From Roseivirga thermotolerans (GTDB lineage Bacteria; Bacteroidota; Bacteroidia; Cytophagales; Cyclobacteriaceae), in contig NZ_BNAG01000001.1 of assembly GCF_014653175.1 (NCBI RefSeq), positions 1 to 64,000 on the forward strand: a stretch of 64,000 bases of DNA. The letters run 5' to 3'. Positions 1 through 64,000 of this stretch are shown in pieces (the stretch's first letter is position 1; each line of letters starts with the position of its first letter). A program made the translations under genes and the position numbers. Under the pieces are notes generated by a model that was given only the letters and a program-made list of their open reading frames with translations, did not search any database and was not told where the DNA came from.

Positions 1-1125
1 TCGCTGCCGGCATCGGCTGTTGTGCTGGCGGTGGGCTGGGTGATGGCTGTTTCATCGTCTCCGTTCACAAAGCCTGCATAGCTGATGCTCAGGGCTGGGT
101 TTTCCTCGCCATAGGTTTTGGACTTGTGATCGGCTGTGGCTGTCAAGGTGGCCTTTTCGATGGTCAGGGTTCCGTTGACTGTTGCCAGCGTGTAGTTGTC
201 TGCTGAACCTCCGCTTAGGCTGATGGCGTAGGCACCTACATCACTGCTAGCATCGGCTGTTGTGCTGGCGATGGGTTGGGTGATGGCTGTTTCATCATCT
301 CCGTTCACAAAGCCTGTGTAGCTGATGGTGAGGGCTGGATTTTCATCGCCATAGGTTTTGGACTTGTCATCGGCTGTAGCCGTTAAAGTGGCTTTTTCGA
401 TGATCAGGGTTCCGTTCACTGTTGAGAGTGAATAGTTATTGGCTGATCCGCCCGATAGTACGATATCATAAACCCCTACATTGCTTGTCTCATCTGCTGT
501 TGTTGAAGCTGTTGGCTCGGTTGCAACAGCAGTTTCATCATCCCCATTAACAAAGCCTGCATAGGTTATGGTAAAGGCCGGGTTGGCTTCGCCATAAGTT
601 TTGCTCTTGTCATCGGCCGTAGCGGTGAGGGTAGCTTTCTCGATGGTGAGTGTTCCGTTCACTGTTACCAGCGTGTAGTTGTCGGCTGCGCCTCCGTTCA
701 GGGTGATGGCATAAGTACCCGCATCGCTGCTGGCATCGGCTGTTGTACTGGCGGTGGGTTGGGTGATGGCTGTTTCGTCATCCCCGTTCACAAAGCCTGC
801 ATAGCTGATGCTGAGGGCTGGGTTGGCTTCACCGTAGGTCTTACTCTTGTCTTCAGCTGTGGCTGTCAAAGTAGCCTTGTTCACGGTCAGCGAACCGTTA
901 TTGCCGATCAGTGAATAGTTGTCGGCCGAGCCTCCACTTAATGTGATATCGTAAGTACCCACTTCTGAGGTGGCATCGGCTGTTGTGCTGGCGGTGGGCT
1001 GGGTGATGGCTGTTTCATCGTCTCCGTTCACAAAACCTGTGTAGCTGATGCTCAGGGTTGGATTTTCCTCACCATAGGTTTTGGACTTATCATCGGCTGT
1101 GGCGGTGAGAGTGGCCTTGTTTACG
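1..1125 (-). repeat. Five tandem MBG-domain repeats, 240-bp period
   Basis: Within the giant gene, the segment reading TTADA (plus-strand catcggctgttgt or a close variant) recurs at 11, 251, 491, 734 and 974, a spacing of 240 or 243 bp (80-81 codons). Each unit carries KSKTYGxxNPxxxIxYxGFVNGDDETA and ends GTLTIxKATLTATA, which matches the MBG (YGX-type) family known from long bacterial adhesins. Units are similar enough at the DNA level to recombine or to collapse in assembly. The array continues past the left edge. Confidence 0.9.
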
Positions 1126-4100
1126 GTCAATACCTGAGTAACGTCAGTGGCCGCTGAGTAGCTATCATTGCCTGCCTGTGAGGCGGTAATGGTGGTTTCT
1201 CCTGCTCCTACTATCCTTACTGTACTGCCACTTACGGTGGCTACATTGGTATTGGAACTGGTGTAGGTCACCGTAAGGTTCGAGCTGGCTGTGCCGGTCA
1301 GCTCAAAGTCTTCATCACCATAGGTCTTAGCTTCCAGTACATTGAATGTAATGCTTTGGGCAATTTTGCTCACAGGGCCTTGCAGGCTACTTTCCTGAGC
1401 TGTGCCGAACAATTGCCCATCGCTTGGGGTCACTTCGAAGCTGATGTATTTACCTACATGGTCACTCGTCAGCGCATAGGTGTTGCTGGTGGCCCCGTTG
1501 ATGGCTGCCTTATTATTGCCATTTGCATCATCGGCCATATACCATTGGTAAGTTGAACCACTTTCCGGGTCATTGTCTCCATCACTGAAGGTGTAGGTAC
1601 CGGTCAAGGTTTGGCCAACGATCAGATCACCGGTAATCTCTACATCGGTAACTGTGGGGGCTACATTCGGAATAACCGATGAGCCGGTGATTTCGAAGGT
1701 GAATGGGTTTTCATCTAAATCATTATTGGCAATGGTAACCGTAGCTGATTTGCTGCCTTCAGTTGATGGATCGAAGGTAACATCGAAATACGTGTAGTCT
1801 GCAGCATCGATGCTCGATGCTGGTTGAAGGGCCACAGTGAAGTCGGCTGCATCTGTTCCCGAAATGGTCACTTTTGGATCATTGGTCAGGTTCAACACTT
1901 TAGTGCCTTCATTCTTTATGGCAAAAGTCTTAGTAGCATCACCTGACTCAGGGTCTACTGTTCCAAAATCGGTAGTTTCTCCAGCAACTGTTATTTCAGT
2001 GCTTCCAGCACTTTTGGAGTCCTCTGCTTCAATAATAGTGAGATTACAGGTGCCGAAACAGGTAAGCGACAGGGCTACTGCCAGTGCATCTCCTGATCCA
2101 GATTCTACACCTGTAAAAGCAGCTCCTCCACCTTGTTTGTCAAAGGAACCAGAGCCCGATTTTTGCAGTGAATAATTTAAAGACTGATCTGCCGCTTTAT
2201 ACTCCAGTAGGAGAACATCTCCTACGGCATAACCACTTCCAAATGCACTTAAGGTACCATCTGAAAATTTCTCCCCTGTAGTACTTATATAGCCATATTC
2301 ATTGGTTTGCTGCCCAATGTCGTGTGCTAGATCACCAAATATCTCTCCGTTGTCTTTTACCCGCACCAATCCCAAAGAAATACCCTTGGAACCTGGGAAA
2401 ATTGTCAACGATTCAATCTGAATTTTCATACTATAATCATAAGCAGGGTCTATGATCATATTGGTAAGGAAAATTCTTGGCTGGAAATCGAATCCTGCCG
2501 TGGCCGTAGCACCACCTGAAACAAACTGGTAATCGATCTCGCAGTTTTCTCCACCTTCCAGTGCATCGCAGGTAACAGGCAAACAGTCCTGACAAATTTC
2601 AGAGTCCTCTATATTAGTATCGGTATTAATGAATACAAAACCATCAGTAGAACCGGAATGGTCTGGGTTACTCACCGCTATACTTCCTGAATTACCGGCA
2701 CCGACCACTGCGGTCAATTCGGTATCTGAAACCACATTGAAGCTAGTGGCTGCCACTCCACCAAAAGTCACCCCGGTTACTCCGGTGAAGCCCGTACCTG
2801 TGAGGGTCATGGTTCCTCCTTCTATGCCACGGGCCTGGTTAAATGCAGTAATCACAGGGGTTCCATAGCTTGCCAGTTGCAGAGCAGACTCTACTGCCGA
2901 TCCGGCATGATAGGCATCAGATGGAGTAACTTCAAATGAAATGTACTTATTGGCATCGGCAACGGTGAGGCTATATTGATTAGAGGTTGCTCCCGCAATG
3001 GCCACTTTGCCAGTACCTCCCGCATCGTCAGCACGATACCATTTAAAAGTACTTCCTACCTCGGCATCGTTCTCATCATCATTAAAGTCGTAAGTTCCGG
3101 TAATTACCTGACCTATTTCCAGTGTACCTGAAATAGCTACATTGGTTGCATTAGGTGCATTGTTGATGGGGCCTTGCAGGGAGCTTTCTACCGCCACCCC
3201 GGCATACTTGCCATCGTTCGGTGTCACTTCAAAACTGAGGAACTTGTTGGTATCATCTATGGTAGTGGTATAGGTTTGAGCGGTTGCTCCGGCAATGGCT
3301 GTCTTGCCTGTTCCTGAAGCATCTTCCGATCTGTACCATTTAAAGGTGGTGCCACTTTCTGCATCATTATCAGGGTCAGTATAATTGTAGGTTCCTGAAA
3401 GCATTTCACCCACCTGAAGTTCTCCACTGAATACCACATTGCTGGCTACCGCCAACTGGTTGAGCGTTATGGTTACTCCTGTTGCATCATCGGCCAGATG
3501 ATTGGAAGCCAGGTCACTGATGTTACCAGTGGTAGCCTCGTAAGTGATCACGAGTTCCAGAATGGCGGTACTTAGGTCATCAAAGCTGAGTATGAGTTGG
3601 TTATCACCCGCTGTGCCGTCTGAAATGGACGTTACGCTATAACTCTTATTGTCTTCGGCAGCCACGGTAAAGTTGCTGTTAGCGGCACCTGCCACTTCTA
3701 CCACTTCACTGAAAGTGAGGGTAATTTGTGTGTCAGAATCTTTTGTAGCGCTCACCAAGGTTGGTAATGTTGCATCGTAGGTCAGGCTCAATTGGGTGGC
3801 CGAATTATTGAAGTTACCGGCAGCATCTGCTGCAATACTATGGGCTACATCTACAGTTACTTCCCCGTCACCATCGGGCGTAATGGTAGCGGTATAAGTA
3901 GTACCTGAACCACTGAAGTTACTGGCCGAGCCATTGCCTACACTAATATCATCCACTGTGAATCCGGTCACTGCTTCATCAAAGGCGAAGGTAGCTGTAA
4001 AAGCAGCATTGATTGGGTCATTGGCCGAAGTAGTAATGGTCAATGAAGGCGAAACGATATCGTTGAAAATACTAAACTGCGTGGCCGAAGTGTTGCCATT

Positions 4101-7100
4101 GCCCGCAGCATCTGTGGCTACATCAGCAACTATATCTACTGTTACGTTTCCATGGTTATTACCATTAATGGTGGCCGTATAGGTTGTTCCCGAACCACTG
4201 AATGAACCCGAAGCAATGGTTCCATTGCTCAATTGAAGGTCTGATGCTTCAAAGCCTGTCACGCTTTCACTAAAGGTGATGGTCACATCAAACTGACCTA
4301 AGACAGGCCCCGTAGAGCTGCTGCTGATTGTGACTGTAGGAACAGCTGTATCCACTCTTACATCGGCCTGGCCAGTATAGGATCCATTCAGTGAGGCATT
4401 ATTACCGGCAGCATCAGCAATCACTCCTCCATTTAGCTCTATATTCCCCACAGTAACTCCATTGCTATCAGAGTCCCCGGCCAAAGTGGTATACCTAAAT
4501 GTTAGGGTGGTGGTACCCGAACCACTTAAATAAGTAGCTGTCTTGTTCTGGCCTCCCATGGCGATGTTGATTGAAGGAGTTCCTCCGGAAGTTTCAACCA
4601 CCACTGCTTCATCAAATTCTACGGTAATATCCATGTTCTGATTAAGGCCATAAGTTTTGCCTACAATGGAACCGGAAACTCTTGATGGTGCCGTTTCATC
4701 ATTCGTAATGCTGAGTTGTGTGGCAGCACTGTTGTTATTACCCGCTGCATCAATGGCCTTGTTGGCGGCAACATCTATAGTAACTGCACCATCGGCAGCC
4801 GGAGTTATGGTGGCCGTGTAAACGCTGGCACTCGAAGTTTGGAAGTTACTGGCTGCACCGTTACCGACAGTGATATCGCCCACTTCAAAACCGGTTACAT
4901 CTTCAGAGAAAGTAAAAGTGGCTGTAAACGCTCCGCTTTGTGGGTTATTGGCATCACTTGAGATCGTTACGGTAGGAGTTGTTTCATCATTGGTTAAACT
5001 CAATTGCGTGGCAGCAGTATTGTTATTACCGACAGCATCGGACGCTTTATCTGCTGCTACATTTATCGTTACCTCTCCATCGGCTGCCGGTGTTATGGTG
5101 GCTGTATACACGCTGGCACTGGTGGTCTGGAAATTACTGGCAGCTCCATTACCAACTGTGATATCGTCAATCGCAAAGCCTGTTACGTCTTCAGAGAAGG
5201 TAAAGGTTGCGGTGAATGCTCCACTTTGAGGATTGGATGCATTACTGCTAATAGTGACCGTTGGAGAAATATTATCGGCTTGCACAGTATAGCTTTCCTC
5301 GGTGCCAGGCGCCAAGTCGAGTAAGGCTTCTCCATCGGTTTGAGTACCCTCAAAGATATCTATCTTAAGATCGAAGGCACTATGGCTTCCGGAGTTGTAG
5401 CCTGTAAAAATCACGTGGCCATCTGCATAATTACCACTAGTAGAAGAGGAAAATGCATGGCTACCGCTACCCGAAAAATTCGTCAAAACTATACTGTAGG
5501 TCTCGCCTTGAGTAAGCTGTGGTGGATCAGACAATTGTATGGTTTGTCCTGCCGCATCGGTACTGGCCGTGAATTCTACGGTTTCAGTTTTAAGTACAGT
5601 TGAACCTCCTGCGCTCTCATCACCACTGTGAATTTCCAGCGTTACCGTTCCTGCAAAACCGTGTTGTCCTGCTTCTGGAAACAAAGTAAAGGCCGTTAGG
5701 AAATTGTTGGTGGTGGCTGTAAAAGTCTGCCCTAATTTTGACTGGTTGAGATAATCATTCACCCCAGTCTGCTGAATGGTAGCGACTCCATTACTATAGC
5801 CAATTCCTGTAATATTGTTGGTGCCTGCTGTTCCATCGATACCTTTCACCTTCAGGCTCAATGTGCCATCCACATTATTCAAATTGTTAACCGTTACATC
5901 GTAAATGCTGGCATCTACTGCGTTTACCGAAGAGACCGCTCCACCTGCTGTTGAGCTGAGGGTAAAATCATCGGCACTGACATTGCGAACATTTTCGCTG
6001 AAAGTGACCCTGAAAACAGGTTCGGTACCGGCATTGACATTCGCAGTACCAGGTGTTTGCCTGGCTATGGACTGAACGGTAATTGCTGCTGGCACCTCAT
6101 AAGCTGCACTTTCTACGGCATCTCCGGTATCAGTTCCATCCGAGGGGGTTACTTCGAAGCTAATGAACTTGCCACCATCGGCTAGAGTCAGGGTATAGGT
6201 GGTACCTGTTGCCCCAGCTATAGCTGCCTTATTGGTTCCGGATGCATCGTCTGCCCTATACCATTTAAAAGAAGACCCACTTTCGGTATCCGATTGAGGG
6301 TCGCTAAAATCATAGGTACCTGTCAATTGCTGACCTACGTTCAATGTCCCGGTAATGTCAACATTACTGGCTACCGGAGGATTAGAGATGGTGTATGTTT
6401 CATCAGTGGCAGGCAATGTGCTACCAAGTGCTTCACTCGGGCCAGAAGAAACAAAGAGTTTGAAATATAAATCTGCACTTGAAAGAGCGGATGCCTGATA
6501 AAGAATTCCGCCTGAATAACCAGCCCCTACCTGTGCCGAAAATCCTATACTGTTCGATGGAGCTCCCGGAATATTGACCCTCAGAGTATAGGTTGTTCCG
6601 GCCGTTACACTTGGTGGACTACTGAATGAATAGGTCACCTCAGTCTGTGCGGAAGTAATTTGTATGTTTTCAGTAGCTAACACTGTTCCTCCGTAACCTT
6701 CACCTGAGATTAGCTCTAATGTACCCGCTCCACTGTAACTATGACCTGAGCCTTTTTTTAATACCACATCTAACAAAAGACCAGAGTTATTGGGCCTGAA
6801 AGACTGACCAAAAACCGGTGAGTCCGTAATCTGGAGATCAGCCGTAGAGTTGGCGTCTAATTGGGATGGGATTTTAGCAATATTGTTGCTTCCTGATGCA
6901 TCTACCCCTTTCAGGTCAAGATTGATAGTTCCGATAGAGTTAGTAATGCCCGTGACTTTTATATCATAAACGCTTGAAGAAACAGCTGTAACTGAAGACA
7001 CTGTGCCATCTGCTGCGGCAGTTCCGCTCAAAACAAAATCATCAGTACTGACATAGCGCACATCGTCACTGAAGGTCACTCTGAAAGTCACTTCATCTTC

Positions 7101-8378
7101 GCTTGTGGTGGCATCCGATGGTGTTTGACGTACAATTGAGGACACTTTCACAATTTCGAAAACCGGACTACTCTCTACCGGAGTACCTGCCTCAGTACCA
7201 TCATTAGGGGTTACCTCAAAGCTGATGTATTTACCATCGTCATCGGCTACCAGGGTATATGTTTGGGCCGTGGCTCCTGCAATGGCCACTTTTCCGGTTC
7301 CTGAGGCATCATCGGACCTGTACCATTTGAATGTGGAACCACTTTCCGCATCACTGTCATCATCGGCATAGGTATAATTGCCTGTTAGTTGCTCCCCTAA
7401 AGCGAAAGTACCAGAAATACTTACATTGCTGGCTGTGGGAGCAGCATTTGGGACTACCGGAGCTTCCAGCACTATATTATTGAATATAGCTCCTTCAATA
7501 CCGGGGACGCCACCATCAAAAAAGCCAGCTGTTTTCTGTCGTATTCTTACTTCATCGACATTTTCAAAGATGCTTGAACTCAAGGTAATACCAGTATTTA
7601 CGCTTGACTTTGAAATAGATACTTCTTCGCTTACTACCTGGCTTCCATCTAAAAATCCCAGTATTTCTATATTGGCAATGTAATCATAGGTTTCTTGTAT
7701 ATCCAGACTGGCCAATTTAAACTCTGTTCCATTGTCGGTAGCAAATACAAACCATTGTCCATTCGCGCCATCCCCGGCATTTGATACATAGCCTAAACCA
7801 TCTACCGCAGCATTACCGGCAATAACACTTCCATGTGCAAAACCTCTATTGAGGCTTGAACTAATACCTGTTAATGAAGCAAAAACTGTTCCTGTACCAT
7901 CATCCGTTATTTTAAGGGTGACATCACCAAAGTCGACCGTAGATTTTTGAACTACTCCGTCCGTATCGTAACCACCAGAAAACTCATCGGTTGGAAAACT
8001 TAGGGTATTGGGTACGAATGCATCAACATCACCTGCCAGCGTTGGTGCAGGAGCTGTACCATTAGTCTCTACAGCCCAGCCTTCATTGGGAGGCTTAGGG
8101 GAGTCCATGGGGTTGCTGTAAATGAGTTGGTTGCTACTGTTTAGTATCTCCCAAGATGACCCGTTTTTACGAATGAGATAGGCGGAAGATGTAATGGGGT
8201 TGTCATCACAATCGAAGCTTGAATAATATGTAGAGCTCCCTGAACTCTGATAGATAATATTCGCATTACTATCTCCACCATTATTAACAGATACCATATT
8301 TTCTTGAGCCAACAAAAGCCCATAAAACATTACCAAACAAAATAGAATCAAACCTATCCTCAACATTCTAATAATCAT
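1..8378 (-). CDS. Giant modular secreted surface protein, partial (C-terminus beyond left edge)
   Basis: An open minus-strand frame runs from ATG 8378-8376 off the left edge, at least 2,790 codons; I checked the frame at six widely spaced points. A signal peptide (about residues 1-25, ending LLAQ) comes first. Visible modules in order: an unrecognised N-terminal region; repeats with the pattern WYRxDDxxGxxKxAIxGAT...SFEVTPxDG (near 7400-7160, 6360-6100, 3460-3170, 3150-2870 and 1640-1380); several bacterial Ig-like repeats ending ITPxxDGxVTxxVA (about 5270-3780); an IPT/TIG-like domain (2860-2640); a SPRY-like domain (about 2560-2030); a choice-of-anchor-D/ASH-like domain (about 2000-1690); and five MBG repeats (1130-1). 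The protein is presumably an outer-surface adhesin or matrix protein; a type IX sorting domain past the edge is expected but not seen. Its start overlaps the stop of the upstream paralogue, so the two are probably translationally coupled. Confidence 0.9.
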   Translation of the reverse strand, partial: MIIRMLRIGLILFCLVMFYGLLLAQENMVSVNNGGDSNANIIYQSSGSSTYYSSFDCDDNPITSSAYLIRKNGSSWEILNSSNQLIYSNPMDSPKPPNEGWAVETNGTAPAPTLAGDVDAFVPNTLSFPTDEFSGGYDTDGVVQKSTVDFGDVTLKITDDGTGTVFASLTGISSSLNRGFAHGSVIAGNAAVDGLGYVSNAGDGANGQWFVFATDNGTEFKLASLDIQETYDYIANIEILGFLDGSQVVSEEVSISKSSVNTGITLSSSIFENVDEVRIRQKTAGFFDGGVPGIEGAIFNNIVLEAPVVPNAAPTASNVSISGTFALGEQLTGNYTYADDDSDAESGSTFKWYRSDDASGTGKVAIAGATAQTYTLVADDDGKYISFEVTPNDGTEAGTPVESSPVFEIVKVSSIVRQTPSDATTSEDEVTFRVTFSDDVRYVSTDDFVLSGTAAADGTVSSVTAVSSSVYDIKVTGITNSIGTINLDLKGVDASGSNNIAKIPSQLDANSTADLQITDSPVFGQSFRPNNSGLLLDVVLKKGSGHSYSGAGTLELISGEGYGGTVLATENIQITSAQTEVTYSFSSPPSVTAGTTYTLRVNIPGAPSNSIGFSAQVGAGYSGGILYQASALSSADLYFKLFVSSGPSEALGSTLPATDETYTISNPPVASNVDITGTLNVGQQLTGTYDFSDPQSDTESGSSFKWYRADDASGTNKAAIAGATGTTYTLTLADGGKFISFEVTPSDGTDTGDAVESAAYEVPAAITVQSIARQTPGTANVNAGTEPVFRVTFSENVRNVSADDFTLSSTAGGAVSSVNAVDASIYDVTVNNLNNVDGTLSLKVKGIDGTAGTNNITGIGYSNGVATIQQTGVNDYLNQSKLGQTFTATTNNFLTAFTLFPEAGQHGFAGTVTLEIHSGDESAGGSTVLKTETVEFTASTDAAGQTIQLSDPPQLTQGETYSIVLTNFSGSGSHAFSSSTSGNYADGHVIFTGYNSGSHSAFDLKIDIFEGTQTDGEALLDLAPGTEESYTVQADNISPTVTISSNASNPQSGAFTATFTFSEDVTGFAIDDITVGNGAASNFQTTSASVYTATITPAADGEVTINVAADKASDAVGNNNTAATQLSLTNDETTPTVTISSDANNPQSGAFTATFTFSEDVTGFEVGDITVGNGAASNFQTSSASVYTATITPAADGAVTIDVAANKAIDAAGNNNSAATQLSITNDETAPSRVSGSIVGKTYGLNQNMDITVEFDEAVVVETSGGTPSINIAMGGQNKTATYLSGSGTTTLTFRYTTLAGDSDSNGVTVGNIELNGGVIADAAGNNASLNGSYTGQADVRVDTAVPTVTISSSSTGPVLGQFDVTITFSESVTGFEASDLQLSNGTIASGSFSGSGTTYTATINGNNHGNVTVDIVADVATDAAGNGNTSATQFSIFNDIVSPSLTITTSANDPINAAFTATFAFDEAVTGFTVDDISVGNGSASNFSGSGTTYTATITPDGDGEVTVDVAHSIAADAAGNFNNSATQLSLTYDATLPTLVSATKDSDTQITLTFSEVVEVAGAANSNFTVAAEDNKSYSVTSISDGTAGDNQLILSFDDLSTAILELVITYEATTGNISDLASNHLADDATGVTITLNQLAVASNVVFSGELQVGEMLSGTYNYTDPDNDAESGTTFKWYRSEDASGTGKTAIAGATAQTYTTTIDDTNKFLSFEVTPNDGKYAGVAVESSLQGPINNAPNATNVAISGTLEIGQVITGTYDFNDDENDAEVGSTFKWYRADDAGGTGKVAIAGATSNQYSLTVADANKYISFEVTPSDAYHAGSAVESALQLASYGTPVITAFNQARGIEGGTMTLTGTGFTGVTGVTFGGVAATSFNVVSDTELTAVVGAGNSGSIAVSNPDHSGSTDGFVFINTDTNIEDSEICQDCLPVTCDALEGGENCEIDYQFVSGGATATAGFDFQPRIFLTNMIIDPAYDYSMKIQIESLTIFPGSKGISLGLVRVKDNGEIFGDLAHDIGQQTNEYGYISTTGEKFSDGTLSAFGSGYAVGDVLLLEYKAADQSLNYSLQKSGSGSFDKQGGGAAFTGVESGSGDALAVALSLTCFGTCNLTIIEAEDSKSAGSTEITVAGETTDFGTVDPESGDATKTFAIKNEGTKVLNLTNDPKVTISGTDAADFTVALQPASSIDAADYTYFDVTFDPSTEGSKSATVTIANNDLDENPFTFEITGSSVIPNVAPTVTDVEITGDLIVGQTLTGTYTFSDGDNDPESGSTYQWYMADDANGNNKAAINGATSNTYALTSDHVGKYISFEVTPSDGQLFGTAQESSLQGPVSKIAQSITFNVLEAKTYGDEDFELTGTASSNLTVTYTSSNTNVATVSGSTVRIVGAGETTITASQAGNDSYSAATDVTQVLTVNKATLTATADDKSKTYGEENPTLSISYTGFVNGDDETAITQPTASTTADATSEVGTYDITLSGGSADNYSLIGNNGSLTVNKATLTATAEDKSKTYGEANPALSISYAGFVNGDDETAITQPTASTTADASSDAGTYAITLNGGAADNYTLVTVNGTLTIEKATLTATADDKSKTYGEANPAFTITYAGFVNGDDETAVATEPTASTTADETSNVGVYDIVLSGGSANNYSLSTVNGTLIIEKATLTATADDKSKTYGDENPALTISYTGFVNGDDETAITQPIASTTADASSDVGAYAISLSGGSADNYTLATVNGTLTIEKATLTATADHKSKTYGEENPALSISYAGFVNGDDETAITQPTASTTADAGS

Positions 8379-9451
8379 TAGGTTACATATTGAAATTCAC
8401 AGCTACCAAAGCAGGTTACGCTTAGCAACAAATAAAGAGATTCTCCATTTTCTGGAGTCGTAATGGTAAAGGCGGGGCCACTCCCTTGTGGAACAAATGC
8501 AGGAGTGCCCGCTTTCTGAACAGCATAACTAAGTTTATTATTAGGTGCGTCATATTCAATCAATATGGTATCTCCCACGCCATAAGCAGCACCAAACGCG
8601 GTCAGCGCATTATTACTAAACTTTTCTCCTGTTGTAGATAAAAAGCCATACTCATTGACATTGGCACCAATGTCATGTGCCATGTCGCTAGGCAAAGTCC
8701 CTAAACCTATAGAGATTCCTTTAGACCCAGGGAATATGGTTAGGCCATCAATTCGAATTTTAATACTATATACCTGATTGGGATCATTTAACTCAGGTCC
8801 TATAAAAATTCTAGGTGTAAAGTCGAAACCAGCCTTTGCCACTAAGGTACCATCACTCCATCTTATTGCCGTTTGACATTGAGTTCCGGTATATAAGGAA
8901 ACACAAGAACATACATCATCCGCTAGGCAAGTGCCTTTTCCATTACATGCATTTGCATCATCTGCGAGCGTACCAAAGCACCTTAAAGAATTACATTCAA
9001 TATTAAGAGCCCTAACAAAAAACCTAAAAGGGCCATTGGAATCATTACTTTCAATAATCACTTCTGCAAAGGCCAATCCGAAACTGTGACTTGTATAATT
9101 GATCGTAAGATTAGCCGATTCATTAGGTGCCAAAGTTCCTTCAGCATTAGTGGTTATCTCAAAAAAGTTCCTGTCGTCATCGAGTCTAATTTCCGAAATC
9201 ACCAGATCAGAATTACCGGTATTAGTAAGCACAAAGGTTCTTTCAATCTGATTTTCATTCACTGAAACCGTCTTATTGTAGGTAATACCGAAATCGGTAA
9301 AGTTGGCTTGGCTTACAGTTCTAGAACCAGATGCAATAGATGCATTATTTCCTGCCAACTCTAGCTGAGGCTGAAACTCTTCTGTAAATGGAATTAGGAA
9401 TACCGTGAAAACAAGGAGTTTATGTAGGATTTTCTTTTGGTTGGAAGACAT
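8378..9451 (-). CDS. Secreted ASH-EGF-SPRY-like protein (paralogue 2)
   Basis: 357 residues. An N-terminal hydrophobic stretch (about 9-22) looks like a signal peptide or anchor. Residues about 30-152 resemble the choice-of-anchor-D/ASH fold (TDFG near 52, RTFVLTNTG at 71-79, IESNDSNGPF near 133-142). A cysteine-rich segment follows (153-192; CNGKGTC, CSC), like an EGF module. Residues about 200-345 look SPRY-like (YGFLSTTG near 268, GDTILIEYD near 293-301, NNKLSYAV). It is 50-60% similar by eye to the 355-residue protein upstream, and its SPRY part recurs in the giant protein downstream. No C-terminal sorting domain is visible. Its stop TAA shares one base with the ATG of the giant gene. A 9-bp direct-repeat element lies 61 bp upstream of its start. 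Confidence 0.85.
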   Translation of the reverse strand: MSSNQKKILHKLLVFTVFLIPFTEEFQPQLELAGNNASIASGSRTVSQANFTDFGITYNKTVSVNENQIERTFVLTNTGNSDLVISEIRLDDDRNFFEITTNAEGTLAPNESANLTINYTSHSFGLAFAEVIIESNDSNGPFRFFVRALNIECNSLRCFGTLADDANACNGKGTCLADDVCSCVSLYTGTQCQTAIRWSDGTLVAKAGFDFTPRIFIGPELNDPNQVYSIKIRIDGLTIFPGSKGISIGLGTLPSDMAHDIGANVNEYGFLSTTGEKFSNNALTAFGAAYGVGDTILIEYDAPNNKLSYAVQKAGTPAFVPQGSGPAFTITTPENGESLYLLLSVTCFGSCEFQYVT

Positions 9452-9511
9452 GGCTGGCCTTGATTTTATAACTCACAATTTGCTGATTGCTAAAAGCTCA
9501 GATAAAAAAAT

Positions 9512-9541
9512 GTGCGTGAACAGCAGATTTTTGGGCGTGAA
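9512..9541 (-). promoter_or_regulatory. Paired 9-bp direct repeats, 21-bp period (putative LytTR site)
   Basis: GTGCGTGAA (9512-9520) and GGGCGTGAA (9533-9541), read on the plus strand, are separated by 12 bp. In the sense of the downstream gene the nearer copy ends 61 bp before the ATG at 9451. Nine-bp imperfect direct repeats with 12-bp spacers are the published geometry for LytTR-domain regulators such as AgrA; assignment to the LytTR regulator at 13675-14409 is inference. Confidence 0.6.
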
Positions 9542-9561
9542 TGTGGTTCATTGGTGGTTCA
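9523..9561. repeat. 39-bp duplicated upstream block, copy 1
   Basis: Identical over 39 bp to 10875-10913. Both copies begin 72-73 bp upstream of the start codon of a SPRY/ASH paralogue, so the block was either duplicated with the gene or kept for a function. It contains the distal 9-bp element and the start of a T-rich spacer. Confidence 0.85.
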
Positions 9562-9581
9562 CGGTTTATTGTTCAAAGTTT

Positions 9582-9637
9582 GAAAGCTGGAGCTGCGAGC
9601 GGGGAGCATGAAGACGCAAGCAAGAGGCTGGCGGGGT
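9582..9637. repeat. Degenerate heptanucleotide repeat, array 1
   Basis: Eight consecutive 7-bp units keep register (gaaagct, ggagctg, cgagcgg, ggagcat, gaagacg, caagcaa, gaggctg, gcggggt). The consensus is close to GGAAGNN/GGAGCNG. The first units match array 2. Confidence 0.65.
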
Positions 9638-9734
9638 CAAGAGCCGTTACTGCACCGCCAATACAAGGGAGTTGTGTTCGAAGTTTAAGATTTAAGGCTT
9701 AAAATAAAGACTCGCATCAATTACCTGTCATTGG

Positions 9735-10802
9735 TCAGTCTACTAATTCAAGCTCGCATTCACCAAAACAAGTCAGGCTCAGCATTAAATGAAGAGATTT
9801 CCCTGGCCTGGCTATTAGCCCGGTAAATGCTTCTCCTTGTGGAAGAAACTCATGAGTACCAGCCTTTTTTACAGCAAAACTCAGCTTGTTTTGAGGAAGG
9901 TCATATATAATGAGCACAACATCTCCTTCACCGTAGCCAATGCCGTAATCACTATGTACTCCGTTACTATATAATCGCCCTGAAGATAGATAACCATACT
10001 CTCTGTCTATCTGACCAATATCATGAGCTAAATCTCCTGGCGGAGAAGAACCAACACCAATAGACACTTCAGTATCTTGGAACAAAGACAACTTATTTAT
10101 GGCGACTTTAATTCGATAGACTTCATTCGGATCAGTTAGTTCTGGCCCTATTGTTATTCTCGGAGAAAAATCATGACCAGCCTGCACCAGCGTATTACCA
10201 TCGTTCCAGCGTATTGGTGTTTGACAGTTTGTACCCGCATATAACGGAGCACAAGAGCACGTATTTTGGCCAATGCAAGTTCCAAAAGAATTACACACGG
10301 TTGGGTCACTAGGTAATTTTCCAAAACATTTGGTCGAATTACACTCTACATTTTTGGCTCTAATAAAGAATCGGAAAGATCCGTTGGGATCGTTACTTTC
10401 AATAACTACTTCTGCGAAAGCCAATCCAAATGCCCTACTATTAAAATTAATGACCAGCTCGGCCGATTCATTGGGAGATAGTGTTCCCACTGCGCTAGTT
10501 GTAATGTCAAAAAAGTTTTGTTCATCTTCCAGCCTTATTTCTGAAATTACAAGATTGCTGCTTCCACCATTGACGAGCACAAACGTCCTACTTAACTGCG
10601 TATAATCTACGGAGGCCGTTCTGTTGAATACAGTCCCAAAATCGGTATAGTTATCGGCACTAAAAGAGGAGTTGTTAGCCGCAATAGTCAGGAAGTTACC
10701 ATAGACTTCTAACCGCCCATCCACTTTGGTTTCAACCAATGGAATCAGCAGGGTTATTAAAAACAGTAGTTTTGGAAGGTGTGTTCTTCTACTGATACGC
10801 AT
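9735..10802 (-). CDS. Secreted ASH-EGF-SPRY-like protein (paralogue 1)
   Basis: 355 residues with the same layout as the next gene. A signal-like hydrophobic segment (LLFLITLLIPL, about 12-22) is followed by an ASH/choice-of-anchor-D-like domain (about 30-150; TDFGTVFNRT, RTFVLVNGG, IESNDPNGSF), a cysteine-rich EGF-like module (about 153-192; CSCAPLYAGTNC) and a SPRY-like domain (about 200-340; YGYLSSG, GDVVLIIYD, NKLSFAV), ending in LTCFGECELE. The start ATG 10802-10800 is supported by the spacing to the upstream repeat elements (62 bp), nearly the same as in the paralogue. It is probably exported; function unknown, and glycan or protein binding is a guess from SPRY folds elsewhere. A GCCCAA/TTGGGC inverted repeat (10834-10851) sits between the elements and the start. 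Confidence 0.85.
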   Translation of the reverse strand: MRISRRTHLPKLLFLITLLIPLVETKVDGRLEVYGNFLTIAANNSSFSADNYTDFGTVFNRTASVDYTQLSRTFVLVNGGSSNLVISEIRLEDEQNFFDITTSAVGTLSPNESAELVINFNSRAFGLAFAEVVIESNDPNGSFRFFIRAKNVECNSTKCFGKLPSDPTVCNSFGTCIGQNTCSCAPLYAGTNCQTPIRWNDGNTLVQAGHDFSPRITIGPELTDPNEVYRIKVAINKLSLFQDTEVSIGVGSSPPGDLAHDIGQIDREYGYLSSGRLYSNGVHSDYGIGYGEGDVVLIIYDLPQNKLSFAVKKAGTHEFLPQGEAFTGLIARPGKSLHLMLSLTCFGECELELVD

Positions 10803-10863
10803 AATGTTTTAAAATTTATTGTTTAATAAAAATGCCCAAGTGTTGTTGGGCGTATTCAGAATT

Positions 10864-10893
10864 GTGCGCGAGTGGCAGATTTTTGGGCGTGAA
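10864..10893 (-). promoter_or_regulatory. Paired 9-bp direct repeats, 21-bp period (putative LytTR site)
   Basis: GTGCGCGAG (10864-10872) and GGGCGTGAA (10885-10893) on the plus strand, again with 12 bp between them. The nearer copy lies 62 bp before the ATG at 10802, almost the same distance and the same orientation as at the paralogue. Confidence 0.6.
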
Positions 10894-10913
10894 TGTGGTT
10901 CATTGGTGGTTCA
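10875..10913. repeat. 39-bp duplicated upstream block, copy 2
   Basis: Identical over 39 bp to 9523-9561. It starts 73 bp upstream of the paralogue 1 start codon. Confidence 0.85.
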
Positions 10914-10922
10914 TGGTCTATT

Positions 10923-10985
10923 GAAAGCTGGAGCGGGAAGACGGAAGACGGAAGCATGGAGTTGGGAGCTGGGAGCGGGCTGCTG
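10923..10985. repeat. Degenerate heptanucleotide repeat, array 2
   Basis: Nine 7-bp units in perfect register: gaaagct, ggagcgg, gaagacg, gaagacg, gaagcat, ggagttg, ggagctg, ggagcgg, gctgctg. It directly follows the 39-bp block, as array 1 does. Confidence 0.75.
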
Positions 10986-11062
10986 ATAAGCAAGACCAAT
11001 TGCAGCGAAGAGCCTCCAATAAAGTTGATGTGGAATGTGTGGGGCTAGGGGTGGAATGAGAC

Positions 11063-11146
11063 GGAAGCGAGAAGACAGAAGACAGAAGACGGAAGACGGG
11101 ACTATGAAGCTGGAAGCCAGGAGTTGGAAGCCAGGAGCCGGAAACA
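11063..11146. repeat. Degenerate heptanucleotide repeat, array 3
   Basis: Twelve 7-bp units in register, including three exact agaagac copies (11070-11090), then ggaagac, gggacta, tgaagct, ggaagcc, aggagtt, ggaagcc, aggagcc, ggaaaca. It resembles the short tandemly repeated sequences known from cyanobacterial intergenic regions; no function can be read from it. Confidence 0.8.
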
Positions 11147-11268
11147 ACCAGCAGTCACCAATAGTTGGAAAATGAAAACTCCAGAGATACGATTCCTCTC
11201 AAAACGGAGACAAATTCTCAATAGCCTAAATGGCTCCTAAGCTTTATTTTTAAACATCACTTGAAGAC

Positions 11269-12120
11269 CTAATTCGACCGAGAAAAGCACCCCACAAGTT
11301 CTACATCTGGAGATTCAAAAAGCTGTCGCGGAGTAATAATGGTTTCTTCAATTGGTGTGCGCTTGATCTCCGGAACTGACCCCGGAAGCTGTATTTCAGG
11401 TTGAACGGAACTTGCCATGAGTTGATCATCCAAAATAAGCTCGGGAGATTCAGTTAATGGCTCTACATGAATGGGATAACCAGCATTTTTTAAACACATA
11501 GCTACCAAGGTAGAACAGGCAATCATATCTTTTTGGTGCCCTTCACTGTATTCGTTAATGAGTAAAGTAATCGCCACAATGACCGACTCAGCAATAAACC
11601 TATTTGGAATTTTATCCAGAATAATCTTTCGGATTTCTCCATCCTTATAACGCATGGAGCAAATCACTGCCAACATCCAGGCTGTTGAATAGGAATATTT
11701 AATTGAACCATCATAGTAAAAATCGCTAATGGCTTTGTTGATTGTGTCAGTATCCAAATCACCTTTCCTTCGGTATACATAGAGTTTAGCCACCGAGTCT
11801 GCATTCAATGTCGATTCCAAAGTAGCTGCACCTATGCCATGACTTCCGGCCTGAACAACACAATCCATCACTTTTGGAAAGGTATTCTTGCCAAAATTAA
11901 TATCTACATGCCCCCAAATAGCTGCATGATATATATTTCTGTAATTCTGCCCTTCTTTACCAGGATCAAACCAAGGAATAAGGTAAACCAGCAAATAGAA
12001 TGCGGCTTTCTCTGCACCGTCCTCCTCCCAGGTTTTGAAAAATTTATCTAAACTAAAGTCGAAATTCTCAAAAATGAGAATGTCCCCTATTTGTAAATCA
12101 CTTTTACTCATTGGTTGCAT
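11269..12120 (-). CDS. Permuted papain-fold (NlpC/P60 YiiX/YebB-like) enzyme
   Basis: 283 residues; an in-frame ATG at 12111 (residue 4) is an equal alternative start. The order GDILIF (12-17), YHAAIW with the candidate catalytic His65, VMDCVVQAGSHGIG (84-97), and ACSTLVAMCL with the candidate nucleophile Cys202 fits the circularly permuted papain-like group (His before Cys), whose members are amidases, peptidases or acyltransferases. No signal peptide is seen. The tail (about 225-283) is Pro/Glu-rich and probably disordered. It is the third gene of an operon, 21 bp after the PI-PLC gene, and shares its likely promoter at 13597-13647. The substrate is unknown; a role on lipids or cell-wall peptides together with the PI-PLC is inference. 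Confidence 0.7.
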   Translation of the reverse strand: MQPMSKSDLQIGDILIFENFDFSLDKFFKTWEEDGAEKAAFYLLVYLIPWFDPGKEGQNYRNIYHAAIWGHVDINFGKNTFPKVMDCVVQAGSHGIGAATLESTLNADSVAKLYVYRRKGDLDTDTINKAISDFYYDGSIKYSYSTAWMLAVICSMRYKDGEIRKIILDKIPNRFIAESVIVAITLLINEYSEGHQKDMIACSTLVAMCLKNAGYPIHVEPLTESPELILDDQLMASSVQPEIQLPGSVPEIKRTPIEETIITPRQLFESPDVELVGCFSRSN

Positions 12121-12141
12121 AGCATATTGATTTATAGTGGC

Positions 12142-13269
12142 CTAATTCATTGCAATAATCTTATCAAGCAGCCCGTCATCCGAAACAAAATCTAAAATAA
12201 TCGTACCTACTCTCTTTTTTCCCCATTCAGGCAAACGCTCTTTTAGCCGATTGTTCATCCCTCCTTTGCCAATAGCAGTGGCCCTGGGGTTATTTAAATC
12301 TGGGGCACCTGGAGAGGTACCACTGGTAAAATTCCAGTACCAAACATTAGTACTCCCTTTGGCTGCCTCATTCAACAGTTTTTCAATATTATTCCATTTT
12401 TCATCATATCCATTGAAATACGCCACTTTGTAACAATCCTGAACCCTAATCTTGTTAGGTGCCGTTTCTGAAGGAGCATCATCATTCAACGAAAAGATGC
12501 TATCCCCTTTCCATCCATAGTAGGCTGGTATACCCAATTTACCCTCGAACCTACGAACAAGCACAATCTTGCCCCTAACTTCTTGCAGATTGGGGATAGT
12601 GTCTGCCACGTACCAACGGTTACCTGCCCCATGCATGTAGTGTTCAAGAGTGACTTCAAAACTGCGCGTGTTGCCTTCATCTTTACAGGCATCGATTTCC
12701 CAAAATTTAGGATCGTCCTTACACTCTCTTTTAACCCCCATTACAATGGTCTCACTCGGATTTTCTACCAGGAAATCTATACACTGCTGCACAACATCTC
12801 CGAAATTGATCTTTTGATATACAGATCCATGATGTATGGTGAACACATTGTTGAGATGTCTGCATCGGATATCCAGAAACCTCACGCCCAAAATGAGCTG
12901 AGCAGCTATCGACAACTCCTGGCATTGGGTCATAAAACCTCCGAAAAGAGCACATGAGTCATGGGTGCCGGGCATATTAATTTCCGACAATTTCCTGCTT
13001 CCGTTAATCCTGGACATCCAATTGGCGTTTGGGAAGCTAGCTATTGCAACAGTTTGATGCTCCTTACAAGCACCAGCCAATTTCACTCCGTTAAATGAAT
13101 AATTAATAGCTAGGTGTTTGGTATGACCAGGGCTCGGGTCGCCAAACAACTTATTGGAAGCTGCTATCCTTGTCTCACCCTTATCAACCAACTGTTGAAC
13201 CTTTTCAGTTACCACCAAAGCTGCATTTTTTGTCCCGTAAGCGGCCGATATAATTTTCACTTTGCTCAT
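12142..13269 (-). CDS. PI-PLC X-domain protein with N-terminal DnaJC11-C-like (DUF3395-like) domain
   Basis: 375 residues, no signal peptide. Residues about 4-76 (KIISAAYG, VTEKVQQLV, LFGDPSPGHTK, CKEHQTVAI) resemble the C-terminal domain of DNAJC11 and repeat the whole content of the small gene upstream. Residues about 85-370 form a phosphatidylinositol-specific phospholipase C X-domain: MPGTHDS with His103/Asp104, RFLDIRCR with Asp133 and Arg135, and IHHGS with His146/147, matching the two catalytic histidines and the Asp/Arg of the Bacillus enzyme. The C-terminus (GTIILDFV) closes the TIM barrel. Bacterial PI-PLCs are usually secreted and single-domain; this fusion and the lack of a leader suggest intracellular action or an unusual export route. 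It lies 18 bp after the small gene and 21 bp before the papain-fold gene. Confidence 0.85.
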   Translation of the reverse strand: MSKVKIISAAYGTKNAALVVTEKVQQLVDKGETRIAASNKLFGDPSPGHTKHLAINYSFNGVKLAGACKEHQTVAIASFPNANWMSRINGSRKLSEINMPGTHDSCALFGGFMTQCQELSIAAQLILGVRFLDIRCRHLNNVFTIHHGSVYQKINFGDVVQQCIDFLVENPSETIVMGVKRECKDDPKFWEIDACKDEGNTRSFEVTLEHYMHGAGNRWYVADTIPNLQEVRGKIVLVRRFEGKLGIPAYYGWKGDSIFSLNDDAPSETAPNKIRVQDCYKVAYFNGYDEKWNNIEKLLNEAAKGSTNVWYWNFTSGTSPGAPDLNNPRATAIGKGGMNNRLKERLPEWGKKRVGTIILDFVSDDGLLDKIIAMN

Positions 13270-13287
13270 ATCTGTGATTGAAAGGTG

Positions 13288-13530
13288 TCAGGAAAAATTT
13301 ACACGTTGACCTTCTTTACAGGCCACCGCTTTCGTTTGTCCGTTGACCGTATAAACAGCTCCAAAATGTTTACTGTGACCTGGGCAGGGGTCATTAAACA
13401 TATGGTTATCAACTTCCAAACTATCCCCAGAACGGGTAATCAGCTTTTGAACCTTTGAGGTTACATCAAAGGTTTTGGTAGCTTCGCCATAGGCACCATA
13501 GCAAGCACCAATTATACTAATTGAATTCAT
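13288..13530 (-). CDS. Stand-alone DnaJC11-C-like (DUF3395-like) small protein
   Basis: 80 residues from the ATG at 13530; a longer frame from 13575 adds 15 residues. I prefer 13530 because it aligns with the start of the PI-PLC protein (both begin M..xxII.A.YG) and puts the upstream repeat elements 67 bp away, as at the other two promoters. The protein is the same domain as residues 1-76 of the PI-PLC: IIGACYG, DVTSKVQKLI, MFNDPCPGHSKHF, YTVNGQTKAVACKEGQRVNF. The role of this domain is not established; a membrane or lipid association is plausible from DNAJC11. It is the first gene of the operon. Confidence 0.75.
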   Translation of the reverse strand: MNSISIIGACYGAYGEATKTFDVTSKVQKLITRSGDSLEVDNHMFNDPCPGHSKHFGAVYTVNGQTKAVACKEGQRVNFS

Positions 13531-13596
13531 ATTGTGTGTGTTTACTGCTTTGCACAGTTTAAAATTGAAAAACACCCGGATACTGAATGGTTAAAG

Positions 13597-13647
13597 GTGC
13601 ACCAACTCGCTAGAAATGTGCGCCAACTACTTGATTATGTGCGCCAA
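13597..13647 (-). promoter_or_regulatory. Three tandem 9-bp direct repeats, 21-bp period (putative LytTR site)
   Basis: GTGCACCAA (13597-13605), GTGCGCCAA (13618-13626) and GTGCGCCAA (13639-13647), each 21 bp from the next, lie between the stop of the LytTR regulator and the start of the small-protein/PI-PLC/papain operon. The plus-strand consensus over all seven copies in the window is G[TG]GC[GA][TC][GC]A[AG]. The spacing puts the repeats on one face of the helix. Confidence 0.65.
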
Positions 13648-13674
13648 AAAGGTCGAAGGGAGGGCAAAACCACA

Positions 13675-14409
13675 TTAGAGAGTTTGCAAGCGGTGTATCA
13701 GGTTGTCTTTGTAGGATTTACCCAAGGGCACCTCTTCTCCATTTATTGCAATGGTAAACTGAGAAAGGTCTATATCTTCTACCTTTTTAATGTTTACGAT
13801 GTGGGAACGATGGGTTTGTACAAACTCTTGAGGATTAAGCTTATCGGCCAACTCTTTGAGTGACTGACGAATGACAAACTTCTTGTTTTCTGTATGTAGT
13901 ATGCAATACTTGTCTTCTACCGAAACCCATAGTATGTCTGTAATCATAAGTTTAACCAGCTTATTTCTCTCTTTTACAAAAAAGAAGTCTTTTGCCAACA
14001 CCACATGCCTGTTGTCTTCAAAGACATCTTCTTCGTGAGAAGTGGTATAAGCTCTAAGGGTAGCCAATTCCATACTTCTTTCGAGCTGCACCGGGTCAAA
14101 AGGCTTAATAAGGTAAGCGCTGGGCACGGTTTCTTTGGCCTTATTGAAGGTATCTTTATCGTCATAGGAAGTAATAAAAATAACCGGGGTGGGTCTCTCG
14201 GCCTGAAAAATTCGAGCTAAGTCTATCCCCGACATCTCTCCTTCAATATTTATATCTAACAAAACCAGATCCGGCTGCTTGCTCCTAAAAAATTTGAGCG
14301 CTTTCTGACCTTCTTCTGCAATGCCAATGGTCTGATACCCCAACTCATCCACAAACATCTCGAGAGTGTCGGCATAATTGGGTTCATCTTCTACGATGAG
14401 TATATTCAT
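13675..14409 (-). CDS. LytTR-family response regulator
   Basis: 244 residues. The receiver domain (1-120) has the acidic pair Glu7/Asp8, the phospho-acceptor Asp in LLDINIEG (about 53), FITSYDD and the Lys of YLIKPFD (about 105). The LytTR DNA-binding domain (about 140-240) shows ILWVSVEDKYCILHTENKK, QSLKELADKL, FVQTHRSHIVN and KSYKDNLI. No kinase domain is attached. It lies 70 bp downstream of the last of three orphan-type histidine kinases, and the LytTR-like repeats at 13597-13647 immediately follow its stop. I infer that it receives phosphate from the kinases and activates the downstream operon and secreted paralogues. Family call is firm; targets are inference. Confidence 0.93.
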   Translation of the reverse strand: MNILIVEDEPNYADTLEMFVDELGYQTIGIAEEGQKALKFFRSKQPDLVLLDINIEGEMSGIDLARIFQAERPTPVIFITSYDDKDTFNKAKETVPSAYLIKPFDPVQLERSMELATLRAYTTSHEEDVFEDNRHVVLAKDFFFVKERNKLVKLMITDILWVSVEDKYCILHTENKKFVIRQSLKELADKLNPQEFVQTHRSHIVNIKKVEDIDLSQFTIAINGEEVPLGKSYKDNLIHRLQTL

Positions 14410-14479
14410 TTTTACTTGGTATAAGGCCTGGGATTAAAACTAAGGTTATTTTTCATAGTCACAAGTCATTTCACTCGGT

Positions 14480-16726
14480 TTAGGCCAGTCTTCTATGAAT
14501 TGCGGCCGGCATTACCGGAAAGGTCAAGACCACTCTGGTCCCCGAGCCTTCTTTACTTTCTATTTTTACTGAACCTTTATTCAGATGCATAAATTCAACA
14601 CAAAGCTTTAGTCCCAGGCCAAAACCTTTCTCTCCTTTAGTTCCCAGTTGGCTGGATGACTCCCCTCTCAATACCCGATCCATTTGATGTGAAGGCATTC
14701 CCAACCCATTGTCAGAGACCATGATATCTACCTTATTTAAAGTAGTCGCGCTTGAAAATACCACCTTGCCTCTTTCCGGGCTAAACTTAATGGCATTGCT
14801 AAGCACATTGCGTAAAACGGTGCAAGAGGTGTTTACGTCCACATAGACATTTACATCCTCTACCTCATTGACAACATCTATTGATTTGCTTTGAGCCAGT
14901 GATTGGAAAAGAGCTATATTTTCATCGATTAGCTGTTTAATGCTGACCTGCCCAGGAGTATACGGAATACCATCCGTTTGTGACGCTGCCCAGCTAAGCA
15001 GGTTATTGAGTAAGTGATTTAACTGGTCTATGGACTGATCAATTTTACCACCTATTTCGAGCAGTTTTTCCTGCTTATCTTTTTTTATAAAATACTCCAA
15101 CTTACGGCCAATACCTTGCAGGGCTACCATAGGACTTCTAAGGTCGTGAGCAATTATAGAAAAGAACTTATCTTTTGTTTTGTTAAGGGACTCCAACTCT
15201 GCCTTTTGGCTTTTGGCCAATTGATAAGCTGCTGTGAGCTCATTCTTGCGTTTTCTTAGCAAGAGAAACATGGAAGAAATTAGCAAAACCATGGCTACTA
15301 AAACCAACGAAGCAAGCGTAATTCGCCAGTTTCGTTGCTTTTCCGATATTAAAGCCCTGTTGGTTTCTGCTATAATCTTTTCTTTTTCCAGCGCGTCAAA
15401 TTTGGCTTGTTGCTCCAATAGCTGATAGTCTTTTTGCTTTTTAAGTAAGTTGCGCTCTAGAATATTCTGCTGGGTTTGGGCGTTCAGGGCTTGTTCAAAA
15501 TCACCAATACGTTTGTAGTAATCAACGGCCAATTCATAGGCAAGCATTTCTGTTTCGGGCATTGGGTATTCCTGCACTATAGCTAGAACTCTCAGCAACT
15601 GATCTTCAGCTAAATTTACGTTGCCCTTAGCCAATTCTAACCTATGCTTTAACAAGGTCCCTTGAGCCTGTGCCTCCAAAAACATTTGTTCTGAAGCCAT
15701 TTCCAAACCTCTTTCCAATGCCTTCTCTCCATCGTTTAACAACCCTTGGGTAATAAAACAATCGGCTAATTGAATCCACAAAGAAGTTTGATCGTATTCT
15801 AATCCTAGTTTGCCAATTAGTTCAAGAGACTTTTCCGTGTAGAGCTTTGCCTTAGATGACTGTCCGCTTTTATTATAACTCCTACCAAGGTTACTGAACG
15901 CAAAAGCAAGCCGCAACTCATTACCTAATTTCAGGCATAGGGCAATTTCTTCCTGATAGAAAGTTTCTGCCCTATCATAGTCTCCAATATCCCGGTATCC
16001 TCCCGCCAAACTATGAAGCGATTGAAGCTCCTTTTCTTTGTCATTAATGGCTCTTGAAAGGTTCAGAGCCGTTAAATGATTTTGGATTACTCGGTCATGA
16101 GCATTTATTCTATTATAAACTGATGCTTCTTTATTCAGGCTTGACCAAATTCTGGCTGAATCGCCAATACTTTCTGAATAAATTTGAGCCTTCTCAAAAT
16201 GATAAATGGCCGAATCCGGACTCACAAAATTGATGAAGTAGTCACCAAGGGAGAGATGCACATCTGCCAGGTTTTCAAGGCCAAAATCGAGGCTATTCCT
16301 TTGGGCCAATAGCTTCTCTAGCTTACGCGCAACCTGCCCGGCCTTTTCTGGCTCAAAAAATTCTGAGTGTACCTGAAGTTGCAACCGGTAAAGAGCTATT
16401 CGCTGGTTTTGAGAAAGCGGCAAGCTTCGAATTTCCGACTCCAACGAATCTAAAAGAGACCTTGCATTTGCCGGATTGAGCAGTATTAATGAAGGAGCAT
16501 ATTCTGTAGCAAAACTAAGTCTTTTGACACCTCTAGCTTCCAAAGCATACCGACTCCAAAACTCCTCCCAACCGGCAGTGGTAGAAGACTGTTGTGCGAT
16601 ACAATTTTTGCAACAGACTATGATGAACACACCAAACACCCATTGCCTCAATACTTTGCAGACATATTGATTATTTAAATTATCGAAAACCCGCACAACT
16701 AGTAACTCCAAATCAAAGATAAGCAT
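14480..16726 (-). CDS. TPR-sensor membrane histidine kinase (1 of 3)
   Basis: 748 residues. A hydrophobic leader (about 31-44, WVFGVFIIVCC, then CIAQ) suggests export of the N-terminal half; a TTG at 16651 would give a more standard signal peptide. TPR repeats fill about 100-430 (for example YHFEKAQIYSESIGD, AFSNLGRSYNKSGQ). One membrane segment (about 482-502, LASLVLVAMVLLISSMFLLL) leads to a coiled linker, then HisKA with HDLRSPM, an N-box NVLSNAIKFS, G1 DNGLGM and G2 GFGLGLKL. There is no receiver. The periplasmic-TPR layout is common in Bacteroidota sensors, and the ligand cannot be read. The DHp helix is almost the same as in the two neighbouring kinases. Confidence 0.9.
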   Translation of the reverse strand: MLIFDLELLVVRVFDNLNNQYVCKVLRQWVFGVFIIVCCKNCIAQQSSTTAGWEEFWSRYALEARGVKRLSFATEYAPSLILLNPANARSLLDSLESEIRSLPLSQNQRIALYRLQLQVHSEFFEPEKAGQVARKLEKLLAQRNSLDFGLENLADVHLSLGDYFINFVSPDSAIYHFEKAQIYSESIGDSARIWSSLNKEASVYNRINAHDRVIQNHLTALNLSRAINDKEKELQSLHSLAGGYRDIGDYDRAETFYQEEIALCLKLGNELRLAFAFSNLGRSYNKSGQSSKAKLYTEKSLELIGKLGLEYDQTSLWIQLADCFITQGLLNDGEKALERGLEMASEQMFLEAQAQGTLLKHRLELAKGNVNLAEDQLLRVLAIVQEYPMPETEMLAYELAVDYYKRIGDFEQALNAQTQQNILERNLLKKQKDYQLLEQQAKFDALEKEKIIAETNRALISEKQRNWRITLASLVLVAMVLLISSMFLLLRKRKNELTAAYQLAKSQKAELESLNKTKDKFFSIIAHDLRSPMVALQGIGRKLEYFIKKDKQEKLLEIGGKIDQSIDQLNHLLNNLLSWAASQTDGIPYTPGQVSIKQLIDENIALFQSLAQSKSIDVVNEVEDVNVYVDVNTSCTVLRNVLSNAIKFSPERGKVVFSSATTLNKVDIMVSDNGLGMPSHQMDRVLRGESSSQLGTKGEKGFGLGLKLCVEFMHLNKGSVKIESKEGSGTRVVLTFPVMPAAIHRRLA

Positions 16727-16759
16727 TATGGCAATACTTGGTCTTCAACACAATATTCA

Positions 16760-18763
16760 TTAGGCACTATCCAAACGTCTCTCCACTCCTTTGGCCTGAG
16801 ATGGAAAACCAAGAACAAAGCATGTACCTTTGCCTGGCTCGCTGGTCACACTAATGGTTCCCTTATTTTGGTCTACAAATTCTTTAGTAAGCTTTAGCCC
16901 TAGCCCAAACCCTCTTTCACCCATTGACCCAAATGTACTGAAGGCACTATTGCCAAATAATGATTGAAGTTTAGCCTTTTCCATTCCCACACCTTCATCT
17001 TTTATGGTGAGCTTAACACCCGTGGTTTGTTCTTCCGCAAAAACTGTTATTGTTCCCCCCTCCAAGCTGAACTTTATAGCATTACTCAGGAGGTTCCTCA
17101 CAATAGCAGATATTGTATTTCTATCCGCAAAGATCAATGCCTCTTTTTTCGAATGCTCAACCGTTATGCCTTTCGATTCCATTAAGCCCATATACAATTC
17201 GATATTTTCATTAACTACTTCCACTAAATCGATCCGCTCAGGCTTATAGGGCACCCCTTCTGTTTGAGAAGCAGCCCAATGCAGCAGGTTATTGAGTAGA
17301 TGGTTCAACTGGTCTATTGATCGATCGATTTTCCCACCCATCTCGAGTATCTTCTCTTGCTTTTCTTTACGAATGAAATATTCCAGCTTTTGGCCTACAC
17401 CCTGAAGGGCAATCATGGGGCTGCGCAAATCGTGAGCAATTATGGAAAAGAACTTGTCTTTGCTGGCATTTAGTTCTTCCAGCTTGTGGTTCTGAAGACT
17501 GATCTTACGGTTGTTTTTTCTAATCTGTATAAACAACAGAAGTACTATAACTAAAAATACAGCCACTACAATCAGTCCAATGAGGTAGAGTTTTTGCCTT
17601 TCTTTCTCTGCGGCCTGTTTGAGCAAAAGTCCCTCTATTTCTCGCTCCTTCTGGGCGGTTTTATATTGTGTTTCCAGCTCAACCACCTGCTTGGCTTGCT
17701 CTTCTTCGAACAACGTTTCCAGATAGTTTATATACAGGTTATAGTAGTGAGTGGCTTTCACATACTTGCCCATGTCTTGATAACTGTCGGCAATGATTTT
17801 GGTAGCATCAACTTTATAAGTGAGAATGTTCATTTCTTCGGCCAGAGCCAATGCTTCCAGGGCTCGGTCTACAGCCTCAGAGTACCTACCGAGGTCCCAG
17901 TCGAGCCGAGCAATGTTGTTAAGCGTGTTAATGCGGGTACTTTCATCGGGAGCCATTTGCAAAGCCCGCTCATACAAGTCGAGGCACTTTTCATATTCTT
18001 TAGTAGCAAAATACAGCTCTCCGAGATCGTTGAAATTACTGGCGGCTACTCCTTCCAAATTAGCGGCCTGGCAAATGTCTAGTGATTGCAGCAGCAATTT
18101 TTCGGCTATCTGATGCTCTTCCTTCTGGTAATAGACCACTCCGAGCCGGTTGAGCGTAGCAGCAACTCCTAGCGTATCCTGAGCGGCTTCACAAATCTCC
18201 AGTGCCTTTTCCAGGTTTTCCAAGGCCGGGTTAAGGTTTTCTGCTGCCCGGTATATTTCTCCCAACACCCTAAAGTATCGACCATGAAATTTAGGTTCGA
18301 GGGTGAGTTCCGGAGTATTTGCCGTGCTCAAAAATAAATCCACAGCAACAGAGTACTCGCCCAAGTAGTAATGTCCTACTCCTTTATAAAAGTTACGCTT
18401 AGCATAAGATAAACCGCTTGCCGCCTGCTCACCGCCTTTCCAGTTTTCCAGAACCACTATGGAAGAATCGTATTTACCCAGAGAAAATAAACTGGCTCCG
18501 AGCCACAACCTTGCTTCATTTTCCAGAGCACCCCTGCCCAACTCACGGGCATTTTCAATCAGAATTTCGCTTACCGATCTGGCTTGTTGTGGATCCGCAT
18601 CCACCATTAGTTTTACTCTGGCCAGCTCAAGTTGCAACAACTCCACAGTGGTGGCTTGTCTGGCTCTGTGCAGGGCGTCCTGGCCGCTCAGGGAAAAAGA
18701 GAGACACAAGAGGAGAGTTAAAATCACTCCTTTGCACATTTCATAAGTAAAACATTTTAGCAT
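16760..18763 (-). CDS. TPR-sensor membrane histidine kinase (2 of 3)
   Basis: 667 residues; ATG 18739 (residue 9) would give a cleaner signal peptide (MCKGVILTLLLCLSFSLSGQ). TPR repeats span about 75-340 (ALENLEKALEICEAAQD, AVDRALEALALAEEM), followed by a membrane segment (about 393-413, LYLIGLIVVAVFLVIVLLLF), HisKA with HDLRSPM, N-box NLLSNAIKFS, G1 DEGVGM and G2 GFGLGLKL. It has the same layout as kinase 1 and starts 33 bp before it in transcription order, so they may be one transcript. The sensor halves differ much more than the kinase halves, as expected for duplicated sensors that kept one partner. Confidence 0.9.
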   Translation of the reverse strand: MLKCFTYEMCKGVILTLLLCLSFSLSGQDALHRARQATTVELLQLELARVKLMVDADPQQARSVSEILIENARELGRGALENEARLWLGASLFSLGKYDSSIVVLENWKGGEQAASGLSYAKRNFYKGVGHYYLGEYSVAVDLFLSTANTPELTLEPKFHGRYFRVLGEIYRAAENLNPALENLEKALEICEAAQDTLGVAATLNRLGVVYYQKEEHQIAEKLLLQSLDICQAANLEGVAASNFNDLGELYFATKEYEKCLDLYERALQMAPDESTRINTLNNIARLDWDLGRYSEAVDRALEALALAEEMNILTYKVDATKIIADSYQDMGKYVKATHYYNLYINYLETLFEEEQAKQVVELETQYKTAQKEREIEGLLLKQAAEKERQKLYLIGLIVVAVFLVIVLLLFIQIRKNNRKISLQNHKLEELNASKDKFFSIIAHDLRSPMIALQGVGQKLEYFIRKEKQEKILEMGGKIDRSIDQLNHLLNNLLHWAASQTEGVPYKPERIDLVEVVNENIELYMGLMESKGITVEHSKKEALIFADRNTISAIVRNLLSNAIKFSLEGGTITVFAEEQTTGVKLTIKDEGVGMEKAKLQSLFGNSAFSTFGSMGERGFGLGLKLTKEFVDQNKGTISVTSEPGKGTCFVLGFPSQAKGVERRLDSA

Positions 18764-18829
18764 TTTGGAATCCGAAGATTTCAGAGAGCTGTATTCAAAA
18801 AAATAGAATTAACGCTAACAGCCAACACA

Positions 18830-20476
18830 TTAACCTAAAGGCAGATAGACCGAAAAAGTTGTTCCCTCAGAGACTCTTGAAGTTACTTCAAACCTACCTC
18901 TATTCAAATTTATAAATTCTTTGCTAAGTCGCAGCCCCAAGCCAAAGCCTTTCTCTCCCCTAACCCCAGCGGGAGAAATAAGCCTCTGCCCATTGAGTAC
19001 TTCTCTAATTTTTTCATCAGACATGCCTACTCCCTGATCTTTCACCTGAAGTAATAGCATTTTATCAGCCTGCATAGACCTGCACCAAATGGTGCTGCCT
19101 TCCGGGCTAAATTTAATGGCATTGCTTAGCAAGTTTCTGACCACGGTGGCCATAGTGTTTACATCTACATAGGCCAGCGCTTCCTCACTCACCTCGTTCA
19201 TCACCTCTATTTCTTTACTGATTGCCAGCGATTCATAAAGACGAATAGTCTCTTGCACCATTTCATAAAGAGACACTTTTTCCGGATGGTAAGGAATACT
19301 TCCTTTTTGAGTGGTTGCCCAATTCAGCAAGTTATTGAGCAGATGGTTTATATGATCGGTAGAGTTATCGATTTTGGTGCCCAGCTCCAGGAGTTTCTCC
19401 TGTCTGTTTTTGCGAATGTAGTACTCCAGTTTCTGCCCAACACCTTGAAGGGCTACCATAGGACTTCTCAAGTCGTGAGCGATGATGGAGAAAAACTTGT
19501 CTTTAGTCTCGTTGGCTTCTTGCAAAGCTTTGGTGCGCTCCTCCACGGTTTTTTCAAGCAGTAGTTTTTGTTCTTCGAGCAAACTCAGCTTAAACCTCTC
19601 CTTTTCTATTTCCTGCTGCCTGAGTTCTTTGCGCATACGCCTGATTCTATCGGCCAGGGCAAGCGAAAGCAGGGTAACTTCCATGGCACCACCTAGTTCT
19701 ACAGCAGTTAGTGTAAAAAAATTGGTGGGCAAAAGTCCGGCTCCATGAATGGTTCGGATGAGCACACCCAAAATGTAAGGCACCCAGGCAATGATATAAA
19801 AGAGAGCCGGCTTAAACCCCTTTCGGTATACGAATATACCTGCAACCAAAAGTGTTGGAAAGGAGAGCAACACCAACCACCTGGCAAAACCGTAAATTGG
19901 GTTAACACCAAACAGAGCACAAAGAACAGACATGAGTAAGCTCAAGCCACATATGAGCCACAGAAGTCGGTCCATTGAGCGACTAAAACTAGCTACATTG
20001 AGAAACTCTGCCGCAAAGCGACTGGAGAATGCCATGCTGATTCCGGCAAATAGTACATATAGGTTTCCGTCTATACCCTCATGCTGAGGCCACAGGTACT
20101 GCTCTCCAAGTCCATTGGTCGAAACCGTGGTGAGCATAGCAAAGGTGGTAGAGAATACATAGAGTAGATATACCCTGTCTTTGAGCGAAAGGTAGATGAA
20201 GAAGTTATAGAGAATCATGACTACCATTAGCCCATAAAAACTACCCAGCAAAAGACTTCTAAGGTCAGTATCGCCTTGAAAGGCAAGTGTCTGTTGGTTG
20301 AGATAGGGTTCTTCAAAAGGCCCTATCGCAGTATAGGAAGTATCTTGCTGAACCTGAACTATAGAGTTTTGGGCAGGCGTTGGCTCAGAACCAGCCGATG
20401 CAAAATTTGGAAACGCCAGACACAGAAGAATGAAAAAAGGTAATGTGCTTTTAAAAAATGGGCTGGTACAGCTCAT
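18830..20476 (-). CDS. 7TMR-DISM sensor histidine kinase (3 of 3)
   Basis: 548 residues. A signal peptide (about 8-28, ending ASA) and a short periplasmic part precede seven membrane segments between about 75 and 280 (LLLGSFYGLMVVMILYNFFIYL is typical of 7TMR-DISM). A coiled coil (about 280-330, KELRQQEIEKERFKLSLLEE) leads to HisKA with HDLRSPM, N-box NLLSNAIKFS, G1 DQGVGM and G2 GFGLGLRL. The usual large DISMED extracellular domain appears to be missing or very short. It is first of the three kinases, with a terminator just upstream, so the signalling block probably starts here. Confidence 0.9.
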   Translation of the reverse strand: MSCTSPFFKSTLPFFILLCLAFPNFASAGSEPTPAQNSIVQVQQDTSYTAIGPFEEPYLNQQTLAFQGDTDLRSLLLGSFYGLMVVMILYNFFIYLSLKDRVYLLYVFSTTFAMLTTVSTNGLGEQYLWPQHEGIDGNLYVLFAGISMAFSSRFAAEFLNVASFSRSMDRLLWLICGLSLLMSVLCALFGVNPIYGFARWLVLLSFPTLLVAGIFVYRKGFKPALFYIIAWVPYILGVLIRTIHGAGLLPTNFFTLTAVELGGAMEVTLLSLALADRIRRMRKELRQQEIEKERFKLSLLEEQKLLLEKTVEERTKALQEANETKDKFFSIIAHDLRSPMVALQGVGQKLEYYIRKNRQEKLLELGTKIDNSTDHINHLLNNLLNWATTQKGSIPYHPEKVSLYEMVQETIRLYESLAISKEIEVMNEVSEEALAYVDVNTMATVVRNLLSNAIKFSPEGSTIWCRSMQADKMLLLQVKDQGVGMSDEKIREVLNGQRLISPAGVRGEKGFGLGLRLSKEFINLNRGRFEVTSRVSEGTTFSVYLPLG

Positions 20477-20490
20477 AACAGCCTTAAGTT

Positions 20491-20520
20491 AAATAAAAAA
20501 CCCCGACCGGAGCCGGGGTT
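20491..20520 (-). terminator. Rho-independent terminator after the GMC/subunit-3 operon
   Basis: AACCCCG (20499-20505) pairs with CGGGGTT (20514-20520); on the minus strand the stem is followed by a T run. It separates the oxidoreductase operon from the kinase genes. Confidence 0.85.
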
Positions 20521-20540
20521 TATTGTTCGATTTATGATGA

Positions 20541-21164
20541 TCACACACTAGCCCAAGACTTTTGCCCCGGCTCGTATGGAAGACATCCTTCGTATTTTAC
20601 CGGAATGGGGTCATACGGCATAACCTCTTCCCCTACCAGTTCGCTGGTAAAGTAACTATAGAATGTAGAATCTACCACATTGGTAACGAAGTGGGTTTCT
20701 AAAAACTCATCGGTTTTTTCTCCCGGGTCGTTGAATGTACTTCTATAGCGTTTTAGTATATCCGGATTCTCATCGTACTTTTTAAAGTACTCGTTAATGG
20801 CCGCTGTTATTTGCTCGGTAGTGGCTTTGTTAAACTTCACATCCTGATTGGCATCGAAGTTCTTTACAAATACAGCCATTCCCCTTCTAAAGTAATCCGC
20901 CTCCTTATCAGTATTCAAAACAGATAAGGCCTGGTCGATATGGTTGGCAACTCCTGCCTCTGTTGCTCCCGGAGTTTCTGTTTTAGGACATATGCCTTCA
21001 CATATTTTCTCCAATTGAGCCGCTTCTTCAGGGGTAAGCAACACAGGCACCCAATCTACCTTGGGCTGAGGAGAACAACTTTGCAGAGCACCAAACAGTA
21101 AACTGCTAGAAAACAGAGCTGCTGATCCAAAACCTATATTTTTTAGTGCTTCTCTTCTTTCCAT
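20541..21164 (-). CDS. Gluconate 2-dehydrogenase subunit 3 family protein
   Basis: 207 residues. The N-terminus has RREALKNIG, a hydrophobic stretch and LQSC near residue 29, which could be a Tat leader, a lipobox or both. The rest (TPEEAAQLEKICEGICPKTETPGATEAGVANHID and DEFLETHFVTNVVDSTFYSYFTSE, given here only as landmarks near residues 42-75 and 148-172) fits the gluconate 2-dehydrogenase subunit 3 family, small partners of GMC flavoenzymes. It follows the GMC gene by 3 bp. The true electron donor is unknown. Confidence 0.85.
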   Translation of the reverse strand: MERREALKNIGFGSAALFSSSLLFGALQSCSPQPKVDWVPVLLTPEEAAQLEKICEGICPKTETPGATEAGVANHIDQALSVLNTDKEADYFRRGMAVFVKNFDANQDVKFNKATTEQITAAINEYFKKYDENPDILKRYRSTFNDPGEKTDEFLETHFVTNVVDSTFYSYFTSELVGEEVMPYDPIPVKYEGCLPYEPGQKSWASV

Positions 21165-21167
21165 GGT

Positions 21168-22919
21168 TTAAAGTTTTCCTTTTTTCAATTGATCTACTGC
21201 ATAATTGGCTGCTCTTGCGGTAAAAGCCATGTAAGTAAGCGATGGGTTTACGCAAGAGGCCGAGGTCATAAATGCTCCGTCTGTCATGAACACGTTTTTA
21301 CAAGCGTGCACCTGGTTCCATTTATTGGTTACTGAGGTCTTCGGATCTCTACCCATTCGGGCAGTACCCATTTCGTGAATACCCAAGCCCATGTTAGGCC
21401 CATTATCATACGTATACACGTTTTTGAAACCTGCAGCTTCAAGCATTTCGGCTCCTGCTGCGGCCATGTCTTTACGCATTTCGTATTCGTTTTCATGGAA
21501 GTTGCCGGCATCAAACCTCATTTGAGGTAGTCCCCACTGATCCAGGTTGTCATAATCCAGATACATGTAGTTCTTATGCTGCGGAAGCACCTCTCCAAAG
21601 CCCATAAAGCCCATGGTCCAGCCTCCTGGCTCCATCAAAGCATCTTTAATGTTGCCACCTACACGGCCTACTCTCATTTCGGCAATGTTACGACCCCATC
21701 CTTCTCTTGAAGCAGACCCTTGATAACCGTAGCCTCGCACAAAGTTTTTCATATTGGAGCTACCACCAAGATTTCGGAAGCGAGGAATGTAAATACCATT
21801 TGCTCTTCTTCCCTTGTAGTATTTGTCTTCGAACCCTTCTACTCTGGCACCGGCTCCAACTCCCAGGTGGTGATCCATTATATTATGTCCTAGTTCGCCA
21901 CTATCGTTGCCGAGTCCGTTGGGGAAGCGCAACGACTTAGACTGTAGCAATATACCTGCCGAGGCAATGGCCGAAGCACAAAGGAAAATTACCTTGGCGT
22001 AGTATTCGGTAGACTCTTTGGTGTTCTGGTCTATGGCGCGAACGCCAATGGCTTTTCCGGTGCTGTCGTCATACATCACCTCATGCACTATAGCATCGGT
22101 CATTACCGTAGCATTGCCTGTGGCCACAGCAGCCGGCAGGGTAGAAGAAAGGCTGGAGAAATAACCTCCATAAGGGCACCCTCTCATGCATCGGTCTCTA
22201 AAAAGGCATTGGCTTCTCTGGCCCGGGTTTTTATGATCGGGATAGGCCTGATTTAACGGTTGGGTGAGGTGTGCGGTTCGGCCAATGGTTACCCAACGGT
22301 TGTTCCACTTACTCTCTACAGCTTTTTGGAAGTGCTGCTCTACGCAGTTCATTTCCATTGGGGGTAAAAACTGTCCGTCAGGCAACTGCTTAAACCCTCT
22401 GTTTTCGCCACTTACTCCTATGTACTTTTCCACATAGTCGTACCATGGTTTAATATCTGCGTATCGTACAGGCCAGTCTACCCCGAAGCCATCTTTGAGG
22501 TTGGCTTCAAAGTCTATATCGCTCCAGCGATAACTCTGGCGTCCCCATGTAATTGATCGTCCACCAAGGTGATAACCTCGCATCCAGTCGAAGCGGGTAT
22601 CTTCCTGATAAGGGTGTTCACTGTCCTTCACAAAAAAATGCCTATGGGCTTCAGCGGTGGTGTATCCGGTACGGTTTTGTTTCGGATAGTCTTTTTCAAT
22701 CACCTCTCTGGGTGTTCTGCCTCTGTTGGGCAAGTCCCAGGTGTCCATAGTAGCAGTATGATAGTCCTTAATGTGCTCAATCTTGCGGCCACGCTCAAGA
22801 ACCAGTGTTTTCAGGCCGTTTTCGCTCAGCTCTTTGGCTGCCCAGCCTCCACTAATTCCTGAACCCACCACAATAGCATCGTAGGTTCTCTCCTGCTTTG
22901 CTCGTAGGTTTAAATTCAT
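21168..22919 (-). CDS. GMC-family FAD-dependent oxidoreductase
   Basis: 583 residues from ATG 22919; an ATG at 22958 is in frame, but MNLNLRAKQERTYDAIVVGSG is how this family usually begins. The FAD-binding motif VVGSGISGGWAAKEL lies near 16-30, with E of VLERG as ribose ligand. CLFRDRCMRGCPYGG (mid-protein) could hold a cluster or disulfide. The C-terminal CVNPSLTYMAFTARA (near 553-567) is the family's catalytic/FAD region, and GIHEMGTARMG carries the conserved His. No leader peptide is present, so export with the Tat-like partner is likely. The family oxidises sugars and other alcohols; the substrate is unknown. Confidence 0.9.
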   Translation of the reverse strand: MNLNLRAKQERTYDAIVVGSGISGGWAAKELSENGLKTLVLERGRKIEHIKDYHTATMDTWDLPNRGRTPREVIEKDYPKQNRTGYTTAEAHRHFFVKDSEHPYQEDTRFDWMRGYHLGGRSITWGRQSYRWSDIDFEANLKDGFGVDWPVRYADIKPWYDYVEKYIGVSGENRGFKQLPDGQFLPPMEMNCVEQHFQKAVESKWNNRWVTIGRTAHLTQPLNQAYPDHKNPGQRSQCLFRDRCMRGCPYGGYFSSLSSTLPAAVATGNATVMTDAIVHEVMYDDSTGKAIGVRAIDQNTKESTEYYAKVIFLCASAIASAGILLQSKSLRFPNGLGNDSGELGHNIMDHHLGVGAGARVEGFEDKYYKGRRANGIYIPRFRNLGGSSNMKNFVRGYGYQGSASREGWGRNIAEMRVGRVGGNIKDALMEPGGWTMGFMGFGEVLPQHKNYMYLDYDNLDQWGLPQMRFDAGNFHENEYEMRKDMAAAGAEMLEAAGFKNVYTYDNGPNMGLGIHEMGTARMGRDPKTSVTNKWNQVHACKNVFMTDGAFMTSASCVNPSLTYMAFTARAANYAVDQLKKGKL

Positions 22920-23055
22920 CGAATTACTCTTTAGAATGTCAACTAATTTTTCATACAATCCAGCGCGAAAGTGGATAGACGAGTAATATAGGGAGAATGG
23001 ATTAAAAAAAATAGAATGGTGGTATCTCAGGTGAGATTTGCAGGAGAAGAGGCAA

Positions 23056-23084
23056 TGAAAAAGCCCTGCGAAGTGGCAGGGCTT
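23056..23084 (-). terminator. Rho-independent terminator after the DUF2795 gene
   Basis: AAGCCCTGC (23061-23069) pairs with GCAGGGCTT (23076-23084), and on the minus strand a T run follows, 9 bp past the stop. Confidence 0.9.
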
Positions 23085-23092
23085 GAGTTCTT

Positions 23093-23314
23093 TTAATATT
23101 CGTCTTCGTTAAAGAAGAAATCTTCTTTGGTAGGATAATCTGGCCAAATCTCTTCTATGTTCTCGTACGGTTGGCCGTCATCTTCGAGCTCTTGCAGGTT
23201 TTCTACCACCTCTAAAGGAGCCCCTGAACGAATCGAAAAATCGATCAATTCATCTTTTGTGGCCGGCCAAGGTGCATCCTCCAAATATGATGCTAATTCT
23301 AGTGTCCAGTACAT
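23093..23314 (-). CDS. DUF2795 domain-containing small acidic protein
   Basis: 73 residues. The sequence MYWTLELASYLEDAPWPATK with the later DFSIRSGAP, VVENLQEL, EEIWPDYPT and the end FFFNEDEY matches the DUF2795 family as it occurs, highly conserved, in Bacteroidota. The protein is very acidic and soluble. Its function is not known. It stands alone with its own terminator. Confidence 0.9.
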   Translation of the reverse strand: MYWTLELASYLEDAPWPATKDELIDFSIRSGAPLEVVENLQELEDDGQPYENIEEIWPDYPTKEDFFFNEDEY

Positions 23315-23419
23315 CTCTCTTTTTTTTATTGGCGTGCAAAAGAATAGAATAAAAATTTAAAATTCAAACGCTAACCGTCAATTTTTCAGAATACCATGAT
23401 AATCAGCCAAATAGATACC

Positions 23420-24643
23420 CTAAGAGGCTTTTTTTGCATCTTTAAGCTGACTAAGTAAAGTTCTTTTTATGGCTACTTTCTCTTTTTGGTCGGCCAACTT
23501 TCGGTCTAGCAGTGAATCTAGCCCACTGGCTGTATTGAATTTGACCACGTTTTCTTCAAAAGTTTTCAGCTCGGTGGTATCTCTGTAAAGCAGGTCTTGT
23601 AAAAGCTTAATTCTCAAGCTTTCTCTCTCACCTTCGTTCATTCCTTTACGCGCCTTCTTATTTAACAGGCGGTCTAAGAACTGCTTCTCACCGATAAGCA
23701 TGGTTAGCTTTCTATATTCAGTTTGAAGTTTTTTATTGGCCTCCTTTCCCGGAAAACCAATCGACTTCCACTCCCCCTGAATTTTTCTAAGTTCAACTTT
23801 AGGCACCAGCTCTTCACTATGCTGTCTCAACCTTTCCACAAGTGCCTCTTTGAGTTTTCGGCTCTCTTCCGGTGACTGCCCCGACTGCTGCTTTGCTTTT
23901 CTCAGAGAATCTTTCAAGAGCTTTTGAAATTTCTCCCAAAAAGCGGAGTGACTGTCGGGCTTAATCTTACCCAGTTCTTTCCATCTCTTTTTTAAATCTC
24001 CATGCACCGCCCGAAGCTTATGAGCTGGCGTTTCAGCAAGCTGCTTGGCAGCCTGATTCAGAAAAGCCTCATAGTCAGCCTCTTTTTCGATCATCATTTT
24101 CTCCAAATCGGCATAAAAGGCTGCCCTACGATCAAAGAAATTGCCTACCAACTGTTTAAACTCCCCCTCAATTCGTTCGCGGTGTTCTACTTCTACAGCT
24201 CCGGTTTTCATCCACCGCTGCTGCACATCCTTAATAGCCTCGGTAGCCGACTTCCATTCGTGGCTGGCCGCAACCACCCTAAGCTCCTCCAACAGAGCTG
24301 TTTTAATCTGTAAATTTTTATGCCGGTTTTGAGCAATGTATTCATTAAGTTCAGTCTCCAACTGTTCCAGCGCATGGTACAGTGCTTCAAAGTCGCCCAG
24401 TGCATCTACATTGCCAAGGCTCTCTTTCAGGTTAATTACCTTTATTAAGAATGAGCCTTTGTTGGCATGCTCCTCCACTTTAGACTTTACATCTTCTACC
24501 TCGCTAACAATGGCTTCAAACTTTTGTGTGAAGTATTGTATGGTTGCCTCTTCGCTTTCCTTAACTGTTCCTATCTCTCTTTCAGGAAAATCAAGGAAGC
24601 TCTTTCTGTAAACCTTTCCGTCTTTTATGTAACCGTATTCCAC
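23420..24643 (-). CDS. DUF349 domain-containing protein
   Basis: 407 residues, highly charged and helical. Repeats of the DUF349 pattern are visible, with W at a fixed place: ATEAIKDVQQRWMKTG (about 138-153), VHGDLKKRWKELGKI (about 218-232) and KIQGEWKSIGF (about 293-303), each followed by a long Phe-containing helix (HSAFWEKFQKLLKD). Coiled-coil-like stretches fill the rest. Family function is unclear. It is divergent from the EttA gene, with 104 bp between the starts. Confidence 0.88.
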   Translation of the reverse strand: MEYGYIKDGKVYRKSFLDFPEREIGTVKESEEATIQYFTQKFEAIVSEVEDVKSKVEEHANKGSFLIKVINLKESLGNVDALGDFEALYHALEQLETELNEYIAQNRHKNLQIKTALLEELRVVAASHEWKSATEAIKDVQQRWMKTGAVEVEHRERIEGEFKQLVGNFFDRRAAFYADLEKMMIEKEADYEAFLNQAAKQLAETPAHKLRAVHGDLKKRWKELGKIKPDSHSAFWEKFQKLLKDSLRKAKQQSGQSPEESRKLKEALVERLRQHSEELVPKVELRKIQGEWKSIGFPGKEANKKLQTEYRKLTMLIGEKQFLDRLLNKKARKGMNEGERESLRIKLLQDLLYRDTTELKTFEENVVKFNTASGLDSLLDRKLADQKEKVAIKRTLLSQLKDAKKAS

Positions 24644-24747
24644 TTGAGATAACTATGGTACTTTAAAGTGGCCGAAAATAAGTAAATCAATCAAGAGCAC
24701 TTCTATCGAGCTTAATTTTTAGCATATTTGAGCCAAAATTTCACACT

Positions 24748-26427
24748 ATGAGTGACCAAAAGATCATCTTTTCAATGGCGGGAGTCAGCAAAATCTATCC
24801 GCCTCAGAAACAAGTTCTTAAAAATATATATCTGTCTTTTTTCTACGGTGCCAAAATTGGCGTACTCGGTTTAAACGGAGCCGGAAAGTCTTCTCTGCTG
24901 CGGATAATTGCCGGAGTAGATAAAAACTACCAGGGCGAAGTAGTCTTCTCGCCCGGATATACCGTGGGCATGTTGGAGCAAGAGCCACAGCTAGACCCGG
25001 AAAAAACGGTAAAGCAAGTGGTAGAAGAAGGTGCCGGTGAAGTGATAAAACTGCTTCAGGAGTTTGAAGAAATTAATTTGAAGTTTGCCGACCCAGCGGT
25101 TTTGGCCGATGGTGATGCCATGAATAAGCTTATTGAAGACCAGGGACGGGTACAAGAGCTACTGGATCAGCACAATGCCTGGGATCTGGATTCACGACTG
25201 GAGAGGGCTATGGATGCGCTGCGCACACCTCCGGCCGATGCCAAAATTGCCAACCTCTCTGGAGGAGAAAAACGAAGGGTGGCCCTTTGCAGGCTGCTTA
25301 TTCAGGAGCCGGATGTTCTCCTGCTCGATGAGCCAACCAACCACCTCGATGCCGAATCGGTTCACTGGCTAGAGCAACATCTCAAGCAATACAAAGGAAC
25401 AGTGATAGCGGTAACCCACGACCGTTACTTCCTCGATAACGTAGCGGGCTGGATTCTTGAGCTTGACAGGGGTGAGGGTATTCCATGGGAAGGCAACTAC
25501 TCTTCCTGGTTGGAACAGAAGCAGAAGCGTTTGGCCGATGAGGAGAAAACAGAATCTAAGCGACAAAAAACCCTTCAGCGCGAGCTCGAATGGGTACGTA
25601 TGTCTCCCAAAGGTCGCCAGGCCAAGGCCAAAGCCCGATTGAGTGCCTATGACAAACTGGTGAGCCAAGAAGGACGCGAAAAAGAAGAAAAACTGGAGCT
25701 TTACATTCCTCCGGGGCCCCGACTGGGTGCTAAGGTTATCGATGCCAAGGGAGTGAGCAAAGCGTTTGGCGATAAGCTGCTTTATGAAAACCTGGACTTC
25801 TCGTTGCCTCAAGGGGGAATTGTGGGAATAATTGGCCCCAACGGTGCAGGTAAAACCACACTATTCAATATGATCACCGGTAAAATTGAGCCGGATAGTG
25901 GCACTTTCGAAGTGGGCCCAACAGTAGAAATAGCCTATGTAGATCAGGAGCATACCAAGCTGGACCCCAACAAAACTGTGTGGGAGGTGATTTCTGAAGG
26001 CAACGAACTTATTAATCTTGGTGGAAAACAAATTAATTCGAGAGCCTATGTGAGTCGCTTTAATTTTGGCGGAAACGACCAAAACAAGAAGATTTCGGAA
26101 CTTTCCGGAGGTATGCGCAACCGGGTGCACCTGGCATTAACCTTAAAGCAGGGTGCAAATTTATTGCTGCTAGATGAGCCAACTAACGATTTGGACGTTA
26201 ATACTTTGAGAGCCCTGGAAGAGGGCTTGGAAAACTTTGGCGGATGTGCCGTAATTATTTCGCACGACCGTTGGTTCCTGGATCGTATTTGTACGCACAT
26301 TCTAGCCTTTGAGGGCAACTCACAGGTTTACTGGTTTGAAGGCTCTTATACCGAGTATGAAGAAAACCGTAAAAAACGCATGGGCGATACTGAACCAAAG
26401 CGCATTCGCTACAAAAAGCTAGGCTAA
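24748..26427 (+). CDS. ettA: Energy-dependent translational throttle ABC-F ATPase
   Basis: 559 residues. Two ABC domains have Walker [10 protein letters not shown] (about 41-49) and GPNGAGKTT (about 363), signatures LSGGEKRR (about 170) and LSGGMRNR (about 452), and Walker [12 protein letters not shown] and [11 protein letters not shown]. The linker (about 245-320, [17 protein letters not shown]) and the arm insertion are those of EttA rather than Uup or ABC resistance factors. It acts in the cytoplasm at the ribosomal E site and couples ATP state to the first elongation steps. It has no membrane segments, and length is normal. Confidence 0.95.
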
Positions 26428-26464
26428 ATTGAAAAAAAGTATCAGAATAGTTAATTTATCAACC

Positions 26465-27166
26465 ATGAAAGGATTTAAAAAACTCATGGCCTGCATGGTT
26501 ATTTGTGCCGCTTTTGGAGCAAATGATCTGGCCGCTCAAATAACCCCGATAGACTACATTAGTGGGGCCGGTCGCTTTACCATAAGAAGCCGGGTTCCTA
26601 TGAACATCATGATTCCATATGAACCACACCTGTATATGGATGAGCGCATGACTAAAATTGAGTTACTGGATGGCACAATGATAGAAGGCTTCTATAAATA
26701 CAATGTAGAAAACGAAACCTTGGAGCACGCCAGCTCAGAACAGATTTACAGTCTGAAAGAAGTAAAGCGCTTTTGGTTTTTGCAATCGGGCGATAAGCCG
26801 GAAGAGGCCTTTGTAAACATTAGGTTGGTTTGGCCAAAGAGTGAGTATGGAGGGTTCTTTAAAACAGTAAAGAGCTCTGAATACGTATGGATAAAGTACT
26901 ACCTGGAATTTAAACCAAGAGACTATGATCCGGTAATGGACATGGGTAACCCATACGACAGGGTAGAAATGGCCAACGAGTTCTATATTAATCTGAACGA
27001 TGTGTGGACGGCCGTTCCTCAAACCAAAGGAGACTTTTTTAAACTTATGGCTCCCTATGCCGATGAGGCTCCCCTGAAGAAGTTCATGCGTAAAAACAAG
27101 ATAAAACTCACCGAAGCCGAAGACCTCGGTAAGGTGATCAACTGGGTGGCTAAAAATGGAAAGTAA
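26465..27166 (+). CDS. Secreted protein of unknown function
   Basis: 233 residues from ATG 26465; a TTG-initiated frame from 26429 would place extra residues before a good signal peptide, so I reject it. The leader MKGFKKLMACMVICAAFG ends LAAQ. The body has many aromatic residues and EFKPRDYDPVMDMGNPYDR (about 157-175), with no family I recognise. It follows ettA by 37 bp and may be cotranscribed. Its last 17 bp overlap the end of the convergent OsmC gene. Confidence 0.75.
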   Translation: MKGFKKLMACMVICAAFGANDLAAQITPIDYISGAGRFTIRSRVPMNIMIPYEPHLYMDERMTKIELLDGTMIEGFYKYNVENETLEHASSEQIYSLKEVKRFWFLQSGDKPEEAFVNIRLVWPKSEYGGFFKTVKSSEYVWIKYYLEFKPRDYDPVMDMGNPYDRVEMANEFYINLNDVWTAVPQTKGDFFKLMAPYADEAPLKKFMRKNKIKLTEAEDLGKVINWVAKNGK

Positions 27167-27554
27167 TTTCCTGCTTTAGGTCAGGGTGGAGACTCAAAGC
27201 CACAGGACAATTGAGCCCTATTTCTTTGATCCATGAGCGATCTTCATCACTGACCGCACAATTATCCCAATAAAAATCTACTCTTAAGGCGGCTATTCTT
27301 CGCGGATTAGCCGCCATTATTTTTTGTGTAGCCAGGTGCATACCGCTCATATCCCATCCTTTCTTTTCACCTGCAATGGCCATAACGGTCATCATACAAG
27401 CGCCCAGAGCCGCAGCCACAGTGTCGGTTGGAGAAAAAGTCTCTCCTTTTCCGTTGTTATCTAGGGGAGCATCGGTGTGAAAAGTGTTCTTAGATTGAAG
27501 GTGTACTGAAGAGGTTCTAAGCCCTCCTTCATATTTGGTCTCAACTGTTTTCAT
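27150..27554 (-). CDS. OsmC/Ohr-family protein
   Basis: 134 residues. The two redox cysteines are in GACMMTVM (about 52) and CPVALSL (about 115), with SPTDTVAAALGAC preceding the first, as in the OsmC branch. The family reduces organic hydroperoxides with these thiols in the cytoplasm. The ORF is slightly shorter than usual (about 140) but complete. It is convergent with, and overlaps by 17 bp, the gene to its left. Confidence 0.9.
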   Translation of the reverse strand: MKTVETKYEGGLRTSSVHLQSKNTFHTDAPLDNNGKGETFSPTDTVAAALGACMMTVMAIAGEKKGWDMSGMHLATQKIMAANPRRIAALRVDFYWDNCAVSDEDRSWIKEIGLNCPVALSLHPDLKQEITFHF

Positions 27555-27613
27555 AAACTATCGACAATAATTTTTCGTTACTTTAGCAACATTTCAAAGC
27601 CAGCTTCTAACTG

Positions 27614-28339
27614 ATGCGCAACATACAAAAAGTCTTTCTTCTTCTGGTGACAATTTCCCTGAGCCATTTGGCCATTGGGCAACAGATACAACAGTTTATA
27701 GACGAGGATTACGAAACAGAAAATGTTTTCGGCATTGTGAAAGCAACTAATGGCGGACTCATTAGTGGGTTTTACTTCAGGCACTCCAGTTTTTTAGGCA
27801 ATAATAATCTCTCGCACTGGGGCATTGAAATGGTGAATATTAAACATCCGCGAGAAGCCAAGCAAACCACTTTTACAGGAAGCTCCTATGTGTTTGGTAA
27901 GTCAAATTACTTCGTAAGCCTTCGGCCAACTTATGGAAGAGAAAAAATATTATTCAAAAAAGCCCCGCAGCAAGGAGCCCGTGTAACAGCTCTGGTGGCT
28001 GGTGGTCCTGCCATTGGTATGGAAATACCGTATTACATTGAGATAAGCCAAAACCAAAAAGAACAATACGACCCTCACAATAACCAACACGCCATTCCAT
28101 TTATAGTAGGCAGTGCAGGCCCCTTCCGCGGCCTTGGCCAGACCAAATTTGTTTTAGGGCTACATGCCAAAGCCTCCCTCACCTTCGAAACCAATTCCAC
28201 CAAAAAGAGAGTATTTGGTTTTGAAATGGGCTTTACTGCCGATGTTTATACCCGCGAAATAGAAATACTTCCGTTGGCCGACAACCAAAGCGTATACACA
28301 GCCGCCTTTATTGCCATCTATTTTGGTAAGAGAAGATAG
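27614..28339 (+). CDS. Predicted outer-membrane/exported beta-rich protein, unknown function
   Basis: 241 residues. The signal peptide MRNIQKVFLLLVTISLSHLA ends AIGQ. Alternating hydrophobic strands with glycine turns (GGLISGFYFRHSSF, VSLRPTYGREK, FVLGLHAKASLTFE, VYTAAFIAIYFGKRR) and an aromatic C-terminus suggest a small outer-membrane barrel. No family is recognised. It starts 60 bp from the divergent OsmC start. Confidence 0.75.
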   Translation: MRNIQKVFLLLVTISLSHLAIGQQIQQFIDEDYETENVFGIVKATNGGLISGFYFRHSSFLGNNNLSHWGIEMVNIKHPREAKQTTFTGSSYVFGKSNYFVSLRPTYGREKILFKKAPQQGARVTALVAGGPAIGMEIPYYIEISQNQKEQYDPHNNQHAIPFIVGSAGPFRGLGQTKFVLGLHAKASLTFETNSTKKRVFGFEMGFTADVYTREIEILPLADNQSVYTAAFIAIYFGKRR

Positions 28340-28373
28340 TAGAGCACTCTCTTTTTATTTGGAACCTTTGCCT

Positions 28374-28381
28374 TACCTTTG
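28374..28381 (+). promoter_or_regulatory. Candidate -7 element of the lipA promoter
   Basis: TACCTTTG fits the Bacteroidota -7 consensus TAnnTTTG and lies 27 bp before the lipA start. No good -33 TTG was found at the expected distance. Confidence 0.4.
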
Positions 28382-28407
28382 TGTTCATATAGTCGGAGGA
28401 ACGCCAG

Positions 28408-29289
28408 ATGATTGAATTACCTGTAGTATCGAAACCCGCTGAAAATAAAAGGAGAAAGCCAGACTGGCTAAGGGTTAAGCTGCCTATTGGCCCTGAATAT
28501 GCCAAAGTGCGCAAGCTGGTAGATAACCATAAACTGCACACCATTTGTGAAAGTGGAAACTGCCCAAACATGGGCGAGTGTTGGGGAGCCGGCACAGCCA
28601 CTTTTATGATATTGGGTAATGTATGTACTCGTTCATGTACATTTTGCGCAGTAGCTACCGGTAGACCGCCTGAATACGATGCAGAGGAGCCTAAGCGGGT
28701 AGCAGAAGCCATTAAACTAATGGGAGTAAAGCATGCGGTGATCACATCGGTAAACCGCGATGAGCTGAAAGACCGTGGGGCAGAAATTTGGTATCAAACC
28801 GTGGTTGAAACCAAAAAACTAAGTCCGGAAACCACTATCGAAACGCTTATCCCCGATGTAAAAGGCAATTGGGATGCGCTATACCGAATGATTGATGGAG
28901 GTCAGGAGGTGGTTTCACACAATATGGAAACGGTGAAAGAACTGTATCGTCCGGTGCGACCACAAGCCAAATACGACAGAAGCCTGGAAGAGCTCAGAAG
29001 AATAAAGGAATATGGCAAGCGCTCAAAGTCAGGAGCTATGCTAGGACTGGGTGAAACCGATGAGCAGGTGTTCCGCCTAATGGACGATTTGGTAGAAGTA
29101 GGTCTCGATGTGCTCACCCTGGGCCAATACTTACAACCTACCAAGCGCCACCATGAAGTAATCGAGTATGTACACCCCGATAAATTTGCTTTCTTCAAAG
29201 AAGAGGGTGAAAAAAGAGGAATCAAGTACGTAGAGTCTGGCCCATTAGTAAGATCATCTTACCATGCAGAAAGACACGTGCATGTGTAG
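28408..29289 (+). CDS. lipA: Lipoyl synthase
   Basis: 293 residues. The auxiliary cluster cysteines are Cys47, Cys52 and Cys58 ([12 protein letters not shown]). The radical-SAM cluster is CTRSCTFC at 73-80. The conserved RSSY(H)A near the C-terminus (RSSYHAERH) carries the serine ligand of the auxiliary cluster. It inserts two sulfurs into octanoyl groups on carrier proteins to make lipoyl, needed among others by the glycine cleavage system whose P-protein is coded nearby (30720-33623). Length is normal. Confidence 0.97.
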
Positions 29290-29355
29290 ATGAGACAATT
29301 GACAACCGAATACAGCGCCAGGGTTACTTACTTAATGTATTTCTGAATCTTGCCT

Positions 29356-29405
29356 CCATTTGTGTCTTCACAAATGGTTGTTAAAAGACGCTGTGAGGTC
29401 ACAGC
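29356..29405 (+). other. Two consecutive hairpins downstream of lipA
   Basis: CCATTTGTG (29356-29364) and CACAAATGG (29369-29377) form a perfect 9-bp stem with a 4-base loop. GCTGTG (29390-29395) and CACAGC (29400-29405) form a second, 6-bp stem. Both lie in the 177-bp stretch between the lipA stop and a terminator, so they may be 3'-UTR structure or part of a small RNA. Confidence 0.5.
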
Positions 29406-29466
29406 TTGTGGCTAGAACACTGGAGCGATTTAAATGAAACCCTATACAAAGTATTGAGATATTAAG

Positions 29467-29491
29467 AAGCCGCTATTCTGCGGCTTTTTTT
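29467..29491 (+). terminator. Rho-independent terminator
   Basis: AAGCCGC (29467-29473) pairs with GCGGCTT (29480-29486), followed by Ts. It ends the lipA transcript, or a small RNA with the hairpins before it. Confidence 0.9.
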
Positions 29492-29570
29492 GTATTCAGA
29501 AATGGAATGAACCACACTTGAATGGCCCATCAATTGGATTAGCTCATGGATAAGAAAGAAAATAATTTGC

Positions 29571-29608
29571 AATACATAGAATTACAATGTATTATTGTTC
29601 TATGTATT
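29571..29608 (+). promoter_or_regulatory. Palindromic operator overlapping the PadR gene start
   Basis: AATACATAGAA (29571-29581) is the exact reverse complement of TTCTATGTATT (29598-29608). A smaller ACAAT/ATTGT inverted repeat lies inside. The right arm covers the ATG at 29602. PadR repressors typically bind ATGT/ACAT-type inverted repeats in their own promoters, so autorepression is likely. Confidence 0.65.
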
Positions 29609-29943
29609 CAAGAGAACTATTAAAAGGCATACTCAAACCTATTATTCTCAAGCTGCTTGCAGATAATGGAAAAATGTATGGTTATGAGATTGTACAGCAC
29701 GTAAAGGCGAGTTCCGAAGGCAAAATACTCATTAAAGAAGGTTCACTTTATCCCAGCTTACATGCGCTGACCAAGGAAGGTTATCTACAAACAGAGTCCG
29801 TGAATGTGGGCAACAGGATCAGGAAATACTACAGTCTTACGGAGAAAGGTAAGACTGTAGTAAGCCCTGCCATTCAGGAAGTAATAGACTTTCAGAGCAC
29901 TCTGGCCCTATTGTTCGGTAAATCTAAAACAGCATTATCATGA
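29602..29943 (+). CDS. PadR-family transcriptional regulator
   Basis: 113 residues from ATG 29602; an in-frame ATG at 29587 adds five residues (MYYCS) and lies within the palindrome loop. The winged-helix core is typical: MYSRELLKGILKPIILKLL, YGYEIVQHV, EGSLYPSLHALTKEGYL and RKYYSLTEKG. It overlaps the next gene by 4 bp (ATGA), the usual pairing of a PadR regulator with a membrane protein that starts with a DxLTDHLA-type motif. It probably represses this operon through the palindrome at 29571-29608. Confidence 0.93.
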   Translation: MYSRELLKGILKPIILKLLADNGKMYGYEIVQHVKASSEGKILIKEGSLYPSLHALTKEGYLQTESVNVGNRIRKYYSLTEKGKTVVSPAIQEVIDFQSTLALLFGKSKTALS

Positions 29944-30527
29944 CCGGGCCTCATGTAAACTACATCAAAGCCTACCTGAAATCTAAAGGCTTTACCGATC
30001 TGGAATTGATGGACGATTTGACCGATCATTTGGCAACGGAGATTGAATTCTCTATGGACAGCGAAAAGCTGGATTTTGAGACGAGTTTTGAAAGAGCCAA
30101 ACAAAAACTTCTTCCAGACTCTCCCTACCAACTCGAAAGAGATTTAAAGATTTTAACCACCCCAAAACACAATATTATGATTAAGAAAATAGCTTATATA
30201 GGAGGATACCTGAGTGCCATGTGTCTAATGCTGGCCTTACTTTTAGGATCGCTAACATATCACGAAAAGATCAACTCCAACCTCAGTCGAGAATTAGCAC
30301 AGTCGCAAAACGAACTTTCCATGATATTAGAAGATGAAGTGGACAGGACAGCAAATTACATCTCATATATGAAAGAAATGGAGATGTCCCAAATAGCGGT
30401 TATTCAAAACCTTGCTGCCGTACAAGCCTTAATCGTAGCCGCCATTGCCCTGTTCAGCATTACCTATTTACCTTATAGGTTCTACAACAGCTATCAGCGC
30501 AGCCAGTTGGAGTTGAATTCGCTCTGA
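29940..30527 (+). CDS. Membrane protein coupled to PadR, unknown function
   Basis: 195 residues. A charged N-terminal domain (LMDDLTDHLATEIE, about 24-37; FERAKQKL) is followed by a membrane segment (about 84-106), a coiled-coil-like extracellular or cytoplasmic part (about 108-145) and a second membrane segment (about 160-180) ending TYLPYRFYNSYQRSQLEL. The N-terminal domain resembles those of other PadR-linked membrane proteins. A truncated copy of its last 25 residues lies just downstream (30558-30653). Confidence 0.8.
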   Translation: MTGPHVNYIKAYLKSKGFTDLELMDDLTDHLATEIEFSMDSEKLDFETSFERAKQKLLPDSPYQLERDLKILTTPKHNIMIKKIAYIGGYLSAMCLMLALLLGSLTYHEKINSNLSRELAQSQNELSMILEDEVDRTANYISYMKEMEMSQIAVIQNLAAVQALIVAAIALFSITYLPYRFYNSYQRSQLELNSL

Positions 30528-30557
30528 GTAATATGATCTTATTGAACTCTGAACTCA

Positions 30558-30653
30558 ATGAACCATGAACATATATTACTATTCAGCCTAACCTACCTCC
30601 CTTACCGATTCTTCAACGGTTACCAGAAAAGCGAGATGAAACTTACGGCATAA
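30558..30653 (+). pseudogene. Remnant of a second copy of the PadR-linked membrane protein (C-terminal tail only)
   Basis: A 31-codon frame reads LLFSLTYLPYRFFNGYQKSE near its middle, which matches ALFSITYLPYRFYNSYQRSQ at the end of the gene just upstream; 15 of these 20 positions are identical. Nothing of the N-terminal part remains in the 30 bp before it. This fits a tandem duplication followed by deletion. It is probably not a working gene. Confidence 0.75.
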
Positions 30654-30682
30654 AAAAAGCTGTCCCAAATTCTCCGGACAGC
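30654..30682 (-). terminator. Rho-independent terminator of gcvP (likely bidirectional)
   Basis: GCTGTCC (30659-30665) pairs with GGACAGC (30676-30682). On the minus strand a run of seven Ts follows; on the plus strand CTTTCT follows, so it may also end the PadR operon. Confidence 0.85.
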
Positions 30683-30719
30683 CTTTCTGATATCTAATTT
30701 CTATTATCTAAAATCTCTA

Positions 30720-33623
30720 TTAAGCCATTGCTTCCTCTTCCTGATAATCAGAAACAGGAATACAGCTACACATTAGGTTTCTGTCGCCATAGGCTGAATC
30801 GATTCTACCCACTGTTGGCCAGAACTTAGCCTCTTTTACATACTCTGCCGGATATACAGCCTTCTCTCTGGAGTAAGGCTTTTCCCACTGGCCTTCTAAC
30901 ACCATGCTGGCCGTGTGAGGTGCGTTCTTCAACACGTTTTGCTCTTCATCGGCCAAACCATCGGCAATTTCTCTAATTTCCTGACGAATACTGAGCATAG
31001 CTTCACAGAATCTGTCCAGTTCTACTTTAGACTCAGACTCGGTTGGCTCAATCATCACTGTACCAGCTACAGGAAATGAAACGGTTGGCGCATGGAAGCC
31101 ATAGTCCATCAGGCGCTTGGCAATGTCTTCTACCTCTATCTTCTGGTTTTTAAATTCTCTGCAATCCACTATCATTTCGTGGGCACATCGGCCTTTGCTA
31201 CCTGCGTAAAGGATCTTAAACTCCTTCTCAAGTTTAGCTTTAATGTAGTTGGCATTCAATATGGCCAATTTGGTAGCATTGGTTAAACCTTCGGCTCCCA
31301 TCATGGCAATGTAGGCATAAGAAATAACCAAAATACTGGCACTACCCCATGGCGCTGCCGACACTGCAGTTATGGCCTGATCGCCACCGGTTTCTACCAC
31401 CGGATTGCCCGGCAAGAAAGGCGCAAGGTGAGCCGCTACTCCAATGGGGCCCATTCCGGGGCCACCACCACCGTGAGGGATACAGAATGTCTTGTGCAGG
31501 TTGAGGTGACATACATCGGCACCAATAATACCAGGACTGGTAAGTCCCACCTGGGCATTCATGTTGGCACCATCCATATACACTTGCCCTCCATGCTCAT
31601 GAATTAGCGCACAGATATCTTTGATACTTTCTTCAAACACTCCGTGGGTAGAAGGATAGGTAACCATTAGGCAGGCAAGGTTTTGGCTATGCTGCTCTAC
31701 CTTGGCTTTCAGGTCGTCCAAATCAATATTTCCACGTTCATCACAAGCCACAATTACCACTTTCATACCTGCCATGACAGCCGAAGCCGGATTGGTTCCA
31801 TGTGCAGAAGAAGGAATAATGGCAATATTTCTGTGCCCCTCTCCTCTACTCTCATGGTATGCTCGAATTACCATTAGGCCGGCATACTCTCCTTGCGCTC
31901 CTGAATTTGGCTGAAGCGAAACATCGGCAAAACCAGTGATTTCAGACAGCCAGTCTACCAGATCGTTGAACATCATGTGATAACCTCTGGTCTGATAAGT
32001 GGGTGCAAAGGGGTGTATATCTCCAAACTCTGGCCAGGTTACCGCCACCATTTCAGTAGTGGCATTGAGTTTCATGGTGCAAGAGCCCAGAGAAATCATG
32101 GAATGAACGAGCGACAAGTCTTTGTTTTCCAGTCGCTTAATATATCGAAGCATCTCGTGCTCAGAGTGGTATTGATTAAATACCGGGTGGGTCATAAAAT
32201 CGGAAGTACGCTCCAGTTCTTTAGGAAGTTCAACTTCCAGATTGGCAGCCTCGCCATCTAAATCGAAAGCCATTACCTGTCCGGTGGCCTCTGCAAACAC
32301 CTCTAAAATCACCTGTACATCTTCCACTCGGGTAGTTTCATCTACAGCAATTCCTATATCACCATCTTCAAAATATCTGAAGTTGGCCTGGTTTACTTCT
32401 GCAATGGTTCTGATTTTCTCTGAGAGCGAAGACTCACATTCAATTCTAAGGGTATCGAAATAGAACTCATTGAGTTGTTTGAAGCCCAAAGACTGCAAGC
32501 CCTTGTCTAAAAGCTTGGCAAAGCCATGAATTTTAAAGGCAATGTGCTTAATACCTTTAGAACCATGGTATACGCCATACATACCGGCCATTACGGCCAG
32601 TAGCACCTGGGCCGTACAAATGTTAGAGGTGGCCTTTTCTCTTCTAATATGCTGCTCGCGGGTCTGCAAAGCCATACGGTAGGCTTTATTGCCCTGGCTA
32701 TCTACAGAAACCCCGATAATTCTACCCGGAATATGACGCTTAAACTCATCGCGTGTGGCAATATAAGCTGCATGAGGGCCACCATAACCCATAGGGACAC
32801 CAAAACGCTGAGAAGTACCTACCACTGCATCGGCTCCCATTTCGCCCGGAGGTGTAAGCAGAGCCAAAGACATAAGATCTGCAGCCACTGTAACAAATAC
32901 GTTGTTTTCGTGAGCCGACTCTATGAATGACCGATAGTTGAGTACTTTTCCGTCACCCGCAGGGTACTGAATCAACACCCCGAACAAGTCGTCACGGGTA
33001 ATATCTAACTCGCTGAGCTTTCCTACCTCCAGCTGAATACCAACCGGAACCGATCGGGTTTTGAGCACATTGATGGTCTGCGGGAAAGTATTTTCATCGA
33101 CAAAGAAGGTAGTAGCCTCTTTCTTATTTTTCTTACGCTGGCCGGCAAACATAAACATAGCCTCGGCCGCTGCAGTTGCTTCATCGAGCAAGGAAGCATT
33201 GGCAATTTCCATTCCGGTCAGGTCCATTACCATGGTTTGGAAATTGATGAGGGCCTCTAGTCTTCCCTGGGCTATTTCTGCCTGATATGGAGTGTAGGCT
33301 GTGTACCATCCCGGGTTTTCCAGAATATTGCGCTGAATAACTCCCGGAACAATGGTATTGTAATACCCCATACCGATGTATGACTTAAACATCTTGTTTT
33401 GGGCGGCAATATGTCTCAGGTCTTTCAGGAATTGAAATTCAGACTTAGGTAGGGGCAGATTCAAAGGTTCTTTCATTCTAATTCCTGCCGGCACTGTTTC
33501 ATCGATCAGTGCATCCAGGCTAGGCGCACCCACCACCTTGAGCATTTCAGCAATCTCTTGCTCATCAGGCCCATTGTGGCGGTCTTCAAACCTTTGAGTC
33601 TTTCTTAAATCAATTTTTGTCAT
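30720..33623 (-). CDS. gcvP: Glycine dehydrogenase (decarboxylating), P-protein
   Basis: 967 residues from ATG 33623; a frame from 33668 adds 15 residues that do not look like the family. This is the single-chain homodimeric type: an N-terminal half ([17 protein letters not shown]) and a catalytic half with the PLP lysine in [16 protein letters not shown] (about residue 711) and [13 protein letters not shown]. It decarboxylates glycine and passes the methylamine to lipoyl-GcvH. The genes for GcvT and GcvH are not in the window. It has a good terminator after it. Confidence 0.97.
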
Positions 33624-33665
33624 ATCTCCAGTTCTAGTTCGATTTACTTCCTTGTAAATGTGCTG

Positions 33666-33673
33666 CAAATGTA
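33666..33673 (-). promoter_or_regulatory. Candidate -7 element of the gcvP promoter
   Basis: On the minus strand TACATTTG matches TAnnTTTG and lies 43 bp before the chosen ATG, which supports the start at 33623 rather than 33668. A -33 element at standard spacing is not obvious. Confidence 0.4.
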
Positions 33674-33807
33674 AGCTACAACCCTCTGATTTCCTTACAT
33701 ATCAAAGGCAAAAAAAGCCGACCAAATACATAAGTCATGCAGGCTAGGTTTTAAAAAAACATTAGCTTTAGCCCTCTAAAAAAATGTAACCTAAAATTGT
33801 TTAGATA

Positions 33808-35298
33808 ATGAGGAAATTAAAACTGTCCTTGTTCGGACTTTTAGTTTTGGGCCTAATTGCTAATGCCCAAGACAAAACAGCCGTGAAGTATGCCAACACC
33901 ATCACGCCTGAAGATATGAGAAGCAAGCTTTCCATTTTAGCTTCTGACGAGTTTGGCGGTAGAGAAACCGGTACCGAGGGGCAAAAGAAAGCTTCCAGGT
34001 TTTTGGAGGAGTTCTACCAAAGAATTGGCCTTGAGGGCCCAGCCAATGGCACATACCGACAAAAATTTGATATGTACCAGTCTGACTGGTCTGATGTATA
34101 CATCAAAACCCGGTCGGGCAAAAAAGCCAACGGAAAAGACATTATCTTTTTAGGCTATGCCAACATGGCCAAAGAGGAGAAGCTCGATGCCGTTTATGTA
34201 GGAAAGAAAACCGACTTTGCCGGAATGGACCTTAATGGAAAAGCTGTAGTAGCTATGGCCGGAGACAGAGCCACCGTAGGCAAGTTGATAGAAGCGGGCG
34301 CCAAAGCCGTAATGATGATGGCCAACGATGACGATCAGTTTACTCAAACTCTGCCAAGACAGGCCAGAGCGTTTATGATGGGCCGTCTGAGGTTTGACAA
34401 AGAATACAAAGGCGACCCAAGCATGACCTTTTACCTGACTCAGGCCATTGCAGCCGATATGTTCAAGGCTTCTATAGAAGACCTTAATGCCAATGCAGAA
34501 ACCCCTGAAAAAATTAAAACAGGAACCGTAAGAGTTTTTGCTAAAGAGAAAATCAACACCATCAATACCGAAAACATGGTAGCCTTTTTGGAAGGTACCG
34601 ATTTAAAAGATGAGGTGTTGGTGATATCTTCTCACTACGATCACATTGGCCAGAATGAGGATGGCACAGTGATTAATAATGGTGCCGATGATGATGGCTC
34701 AGGAACTACCGGTGTAATGGAGATTGCCGAAGCATTTGCTCAGGCTGCCAAAGAAGGCCACAGACCAAGAAGAAGCATTCTTTTCCTTAACGTAACGGGT
34801 GAAGAAAAAGGACTTTTGGGATCTGCTTATTATGCTGACAATCCGTTGTTCCCATTAGAAAACACGGTGAACAACCTGAATATAGACATGATTGGAAGAA
34901 TTGATCCAGAGCACGAAAAGTCAGGCAATCGCGACTATGTATACGTAATCGGTTCTGAAAAACTATCGAGCCACTTGAAGGTGATCTCTGAGTTTGCCAA
35001 TATTACATATACCAACCTGGATCTGGACTATCGTTATGACGATCCGAACGACAGAAACCGTTTCTACTATCGTTCCGACCACTACAACTTTGCCAAAAAA
35101 GGTATTCCAATTATCTTCTACTTTAACGGAACACATGCGGACTACCACAGACCAACCGACACTGTCGATAAAATTGCCTTCGATGTAATGGCGAAAAGAG
35201 CTCAGTTGGTATTCCATACCGCGTGGATTCTGGCCAACAGAGACCAAAGAACTCCGGTTGATCGTGAAGACGATATGGACTACGGTTCGAGAGACTAA
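33808..35298 (+). CDS. Secreted M28-family zinc aminopeptidase
   Basis: 496 residues. The signal peptide ends at about residue 21 (LIANAQ). The zinc site residues appear in order: His in SSHYDHIG, Asp in NNGADDDGSGT (bridging), the catalytic and ligand Glu pair in TGEEKGLLGS, Asp in NIDMIGRID and His in GTHADYHRPTDT. A PA-type insert with GKAVVAMAG (about 145-160) lies before them. It probably acts in the periplasm or on the surface and frees N-terminal amino acids. Length fits the family. Confidence 0.92.
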   Translation: MRKLKLSLFGLLVLGLIANAQDKTAVKYANTITPEDMRSKLSILASDEFGGRETGTEGQKKASRFLEEFYQRIGLEGPANGTYRQKFDMYQSDWSDVYIKTRSGKKANGKDIIFLGYANMAKEEKLDAVYVGKKTDFAGMDLNGKAVVAMAGDRATVGKLIEAGAKAVMMMANDDDQFTQTLPRQARAFMMGRLRFDKEYKGDPSMTFYLTQAIAADMFKASIEDLNANAETPEKIKTGTVRVFAKEKINTINTENMVAFLEGTDLKDEVLVISSHYDHIGQNEDGTVINNGADDDGSGTTGVMEIAEAFAQAAKEGHRPRRSILFLNVTGEEKGLLGSAYYADNPLFPLENTVNNLNIDMIGRIDPEHEKSGNRDYVYVIGSEKLSSHLKVISEFANITYTNLDLDYRYDDPNDRNRFYYRSDHYNFAKKGIPIIFYFNGTHADYHRPTDTVDKIAFDVMAKRAQLVFHTAWILANRDQRTPVDREDDMDYGSRD

Positions 35299-35311
35299 GA
35301 ATTAAGTACAG

Positions 35312-35397
35312 AAAGGGCCGTTTCGGAGCCTGCATGGGTACTTCTCACCGCATTTGGGTACTGAGAATAACCATAAGCTTTCGAAACAGCCCTTTTT
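35312..35397 (+). terminator. Long-loop hairpin terminator
   Basis: AAAGGGCCGTTTCGGAG (35312-35328) pairs, with a few mismatches, with CTTTCGAAACAGCCCTTT (from 35378), followed by Ts. The loop of about 49 bases is unusually long and contains GGGTACT twice. It ends the peptidase transcript, 40 bp before the DUF1835 start. Confidence 0.65.
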
Positions 35398-35437
35398 TAT
35401 TGGTATTACCCCAGACCCACCTCTAAATCCTCCCCTT

Positions 35438-36355
35438 ATGAAAAACACCCTGCATATACTGAACGGAGATAGTACTCTTTCCATTTTTAACCAATGTTCA
35501 ATTGCCGGAGACACCTTTGTATGGAGAGAAGTATTGGCTGAAGGACCGGTGAGCCACTTGATAGGATCAGACGCTTTTTGGTTGGAAAGAGAAGCGTTTA
35601 TGACCAGCTTCTTTGAGCTAAAACCTAACCAATATAGAGAGGAAGTAAAGGCTCCATTTGAACAAATGGCCTCTCAAATTACCCACTATGAAGAAGTTGT
35701 GCTCTGGTTTGAATATGATTTGTTTTGTCAAATCAACATGTTGGCACTTATTGAGTGGCTGGGACAAAGGCGTGAAGCCGGACAGACTATTTCACTGGTT
35801 TGTGCAGGAAAAGTACCGGGCGAAGATCAACTGAAAGGGCTTGGCCAGTTAAACCCTGAGCATTATAATGAGCTGTTCAATAGCCGACTAAAACTCAATA
35901 CCCGTGAGTTTGTGTTTGCAGCCGATGTATTTAAACTCTATTGCTCTCCACAGCACAATGAACTCTTTACTTACATTATTCTGCCTTCGCAGGAATTCCC
36001 CTATCTCTCAGAGGCCCTACAGGCACACTTCAGGCGATTTCCCTACCAGTCCATTGGACTGAACGAGATTGAACAGCAGATAATACGCCTCGCTCCTCAG
36101 TGCCAGTCGCAGCACCAGTTGGTGGGCAAATTGCTTCAATGGCAAACCACCTATGGCTTTGGCGACTCACAGTATTTTAGCTATCTCAATTACCTGTCTT
36201 CACTTTTTGAATCGACAGAGCCTCTAAAACTAAAAACAGAGCCCGAATTGAGCTCTGCTATAAATAAGCTTAATCGTAGTTCAGCCCTTGGTGGCACCTC
36301 ATTAAATGATTGGATCTACGACCCGCAAGCAGAAGAACTGCTTAGCGCACCTTAG
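35438..36355 (+). CDS. DUF1835 domain-containing protein
   Basis: 305 residues from ATG 35438, which begins the family motif LHILNGDSTL; the frame open from 35354 translates the terminator hairpin and is rejected. WREVLAEGPV (about 27-36) and EEVVLWFEYDLFCQ (about 86-99) are DUF1835 landmarks. It is cytoplasmic and without catalytic motifs that I can name. Family function is unknown. Its last 14 bp overlap the end of the convergent DUF4097 gene. Confidence 0.85.
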   Translation: MKNTLHILNGDSTLSIFNQCSIAGDTFVWREVLAEGPVSHLIGSDAFWLEREAFMTSFFELKPNQYREEVKAPFEQMASQITHYEEVVLWFEYDLFCQINMLALIEWLGQRREAGQTISLVCAGKVPGEDQLKGLGQLNPEHYNELFNSRLKLNTREFVFAADVFKLYCSPQHNELFTYIILPSQEFPYLSEALQAHFRRFPYQSIGLNEIEQQIIRLAPQCQSQHQLVGKLLQWQTTYGFGDSQYFSYLNYLSSLFESTEPLKLKTEPELSSAINKLNRSSALGGTSLNDWIYDPQAEELLSAP

Positions 36356-37220
36356 TATCGAGCCGTACCCGGCCATCATTGATTCTAATTTCTACATCGG
36401 CACTGCCTCCCGGCAACGACAAGCGCACCCGATTATCGGTTTCTTCTTGTACCGTAAAGCCCATGCCTGAGTTTACGCGGCCATCGTCTTTGCTAATGAG
36501 AAACTTTCCTCCCCCACTTAGCACGGTAAACTCTATATTGGCATCATCAGACCGAATGTCATATACGCCATTGTCGGCTAGGGTGGTTTCTAACGAAACA
36601 TTCCCATCTTCTATGACAATTTCCAGTTCCGTAAAGGCTGCATTCCTAATGTCGAGGTCGCCATCCTCGCTATTGGCGTAAAAGCGCCCTGTTCCACCGG
36701 CCAATCGCAAGTCGCCATCTTCCAGACGCACATCTATATTGCTGCTTTTTGTATCGTAAATATCAATATCGCCATCCTCACTGCTTATGCTAATGGCCCC
36801 GTGTATACTTTTAATAATGTAGTCATCATCTTCGCCCCGCACACGCAGCGAACCATTGCTTGGCATTTCTATCACTATTTCGTATTCGGTACGAAAAGAG
36901 CCCATGCTAAAAGACACCGAACCAGAGCGTCTTTCTTCAATAAACAGATCACCTCCTTTTTCTTCTACTTCAACGCTAAACCTTCTTCGGCCGGAACGGA
37001 TGCCATTCACCTGTTCAAACCGATCTATTTTCACGTGCACATCGCTTCTGTCGGTACCTGTAATCCGAACATCAGCATCTGACGAAACCAGGTGCACCGT
37101 TCCGTTGGCACCGAGGGCATAAACTTGATCCAGATGAAATTCGCCTTCTTTCTGGGCTTGAAGGTTATTAGTGGCCAGCAGCATCAGTACTATTCCACAA
37201 ATACTAAACAGTTGTTTCAT
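36342..37220 (-). CDS. Exported DUF4097-type beta-helix protein
   Basis: 292 residues. The signal peptide MKQLFSICGIVLMLLATN ends LQAQ. The rest is a regular series of short strands with the EDGD pattern (ISSEDGDIDI, VRLEDGDLRL, NSEDGDLDIR, IVIEDGNVSL, ISKDDGRV), typical of DUF4097/adhesin-like right-handed beta helices. It ends in GGSADVEIRINDGRVRLDTKVR (about 271-292). It is probably periplasmic or surface-located; role unknown. Confidence 0.87.
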   Translation of the reverse strand: MKQLFSICGIVLMLLATNNLQAQKEGEFHLDQVYALGANGTVHLVSSDADVRITGTDRSDVHVKIDRFEQVNGIRSGRRRFSVEVEEKGGDLFIEERRSGSVSFSMGSFRTEYEIVIEMPSNGSLRVRGEDDDYIIKSIHGAISISSEDGDIDIYDTKSSNIDVRLEDGDLRLAGGTGRFYANSEDGDLDIRNAAFTELEIVIEDGNVSLETTLADNGVYDIRSDDANIEFTVLSGGGKFLISKDDGRVNSGMGFTVQEETDNRVRLSLPGGSADVEIRINDGRVRLDTKVR

Positions 37221-37278
37221 GCTATTTTGAGTTTGAGTTGAATGCTGAATTTAGCAAAATCCAACCACAGTAGCACTT

Positions 37279-38577
37279 CTACCGCTTTCTTCTGCCTCTC
37301 TTTTTGGGTTTCGAAGGGTTGGAAAACTTCTTCTTCTTTTCGTGAAAAGCCCCCTGAAACGTAGGATCCATCTTCTTTCTGTAAGTATCTAAAGCGCGGG
37401 CTATTTCCTGTTGCTCAGCAAAAGGAGTCTTTTCAATGGTTACTTGCGGAGGTATAGCAGCCCGTGGAATGTCTTGCCGAATGATCTTCTCAATTCTGGG
37501 CACATGTACCATTTCTATTTCATTGGCAAATGTAATCGCCTGCCCTTCTTGTTCGGCCCTTCCCGTTCGGCCAATGCGATGCACATAATCTTCATAAATA
37601 AGAGGCAGGTCGAAATTAATGACGTGAGACACCATTGAAATGTCCATTCCTCTAGCGGTAACATCGGTAGAAACCAACACGCGTATATCGCCTTCTTTAA
37701 ACTCATTTACGGCATTGATCCTGCTATTCTGCCCTTTGTTGGCATGCACAACGCGTACGGGGCCAAGCTCCTTTCGTTCAATATACTTGGCAATGTTATC
37801 GGCACTCGACTTGGTTTTCACAAAAACAATGACCCGCGAGAAGTCGGGGCTCTCCAAAAAATGAATGAGCAAATTGATTTTTGTTTTGAAGTTGGGCACC
37901 TCATAGAGTACCTGATCTATGGTTTCGGCCACCGTGGCCTGAGGAGCCACTTCAATGCGCTCAGGAAATTCCAAAAATTCCTCGGTGAGTTTCACTACCT
38001 TATCGGCCATGGTAGCCGAAAACAACATGTTCTGCCGTTTGCGCGGAACCACCTCCAGTATTCTCCTGATCTGAGGTAGAAAACCCATGTCCATCATTTT
38101 ATCGGCCTCATCCAGAATGAGAGTCTTTATACCCTTCGGCACTATATGCCCTTTGGAATAGATATCCAGAAAACGACCGGGGGTGCTGATGAGCACATCG
38201 ACCCCTTTTTCCACTTCTTCAATCTGTGTCTTAGGCCCAACACCCCCATACAGGGCTGCCATTCTGAGGTCGGTATATTTGGCCAAAGCGCTAAAACTTT
38301 CAGCTATTTGTAAAACCAGCTCACGGGTAGGTGCAAGAATAAGAGCTCGTGGATGCTCTCCCTGAGCATATTTAACTTTCATTACCAGGGGCGCAACAAA
38401 AGCCAGGGTCTTTCCCGTGCCCGTTTGAGCAATACCAAACAAATCGTGTCCGGCCAGAGCCACAGGAATTACCTTAGACTGAATTTCTGTTGGTTTTTCA
38501 AACCCCAGGTCATCAATGGCGTTAAGTATTTGTCGATTTAACTTAAGGTCGTCAAATAAATGAGTTTCTGCTGCCAT
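37279..38577 (-). CDS. DEAD-box RNA helicase
   Basis: 432 residues from ATG 38577; an in-frame ATG at 38610 overlaps the divergent dihydroorotase frame. Motifs in order: Q motif (GFEKPTEIQ), I AQTGTGKT, Ia APTRELV, Ib TPGR, II LDEAD, III SAT, IV VIVFVKT, V DVTARGMD and VI HRIGRTGRA. The tail is strongly basic (KKKKFSNPSKPKKRGRRKR), suited to RNA binding. It belongs to the RhlE/DbpA-like group with a cytoplasmic role in ribosome assembly or RNA turnover. Confidence 0.93.
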   Translation of the reverse strand: MAAETHLFDDLKLNRQILNAIDDLGFEKPTEIQSKVIPVALAGHDLFGIAQTGTGKTLAFVAPLVMKVKYAQGEHPRALILAPTRELVLQIAESFSALAKYTDLRMAALYGGVGPKTQIEEVEKGVDVLISTPGRFLDIYSKGHIVPKGIKTLILDEADKMMDMGFLPQIRRILEVVPRKRQNMLFSATMADKVVKLTEEFLEFPERIEVAPQATVAETIDQVLYEVPNFKTKINLLIHFLESPDFSRVIVFVKTKSSADNIAKYIERKELGPVRVVHANKGQNSRINAVNEFKEGDIRVLVSTDVTARGMDISMVSHVINFDLPLIYEDYVHRIGRTGRAEQEGQAITFANEIEMVHVPRIEKIIRQDIPRAAIPPQVTIEKTPFAEQQEIARALDTYRKKMDPTFQGAFHEKKKKFSNPSKPKKRGRRKR

Positions 38578-38644
38578 TTTCAGTCGATTCGTATTTGTTT
38601 TGCTCTGCAATTACGCTAAAAAACCCCAACTAAATAAAAAGCTT

Positions 38645-39982
38645 ATGGCCTCTACCTTACTACTCAACGGAACCCTGGTAAATGAAGGAAAGATTTTTGA
38701 AGCGGATATTCTTATAGCCAACGGGCGAATAGAGCGGATTGGCAAGGACCTTCAGCATGTAGCGGCCGACCAAACCATTGACGCCACCGGCCTGCACATA
38801 TTGCCGGGGCTTATCGATGATCAGGTGCATTTTCGCGAACCTGGCCTTACCCACAAAGCAGAAATTTATACTGAATCGCGTGCGGCTGTTGCCGGTGGTA
38901 TTACCTCTTTTATGGAAATGCCCAACACCGTACCCAATACGCTGACACAAGAATTACTACAGCACAAATACGACATTGCCGCCAGAAACAGTATTGCCAA
39001 TTATAGCTTTTTTATGGGTGCCTCTAACGACAATATCGATGAGGTACTCAAAACCAATCCTAAAAATGTTTGCGGAGTAAAGATTTTCATGGGTTCTTCT
39101 ACAGGCAATATGCTGGTAGACAACCAAAAAACGCTGGAACATATCTTCAGCAACTCGCCCACGCTAATTGCCACACACTGCGAGTCTGAAGAAATTATAA
39201 GGGCCAACACGGCCAAAGCCCGGGAGCAGTATGGTGAGCAGGTACCCATGCACATGCACCCGGTAATTCGGAATGAAGAGGCTTGCTACGCTTCTTCATC
39301 GGCTGCCATAGCATTAGCCAAAAAGACAGGAGCGCGCTTGCATATTCTGCATATTTCTACCGGCAAAGAAACATTACAGTTCGACAATAGCATTCCGCTC
39401 AAAGAGAAGAAAATTACGGCAGAGGCCTGTGTACACCATTTGTGGTTTACAGACGCTGATTATGCGGAAAAGGGCAGCCTGATTAAGTGGAACCCGGCCG
39501 TAAAAACAGCTACAGACAGAGAAATGATTAGGAAAGCGGTGAATGAAAACCGCATAGATGTATTGGCCACAGACCATGCTCCTCACACTTTGGAAGAAAA
39601 GCAAAACAGCTACTTTTCAGCTCCTTCGGGTGGTCCTTTGGTGCAACATAACCTACCCGCTTTGCTAGACTTATACCATCAGGGAGTCTTCAGTCTGGAA
39701 AAGATAGTGGAGAAATCGGCCCATGCGGTAGCCGAATTGTTTGAGATAACGAACAGGGGCTACATTAGAGAAGGCTATCAGGCCGACCTTGTGGTGGTTA
39801 ACCTGAACAAAGCCTGGGAGGTTCACCCATCGAACCTGCTGTATAAATGTGGCTGGTCGCCCTTCGAAGGCCACCAATTTAAAGCCAGTGTAGAAAAGAC
39901 TTTTGTAAACGGACACCTGGTGTATAGTGACGGACAGGTAATTGAAGGCACTACGGGAGAAAGACTTTTATTTTCTCGATAA
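38645..39982 (+). CDS. pyrC: Dihydroorotase (type I-like)
   Basis: 445 residues from ATG 38645. Metal and substrate motifs are visible: DDQVHFREPG (HxR) near 60-69, GGITSFMEMPNT, GVKIFMGSSTGN (lysine that is often carboxylated), HCES, LHILHIST and LATDHAPHT with the catalytic Asp. It closes carbamoyl-aspartate to dihydroorotate in pyrimidine synthesis. The length and SSTGNM fit the dihydroorotase branch rather than allantoinase. It is divergent from the helicase, with 67 bp between the starts. Confidence 0.9.
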   Translation: MASTLLLNGTLVNEGKIFEADILIANGRIERIGKDLQHVAADQTIDATGLHILPGLIDDQVHFREPGLTHKAEIYTESRAAVAGGITSFMEMPNTVPNTLTQELLQHKYDIAARNSIANYSFFMGASNDNIDEVLKTNPKNVCGVKIFMGSSTGNMLVDNQKTLEHIFSNSPTLIATHCESEEIIRANTAKAREQYGEQVPMHMHPVIRNEEACYASSSAAIALAKKTGARLHILHISTGKETLQFDNSIPLKEKKITAEACVHHLWFTDADYAEKGSLIKWNPAVKTATDREMIRKAVNENRIDVLATDHAPHTLEEKQNSYFSAPSGGPLVQHNLPALLDLYHQGVFSLEKIVEKSAHAVAELFEITNRGYIREGYQADLVVVNLNKAWEVHPSNLLYKCGWSPFEGHQFKASVEKTFVNGHLVYSDGQVIEGTTGERLLFSR

Positions 39983-39997
39983 TTTCAAAAGAGGTTA

Positions 39998-40028
39998 TTT
40001 GCAAATTCGCATCTAACACTTACTTTTG
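39998..40028 (+). promoter_or_regulatory. Promoter of tRNA-His (-33 TTTG, -7 TACTTTTG)
   Basis: TTTG (39998-40001) and TACTTTTG (40021-40028) are 19 bp apart, the standard Bacteroidota sigma-factor spacing, 29 bp before the mature tRNA. It is the best promoter match in the window. Confidence 0.75.
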
Positions 40029-40057
40029 CAGACCCAAACACCTACGGTGTTTAAACG

Positions 40058-40131
40058 GTGGTTGTAGTTCAGTTGGTTAGAACGCCTGATTGTGGTTCAG
40101 GAGGTCGTGGGTTCGAGTCCCATCTTCCACC
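40058..40131 (+). tRNA. tRNA-His (anticodon GUG)
   Basis: The cloverleaf is complete: D-arm with AGTTGGTT, anticodon stem CCTGA/TCAGG around loop TTGTGGT (anticodon GTG), and T-arm GTGGG-TTCGAGT-CCCAT. G at 40057 can be the extra G-1 of tRNA-His, facing C73. No CCA is encoded. In the acceptor stem positions 5-68 and 6-67 read T/T, so two U-U pairs are predicted. A terminator follows. Confidence 0.95.
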
Positions 40132-40136
40132 CTTAA

Positions 40137-40167
40137 AAGCCAGTTACGCAAGTAGCTGGCTTTTTTT
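40137..40167 (+). terminator. Terminator of tRNA-His
   Basis: AAGCCAG (40137-40143) with inner TAC pairs with GTA and CTGGC/TT (40152-40162), loop GCAA, followed by seven Ts. Confidence 0.92.
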
Positions 40168-40318
40168 GTTTGCAGAAACATTTTTCATTTTGGAGATAGA
40201 AACAAACTCAATACACCAACCCATCAAAAGCTCTACGGCAACCTTGCTTTAATCCCCTTTGACTTCAGGTGTATATGCATCATCCTTCCCTACCGCTTTT
40301 TCGAAAATTTAAAGCTTC

Positions 40319-40348
40319 TTTGAACTATATGTACGTACATATAGTTTG
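40319..40348 (+). promoter_or_regulatory. YceI promoter with a 24-bp palindromic operator
   Basis: AACTATATGTAC (40323-40334) is followed directly by its exact reverse complement GTACATATAGTT (40335-40346). It sits between a TTTG (40319-40322) and a -7-like TATAGTTTG (40340-40348), so a bound protein would block the promoter. The perfect, spacer-free palindrome resembles MarR-type operators; no MarR gene lies nearby. Confidence 0.75.
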
Positions 40349-40375
40349 ATGACTATTACTTGAAAGAAAAGAAAA

Positions 40376-40912
40376 ATGGAAACAGCAACTAAAACATTGT
40401 GGAAAATTGATCCAACGCATAGCGAGGTTCAGTTTAAAGTAAAACACCTGGTTATTTCAACCGTAACTGGGCAATTCAACCGTTTTGAAGGCAGCCTTGA
40501 GGCTGAGTCTGACGATTTTGATGGCGCCACTGCGGGGTTCACTCTGGAAACCACCAGCGTAGACACCAACCAATCCGATCGGGACAATCACCTAAAAAGT
40601 GTCGACTTCTTTGATGCAGAAAAATTCCCTCACATTACGTTTAAGGGCTCTTTGAAAAAAGTAGCCGATAACCAATACAAACTGGCCGGACCACTCACCA
40701 TCAAGGGCATTACCAAAGAAGTGGAGCTCGATGTGGAACATGGAGGCACTATGGTAGACGGTTACGGACAAACCAAGGCCGGATTCGAGATTAGCGGATC
40801 TATTGACCGAAAAGAGTTTGGTTTAACCTGGAGCATGGTTACTGAGGCCGGTGGTGTAGTAGTTGGCGATCGGGTAAAGCTTCAGCTAAACATTCAGCTT
40901 ACTCAAGCCTAA
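40376..40912 (+). CDS. YceI-family lipid-binding protein
   Basis: 178 residues. The YceI lipocalin-like barrel is clear: WKIDPTHSEVQFKVKHLVIS, GQFNRFEGSLE, SVDTNQSDRDNHLKSVDFFDAEKFP and LTIKGITKEVEL (given as landmarks over residues 8-125). No signal peptide is present, unlike E. coli YceI, so it is likely cytoplasmic. The family binds polyisoprenoid or other long lipids. It is a single gene with a palindromic operator upstream and its own terminator. Confidence 0.9.
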   Translation: METATKTLWKIDPTHSEVQFKVKHLVISTVTGQFNRFEGSLEAESDDFDGATAGFTLETTSVDTNQSDRDNHLKSVDFFDAEKFPHITFKGSLKKVADNQYKLAGPLTIKGITKEVELDVEHGGTMVDGYGQTKAGFEISGSIDRKEFGLTWSMVTEAGGVVVGDRVKLQLNIQLTQA

Positions 40913-40938
40913 ACACCTATGCTAGTCAATAAGCTACT

Positions 40939-40970
40939 GCCCTGCTCCCAACTTTTGGGACGGGGCTTTT
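40939..40970 (+). terminator. Terminator of the YceI gene
   Basis: GCCCT (40939-40943) with TCCCAA (40946-40951) pairs with TTGGGA (40955-40960) and GGGGC (40962-40966), followed by four Ts. Confidence 0.8.
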
Positions 40971-40981
40971 CTATAGCCCCT

Positions 40982-41797
40982 TTAACACTGCCTGCCTTCT
41001 AAGCCCAACAGCCCCTGCTTGGTCTCTTGCAGATCGCTGGGGCTATGTTTATATCGCTTTATGCGACTAAAGGCATTGAACACTCCCTGATCGTTGAGTC
41101 GTACAATTCGCTCCGAATTAACAATGCACACAGATGCCACTGCCGGATCGATAGGCCGCAGGCCGCGAAGAGCCACGTTAGTAGATTCTCCATTGCAGTT
41201 GGAAAATAGTAGCAGGTTGGCCGAAAGGTTTTCCACTTCAAATTGGGCATGCTCACCAATGGTGCCAACATGCAATATTTCAGCGCAATTGTTTTTGAGC
41301 TTCAGGATATCGAACCTTTCCGGGCAAATAAATATGGTAGACTTAAACGAATTCTTCTGAATGTCTCCGTTGTAGCTCAGACTGGCTTGCATTATGTGGT
41401 TTTCACAACCTAACTCGATGGACTCAAACACCTCGTTGTGTTCAATGACCAGCGAATTAATGGCAGAGGCACCAATTGTCACCGACTTGGCCTGAACAGA
41501 CTTCTTTACTTCGAACTGAAGCACCTCCGTCTGCTTTACAGACAGATGTCTAAAATCGCAGGCTCGAAGACTAAGCTTCCCAATTTTGGAACCTGAAAAA
41601 CTCAGGTCGCCTGAAAAACGACAATTGCGAAAGCTCAACTCCTGGAAAACACTGTCTCTGAAATGAATGTCGTATGGAAAATGTAGACCCTCAAGCTTTA
41701 CCTTGTCCACGAGCCGCACCGGGTATTGCGATATACGAAACTCCAGATCTTCACCTTTCAGTATTTTGAGAAATTGTCTGCTATTGATGGTCCTCAT
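40982..41797 (-). CDS. Protein of unknown function with pentapeptide-like strand pattern
   Basis: 271 residues, no signal peptide or membrane segment. From about 35 to 120 the sequence steps through short strands of the kind FRDSVFQELSFRNCRF, SFSGSKIGKLSLRACDF, which resemble a degenerate pentapeptide-type or other beta-helix. The later part has CIVNSERIVRLNDQG. I do not recognise a family. It stands alone between two terminator-like or gene-free stretches. Codon use is like its neighbours. Confidence 0.7.
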   Translation of the reverse strand: MRTINSRQFLKILKGEDLEFRISQYPVRLVDKVKLEGLHFPYDIHFRDSVFQELSFRNCRFSGDLSFSGSKIGKLSLRACDFRHLSVKQTEVLQFEVKKSVQAKSVTIGASAINSLVIEHNEVFESIELGCENHIMQASLSYNGDIQKNSFKSTIFICPERFDILKLKNNCAEILHVGTIGEHAQFEVENLSANLLLFSNCNGESTNVALRGLRPIDPAVASVCIVNSERIVRLNDQGVFNAFSRIKRYKHSPSDLQETKQGLLGLEGRQC

Positions 41798-42085
41798 GCC
41801 AATGCCTTTTGCAACAAAAACAATGCCCCATAATTAGTCGGTCTGCCCGGACTTGACAATACCTAAATCTGGGTATATGTAGAAATAGCCCTTCTTTTGG
41901 GTCAAAGGTGTTGCAAGCAATTGTAATAAGCAACTTTTCCTTTCATCACACATATCGGACATTATGCGGAATTTAAGGGCTATATACTTGATTTTGTGCG
42001 CTTTAAATATTTCCTTCGTGTCGTTCCCTAATTCAGCGAACTTCTTGTAAAATTTAGTTTACTCACTAAAAACCAGACTTAACGA

Positions 42086-42463
42086 ATGAAGACAACCTAT
42101 GCATTGTCGCATGTAATAGAATATGACCCCACTGAAAAGACGCTCCTTGAGGAGATAAAAAAATGGGTCGACTCTAATATGATGATGATGGACAATAGGT
42201 TTATCTGGAAGGTGGGTCTTGCCACCAGTGAGGACATTGTAAAAGTTGCCGGTAAGGTACGGAGCGATTATGAATGTAAGCACTTTAAATACTGGCGTTG
42301 CGAATCTTTCCGGCTGGCTATACATACCCTGAGCAAGCTCACCAAGTATCCGTTCATTTTTAAGTCGAATCTTAACCAATATTCAGGCAAGGGTGTATAT
42401 ATATTCGTATACAAAGCCCCATGCCCTTCAAAAAATCTCTTTTATCACACGCTTCACTATTAG
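42086..42463 (+). CDS. Small protein of unknown function
   Basis: 125 residues. The protein is soluble and basic, with four consecutive Met at 32-35 and a repeat-free sequence (WVDSNMMMMDNRFIWKVG, RCESFRLAIHTLSK). No family is recognised. The upstream 288 bp (41798-42085) hold no clear signal. It is followed after 32 bp by another small gene in the same direction. Confidence 0.6.
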   Translation: MKTTYALSHVIEYDPTEKTLLEEIKKWVDSNMMMMDNRFIWKVGLATSEDIVKVAGKVRSDYECKHFKYWRCESFRLAIHTLSKLTKYPFIFKSNLNQYSGKGVYIFVYKAPCPSKNLFYHTLHY

Positions 42464-42495
42464 ACTTTTTCTGATTTCCTTATCTTCATAAGGCA

Positions 42496-42756
42496 ATGAA
42501 CGAAGAGTTAGAGCACTTTTTTGAACAACCACTGAGCGAGCAGATTGAATATTTGTATAGAAATGGTGCCTTTCAATTGGCCATTCGTTACTATGGCTAC
42601 AAAGTAAATCTCTATTTGCTGGAAAACATCTTTGTGGAAGTGTTCTACAATCACAAACTAGACCGCATAGAAAGCATTCAACCGTTAGACTACCAGCATT
42701 CGCGTATGAAGTTTTATGCCGATCAGATACAGATTGGAAGTTTGCTAAAGGCCTAG
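42496..42756 (+). CDS. Small conserved-looking hypothetical protein
   Basis: 86 residues: acidic N-terminus (MNEELEHFFEQPL), aromatic-rich middle (YLYRNGAFQLAIRYYGYKVNLYLL) and a basic end. No membrane or export signal is present, and no family is recognised. Its final 12 bp overlap the end of coaE on the other strand, which argues for a true, compact gene. Confidence 0.65.
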   Translation: MNEELEHFFEQPLSEQIEYLYRNGAFQLAIRYYGYKVNLYLLENIFVEVFYNHKLDRIESIQPLDYQHSRMKFYADQIQIGSLLKA

Positions 42757-43344
42757 TAAACTTTTATGAATTTGAAGCACCTGTGGTATTACAAGTGCAT
42801 TTCCCGAATTGTCTATCAGATAGTCGGCCAGTTTTTTCCGCTGAGCATCCCCCACCTGTCTCTCCATAATATCTTCTACCTGTTGCCTGTTGCGCTGTTC
42901 GTCTCTGAGTAACACACGTTCCAGCCGTACCGCCCTAGGTGCCATTACGCAAATGGTCTGATCCAACTGCTTGTAGCTCTCTGTTTCAAAAAGTAGTGCC
43001 GCTTCTTTGAGCACATAAGGCACCGACTGATAACCAGCCGCCCATTGATCGAAGTCCTGAGCCACAGCCGGGTGTACCAAACTATTGAGTATGGCCAGTT
43101 CTTGAGGGTTGGAGAATACTCTTGAAGCCAAATAGCTTCTATTCAATTCGCCATTTGGCAAATAACTCTCCGCACCAAAGGCTTCAGCAATGCCCTGTCT
43201 CAGGGTATCGCTCTCTATCATCAATTGTTTACCCCGATCGTCTGCATAATACACCGGCACACCCAACAGTTGAAACATTTTGGTCACGGTAGATTTTCCG
43301 GAACCTATGCCCCCGGTAATACCAATTAAGCGTGGCTTATTCAT
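42745..43344 (-). CDS. coaE: Dephospho-CoA kinase
   Basis: 199 residues. The P-loop GGIGSGKST (11-19), YADDRGKQL (33-41), LVHPAVAQDF and KEAALLFET fit CoaE. It phosphorylates dephospho-CoA, the last step of CoA synthesis. It overlaps the YbbR gene by 8 bp and ends the nusB-to-coaE cluster, whose gene order is common in Bacteroidota. Confidence 0.96.
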   Translation of the reverse strand: MNKPRLIGITGGIGSGKSTVTKMFQLLGVPVYYADDRGKQLMIESDTLRQGIAEAFGAESYLPNGELNRSYLASRVFSNPQELAILNSLVHPAVAQDFDQWAAGYQSVPYVLKEAALLFETESYKQLDQTICVMAPRAVRLERVLLRDEQRNRQQVEDIMERQVGDAQRKKLADYLIDNSGNALVIPQVLQIHKSLLGL

Positions 43345-44305
43345 TTCGGGTTACTTTCACTGTTTGTGGCTCGGCACTCACCTGACGGTATGCCTTGTTC
43401 AAAACCTGTATTCTCAAGCGAATGGTAGAATCTGCCGACATTTCCCGATACCTGGCCTGTACCGTCATTGGCAATGAATCGGTGGCATCAAACGCTGTTT
43501 CGGGTACTTTAAAACGAACCCTTACTTTTTGAGGGCTTGGGCCATAACCCTGCGGAAATCCTCTTGTCTCAACAGCAAGCTCTGAGTCCATAGATAGCAT
43601 GCGCACAACCAGAAAACTCACTTGTACCGAATTGGTAGAGGCCTCTACCCATTCCGGTAGTTGTGGCAGGTCTATATCATCTTCAAAGTCGGCCGAAACA
43701 TCATCAATTGCTTTTCTGAGCCAAAGGGTATCCCCAATTTCTTCCAGAGCAGACTGTGGGCCTGTGAGCGTAATGGTAGACGGAGTCAAGACCATGTCTG
43801 AGCTCCTAATGTAGTTTTCGTTGAGCGATACAGCGGCCGTATCGTATTGCACAAAAACCTCACGGGTTACCTTCCGCTCTATTTTATAGCGTAGCGTATC
43901 ACTTAAAAAATAGTTGACAGAAAGGGGCTCCAGTTCGGGCATAATTTCCGAGCGCAAACCGGCTGTGAGCAAATAGCCCGATTCTGTAGGGCGATCTATC
44001 CGAATTTGAACCGGCTTCATTTTGAAACCGAATGAACGCGTCATTAAATCCCAGCCTCCACCGGAAACCTCTATGGGAATTCGCGTAGGCAGGGGTTCTG
44101 TGGCTATGTATTGTGTTTGGTCGTATTCAATGGCCACTGGATAGTTGATCCTGGTTACGTAATCGTTCTTATTCAGGGCGTTGAAAAACCAAAAGGTGGT
44201 AGACAGCGCAAAGCATATCAGTACCACCTTTATTTTTTCGTCTTTCGTGCTCGGAGCGTTGAAAGACCTTCTGAGCTTATCGAGTATGTCTTCAGCCTTG
44301 CTCAA
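43337..44305 (-). CDS. YbbR/CdaR-like membrane-anchored protein
   Basis: 322 residues. A cytoplasmic N-terminus (1-25), one membrane segment (about 26-44, VVLICFALSTTFWFFNAL) and YbbR-type repeats outside (PTRIPIEVSGGGWDLM near 74; VTLTGPQSALEEIGDTLWL-like segment near 180; a later repeat near 270) are visible. Relatives in Firmicutes regulate a diadenylate cyclase; here no such gene is adjacent, so the role is open. It lies 2 bp after yajC. Confidence 0.82.
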   Translation of the reverse strand: MSKAEDILDKLRRSFNAPSTKDEKIKVVLICFALSTTFWFFNALNKNDYVTRINYPVAIEYDQTQYIATEPLPTRIPIEVSGGGWDLMTRSFGFKMKPVQIRIDRPTESGYLLTAGLRSEIMPELEPLSVNYFLSDTLRYKIERKVTREVFVQYDTAAVSLNENYIRSSDMVLTPSTITLTGPQSALEEIGDTLWLRKAIDDVSADFEDDIDLPQLPEWVEASTNSVQVSFLVVRMLSMDSELAVETRGFPQGYGPSPQKVRVRFKVPETAFDATDSLPMTVQARYREMSADSTIRLRIQVLNKAYRQVSAEPQTVKVTRNE

Positions 44306-44307
44306 GA

Positions 44308-44628
44308 CTATGCTTTTTCATTGGCTCTTTTACTAGCTTCTAAAGAAATGGAAGATTTCTCGAAAGTGATTTTCACTCCTTTATCTACCTCTAGTGTCAC
44401 CGTATCGTCAGTAAGGGCATAAACCTTACCGTGCATACCTCCAATGGTCACTATGTTATCTCCCTTTTTTATCTCATTGATAAAATTCTTCTGATCTTTT
44501 TGCTTTTTCTGTTGCGGACGGATCATGAAGAAATAAAAAACAAGAGCAATTCCACCAAACAATACCAACTGCTGAATCCATCCACCACCTTGTGGAGCCG
44601 GTTGCTGTACTAAAATATTATGTATCAT
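44308..44628 (-). CDS. yajC: Preprotein translocase subunit YajC
   Basis: 106 residues. One membrane segment (about 20-38, LVLFGGIALVFYFFMI) is followed by RPQQKKQKDQ and a YajC domain with GDNIVTIGGMHGKV and VEVDKGVKITFEKSSI-like sequence. It works with SecDF in the inner membrane. Spacing to neighbours is 2-13 bp. Confidence 0.95.
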   Translation of the reverse strand: MIHNILVQQPAPQGGGWIQQLVLFGGIALVFYFFMIRPQQKKQKDQKNFINEIKKGDNIVTIGGMHGKVYALTDDTVTLEVDKGVKITFEKSSISLEASKRANEKA

Positions 44629-44641
44629 ATTCTTTTAAGGA

Positions 44642-45172
44642 TTATGGCACCGGAATGGCATTGGTTTCCACGAAACCTCTCAGGCTCAAACGAACCTGCC
44701 GTGGGTTAGTGTTGGCCACTACGGTAATTACCGGGCTCTGCTGCCCTGATTTTCCCTTGCTATCAAAGCGCACTACAATTTCTCCTGTACCTCCCGGAGG
44801 AATAGGCTCTTTGGTATGGTTAGGTACTGTACAACCGCAAGAGGCCGAAGTACTCTGAATTTGAAGATCTTCTGTGCCATTGTTAGTAAACTTGAAGGTA
44901 TAGTTTACTACCTCGCCCTGCTTAATGGTTCCAAAATTATATACTGTGGTTTCCCAATCGAAAGAGGCATTGGAAGCCAGGTTGTTTTCTATGCCCTGGG
45001 CCGATCCGTTGGTATTTGGAGTAGATACCACCCCTCTGGACACGTTGCCATTTTCCAACTGATTCACCCTTCTTTCCAGATTGGCCAATCGCTTTTCCAT
45101 TTCGGAATTTCCACAGCCGGACAGCAACAGTAAGAATGCCCCCAGGCTTAGAATAGAAACTTTAGTTTTCAT
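44642..45172 (-). CDS. DUF1573 lipoprotein
   Basis: 176 residues. The lipoprotein signal has lipobox LLSGC (Cys20). A coiled-coil segment (about 24-41, MEKRLANLERRVNQLEN) precedes a DUF1573 domain (about 70-170; FDWETTVYNFGTIKQGEVV, SASCGCTVP, GGTGEIVVRFD), an Ig/ASH-like fold. It should sit in the outer or inner membrane facing the periplasm. Role unknown, but the gene is regularly next to yajC in this phylum. Confidence 0.9.
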   Translation of the reverse strand: MKTKVSILSLGAFLLLLSGCGNSEMEKRLANLERRVNQLENGNVSRGVVSTPNTNGSAQGIENNLASNASFDWETTVYNFGTIKQGEVVNYTFKFTNNGTEDLQIQSTSASCGCTVPNHTKEPIPPGGTGEIVVRFDSKGKSGQQSPVITVVANTNPRQVRLSLRGFVETNAIPVP

Positions 45173-45266
45173 GTGTAATCGTTTTAGTTTTTATTGATAT
45201 AACGAAACTGAGTAAACTGAATTCCTGCTTCCTCCAACGTCACTGGTTTACTCTCAGGTTCTTTGA

Positions 45267-45572
45267 TTATGCTTTTTCACCAGACTTAATCTGACCTATC
45301 AGGTCATCGACATCGGTCAGTAGTTGTTCGGCCTTTTTACGGGCATCAGAAACCACCTTCTTACCTTCTTCTTTGGCCGAAGAAGACACTTCTACCTTGC
45401 CATTGATAAGGTCTTCAAGCAAGTCTTCAAGCTGCTTTTTGTACTTATCTAACTGGTAGCTCAACTTGTCTCTGGTGTTGGAGCCCTTATCTGGAGCATA
45501 TAAGATTCCAAGGATTGCTCCTGTGGCCGCTCCTAATACGAATGCTAATAAATTGCTCGACCCTCTATTCAT
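45267..45572 (-). CDS. YtxH domain-containing protein
   Basis: 101 residues. An N-terminal glycine-rich hydrophobic segment (LLAFVLGAATGAILGILYAP, 8-27) is followed by KG and a long amphipathic helix (about 33-100). This is the YtxH pattern, a small membrane-bound stress-type protein. It lies 1 bp after nusB. Confidence 0.88.
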   Translation of the reverse strand: MNRGSSNLLAFVLGAATGAILGILYAPDKGSNTRDKLSYQLDKYKKQLEDLLEDLINGKVEVSSSAKEEGKKVVSDARKKAEQLLTDVDDLIGQIKSGEKA

Positions 45573-45573
45573 A

Positions 45574-46752
45574 CTATTTATTGTCTAATAATCCTCTTCC
45601 TGATTTTTTCAAGACCCCTTGCTCTTTTAGTTCGTTGGAAATCACATCCAGAATGCCATTTACGAACTGTTTGCTCTTTGGGGTACTATAATTTTTCGAA
45701 AGCTCAATATACTCATTAATGGTCACCTTAACAGGTATATTTCTGAAATTCAGCATTTCAGCAATGGCCATTTTCAGAATAATTTGATCGGTATTGGCTA
45801 AACGATCTACCTCCCAATTTTTAGTTTTGGCGGCAATCATTTGAGCATATTCCTCCTCGTTTTCTACTGTGCAATCGAGTATTTTCTCAAAAAACTCTTT
45901 GTCTTCCTCCCAGTTATTGGAGAAATCGGGTAAATCGAACCCTTTCGGATCTGAATCTTCTTCAACGTCCCGGATAGAACGGGTAACGAGACTCCTGACA
46001 ATAGGTTTATTTTCTTTCCAGTGAATGTCTTTTTCTTCAAAAAACGACAGTATCACTTCTGCTTTAAACACCAGGTCTTTGATCAGGTGATCTACCACAG
46101 CTTTATCATCTTCGAAAGTCGGATTGGCGGTTCTTCTATACTCGCCAAAGGTTTCGTCTTTCTTAACGATTTCCTTATACCAGTTTTTGTAGTTGTCTTC
46201 TTCCTCCTCCCAGGAGATGTTTCGCTTTACCAGAGCCACCTGCACCTTGGAGCTATTTCGAAAGAAGTCGATCACCTTGTTTTTGGCAAGGTTAAAATCG
46301 CCACTTAACAGCCTTTCGGGTGAGAGCTTCTGTTTCTTATCGGCTTCCACTTTACTGTGGTCGGACCAGGTAACTAGCAAACTGATAATCCATAGAAAGT
46401 AATCGACCAAAGACTCTGCATCTATGATCATATCTTTCTTTAGTCTTTCCAGATCTTTGCGCGAATTTTCCAGATAGTTCTTATGAGCCAATTCTACCAC
46501 CCGCTCTACTTCTGCAGAAAATGTTTCGGAAGTATTGAGTGGCGAACCGTATACTTTGTGCCTTAGCAAGCTCTTGGCTTGTTTGGCATCGGCCTTTAGT
46601 TTCACCTTGTCTTGTGGCTCCATAGAGTTGAGGTCTGGTTGAAAGGCCTCCTCTATTTCTGCTAAGCCAATGTTGTAATTGGCTTCTTTACATTGACCCA
46701 GAGCGAACAAGGTCTGCATTACTTTGACTCTAAGAGATCTCCTGTTGAGCAT
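45574..46752 (-). CDS. nusB: Transcription antitermination factor NusB, long Bacteroidota form
   Basis: 392 residues from ATG 46752 (MLNRRSLRVKVMQTLFAL); an upstream ATG at 46803 is less likely. The N-terminal RSLRVKVMQTLFAL and the C-terminal WEVDRLANTDQIILKMAIAE and VTINEYIELSKNYSTPKSKQFVNGILD (landmarks near 312-385) are NusB, separated by an insert of roughly 200 residues usual for this phylum. It binds boxA RNA with NusE (S10). It is the first gene of a six-gene cluster ending with coaE. Confidence 0.92.
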   Translation of the reverse strand: MLNRRSLRVKVMQTLFALGQCKEANYNIGLAEIEEAFQPDLNSMEPQDKVKLKADAKQAKSLLRHKVYGSPLNTSETFSAEVERVVELAHKNYLENSRKDLERLKKDMIIDAESLVDYFLWIISLLVTWSDHSKVEADKKQKLSPERLLSGDFNLAKNKVIDFFRNSSKVQVALVKRNISWEEEEDNYKNWYKEIVKKDETFGEYRRTANPTFEDDKAVVDHLIKDLVFKAEVILSFFEEKDIHWKENKPIVRSLVTRSIRDVEEDSDPKGFDLPDFSNNWEEDKEFFEKILDCTVENEEEYAQMIAAKTKNWEVDRLANTDQIILKMAIAEMLNFRNIPVKVTINEYIELSKNYSTPKSKQFVNGILDVISNELKEQGVLKKSGRGLLDNK

Positions 46753-46818
46753 TTCAGAATGTATGAGAACGTTAAAATAAACAGCAGTGAATGGTTTTTC
46801 CAACCACTCACTGATTAA

Positions 46819-47931
46819 TTAAAATGAAAGTTTTACGTTTCCTACGTCAGCAATTCGTTTTTCGGCTATTCTCATAGCGGCTTGCTGGGTAGGAATTCCT
46901 TCGTTTTCAGCAAGGCTAAAAATATTCAGGGTAGTGTCGTATATCTTCTCTGTCCAGCTGTAGGCTTGCTCTTTATTGTAAGCACCCTTTAGCTCGGAAG
47001 AAATATTTATAATTCCCCCTGCGTTGATCACAAAATCAGGAGCATAAACTATTCCCTTATCTACCAGCATGTGGCCGTGTTTAACCTCATCTTTCAACTG
47101 GTTGTTGGCAGCCCCTGCAATTACCTGCGCTTTTAGTCGGCCAATGGTTTCATCATTAATAGTGGCTCCCATGGCACAGGGCGCATAAATATCCACATCA
47201 AGATCGTAGATTTCGTCCATGCCCACAACTTGTGCTCCTTGTTCTTTGGCTATTTTAGCAAGCCTGGCTTCATTAATATCGGTTATAAAAACCTGAGCAT
47301 TTTCTTTTACCAGATGCTCTACCAGATACATGCCTACCTGGCCTACTCCCTGAACAGAGACTTTTTTGCCATTCAGTGAGTCTGAACCGAATGCCCTTTT
47401 GGCTGCGGCCTTCATACCCATGTATACACCATAGGCTGTTACAGGCGATGGGTCTCCGCTTCCGCCCATTTCTACGGGCAAACCAGTAACGTGAGGAGTT
47501 TCCATATGGATGTACTCCATGTCGCTGGTTTTCATGTTCATGTCTTCAGCGGTAATGTATTTACCGTTGAGGCTATTCACAAACTTTCCAAACCTGCGAA
47601 GGAATGCTTCGTTTTTCAGTTGCTTCGGATCGCCAATGATTACGGCTTTTCCTCCTCCCAAATTGAGGCCGGAAACAGCCGCTTTGTATGTCATTCCTCT
47701 GGAAAGCCTAAGCACATCTATCACTGCTTCTTCTTCTGAGGCGTAGTTCCAGAAACGTGTTCCTCCCAGTGCAGGTCCCAGAACTGTATTGTGAATTCCA
47801 ATGATGGCTTTCAGACCGGTAGCTTCATCGTTGCAAAACACCACTTGCTCGTGGCCCATACCAGCTACCTCTTCAAAAATTGAGACACTTTTGGTTTTAC
47901 CCTCGGCCTTAACTTCTTCCATTACGTTCAT
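46819..47931 (-). CDS. Leu/Phe/Val dehydrogenase (Glu/Leu/Phe/Val family)
   Basis: 370 residues from ATG 47931; a frame from 48009 adds 26 untypical residues. GGTRFWNY (about 54), the lysine pair region LNLGGGKAVIIGDP and the NAD fold GVGQVGMYLVEHL with acceptor ITDINE are those of leucine dehydrogenase. It deaminates branched-chain amino acids to oxo acids with NAD. It begins 138 bp from the divergent ABC gene. Confidence 0.9.
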   Translation of the reverse strand: MNVMEEVKAEGKTKSVSIFEEVAGMGHEQVVFCNDEATGLKAIIGIHNTVLGPALGGTRFWNYASEEEAVIDVLRLSRGMTYKAAVSGLNLGGGKAVIIGDPKQLKNEAFLRRFGKFVNSLNGKYITAEDMNMKTSDMEYIHMETPHVTGLPVEMGGSGDPSPVTAYGVYMGMKAAAKRAFGSDSLNGKKVSVQGVGQVGMYLVEHLVKENAQVFITDINEARLAKIAKEQGAQVVGMDEIYDLDVDIYAPCAMGATINDETIGRLKAQVIAGAANNQLKDEVKHGHMLVDKGIVYAPDFVINAGGIINISSELKGAYNKEQAYSWTEKIYDTTLNIFSLAENEGIPTQQAAMRIAEKRIADVGNVKLSF

Positions 47932-48068
47932 AATATAGTTTACTTTATATTTGCCGCGGCTCCAACGAAATTGGATCACAGACCGCAAAAGTAACCAAAA
48001 GATCGACATCTTCTAAGGATAATGACGATGGCGGCAACCTTTAGCAAAGCACTGCTGTTTAGAATATC

Positions 48069-49856
48069 GTGAAAGAACTTAAGCACCTCAACAAATACCT
48101 TCTCAAGTACAAATGGCTACTCATACTTGGGTTTATTTTTTTGGTTATCTCCAATTATTTTGGTGTATGGCCGGCTAAAGTAGTACGTTATGCTATAGAC
48201 TATGTGACCGATAGTTTTAGGGTATATCGTTTGTTCGAAGGTTCCGGACTCAGCGAATCGGTGTTCGATAAACTTGAGGTGGGAGTGCTTATTCTGGGTG
48301 GAATAATGATTTTAATGGCCTTTTTGAGAGGCTTTTTCCTCTTTTTGGTCAGGCAAACGATCATTGTAATGTCTCGGAAAATCGAGTATGACCTGAAAAA
48401 CGAGGTTTTCGAGCAGTATCAGAACCTTCCACTAAGCTTTTACCGAAAGAATAATACGGGCGATTTAATGAACCGCATCTCTGAAGATGTGAGCCAGGTA
48501 AGAATGTATCTTGGTCCGGGCATTATGTATGGCATTAACCTACTGGTGCTGTTCCCAATGGTGATTTATGAGATGCTCAGAGTGAACGTGGAGCTTACGA
48601 TTTATGCTCTTCTTCCGTTGCCTGTACTTTCATTGAGCATTTACTTTGTAAACAATGTCATCAACAAACGATCGGAAAAGATTCAGGAAAGTCTTTCCGA
48701 CCTTTCTACCTCGGTGCAGGAAGCTTTTTCGGGCATTCGGGTACTCAAGGCTTTTGTACGAGAGAAAGACTCGGCTGCCAAATTTGCCAACGAGAGCGAA
48801 AAGTATAAACACCGTTCGCTAAAGCTCACTTTCGTCAACGCTCTTTTTTTTCCGCTCATAATGGCGCTCATTGGCCTTAGCGTTTTGCTGACTATTTATA
48901 TTGGTGGAACCAAGGTTATTCAGGGGGAGATAACTTACGGCAATATTGCGGAGTTTGTGATTTATGTAAACATGCTCACCTGGCCGGTGACTGCTCTCGG
49001 TTGGATAACCAGCATTAATCAGCGGGCTGCTGCATCACAAAAACGAATCAATCAGTTTTTGCAGGAAACCAACCACATTCAAAGTACCGAAAACCTCCAA
49101 CGCGACATTAAGGGAGATGTAAGCTTCGATAATGTGAGCTTTGTATATCCTGACTCGGGTATCCGGGCATTACAAAACGTTTCGTTCGATGTAAAGGCGG
49201 GACAATCTATCGCTATTATTGGCACTACGGGGTCAGGAAAAAGCACCATTGCTAACCTGATGCTGCGTTTGTACGATAGCTCATCAGGATCTATTACCAT
49301 AGATGGGAAGGACATTAGGGCGTACAACATTTCCAATATGCGTGATCAAATGGGCTATGTTCCGCAAGATGTATTCCTGTTTTCTGACACTATTCAGAAC
49401 AACATTGCTTTTGGCAGTAACAGTATTAGCTACGAGCAGGTGGTGCAGGCGGCCAAGGATGCTGATTTGTACGATAACATTACGGACTTTCCGAAAGGGT
49501 TGCAAACCATGTTGGGGGAGCGAGGCATAACCCTTTCCGGTGGGCAAAAGCAGAGGGCATCCATTGCCAGGGCCATAGTGCGCAACCCAAAGATTCTCAT
49601 CTTAGACGATGCCCTCTCGGCCGTTGACACCAATACTGAAAACACCATCTTGAACAGCCTTTCGCGTATAATGAAGGGCCGAACTACGGTAATCATTTCT
49701 CACAGGGTATCTTCGGCCAAGCTGGCCGATAAGATCATTGTGCTAGACGATGGCAAAATCATAGAGCAAGGCACAAATGAGTCTTTACTGGCCTTGAATG
49801 GCGTTTATAAAGAGCTTTACGATAAGCAGCTTAAAGAAAAAGAATCGGTTGAATAG
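48069..49856 (+). CDS. ABC exporter half with degenerate catalytic site
   Basis: 595 residues with a GTG start. Six membrane helices lie within about 1-325. The ATPase domain has Walker A GTTGSGKS (about 385), signature LSGGQKQR (about 490) and Walker B ILILDDALSAVD (about 508). The residue after the Walker B Asp, normally the catalytic Glu, is Asp. In heterodimeric exporters of the BmrC/TM287 type one subunit has exactly this change. The likely partner is the convergent gene at 50463-52241. Substrate unknown (drugs or lipids are typical). Confidence 0.92.
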   Translation: MKELKHLNKYLLKYKWLLILGFIFLVISNYFGVWPAKVVRYAIDYVTDSFRVYRLFEGSGLSESVFDKLEVGVLILGGIMILMAFLRGFFLFLVRQTIIVMSRKIEYDLKNEVFEQYQNLPLSFYRKNNTGDLMNRISEDVSQVRMYLGPGIMYGINLLVLFPMVIYEMLRVNVELTIYALLPLPVLSLSIYFVNNVINKRSEKIQESLSDLSTSVQEAFSGIRVLKAFVREKDSAAKFANESEKYKHRSLKLTFVNALFFPLIMALIGLSVLLTIYIGGTKVIQGEITYGNIAEFVIYVNMLTWPVTALGWITSINQRAAASQKRINQFLQETNHIQSTENLQRDIKGDVSFDNVSFVYPDSGIRALQNVSFDVKAGQSIAIIGTTGSGKSTIANLMLRLYDSSSGSITIDGKDIRAYNISNMRDQMGYVPQDVFLFSDTIQNNIAFGSNSISYEQVVQAAKDADLYDNITDFPKGLQTMLGERGITLSGGQKQRASIARAIVRNPKILILDDALSAVDTNTENTILNSLSRIMKGRTTVIISHRVSSAKLADKIIVLDDGKIIEQGTNESLLALNGVYKELYDKQLKEKESVE

Positions 49857-49938
49857 GCCATTGGCCATGCAAACCCTATAAACTCGTGACCTGAGGCTTT
49901 TGGTGGGCTATACCCCACTCTCCGGAGCAATGTGCTTG

Positions 49939-50466
49939 TTACTGTTTAACCGGCATATCGATTAGCAACAGGTTTTCTGACACGTACTGCTCCACGGTAA
50001 AATTCTGAAGCTCCAGCCCATTGTCTTTTGCTGTAGCTTTAATATTTCCTTCAATTGTAGAGGGGCTGGGCATAACCACATTATGGGCACTAATGGAAGC
50101 CCGCACCGCATTTGTGGCAGGGATGGTCATTCGCTGATAGTGCTCCGGAATGTCTGAGGCCCCTTCGTTTAGCTTCACCCCAATAAACATTTTCAACTCG
50201 CCTTCGGCAAGGGTAGTATCCTGATAGTGTACTATGGTGAGTATTCCGGATATGCTGCCCGACTCCACATAACCTCTTGCTTCAACAAAAGCAGCCTCTA
50301 TCTCCGGGCTGTCGCCCTCGCCCTTAAAGGGGGTTCCTACCAGATGGTAATCGGCTACAGACTCTACGCTATATTCTACTGAATTGAGCCCTCCAAGGTA
50401 TAGATAGAGTGAAACAACCGCTACAAAAGCAACTAATCCAATTACAATCTTTGTTTTTCTATTCAT
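49939..50466 (-). CDS. Membrane-anchored GyrI-like ligand-binding protein (tentative)
   Basis: 175 residues. An N-terminal membrane segment (about 7-27, IVIGLVAFVAVVSLYLYLGG) is followed by a soluble domain with VGTPFKGEGDSPEIEAAF, MTIPATNAVRASI and EQYVSENLLLIDMPVK, a pattern I associate with GyrI-like/AraC-effector domains. It overlaps the ABC gene upstream by 4 bp (ATGA), so it is translated with that exporter half, possibly as its substrate sensor. Family call is uncertain. Confidence 0.6.
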   Translation of the reverse strand: MNRKTKIVIGLVAFVAVVSLYLYLGGLNSVEYSVESVADYHLVGTPFKGEGDSPEIEAAFVEARGYVESGSISGILTIVHYQDTTLAEGELKMFIGVKLNEGASDIPEHYQRMTIPATNAVRASISAHNVVMPSPSTIEGNIKATAKDNGLELQNFTVEQYVSENLLLIDMPVKQ

Positions 50467-52241
50467 GGCGTAACTACCTCTTTGTATTGCATATTATACA
50501 GGCGGGCATAGAACCCACCTTTATCTAATAGTTCCTGATGTTTACCAATTTCTTTAATCTCACCTTTATCGAGTACAATAATTTTATCGGCACCCTGAAT
50601 GGTCGATAATCGGTGAGCAATAACTATGGCTGTGCGACCTTTCATTAGCACCTCTATGGCCCGTTGAATCATCTCTTCCGTCTCAGTATCTACAGAAGAT
50701 GTGGCTTCGTCTAGCACAATTATTTTGGGGTCATAAACCATTGCCCTAACAAAGGAAATAAGCTGTCTTTGCCCTACAGAGAGGGTAGAACCTCTTTCCA
50801 TCACATTGTAATCGTAGCCTCCGGGTAGCCTTTCAATTATTTTCTTAACCCCAACCAAATCAGCCGCTTCGGCAATCTTGGCATCGCTTATATCGGGGTT
50901 ACCGAGCGTAATGTTCTGTCTTATGGTGTCTGAAAAGAGAAAAACGTCTTGTTGAACAACCCCAATATGACTCCTCAGCGCACTCAGGTCATATTCTTCC
51001 AGGTTGACGCCATCAATGGCGATTTCTCCTTTGTTTATTTCATAGAAGCGCGAAAGCAGGTTAATCACAGAAGACTTTCCGGCTCCGGTGGCACCAACCA
51101 GGGCCACGGTTTCGCCCTCTTTCACCTCAAAAGAGATGTCTTTCAATACATAATCTTCGTCATTGTATGCAAACCATACATTCCTAAAGCTTACCTCTCC
51201 CCGAATCTCTCTGGGAGCATGTGCCCCTTCATTGGTCATGTGCTCATTATTATCGAGCAAATCGAAAATTCGGTTGGAGCTAACAATACCCATTTGCAGC
51301 GTATTGAAGCGGTCGGCAATCATACGTATGGGTCTAAAAAACATCTGAATGTACATAATGAAAGCAATGATAACCCCAGGTCCGGCACTGGTGTTGACCA
51401 ATATACCTCTGGCTCCGTACCAAACGGCCATTCCTATGGCAATAGCCTGAATAATTTCGGCCACCGGAAAGTAAATAGAATAGTATAGTACAGAACGAAT
51501 ATGGGCCTTTCGATGCTCGGCATTAATGGTTTTGAACTTATCCATTTCGCGCTTTTCGGCATTAAATATCTGCACTATATTCATTCCTGTTACATGCTCT
51601 TGCACAAAGGAGTTGAGATTGGACACGGCATTGCGCACCTCATTGAAAGTAACTTTGATCTTCTCTTTGAAAACATAGGTGCTAAAAATCAGTAAGGGCA
51701 ATGTGGAAAGGCTAACCAGGGTTAGGCGCCAATCGAGATAAAACATAAACCCTATAAGGAATACCAATTGCAACAGGTCTCCGATAAGTGCGGCCAGACC
51801 CTCACTAAATACATTGGAAAGTGTTTCTATATCTGACACATTTCGCGTAACCAGCCGGCCAATAGGTGTTTTATCGAAAAACTTTAGTTTTAGCCTGATG
51901 AGGTGATTGTATAGCTTTACGCGGATATCTTTAATGATTACCTGCCCTACCCAGCCAGATAAGTAGGTATGTGAATACTGCACAATGGCCAACACAATAA
52001 GGTGACCAATAAGAATGGTGATCATAAACACCAAACCATCGTAGTCGCCATTGGGTACATAATTATCAATAGCCCTTTGCACAATCATGGGCCTGATGGG
52101 CGTGAGAATGGCCAGAAATACGGTTAGAAAAACCAGTAAATAGAACTGCTTAATGTAGGGCTGTGCATACTGAAACAGGCGCTTAAGCACCTTAAAGTCT
52201 ACAACATTTCCACTTTTTACCTTGGCCTGATCTTTTTCCAA
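50463..52241 (-). CDS. ABC exporter half with canonical catalytic site
   Basis: 592 residues. Six membrane helices (about 35-320) are followed by an ATPase domain with Walker A GATGAGKSS (about 385), signature LSVGQRQL (Val in place of Gly) and Walker B IIVLDEATSSVD with the catalytic Glu; the H-loop is IAHRLST. The altered signature would face the degenerate Walker site of the 48069-49856 protein. Together they fit an asymmetric heterodimer. It follows truA by 2 bp and overlaps the GyrI-like gene. Confidence 0.92.
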   Translation of the reverse strand: MEKDQAKVKSGNVVDFKVLKRLFQYAQPYIKQFYLLVFLTVFLAILTPIRPMIVQRAIDNYVPNGDYDGLVFMITILIGHLIVLAIVQYSHTYLSGWVGQVIIKDIRVKLYNHLIRLKLKFFDKTPIGRLVTRNVSDIETLSNVFSEGLAALIGDLLQLVFLIGFMFYLDWRLTLVSLSTLPLLIFSTYVFKEKIKVTFNEVRNAVSNLNSFVQEHVTGMNIVQIFNAEKREMDKFKTINAEHRKAHIRSVLYYSIYFPVAEIIQAIAIGMAVWYGARGILVNTSAGPGVIIAFIMYIQMFFRPIRMIADRFNTLQMGIVSSNRIFDLLDNNEHMTNEGAHAPREIRGEVSFRNVWFAYNDEDYVLKDISFEVKEGETVALVGATGAGKSSVINLLSRFYEINKGEIAIDGVNLEEYDLSALRSHIGVVQQDVFLFSDTIRQNITLGNPDISDAKIAEAADLVGVKKIIERLPGGYDYNVMERGSTLSVGQRQLISFVRAMVYDPKIIVLDEATSSVDTETEEMIQRAIEVLMKGRTAIVIAHRLSTIQGADKIIVLDKGEIKEIGKHQELLDKGGFYARLYNMQYKEVVTP

Positions 52242-52243
52242 TG

Positions 52244-52987
52244 CTACAAATAGATATGGTTTGGATAGTTTACCTCCGAAAGGTATAGTCCATGCGGAGG
52301 AGCTGCTTTACCAGCCTTTGTGCGGTTTTTCGCTGCAATGATACTAACAAAATCTTCTATGGTAAGTTTCTTTCTACCTACTTCGAGCAAGGTACCCACC
52401 AGTGCCCTTACCATTCCGCGCAAAAACCTGTTTGCCCTAACGTTAAAAACCAATTGATCGTTCTGAAAATACCACAAGGCTTTAAATACCTCGCATTCAA
52501 AATGATTCACTTCTGTTTTTACACGGCTAAAACTTTCAAAATCCTGCCGACCCAACAGCTTATGAGCCGCCTCGTTCATTAAGTCTACATCGAGCGGACG
52601 AGAATAAAAATAGCTTTGTCCTCGTAGAAAAGGATTCTTTTTCTGATGAATAAAATAGTGGTACCCCCTTACCTCGGCATCGAATCGTGCATGGGCATCT
52701 TCTCTAACCGGCCGACAAGCGGCAATGGCTATGTCATCCGGCAAAACAGCATTTAGTTTATAGGCCAGCTGATCGGGCGGTAGCTGAGAAGACGTATCGA
52801 AATGCGCTACCTGAAAATGGGCATGAACACCTGCATCGGTTCGGCCACTGCCTGTAATGACTGTTTCCTGACCCAGTATTCTGGTTAGCCCTTCTTCTAT
52901 TTCCTGCTGAACAGAATGGGCGTTTTGCTGGCGTTGCCAGCCATGGTAGTTTGCACCATGGTAAGAAAGTTCAAGAAAGTATCTCAA
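52244..52987 (-). CDS. truA: tRNA pseudouridine synthase A
   Basis: 247 residues. The catalytic Asp is in GRTDAGVHA (about 48-56), with LSYHGANYHGWQRQ at the N-terminus and FLRGMVRALVGTLLEVGR near 184-201. It makes pseudouridine at tRNA positions 38-40. Length is normal. The downstream ABC gene follows after 2 bp. Confidence 0.95.
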   Translation of the reverse strand: MRYFLELSYHGANYHGWQRQQNAHSVQQEIEEGLTRILGQETVITGSGRTDAGVHAHFQVAHFDTSSQLPPDQLAYKLNAVLPDDIAIAACRPVREDAHARFDAEVRGYHYFIHQKKNPFLRGQSYFYSRPLDVDLMNEAAHKLLGRQDFESFSRVKTEVNHFECEVFKALWYFQNDQLVFNVRANRFLRGMVRALVGTLLEVGRKKLTIEDFVSIIAAKNRTKAGKAAPPHGLYLSEVNYPNHIYL

Positions 52988-53031
52988 TGCTCTTCTATCG
53001 GCAGCCTAACAGCGCCTCTTACTCTTTGTGG

Positions 53032-54231
53032 TTAACACTTTTCGTAAATAATAGCGGCTCCCTGCCCTACACCAATACACATGGTGGCCAGTCCGTACTT
53101 TACATTATTTCTCTTCTGCATTTCATGCAGTAGGGTAGCTGAAATTCTTGTTCCACTGGCTCCCAGAGGGTGTCCAATAGCAATTGACCCTCCATTTACA
53201 TTGACCTTTTCAGGATCTAAGCCCAGCTCTTGCATGCAGGGAATAGATTGCGCTGCAAAAGCCTCATTCAACTCAATTAAATCCAGATCGTTTACGGTTA
53301 ACCCAGCTCGTTTCAGTGCTTTTTGTGTAGCCGGAATGGGCCCGACACCCATTATATGTGGCGAAACACCGGCAATAGCCACCGCGGCTACTCTGGCCAT
53401 TGGCTTAAGGTTAAACTGCTTTAGTGTGGCTTCGTTGACCATCAATGCTGCGGCCGCACCATCGTTAATTCCCGATGCATTTCCGGCTGTCACCGTACCG
53501 CCTTCTTTGAACGCTGGTCGCAAACCGGCCAATTTTTCTAACGAAGAAAGCCTGGGCTGTTCATCTTTGACAAACACAATCGGGTCGGACTTTCGTTGTG
53601 GCACTTCTACCGGCACAATTTCCTGAGCAAACTTTCCGGCTTCGTATGCCGCCTGGTATTTTAATTGAGAGCCGTGCGAGAACTCATCTTGTGCTTCGCG
53701 GCTAATCCCCCATTGCTCAGCCACATTTTCGGCTGTTTCTCCCATGGCAAAAGGGTAATGCAACTTGGCCAATTTGGGGTTTATAAACCTCCAGCCAATA
53801 GAGGTATCGTATATTTCGGCATTTCTGCCGTAGGCTGTTTCCGACTTGCCCATGACAAAGGGGGCACGTGTCATGCTTTCTACACCTCCGGCAATATAGG
53901 CCTGTCCTTCACCCAAAAGCAGGCCTCTGCTAGCATCCATAATAGACTGAAGACCCGAGGCACACAGGCGGTTAACTGTTACTCCACCCACCTCAAGGGG
54001 TAGACCAGCCAGCAATGCAGCCATACGGGCTACGTTCCGATTATCTTCTCCGGCCTGATTGGCGGCTCCAAAAATCACATCTTCTATGAGAGATATGTCG
54101 AACGATGGGTTTCGGTCTACCAGCGCCTTAATGACATGCGCTGCCAGGTCATCGGGCCGAACACTGGCCAATGAGCCTCCGAATTTTCCAATGGGTGTTC
54201 TTACTATATCGACTATATATGCTGATTCCAT
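53032..54231 (-). CDS. Thiolase, 3-oxoadipyl-CoA type
   Basis: 399 residues. Active-site Cys90 is in NRLCASGLQS; the His is in NGGSIAIGHPLGASG (about 347) and the second Cys in CIGVGQG (about 388). The segment NAEIYDTSIGWRFINP (about 138-153) is typical of PcaF/PaaJ thiolases that cleave 3-oxoadipyl-CoA, rather than of general FadA. No other aromatic-degradation gene lies in the window, so a general 3-ketoacyl-CoA role is possible. Confidence 0.87.
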   Translation of the reverse strand: MESAYIVDIVRTPIGKFGGSLASVRPDDLAAHVIKALVDRNPSFDISLIEDVIFGAANQAGEDNRNVARMAALLAGLPLEVGGVTVNRLCASGLQSIMDASRGLLLGEGQAYIAGGVESMTRAPFVMGKSETAYGRNAEIYDTSIGWRFINPKLAKLHYPFAMGETAENVAEQWGISREAQDEFSHGSQLKYQAAYEAGKFAQEIVPVEVPQRKSDPIVFVKDEQPRLSSLEKLAGLRPAFKEGGTVTAGNASGINDGAAAALMVNEATLKQFNLKPMARVAAVAIAGVSPHIMGVGPIPATQKALKRAGLTVNDLDLIELNEAFAAQSIPCMQELGLDPEKVNVNGGSIAIGHPLGASGTRISATLLHEMQKRNNVKYGLATMCIGVGQGAAIIYEKC

Positions 54232-54358
54232 GGTGAGCTATATGAATTAGGGTGTTTGAATTTCGAATTGATATGCGAATTAACCGAATTTAGACCAAGC
54301 TGAAAAAGGCACGACCTTAAATCGTACATCTAACACTCACAATCGTAAATCGGTTTAC

Positions 54359-54366
54359 TATATTTG
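54359..54366 (+). promoter_or_regulatory. -7 element of the DUF4293 promoter
   Basis: TATATTTG fits TAnnTTTG exactly, 18 bp before the ATG at 54385. No clear -33 was found. Confidence 0.5.
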
Positions 54367-54384
54367 CACCCAAATCAAGAAATC

Positions 54385-54879
54385 ATGATTCAGCGTATAC
54401 AAACACTCTTTTTGCTAGGTGTAGCCATCTTAATGGGAATAACCAATATCTACTATTTGTGGGGAGAAAAAACTGCCGATAACCAAACTGTGGCTATACT
54501 TACCACATTGAAAATGAAAGTAGTAGACACCGCAGGCACGCTGAACGATTTTTCTGACGACACCATTGTGAGAGAAGACTCTACCTGGTATTTGATGGCG
54601 CTAACCATTGCCGCCTCGCTGGTAGCCATATTTTCAATTTTGCAGTTTAAAAATAGACTGAACCAAATGAAACTGGGGGCTTTAAATGCCCTGATAATGG
54701 CCGCTACTCTTGGACTTAGCTACTATAAAATTTATCAGTATGAGGGTCTAATTGAAGGGCAGGGAGCCATTTCACTGGGATTTTACCTGCCGGCTGGAGC
54801 CATGTTCATGAATATTATTGCCAATCGCTTTATCCGCAAAGATGAAAAACTGGTAAAGAGTGTGGATAGAATAAGGTAG
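54385..54879 (+). CDS. DUF4293 membrane protein
   Basis: 164 residues from ATG 54385 (a TTG frame from 54364 lies in the promoter). MIQRIQTLFLLGVAILM is the usual start of the family. Four membrane segments can be placed at about 6-22, 70-90, 100-118 and 128-148. Function unknown; restricted mainly to Bacteroidota. It is monocistronic. Confidence 0.88.
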   Translation: MIQRIQTLFLLGVAILMGITNIYYLWGEKTADNQTVAILTTLKMKVVDTAGTLNDFSDDTIVREDSTWYLMALTIAASLVAIFSILQFKNRLNQMKLGALNALIMAATLGLSYYKIYQYEGLIEGQGAISLGFYLPAGAMFMNIIANRFIRKDEKLVKSVDRIR

Positions 54880-55091
54880 CTAACCTTTCTTTTCCTATTA
54901 CTTTCTTAACCTCTCTCAATTTCCTAAGAATTGCTTCGCTTGCATTCACACCGGAGTTGACAAAGCTTTTCAGCACAAAGAGAATCGCTAGAATAAAAAA
55001 CCACAATGGCTACGAGTGTTAAGAGCTCATTCATGGTTTATTGGTTATAAATTCATTTAAAATTGGCTCACAACAGAGGGCTTTAAAAACC

Positions 55092-55126
55092 AAAAAGGAG
55101 CCTCTGATATTCAAAAGCTCCTTTTT
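55092..55126. terminator. Bidirectional terminator
   Basis: AAAAAGGAGC (55092-55101) pairs perfectly with GCTCCTTTTT (55117-55126), loop 15 bases. It serves the convergent DUF4293 and FKBP genes. Confidence 0.9.
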
Positions 55127-55147
55127 AGATGATAAGTTTTTTGCCTA

Positions 55148-55669
55148 TTAATTAATCTCTATCAATTCAATCTTAAAGTTCAGGTTCTCGTTAGGGTAGA
55201 TTTTACCTGCCCCAGCATTTCTATAGGCCAATACAGATGGAATGTAAAAGTCTCCCTCACCACCTTCTTTTAACAAATAGGTAGAAAGCTGAAAGCCCGG
55301 AATAATATCGGCATAGCCCAACTGAAACTCCAACGGTTTGTAGTCTCTTTGCGGGTTATAGATGTTTTTGTCTTTGGCTAATGACTCAATATTGGTATCG
55401 AGCAGCTCTCCACTAAAACGGTATAGTTTATAGTTCACCTTCACCCTTTCTCCCTGTTTGGGCAATTCGCCTGTTCCTTCGGTGGTTATGATGTACCGGA
55501 TGCCGCTCTGCGATTTCTGAGCCTGTAGTCCTTTAGTACTGAGGTGGTGATCTATTTTTGCCCCGTCTATTTGTAGCTGCGCCTCGGCATCATAGGGCTC
55601 TACATCTTCATTGCATGCCATGGTACCCGTCAACACCAGGGTAACCATTATTCCTTTTATCCATTTCAT
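55148..55669 (-). CDS. FKBP-type peptidyl-prolyl isomerase lipoprotein
   Basis: 173 residues. The lipoprotein signal has TGTMAC (Cys19). The FKBP domain spans about 58-172 (GIRYIITTEGTGELPKQGERVKVNYKLY as landmark, PGFQLSTYLLKEGGEGDFYIPS, YPNENLNFKIELIEI). An insertion (about 98-113, LAKDKNIYNPQRDYKP) enlarges the usual loop. It folds proteins in the periplasm or at the outer membrane. Several aromatic pocket residues seem replaced, so activity is uncertain. Confidence 0.9.
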   Translation of the reverse strand: MKWIKGIMVTLVLTGTMACNEDVEPYDAEAQLQIDGAKIDHHLSTKGLQAQKSQSGIRYIITTEGTGELPKQGERVKVNYKLYRFSGELLDTNIESLAKDKNIYNPQRDYKPLEFQLGYADIIPGFQLSTYLLKEGGEGDFYIPSVLAYRNAGAGKIYPNENLNFKIELIEIN

Positions 55670-55867
55670 AGGCTCTATTTTATTCTGTTACTATTCAACC
55701 CTAGCAATGACACGGCCTACAAGCGTTGAGTTGGAATAGACTTGCCACAAAACACCCGACAAGCCCAGAAACCTTATGGCTACTTTAAAACTGTCAGCCT
55801 GTCACCCTTTTTTGCTTGGTACGGCATTTGATTTTGCGGGGACTGAAACAAAAACTGACAAAACGTT

Positions 55868-57760
55868 ATGCAAGAGAAAGGTACAATCTCGATACATACC
55901 GAGAACATATTTCCCATCATTAAGAAGTTCTTATACTCCGATCATGAAATATTTCTGAGAGAGCTGGTATCGAACGCAGTAGATGCTACACAAAAAATCA
56001 GGCGTTTGGCTTCGCTGGGAGAGTTCAAGGGAGAGCTGGGACAAACCCGGGTGGAAGTAGCTGTGAACAAAAAGAAAAAGACCATTACCATTAGCGATAG
56101 TGGTATTGGTATGACAGCCGAAGAAATCAAGAAATACATTAACCAAATCGCATTTTCAGGAGCCACCGAGTTTGTTGAAAAATTTAAAGATGCCGGGGAT
56201 GCCAAAGAGATCATTGGTAAGTTTGGTTTGGGTTTTTACTCGGCCTTTATGGTTGCCGATAAGGTGGAGATTGATACCTTGAGTTATCAGGATGGAGCCG
56301 CTCCTGCTAAGTGGATTTGCGATGGTAGCACTGAGTTTGAAATTAAAGAAGGAAAGCGAAAAGAAAGAGGAACCACCGTTACACTGCACGTGAACAAGGA
56401 CTCCGAAGAGTTTTTAGAAGACCACAGAATTCAGCAAATACTCGACAAGTATGCCAAGTTCTTACCGGTTGAGGTGAAGTTCGGTGAAAAAGAAGACTCG
56501 ATTGAGGACGGTGAAGACAAAGACGGTAAGAAAAAGTGGAAGACCGTTAAAAAAGACAACATCATTAACAACACCGAGCCCATTTGGACCAAGTCTCCCT
56601 CAGACCTCACCGATGATGACTACCTGAAGTTCTACAAAGAGCTCTATCCATTCTCGGAAGATCCGTTGTTCTGGATTCACCTCAATGTAGACTACCCCTT
56701 TGAGCTCACCGGAATACTTTATTTCCCAAAAATCAAAAACGATTTCGAGCTACAGAAAAACAAAATACAGCTCTACTCTCGTCAGGTCTTCATTACCGAT
56801 GAGGTGAAAGATGTGGTTCCTGAGTTTCTTATGCTCTTGCACGGAATCATAGATTCTCCTGACATTCCGCTCAACGTTTCAAGAAGCTACCTGCAATCTG
56901 ACGGCAACGTGAAGAAAATCAACACCTACATTACCAAAAAGGTGGCCGACAAACTGGGTGAACTCTTTAAGAAAGAAAGAGAATCGTATGAGAAAAAGTG
57001 GGACGACATTGGCCTGTTTGTTAAGTATGGAATGATCTCGGAAGAAAAATTCTATGACAAGGCCAACGACTTTGCTCTTGTGAAAAACACGGAAGGCAAG
57101 TATTTCACCCTAAAGGAGTATGAAAAACACATAGAGGCCAACCAAACCGACAAAGACAAGAATAAGGTGTGGCTTTACTCCAACAATCCGGCTAAGCAAG
57201 ATGCATTTATAGCGGCCGCACGAGACAAAGGCTATGATGTTTTGGTATTCGACACGCCAATTGACAGCCACTTCATTAACCATATGGAAATGAAGCTGGA
57301 CAAGACACAGATTAAACGGGTAGATGCAGACAACCTGAACAAGCTCATCGACAAAGACGAAAAGCGGGAACTGGTGCTTACCGATGAGCAAAAGGAAAGT
57401 CTAAAAGGAGTCTTTACCAAAGCCATTGGCAAAGACAACTTTAAGGTAGAAGTAGAAGCACTTTCGCCAGACGATGCTCCGGTAACCATTACCATGTCTG
57501 AGTTTATGCGCAGAATGAAGGAAATGCAAGCCACCGGAGGCGGAGGGTTCAATATGTTTGGCAGCATGCCCGACACCTACGATGTCACAGTGAACGGCAA
57601 CCATAAACTGGCCGATAAAATTTTAAAATCGGTAGCCGATGAAACTAAGGAAGGTCTTGCCAAGCAAGCGGTTGACTTAGCCATGTTGTCTCAAGGTCTA
57701 CTAGAAGGCAAAGCCTTAACCGATTTTATTAAAAGAAGCACAGAGTTACTGGGTAAGTAA
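55868..57760 (+). CDS. htpG: Chaperone HtpG (Hsp90)
   Basis: 630 residues. The GHKL ATP site is clear: ELVSNAVDA (about 31-39), SDSGIGM (about 77) and GKFGLGFYSAFMVAD (about 117-131). The middle segment has SRSYLQSDG. The C-terminal dimer part ends KRSTELLGK and lacks the eukaryotic MEEVD. The 5' region (55680-55867) has CTGTCA twice, but no known heat-shock element could be named with confidence. Confidence 0.97.
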   Translation: MQEKGTISIHTENIFPIIKKFLYSDHEIFLRELVSNAVDATQKIRRLASLGEFKGELGQTRVEVAVNKKKKTITISDSGIGMTAEEIKKYINQIAFSGATEFVEKFKDAGDAKEIIGKFGLGFYSAFMVADKVEIDTLSYQDGAAPAKWICDGSTEFEIKEGKRKERGTTVTLHVNKDSEEFLEDHRIQQILDKYAKFLPVEVKFGEKEDSIEDGEDKDGKKKWKTVKKDNIINNTEPIWTKSPSDLTDDDYLKFYKELYPFSEDPLFWIHLNVDYPFELTGILYFPKIKNDFELQKNKIQLYSRQVFITDEVKDVVPEFLMLLHGIIDSPDIPLNVSRSYLQSDGNVKKINTYITKKVADKLGELFKKERESYEKKWDDIGLFVKYGMISEEKFYDKANDFALVKNTEGKYFTLKEYEKHIEANQTDKDKNKVWLYSNNPAKQDAFIAAARDKGYDVLVFDTPIDSHFINHMEMKLDKTQIKRVDADNLNKLIDKDEKRELVLTDEQKESLKGVFTKAIGKDNFKVEVEALSPDDAPVTITMSEFMRRMKEMQATGGGGFNMFGSMPDTYDVTVNGNHKLADKILKSVADETKEGLAKQAVDLAMLSQGLLEGKALTDFIKRSTELLGK

Positions 57761-57782
57761 CAGAGCCATATAATTCAACTCA

Positions 57783-57812
57783 ATGCCACACCTTGTCAGG
57801 TGTGGCATTTTT
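57783..57812 (+). terminator. Terminator of htpG
   Basis: ATGCCACACC (57783-57792) pairs perfectly with GGTGTGGCAT (57799-57808), loop TTGTCA, followed by Ts. Confidence 0.92.
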
Positions 57813-57871
57813 GTTTTCTACAATTAGAACTAAATTCAAGAAGCGTTCATCATAATCTTAAACACGTGGTC

Positions 57872-58843
57872 ATGAAAAGGTCAATTTCAATTCTACTCTT
57901 CTTTATCTCCTGCGTAGCCTTTTCCCAAAGTGCTAAAATCACTGTAAAGCAGGAAGGGTTTGGAGAGAATCACCAACTCCGACTCATCATCAACGGAAAA
58001 ATGCTTGAAGTAAATCCTAATGGTGAGCTCATCTATTCAGGTGAAATAGACCTATCTAAGCCGGTTTATGGTATGGTTATTAACCCTGAAAGTAAATATT
58101 CAGGGTTTTATGTAGAGCATGGAGCTACTGAAGTTATTGTAAAGAAAAAGGGATTTCCATCGTCATTGGAGGTACCTGGTTCCAATTCACATGCCATCTA
58201 CTCTTCTATTGCCCATGCTAAAAATGAAAAAGACTTTCTCACCAATACTTTGGCCAATATTGAAAACCCGGTAGCCTTAGACATATTCAACCAAAGGTTC
58301 AGATTTGAAAAACTCAGCCTGGAAGAATTGAAACAGGTTTATAATTCAGCTCCTGAAAAGCACAAAGATCTGTTGGCCGACTTGAGCGCATTTATAAACA
58401 CTGCCGGGTTGAAAAAAGCAGAAGTTGGCGGCCAAATCATAGACTTTGAAGGACAAGATCAGCACGGAAAAACCTACTCTACCAAGCAATACAGAGGTAA
58501 ATACTTACTTCTCGACTTCGCTTCCACCGGCTGCGGTCCCTGCTGGGCAGGCTATCCCGATATGCAAGTGCAAACCTCCGAGTATGATAATTTGCAAGTG
58601 ATCACCTACAATCAGGACAATGCCATTGAAGGCTGGAACAAGCTGGCAGAACAAAGAGGCATTAAGCTACCTTGGCCTGTTTTATGGAAGGCAGAGAACA
58701 AGTTGGAAATCTTTGAACTCTATAATGTAGAAGGATGGCCTTTGCACTATTTAATTTCTCCGGATGGCGAAATTCTGGAGTCGTGGTATGGGTCTGGGGG
58801 TGATAGACTGGAGAAGATGCTTGCTAAGTATATTAAGGATTAA
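57872..58843 (+). CDS. Exported TlpA/thioredoxin-like thiol-disulfide protein
   Basis: 323 residues from ATG 57872; the frame open from 57800 starts inside the terminator and is rejected. The signal peptide MKRSISILLFFISCVAFSQ is followed by an N-terminal DUF4369-like domain (about 22-180) and a thioredoxin fold (about 192-323) with the redox pair in STGCGPCWAGYP (about 219-230). It ends with the strand LHYLISPDGEILESWYG. Bacteroidota have many such proteins in the periplasm; the redox partner is unknown. Confidence 0.88.
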   Translation: MKRSISILLFFISCVAFSQSAKITVKQEGFGENHQLRLIINGKMLEVNPNGELIYSGEIDLSKPVYGMVINPESKYSGFYVEHGATEVIVKKKGFPSSLEVPGSNSHAIYSSIAHAKNEKDFLTNTLANIENPVALDIFNQRFRFEKLSLEELKQVYNSAPEKHKDLLADLSAFINTAGLKKAEVGGQIIDFEGQDQHGKTYSTKQYRGKYLLLDFASTGCGPCWAGYPDMQVQTSEYDNLQVITYNQDNAIEGWNKLAEQRGIKLPWPVLWKAENKLEIFELYNVEGWPLHYLISPDGEILESWYGSGGDRLEKMLAKYIKD

Positions 58844-59060
58844 CAACCGACCGCCAGCGAACACCAACGTCCCTGAAAGAACAATACACGGGTTCAATAG
58901 ATGTAATATCTCTTGAATTAAAACGTCATTCAGAACTTACCTAAAAAGCATAACCTATTGACTAACAGTCAATTAAAATCTTAAAATAAATTCAGGGTGA
59001 CGAAACAGGTTAAATGGCATACTCCTTGGCTAATGGTCGGTGAACTTTTAACTTGATTCC

Positions 59061-61559
59061 ATGCTTCGCAACATGTTCATGCTAGCCTGGCGCAATGCAA
59101 TTCGCCACAAGCAATTCGCTATTCTCAATATACTTGGCCTAACCATAGGCATTACCGGCACAGTAATTATTGCGCTATATGTCATGAACCAGTATAGCTA
59201 TGACAATTTCCATAGCAAAGGAGACAGAATTTATAGGGTTAACCAGCCCATGATCTGGGGCGATTGGAATGAACCATTTGCTTCTACAGGTCCTAACTTA
59301 GCCATAGCCCTAAGGGCTGATGTTCCCGAATTTAAAGAGGTAACCCGGGTGCATACCCCGGGCGAAATGGCTGTTAGCTATCTGCCCGAAGGTGGCAATC
59401 CCATCTCATTCACAGAAAGCAGAGCTTTTGTGGCCGAACAGAATTTCTTTGAAATATTCGACTTTAAAGCCAAGACGGGAAGTTTAGAAACAGCTTTGGA
59501 GGTTCCCGGCAACGTGGTGATCACTCAAGAAACAGCCACTAAATATTTCGGCACAGAGGAAGCCATTGGCAAAACGCTTTTGATAAATCAGGGCACAGAC
59601 AGCTTTGCTTTCAGGGTAGCTGCTGTATTAGAAGACATTCCTACCAACTCGCATATTCAGTTCAACATGCTACTTTCCATGGCCTCTTTCGATGATATAG
59701 AGCAAAGACAGCACCAATGGATTTGGACCACCTTTGTCACTTACGGACTAGTGGCAGAGGGGGTAGATATCGATAAACTGGAAGCCAAGATTCAATCTAT
59801 TCCTCCAAAATGGGCAGAACAAGAGATACAGAATATCTTTGGGCAGAGCTACGTAGAATACATCAAAGACAGAACCTGGACACTCGAGCTTCAGCCATTA
59901 AGTGAGGTTTATTTGTACTCCCCGCCATCTGGCAACCGTATTGGCCCCAGTGGAAACATACTTTACATCCAGATTTTTTCTGCGGTAGGCGGCCTTATCT
60001 TACTCCTTTGCAGTATTAATTTTATGAACCTCTCCACTGCCAAATCGGCAAACCGAGCTAAGGAAGTGGGCATTAGAAAGGTATTGGGATCGGAAAAAAG
60101 GGCCCTCGTTCAGCAGTTCATCTTCGAATCAATTCTCTATGTTACGGTTAGTACCGTAATAGCCCTGGTTGTTACCGAAATATCTCTGGATGCTTTCAAC
60201 CTGATAGCCAACACAGAATTGAGCCTTTATCGATACGCCACCAACCCTGCGGCCATCGGGTTAATTGCTGCTTTTGTGGTACTACTGGGCATAGCTGCCG
60301 GAAGTTATCCGGCCTTTTATCTTTCTTCCTTCAGCCCCATTAAAGTACTCAAAGGAAAATTAAGCTCCGGCTTTAAAGGAAGCATGCTGAGAAACACTCT
60401 AGTAGTGGTTCAGTTCACTATTTCCGTAGCGCTAATTATAGCCACCTTCTTTGTTCAGAAACAGCTCAACTTTGTTTTGAATATGAACTTGGGGTTCAAT
60501 ACCGAAAACATATTGCAAGTCCATAATATGGAAATGCTAACCAACGAGCAGCAGCAAACGCTGCAAGCCATGCTTGCTACCAATCCTGCTTTTGAACAGG
60601 TGGGAATTTCTGACCTTATTCCGCCTAATGTTTGGAACGAAGACAAGTACAAAGCATATGGCCCGGATACCGAGTCGGTAACACTCAACAGAATAAGATG
60701 TAATGAAGAGTATATCGATCTACTGGGCTTAAATTTTCTGGAAGGCAGAAATTTCGATAAGACCAGAGGCACAGACCAATACAAAGTAATATTGAATGAA
60801 GAGGCCGTTAAAGTTCTGGGGTGGGAATATCCCGTCAATCCTGAAAACTCTCCGGTAGGCCAATACATTACTTTTCCCAACAGCAATGAGGCGCTCTTTG
60901 AGGTAATTGGTATAGTCGAAAACTTTAACCACAACAGTGTACGCTATGAAATAGGCCCATTGCTACTCATTCATCAGGAAAATGATATCATGTGGAAACA
61001 CAGCAATAACTACCTTTCCATTAGGTTGAACGGTGGGGCGATAGCCAGTAAAGCATCACTGGAAAGTAGCCTTAAGAACATTGAAGCAAGTGTGAAGGAA
61101 GTAGACGCTGCCATTCCGTTCGAATACTCATTTATGGATCAGATGTTTGAGGCAAACTTTAGAACAGAGCAGAGAATGGGGCAGGTTTTGAACATCTTTA
61201 CCGCAATGGCCTTAACCATTGCTTGTCTGGGTCTATTTGGGCTCTCGGCTTTTGCTGCTGAACAAAGAAAAAAGGAACTAGGCATTAGAAAAGTACTGGG
61301 AGCCACTGCCAGACAAATCATAGCCTCTTTTACCAAAGAGTTCTCCATCCTGATCGTTCTTTCTATTGTTATAGCCAGCCCATTGGCCTATTTTTTCACA
61401 AAGAACTGGCTGTCTAACTTTGCCTACCAAACATCAATTGAAGTATGGGTGTTTATTCTGGTGGGGGGCGTATCCATAGTCATCGCATGGTTGACCATTG
61501 GCGTACACTCACTTAATGCGGCCAGGCAGAACCCTTCTGAAGTACTGCGCGATGAATAA
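59061..61559 (+). CDS. FtsX/MacB-type ABC transporter permease
   Basis: 832 residues. A first membrane segment (about 21-43, ILNILGLTIGITGTVIIALYV) is followed by a MacB-like periplasmic domain (about 45-285) and three membrane segments (about 310-440) with KEVGIRKVLGSEKRAL. A second core (about 460-700) follows, then three membrane segments with KELGIRKVLGATARQIIASF, the same coupling motif twice. These large permeases use a separate ATPase, and no ATPase gene is adjacent. The 217 bp upstream contain no clear signal. Confidence 0.9.
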   Translation: MLRNMFMLAWRNAIRHKQFAILNILGLTIGITGTVIIALYVMNQYSYDNFHSKGDRIYRVNQPMIWGDWNEPFASTGPNLAIALRADVPEFKEVTRVHTPGEMAVSYLPEGGNPISFTESRAFVAEQNFFEIFDFKAKTGSLETALEVPGNVVITQETATKYFGTEEAIGKTLLINQGTDSFAFRVAAVLEDIPTNSHIQFNMLLSMASFDDIEQRQHQWIWTTFVTYGLVAEGVDIDKLEAKIQSIPPKWAEQEIQNIFGQSYVEYIKDRTWTLELQPLSEVYLYSPPSGNRIGPSGNILYIQIFSAVGGLILLLCSINFMNLSTAKSANRAKEVGIRKVLGSEKRALVQQFIFESILYVTVSTVIALVVTEISLDAFNLIANTELSLYRYATNPAAIGLIAAFVVLLGIAAGSYPAFYLSSFSPIKVLKGKLSSGFKGSMLRNTLVVVQFTISVALIIATFFVQKQLNFVLNMNLGFNTENILQVHNMEMLTNEQQQTLQAMLATNPAFEQVGISDLIPPNVWNEDKYKAYGPDTESVTLNRIRCNEEYIDLLGLNFLEGRNFDKTRGTDQYKVILNEEAVKVLGWEYPVNPENSPVGQYITFPNSNEALFEVIGIVENFNHNSVRYEIGPLLLIHQENDIMWKHSNNYLSIRLNGGAIASKASLESSLKNIEASVKEVDAAIPFEYSFMDQMFEANFRTEQRMGQVLNIFTAMALTIACLGLFGLSAFAAEQRKKELGIRKVLGATARQIIASFTKEFSILIVLSIVIASPLAYFFTKNWLSNFAYQTSIEVWVFILVGGVSIVIAWLTIGVHSLNAARQNPSEVLRDE

Positions 61560-61575
61560 ATAGCTACGGCTGAGA

Positions 61576-62430
61576 CTACGATGCCTTAGCTTGTTCTCTA
61601 CTATACTTCCAACGTCTATGAGACCACAGATAATCGGCCGGATGGCGTCTTATGCTTGCTTCCAACATCCGGGTATACGTTTCGATAATTTTAGGATCAT
61701 CACCATAGGGAGGTTTGGCTATCATTCGGAAGGTAAGAGAATAGTACCCTCGCTTCACCCTGTGTGTCTCCGCAAAAAATACCGGATACCCAACGGCTCT
61801 GGCAATTTTTTCGGCCCCAACATAAAAGGCCGATTCCTGGTTGAGGAAATTGACCCATTTTTTTTCAGTGCTTTTACTGGGTATCTGATCACCAATGATA
61901 CCAATGACACGGGCTTCATTTTTTCGTTTCAGAATCTCTCTGATAGCTGAGTCTTTAGGAATGGGTTGGCCTCCGTGGCGTGTTCGCAACTGAAACATAA
62001 TACGCTCATAGCGCTCGTTCTGAATGGGTTTGTAGAGAAACTCCATGGGTACGTTCAGCTGACTGACAATGGCATGTGCAGGCCACTCCCAGTTGCAGGT
62101 ATGGCCGGAAAGAAGAATAATTGGCTGGCCGGCATCGAGCAAACTTTTTAACTCATGAGGGTTTGTAATGTGAAAGTGCTTTTCCCAGTCGGCCTTTGAA
62201 AAGCGGTAGGCAATGATTGATTCTGCAAACACCTCCATAAACTGATAGTAAAAGGCTTTGGCCGTAGCTTCTACCTGCTCTCTGCTGTATTCCGGAAAAG
62301 AGTTGCTGATGTTGGTGCGGATAACCTCGCCTCGGTACCTGGAAATATAATAGGCAAAATGAGCGGCTAGTCTAAACCAAAAGTAAATCCAACGGGCGGG
62401 AAACAGAGATACTATCCGTATGAGTGTCAT
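61576..62430 (-). CDS. LpxL/HtrB-like lipid acyltransferase
   Basis: 284 residues. The N-terminal hydrophobic part (about 5-30) anchors it. The catalytic HX4E motif is in LSGHTCNWEW (about 107-116). IGDQIPS (near 176) and RHPADYLWSHRRWKY (near 257-272) fit the lysophospholipid/lipid A acyltransferase family. It adds a secondary acyl chain to lipid A or an aminolipid at the inner membrane. It is convergent with the permease, 16 bp apart. Confidence 0.87.
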   Translation of the reverse strand: MTLIRIVSLFPARWIYFWFRLAAHFAYYISRYRGEVIRTNISNSFPEYSREQVEATAKAFYYQFMEVFAESIIAYRFSKADWEKHFHITNPHELKSLLDAGQPIILLSGHTCNWEWPAHAIVSQLNVPMEFLYKPIQNERYERIMFQLRTRHGGQPIPKDSAIREILKRKNEARVIGIIGDQIPSKSTEKKWVNFLNQESAFYVGAEKIARAVGYPVFFAETHRVKRGYYSLTFRMIAKPPYGDDPKIIETYTRMLEASIRRHPADYLWSHRRWKYSREQAKAS

Positions 62431-62527
62431 TGATGATTAAAAATTGAAATAAGTGAACGGCTTTGCCGGGCATTTAGTTCGTAATGCTTTTATAGCCTAA
62501 GTGGCCGCAAAGATAGGCCAATAGCCT

Positions 62528-63355
62528 TTACAAAGGGCCACCAAAAAGCCAAAGAACAACCTCTTTGAACTCCCTTCTCCAGAACTGCTCGTTGTGCTCC
62601 CCTTCAGGCACCAGTTTACTCTTAAGCTGGCGCGAATAGCCTTTTTCATCAAGAAGCCTCAGCATTCGCTGAAAGCTATCGACCATTTGAGGCCCTTCTT
62701 TACCTCCCATGAGCAAATACAGTCTGGCTCCGCCCTGCAGTTCACCGGAATCCACCTGAATAAAGGGGCCTTCGCCCCACCAATAACTTGGCGACAAGAT
62801 ACCGGCTTTACCAAACACCTGAGGGTACTCAAAAATGGCATAGTGAGAAATGAGCCCTCCAAGCGAACTGCCAATAATGGCCGTGTTTTGCGGATTGTTT
62901 ATGGTTCGATAGGTCTGGTCTATGTAGGGCTTCACTGTATGCACTATAAAATCCATGTAAGGTTTCCCTTCGGCCTTGCCATATTTGGGGTGATCCCAGG
63001 CGGTTAATTCATGAATTCTGTTGGCCTGACCATTGTCTATACCCACCACAATAAAGCTCATCCTTTTTTCGGCATAGAGCTCATTTAAAATTTCGTCTAC
63101 TCCCCACTCTCCTACAAATGAGGTGGTGTCATCGAAAAGATTCTGACCATCGTGCATGTAAAGCACTGGATAGCGGTCGTTGGTAGTTTCATAATCGGGT
63201 GGAAGGTAAATGCGCACCTGCCGTTCTCTCTCAAGACCTTCTATAGTAAATACCGAATCGACTACATGTACATTGGCGGCTGCCGTAGAGGTGCTCTGCT
63301 GAGCATTGACCGAGATGGCCAGTGTTGTCATTAGTAGTGCTGTAAGTATTTTCAT
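62528..63355 (-). CDS. Secreted esterase-like alpha/beta hydrolase
   Basis: 275 residues. The signal peptide ends VNAQ (19). VRIYLPPDYETTNDRYPVLYMHDGQNLF (about 47-74) and the nucleophile elbow GSSLGG (about 160-165) are those of the esterase D/Fes-type family. The catalytic His is probably GEHNEQFWRREF (near 250). It may hydrolyse esters of sugars, siderophores or S-formylglutathione-like substrates. The downstream 97 bp to the acyltransferase hold no terminator. Confidence 0.88.
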   Translation of the reverse strand: MKILTALLMTTLAISVNAQQSTSTAAANVHVVDSVFTIEGLERERQVRIYLPPDYETTNDRYPVLYMHDGQNLFDDTTSFVGEWGVDEILNELYAEKRMSFIVVGIDNGQANRIHELTAWDHPKYGKAEGKPYMDFIVHTVKPYIDQTYRTINNPQNTAIIGSSLGGLISHYAIFEYPQVFGKAGILSPSYWWGEGPFIQVDSGELQGGARLYLLMGGKEGPQMVDSFQRMLRLLDEKGYSRQLKSKLVPEGEHNEQFWRREFKEVVLWLFGGPL

Positions 63356-63483
63356 GATCTGAGTTTAACCTAAAAATTGATCACGAAAGTAAGGATAATC
63401 TAAAGAATGCACTCAAAAATCGTTATGGCTCTTACTTGTATATTCTACCCTTCTTCTGGTCTGAGAAAGTGAGGCTTTATATT

Positions 63484-63512
63484 CATCAGGCAGAGTTGCG
63501 CTCTGCCTGATG
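63484..63512 (-). other. Perfect 12-bp hairpin after the last gene
   Basis: CATCAGGCAGAG (63484-63495) pairs exactly with CTCTGCCTGATG (63501-63512), loop 5 bases, 5 bp past the stop at 63518. No T run follows on the minus strand, so it is at most an atypical terminator or a 3'-stabilising hairpin. Confidence 0.55.
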
Positions 63513-63517
63513 CTAAA

Positions 63518-64000
63518 CTAGTAGTTGATCTTTATGCCGGCTCCAAACTTCATGTCGCTATCATAGTGGGTTGAAAGAGACAAGTATTTTGACAGTATGT
63601 AAGAGGCTCCAACAGCATACTCCAAATCGGTATTCCACATACCCCACAACCTTACTCTGGGGGTTAGGGGCAAATCATCTCTTAAAAACTGTACTCTTAA
63701 CTTCCCTGTATGGTCTATCCTTACGTCTGACTCTATGAACCAGGGAAGGGTATATAGAACTCCTACACAAAGCACATTTCTCTCATTCTTTGTATTCTCC
63801 TGACCAAATAAGTTTTGGTCAGTTTCATGAGCATCTCTACTCCTTCCGTCCCACCCTATGTATGGCATTACAAACTGAGCACTGCCTACATATCGGCCAA
63901 AGTGCACTTCTGACTCGTAGCCTTTTTCATTGTTGATCCCAAGCCTCCACTCGCCAGAGAAACTCCAGCGTGTATTTGAAAAGGACACTTCACCATCGCT
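63518..64000 (-). CDS. C-terminal part of a probable multicopper-oxidase-associated beta-barrel domain, partial
   Basis: The frame is open to the right edge (at least 160 residues; the ATG at 63988 is probably internal). WSFSGEWRLGINNEKGYESE, HFGRYVGSAQFVMPYIGWDGR, NLFGQENT, LYTLPWFIESDVRIDHTGK and the end LSTHYDSDMKFGAGIKI resemble the long C-terminal extension found on Bacteroidota multicopper oxidases, akin to CopB. The rest lies beyond the edge. The call is from recall of this pattern only. Confidence 0.55.
   Translation of the reverse strand, partial: SDGEVSFSNTRWSFSGEWRLGINNEKGYESEVHFGRYVGSAQFVMPYIGWDGRSRDAHETDQNLFGQENTKNERNVLCVGVLYTLPWFIESDVRIDHTGKLRVQFLRDDLPLTPRVRLWGMWNTDLEYAVGASYILSKYLSLSTHYDSDMKFGAGIKINY

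Follow-up and report, generated by a model that had tools for sequence, protein, structure and literature searches.

In the marine bacterium Roseivirga thermotolerans, a surface gene cluster is preceded by paired 9-bp boxes to which, on the evidence of sequence comparison, the adjoining LytTR response regulator (13675–14409, minus strand) very probably docks. With high confidence, the boxes are predicted to be the operator of this regulator, which would most likely activate the surface gene cluster upon phosphorylation by a kinase. As a switch, the system is of a familiar type, and its docking word is what is newly recognised.

Boxes at an exact 21-bp period

The first-pass annotation described seven 9-bp boxes with the pattern G[TG]GC[GA][TC][GC]A[AG], arranged as 2+2+3, and all of them are found in the window (the whole 64-kb stretch of DNA analyzed) with an exact 21-bp period. 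Every box matches the pattern on the plus strand, and the gene sense of the targets is the minus strand. The pair at 9512–9541 (boxes 9512–9520 and 9533–9541) is upstream of the gene for protein 2, the pair at 10864–10893 (10864–10872 and 10885–10893) is upstream of the gene for protein 1, and the triple at 13597–13647 (13597–13605, 13618–13626 and 13639–13647) precedes the genes for a DnaJ-C11-C-like, a PI-PLC, and a C92 protein. From the end of the ATG-proximal box to the start codon, the distance is nearly constant, being 60 bp (ATG 9451), 61 bp (ATG 10802), and 66 bp (ATG 13530).

The strict regular expression has 15 matches in the window (11 on the plus strand and 4 on the minus strand), and at spacings of 10 to 60 bp, these form four pairs at 21 bp and one at 42 bp, the 42-bp pair joining the first and third boxes of the triple. 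In 300 dinucleotide shuffles of the window, no strict pair at 21 bp is obtained and the best count at any single spacing is 1. The strict pattern was derived from these same sites, so this comparison indicates that the pairing is non-chance and is not an independent test of the motif. When three mismatches are allowed, the pattern is unremarkable (11 matches versus 6.8 expected, with 9 of 100 shuffles reaching 11). Equally good pairs were not seen elsewhere in the genome: a weight matrix gives four pairs in the window versus none in 241 kb of other stretches, and when a pair model trained on the loci of regulator-bearing genomes is run against all 4.2 Mb, every match at E ≤ 10 belongs to this locus (150 of the 967 first-look candidates scored). 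Recall of this model is imperfect, since 16 of the 22 training pairs are recovered near full length and the others as fragments or not at all.

All three promoter sites that had been claimed are present, but the 9512 and 10864 sites share 89% identity across 64 bp; this identity marks them as a single promoter duplicated along with its gene, and they do not count as independent instances.

Genes next to the boxes

All genes described here are on the minus strand. The first one after the triple encodes an 80-aa protein (13288–13530) with a weak DnaJ-C11-C-like match (E 4.9e-4, below the curated cut-off), whose start was set at ATG 13530 by analogy with R. spongicola (G013), the mechanical ORF beginning at GTG 13575. 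It is followed by a PI-PLC X-domain protein (12142–13269; PF00388, 2.5e-11) and a Peptidase_C92-like (YaeF/YiiX) protein (11269–12120; E 2.2e-5, just under the cut-off). The proposal of a box-linked PI-PLC operon holds in that the triple precedes PI-PLC, with the addition of the Peptidase_C92-like gene to the operon. This gene is present in the same 11 genomes of the genus as the regulator. PI-PLC was rejected as a conserved partner: a full-length orthologue is found in R. spongicola alone among the 18 other genomes of the genus, and the family matches in G027 and G030 (44–45%) have no pair within 1.5 kb. Relatives of PI-PLC also occur on plasmids.

Protein 1 (9735–10802) has HYDIN-type Ig and SPRY-like domains, the SPRY match being just under the cut-off, and protein 2 (8378–9451), which is 55% identical to it, has a HYDIN-type Ig domain; both look secreted by eye. 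They had been described as two SPRY/ASH secreted proteins, which agrees with the HYDIN-type Ig match in protein 2, whereas a SPRY match is absent there (Pfam, E ≤ 0.001). The giant surface protein (3–8378) extends past the window edge, and its first ATG, at 8378, overlaps by one base the stop codon of the 8378–9451 gene, being reached from the 9512 pair via these overlapping genes. In relatives, the complete giant proteins end in an RKKV-type tail, which we take to be a type 9 secretion sorting tail.

The regulator, the proposed binder, has the composition of a LytTR response regulator, with a receiver domain (PF00072, 77.6 bits, 1.1e-21) and a LytTR domain (PF04397, 79.1 bits, 3e-22), each above the cut-off. 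Upstream of it (14480–20476) are three histidine kinase genes (748, 667, and 548 aa), with HisKA and HATPase_c in each, TPR in two, and 7TMR-DISM in one. Its description as the only LytTR regulator is correct for the window, although the genome has 23 LytTR genes.

Boxes and regulator in the genus

The comparison of the genus comprised 11 Roseivirga genomes with a regulator orthologue and 8 without it. Paired boxes adjoin the regulator in all 11, and at E < 0.1, the pair model has matches in 10 of them, missing G008, where the only box site has an 11-bp spacer. At the same threshold, no match is obtained in the eight genomes without the regulator, an absence that is softer than it appears given the limited recall of the model and the completeness of G009 (84%) and G017 (80%). 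Moreover, the regulator, the C92 gene, and the boxes are gained or lost as one cassette in the genus, so that co-occurrence alone cannot separate the regulator from the cassette.

At the 11 surface-gene promoters of the genus with the 21-bp period, the box pair is always 58–61 bp before the ATG, with the start taken downstream of the first ATG in two of them. In G008 and G010, the spacer at the site before the giant gene is 11 bp long. In R. spongicola, which has no separate SPRY genes, a box pair directly precedes the giant surface gene, and three boxes at the 21-bp period are also present, as in the 13597–13647 triple. Before the C92 gene, a pair is absent in G016, weak in G004 and G006 (15.4, under the score limit applied), and 182 bp from the start in G018. 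A pair directly before the regulator gene is found only in G010 and G011, and in the window studied here, no strong pair precedes the kinase-regulator genes.

Some sites are outside the training set. Among eight weak model matches (E 0.37–3.0), seven are inside ORFs and were dropped, and the eighth (G010:C171) is about 60 bp before the ATG of a giant gene. Orphan sites are found about 61 bp (G018) and 59 bp (R. spongicola) before the ATGs of other ORFs, the latter scoring below the threshold used for the loci of other response regulators.

Orthologues outside the genus and control loci

Two distant regulator orthologues (57% and 53% identity), not used to define the motif, each have a strong pair downstream, with scores of 26.5 (L076) and 27.2 (L077) versus a training range of 20.9–29.4, located 52 and 61 bp, respectively, before the next ATG. 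The regulator gene of L077 has two in-frame stop codons, and the protein may be dead. The proteins of L052 and L053 gave no Pfam match, that of L052 gave no PDB match, and the L077 giant could not be linked to the L053 protein. Loss of the boxes is not observed among relatives retaining the genes, the boxes being present in the 11 regulator-bearing genomes of the genus and beside both of these orthologues.

As controls, no pair reaches 20.8 in 1.05 Mb of sequence surrounding other response regulators (70 loci, mostly from other phyla), and the weight matrix gives no pair in the 92 kb that flank other LytTR genes in R. spongicola and G004 or in 343 kb from the family. In 14 loci, pairs are spaced at 21 (24 pairs), 20 (2), 42 (3), and 56 (2), with none otherwise within 10–60. 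Over nine promoters, pairwise identity is 0.93 for the proximal box, the best-conserved stretch of the promoters compared, 0.77 for the distal box, 0.60 for the spacer, and 0.31 far upstream.

These data bear on whether the repeats would be leftovers of a promoter duplication or a dispersed repeat, devoid of regulatory meaning. The 9512 and 10864 copies, both adjoined by 7-bp GAAGACG repeats, fit such an origin, but in divergent species the boxes persist where spacers and flanks have changed, and they precede unrelated genes. As for a dispersed repeat, it was rejected because an 86-bp query of the genome matches only the two known copies plus fragments at E ≥ 1.1. Altogether, there is very little chance that this explanation is correct.

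Comparison with known LytTR operators

LytTR-type operators consist of two or three direct repeats of about 9 bp separated by 11–13 bp, and the spacers here are 12 bp. In gene sense, the box TTCACGCAC fits the RcoM operator word TTCNNGCA, and the box TTGGCGCAC fits the CoxC word TTNNNGCN. Many proximal boxes fit TTCNNGCA. Those in the distal position frequently read TTCACGCCC, and for the TTGGCGCAC/TTGGTGCAC boxes at PI-PLC the fit is to TTNNNGCA alone. AgrA from Staphylococcus aureus and HdrR/BrsR have different targets from the Roseivirga regulator; the LytTR domain of AgrA is only weakly similar (E 0.012), the best PDB match of the Roseivirga regulator being 3d6w (E 1.1e-5). The box word of AgrA, HdrR, and BrsR presumably differs from the Roseivirga box, which we also take to be unlike the classical LytTR consensus. 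A search of open-licence literature turned up no publication describing a LytTR site from Roseivirga or any other member of the Bacteroidota.

The geometry assigned to the boxes in the first-pass annotation matches published operators: the repeats of the HdrR type (HdrR/BrsR, Streptococcus mutans) are 9 bp long, mostly 12 bp apart, and just upstream of −35 (PMC6193735). The same paper defines the LytTR regulatory system (LRS) as a LytTR protein with a membrane inhibitor, autoregulated from repeats before its own operon (PMC6193735), whereas the Roseivirga regulator has a receiver domain and three histidine kinases in place of the inhibitor. PMC11347149 describes operators of three direct repeats for RcoM1 from Paraburkholderia xenovorans (TTCNNGCA, 12–13 bp spacing) and CoxC from Afipia carboxidovorans (TTNNNGCN, at 18–21 bp intervals). 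Both resemble the Roseivirga boxes in the direct-repeat arrangement and the fitting word, but these two proteins come from Proteobacteria and respond to CO, CoxC as a one-component sensor and RcoM1, as cited in that paper, as a regulator (PMC11347149), whereas the Roseivirga system combines a receiver-LytTR protein with histidine kinases, in Bacteroidota, at surface genes.

The boxes could instead be bound by some other protein whose gene is at a distant place in the genome, the adjoining regulator being there by coincidence, and 22 further LytTR genes offer candidates. Nonetheless, no gene family other than the regulator is shared by all 13 loci compared, of which two are outside the genus; the eight genomes of the genus lacking it have no model match at E < 0.1; of the 22 other LytTR genes, 21 (L166–L185) have no such pair nearby; and both geometry and word fit published LytTR operators (PMC6193735, PMC11347149). 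Another binder is quite improbable. Presence beside the orthologues, together with the operator-like geometry, supports the reading of the boxes as sites of the LytTR regulator.

The boxes could also be the operator of this regulator while it acts as a repressor. CoxC, whose three-repeat word is similar and which is also a LytTR protein, exerts repression where its site overlaps −35 (PMC11347149). Against this, the 58–61 bp gap to the ATG could accommodate an entire promoter between boxes and gene, and binding upstream of −35 with activation is the commonest LytTR mode according to the same source; repression seems unlikely, and activation is the preferred reading.

Repeats near other LytTR genes

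LytTR regulators are numerous in these bacteria, with genes in all 41 genomes of the family searched. In intergenic DNA near the other LytTR genes of the R. thermotolerans genome, 9-bp repeats at exactly 21 bp occur in 12 of 20 regions versus 3 of 20 random regions, and the mean for the same regions at spacings other than 21 is 1.13. These regulators share the nearby 21-bp period with the one described here, but the repeated 9-bp words differ from its word. Modest enrichment at 21 (5 of 28 regions, P 0.013) is observed within 1.5-kb flanks in R. spongicola and G004, where loci were available for 30 of 44 LytTR matches and two orthologue loci were removed. The family test took one region from each of 35 of the 40 other genera, two of these regions ending at contig ends. 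Spacings of 17 and 34 are likewise raised near LytTR genes (10 hits in 4 regions and 9 hits in 2 regions, respectively), and TTNNNGCA pairs near other LytTR genes amount to seven scattered matches.

Proposed mechanism and implications

In the proposed mechanism, a dimer would occupy each pair, with one LytTR domain of the regulator on each of the 9-bp direct repeats, which are separated by 12 bp; as 21 bp corresponds to two helical turns, both boxes would be on the same face of the DNA. Occupied boxes would lie immediately upstream of the promoters. The regulator would be phosphorylated by at least one of the neighboring histidine kinases, and the phosphorylated form would most likely activate transcription of the surface gene cluster. 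The predicted targets are the DnaJ-C11-C-like/PI-PLC/C92 genes, protein 1, and protein 2 jointly with the giant surface protein.

One regulator is in this way given a concrete candidate operator and a small predicted regulon of giant surface and neighboring proteins. Beyond this locus, we somewhat favor the idea that LytTR regulators of Roseivirga and its family use private operators, each with its own 9-bp word in a rigid, shared 21-bp repeat near the gene, TTCACGCAC being one such channel. This suggests a simple rule for predicting the operators of other LytTR regulators, namely to look close to the gene for a 9-bp word that recurs at exactly 21 bp, and if the idea is true, the operators of dozens of uncharacterised regulators would be readable from one genome by period alone.

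A surface protein cluster marked by paired boxes

On the minus strand, three histidine kinases (HisKA and HATPase_c) are followed by the receiver-LytTR response regulator (13675-14409), a triple box (13597-13647), an 80-aa DnaJ-C11-C-like protein, a PI-PLC, a C92-type protein, a box pair (10864), protein 1 (9735-10802; HYDIN-type Ig and SPRY-like), a second box pair (9512), protein 2 (8378-9451; HYDIN-type Ig) and the giant surface protein (3-8378); the protein 2 stop codon and the first ATG of the giant gene overlap. The three HisKA-type kinases lie in a row (14480-20476) before a single LytTR regulator; relatives differ in how many kinase genes adjoin the regulator, and the regulator and boxes stay. 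Also, a DnaJ-C11-C-like domain is common to the small protein (13288-13530) and the N-terminus of the PI-PLC (12142-13269), with 40% identity, and a segment of the giant protein (2031-2597) shares 39% identity with protein 1, in the C-terminal half of the latter.

The positions of the seven 9-bp boxes were borne out. With the strict pattern, four pairs of 21-bp period are found in the 64-kb window versus none in 300 dinucleotide shuffles and, when spacings of 10-60 are allowed, the sole additional pair, at 42, is formed by the two end boxes of the triple; tolerating three mismatches leaves a weak excess (11 observed versus 6.8 expected). The three box-marked promoters proposed in the first-pass annotation are all present, but they represent two independent events in the window, the triple and one duplicated promoter, because the 9512 and 10864 sites are 89% identical over 64 bp and precede paralogous genes (55% protein identity). 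GAAGACG 7-bp repeats adjoin the 10864 site (10923-11150); runs of this type imitate periods of 14, 21 and 28 bp, and period scans need to screen them out. The argument that this is the only LytTR regulator present is true of the window, but taken alone it is weak evidence, since the genome of R. thermotolerans holds 23 LytTR genes.

Architecture of the element in Roseivirga

Of 19 genus genomes, 11 (R. thermotolerans included) encode a close regulator orthologue (E<=1e-60), and the same 11 carry the C92 gene, split across two contigs in G010. Named records identify the genus as Roseivirga and include R. spongicola, R. pacifica, R. ehrenbergii, R. seohaensis and R. echinicomitans, among others. 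In R. spongicola (G013), the separate SPRY genes are absent, the triple box is retained and a box pair lies 60 bp upstream of a 3605-aa giant protein. In five genomes (G018, G006, G004, G005 and G015) the order is kinase(s), regulator, box pair, C92 gene, box pair and giant gene, the pairs before C92 in G004 and G006 being weak (score 15.4). For G010 and G011, the first pair is upstream of the regulator gene; in G016, each of two pairs precedes one of two SPRY/HYDIN genes, and C92 has no pair before it; and G008 has a single pair with an 11-bp spacer, before the giant gene. Complete giant proteins in the fetched stretches (G008, G011, G013, G004 and G006) measure 2769-4085 aa.

Read in the direction of the genes, the pair is TTCACGCMC, 12 bp, TTCACGCAC and then ATT. 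All 22 aligned pairs have GCAC in the proximal box; these pairs were chosen by box score, G008 being left out for its spacer. For nine surface-gene promoters from nine genomes (two with 11-bp spacers left out), mean pairwise identity is 0.93 in the proximal box, 0.77 in the distal box and 0.60 in the spacer, falling outside the boxes to 0.31 and 0.46 upstream; the three bases after the proximal box reach 0.80, and those farther on 0.47-0.59. Moreover, at the 11 surface-gene promoters of the genus that have the 21-bp period, 58-61 bp separate the proximal box from the ATG. For two of them (G011 and the first gene of G016), the ATG used is one 36-39 bases past the first ATG of the ORF; the first ATGs would give 22-23 bp. 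The gap between proximal box and ATG is 59 bp in G008 and, read from the sequence, about 60 bp in G010. Before C92, DnaJ-C11-C-like or regulator genes it is more variable, being 53-93 bp (about 54 bp for C92 of G015) and 182 bp in G018.

Genome scans and distant orthologues

A sequence-only model built from the 22 pairs was run over the 19 genus genomes, scoring 150 first-look candidates per genome out of 425-1579. Among these candidates, matches at E<0.1 occur in 10 of the 11 genomes with the regulator and in none of the eight without it, for which the best match has an E of 0.385 (G007). In R. thermotolerans, the three matches at E<=10 among the 150 scored candidates all fall within the regulator-surface gene locus. 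Recall is limited, as 16 of the 22 training pairs were recovered near full length, the others being fragments or masked by an overlapping match, and the G008 pair was missed. As a cross-check of the R. thermotolerans result, a two-box weight matrix (spacings 20-22) finds four pairs in the window and none in 241 kb of other stretches of the same genome. It also gives no pair in 92 kb surrounding further LytTR genes in G013 and G004, or in 343 kb of DNA from the other family genera.

The model added a site before the giant gene of G010 (G010:C171), where the locus is split over contigs, and two orphan sites far from the regulator. These lie about 60 bp upstream of ATGs (about 61 and 59 bp, respectively): G018:C5:313971 precedes a 379-aa ORF (L052:302-1441) and G013:C28:767540, scoring below the 20.8 scan threshold, a 333-aa ORF (L053:1589-2590). 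Neither protein has a Pfam match, and both ORFs are possible distant targets.

A named-genome scan for the regulator gave at least 489 loci, of which the top 80 were retained. Ten of these hold orthologues at 53-88% identity; eight belong to genus genomes that had been used before, and the remaining two come from an Owenweeksia MAG (L076) and a Cryomorphaceae MAG (L077). Each of these two loci carries a strong pair, scoring 26.5 in L076 and 27.2 in L077 against 20.9-29.4 in the training set. The pair lies between the regulator and the first following ORF of at least 90 aa, 52 and 61 bp before the ATG of that ORF, respectively. The other 70 of these 80 loci (1.05 Mb, mostly other phyla) have no pair above 20.8, a threshold just below the lowest training score. 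The L077 regulator (L077:1541-2269) has two in-frame stops in its receiver domain, and the adjoining pair is intact; this gene copy may be dead, or the stops may come from misassembly. When the nine genes of the R. thermotolerans locus are compared with 13 loci, the regulator alone is present in all 13, with kinases in 12 and C92 in 11, and in L077 it is the sole gene in common with other loci above 60 bits.

A 21-bp period near other LytTR genes

Intergenic 9-bp repeats (at least 8/9 matches) were counted by spacing with short-period repeats filtered out; this filter was chosen after a first look, so that the associated probabilities are indicative only. In R. thermotolerans, 20 regions (L166-L185; 14.5 kb intergenic) cover 21 of its 22 further LytTR genes; spacing 21 occurs in 12 of these 20 regions, other spacings averaging 1.13 (maximum 4), versus 3 of 20 regions picked at random (14.9 kb). 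Among 35 regions, one from each of 35 other family genera (30.5 kb), it occurs in 12, other spacings averaging 3.16 (maximum 8), versus 2 of 20 family control regions (11.6 kb; mean 1.00). The LytTR regions of G013 and G004 give 5 of 28 versus a mean of 1.36 (maximum 4). In L166-L185, spacings 17 (10 matches, 4 regions) and 34 (9 matches, 2 regions) are also raised, perhaps reflecting a 17-bp tandem.

The words at exactly 21 bp differ from locus to locus, and each would be bound by its neighboring LytTR regulator. The word TTCAGAACA is found in both region L179 of R. thermotolerans and L221 of G013, a second LytTR locus with two such 21-bp pairs (L179:3905 and 4110; L221:2422 and 2709).

Relation to known LytTR operators

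LytTR operators described so far consist of direct repeats of 9 bp, usually with 12 bp between them, immediately upstream of the -35 and with little sequence conservation from regulator to regulator (PMC6193735). RcoM1 recognizes a triplet, TTCNNGCA, at 12-13 bp spacing, and the CoxC site has three TTNNNGCN repeats (18-21 bp) (PMC11347149). The Roseivirga boxes share this repeat geometry and resemble these words, the RcoM1 word fitting many of the proximal boxes. This likeness came from among papers on LytTR, and it is a fair outside check because it was found after the motif was fixed. To our knowledge, these proteins and the Roseivirga regulator are not close relatives.

In open-licence papers, no description of the box word, the regulon or the family-wide period was found for these bacteria; in kind, the probable operator is known. 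We infer binding of the regulator to the boxes, its phosphorylation and the direction of control. The proposal of a LytTR regulon was right in substance: the boxes very probably serve the neighboring LytTR response regulator as its operator, through which it would control the surface protein cluster.
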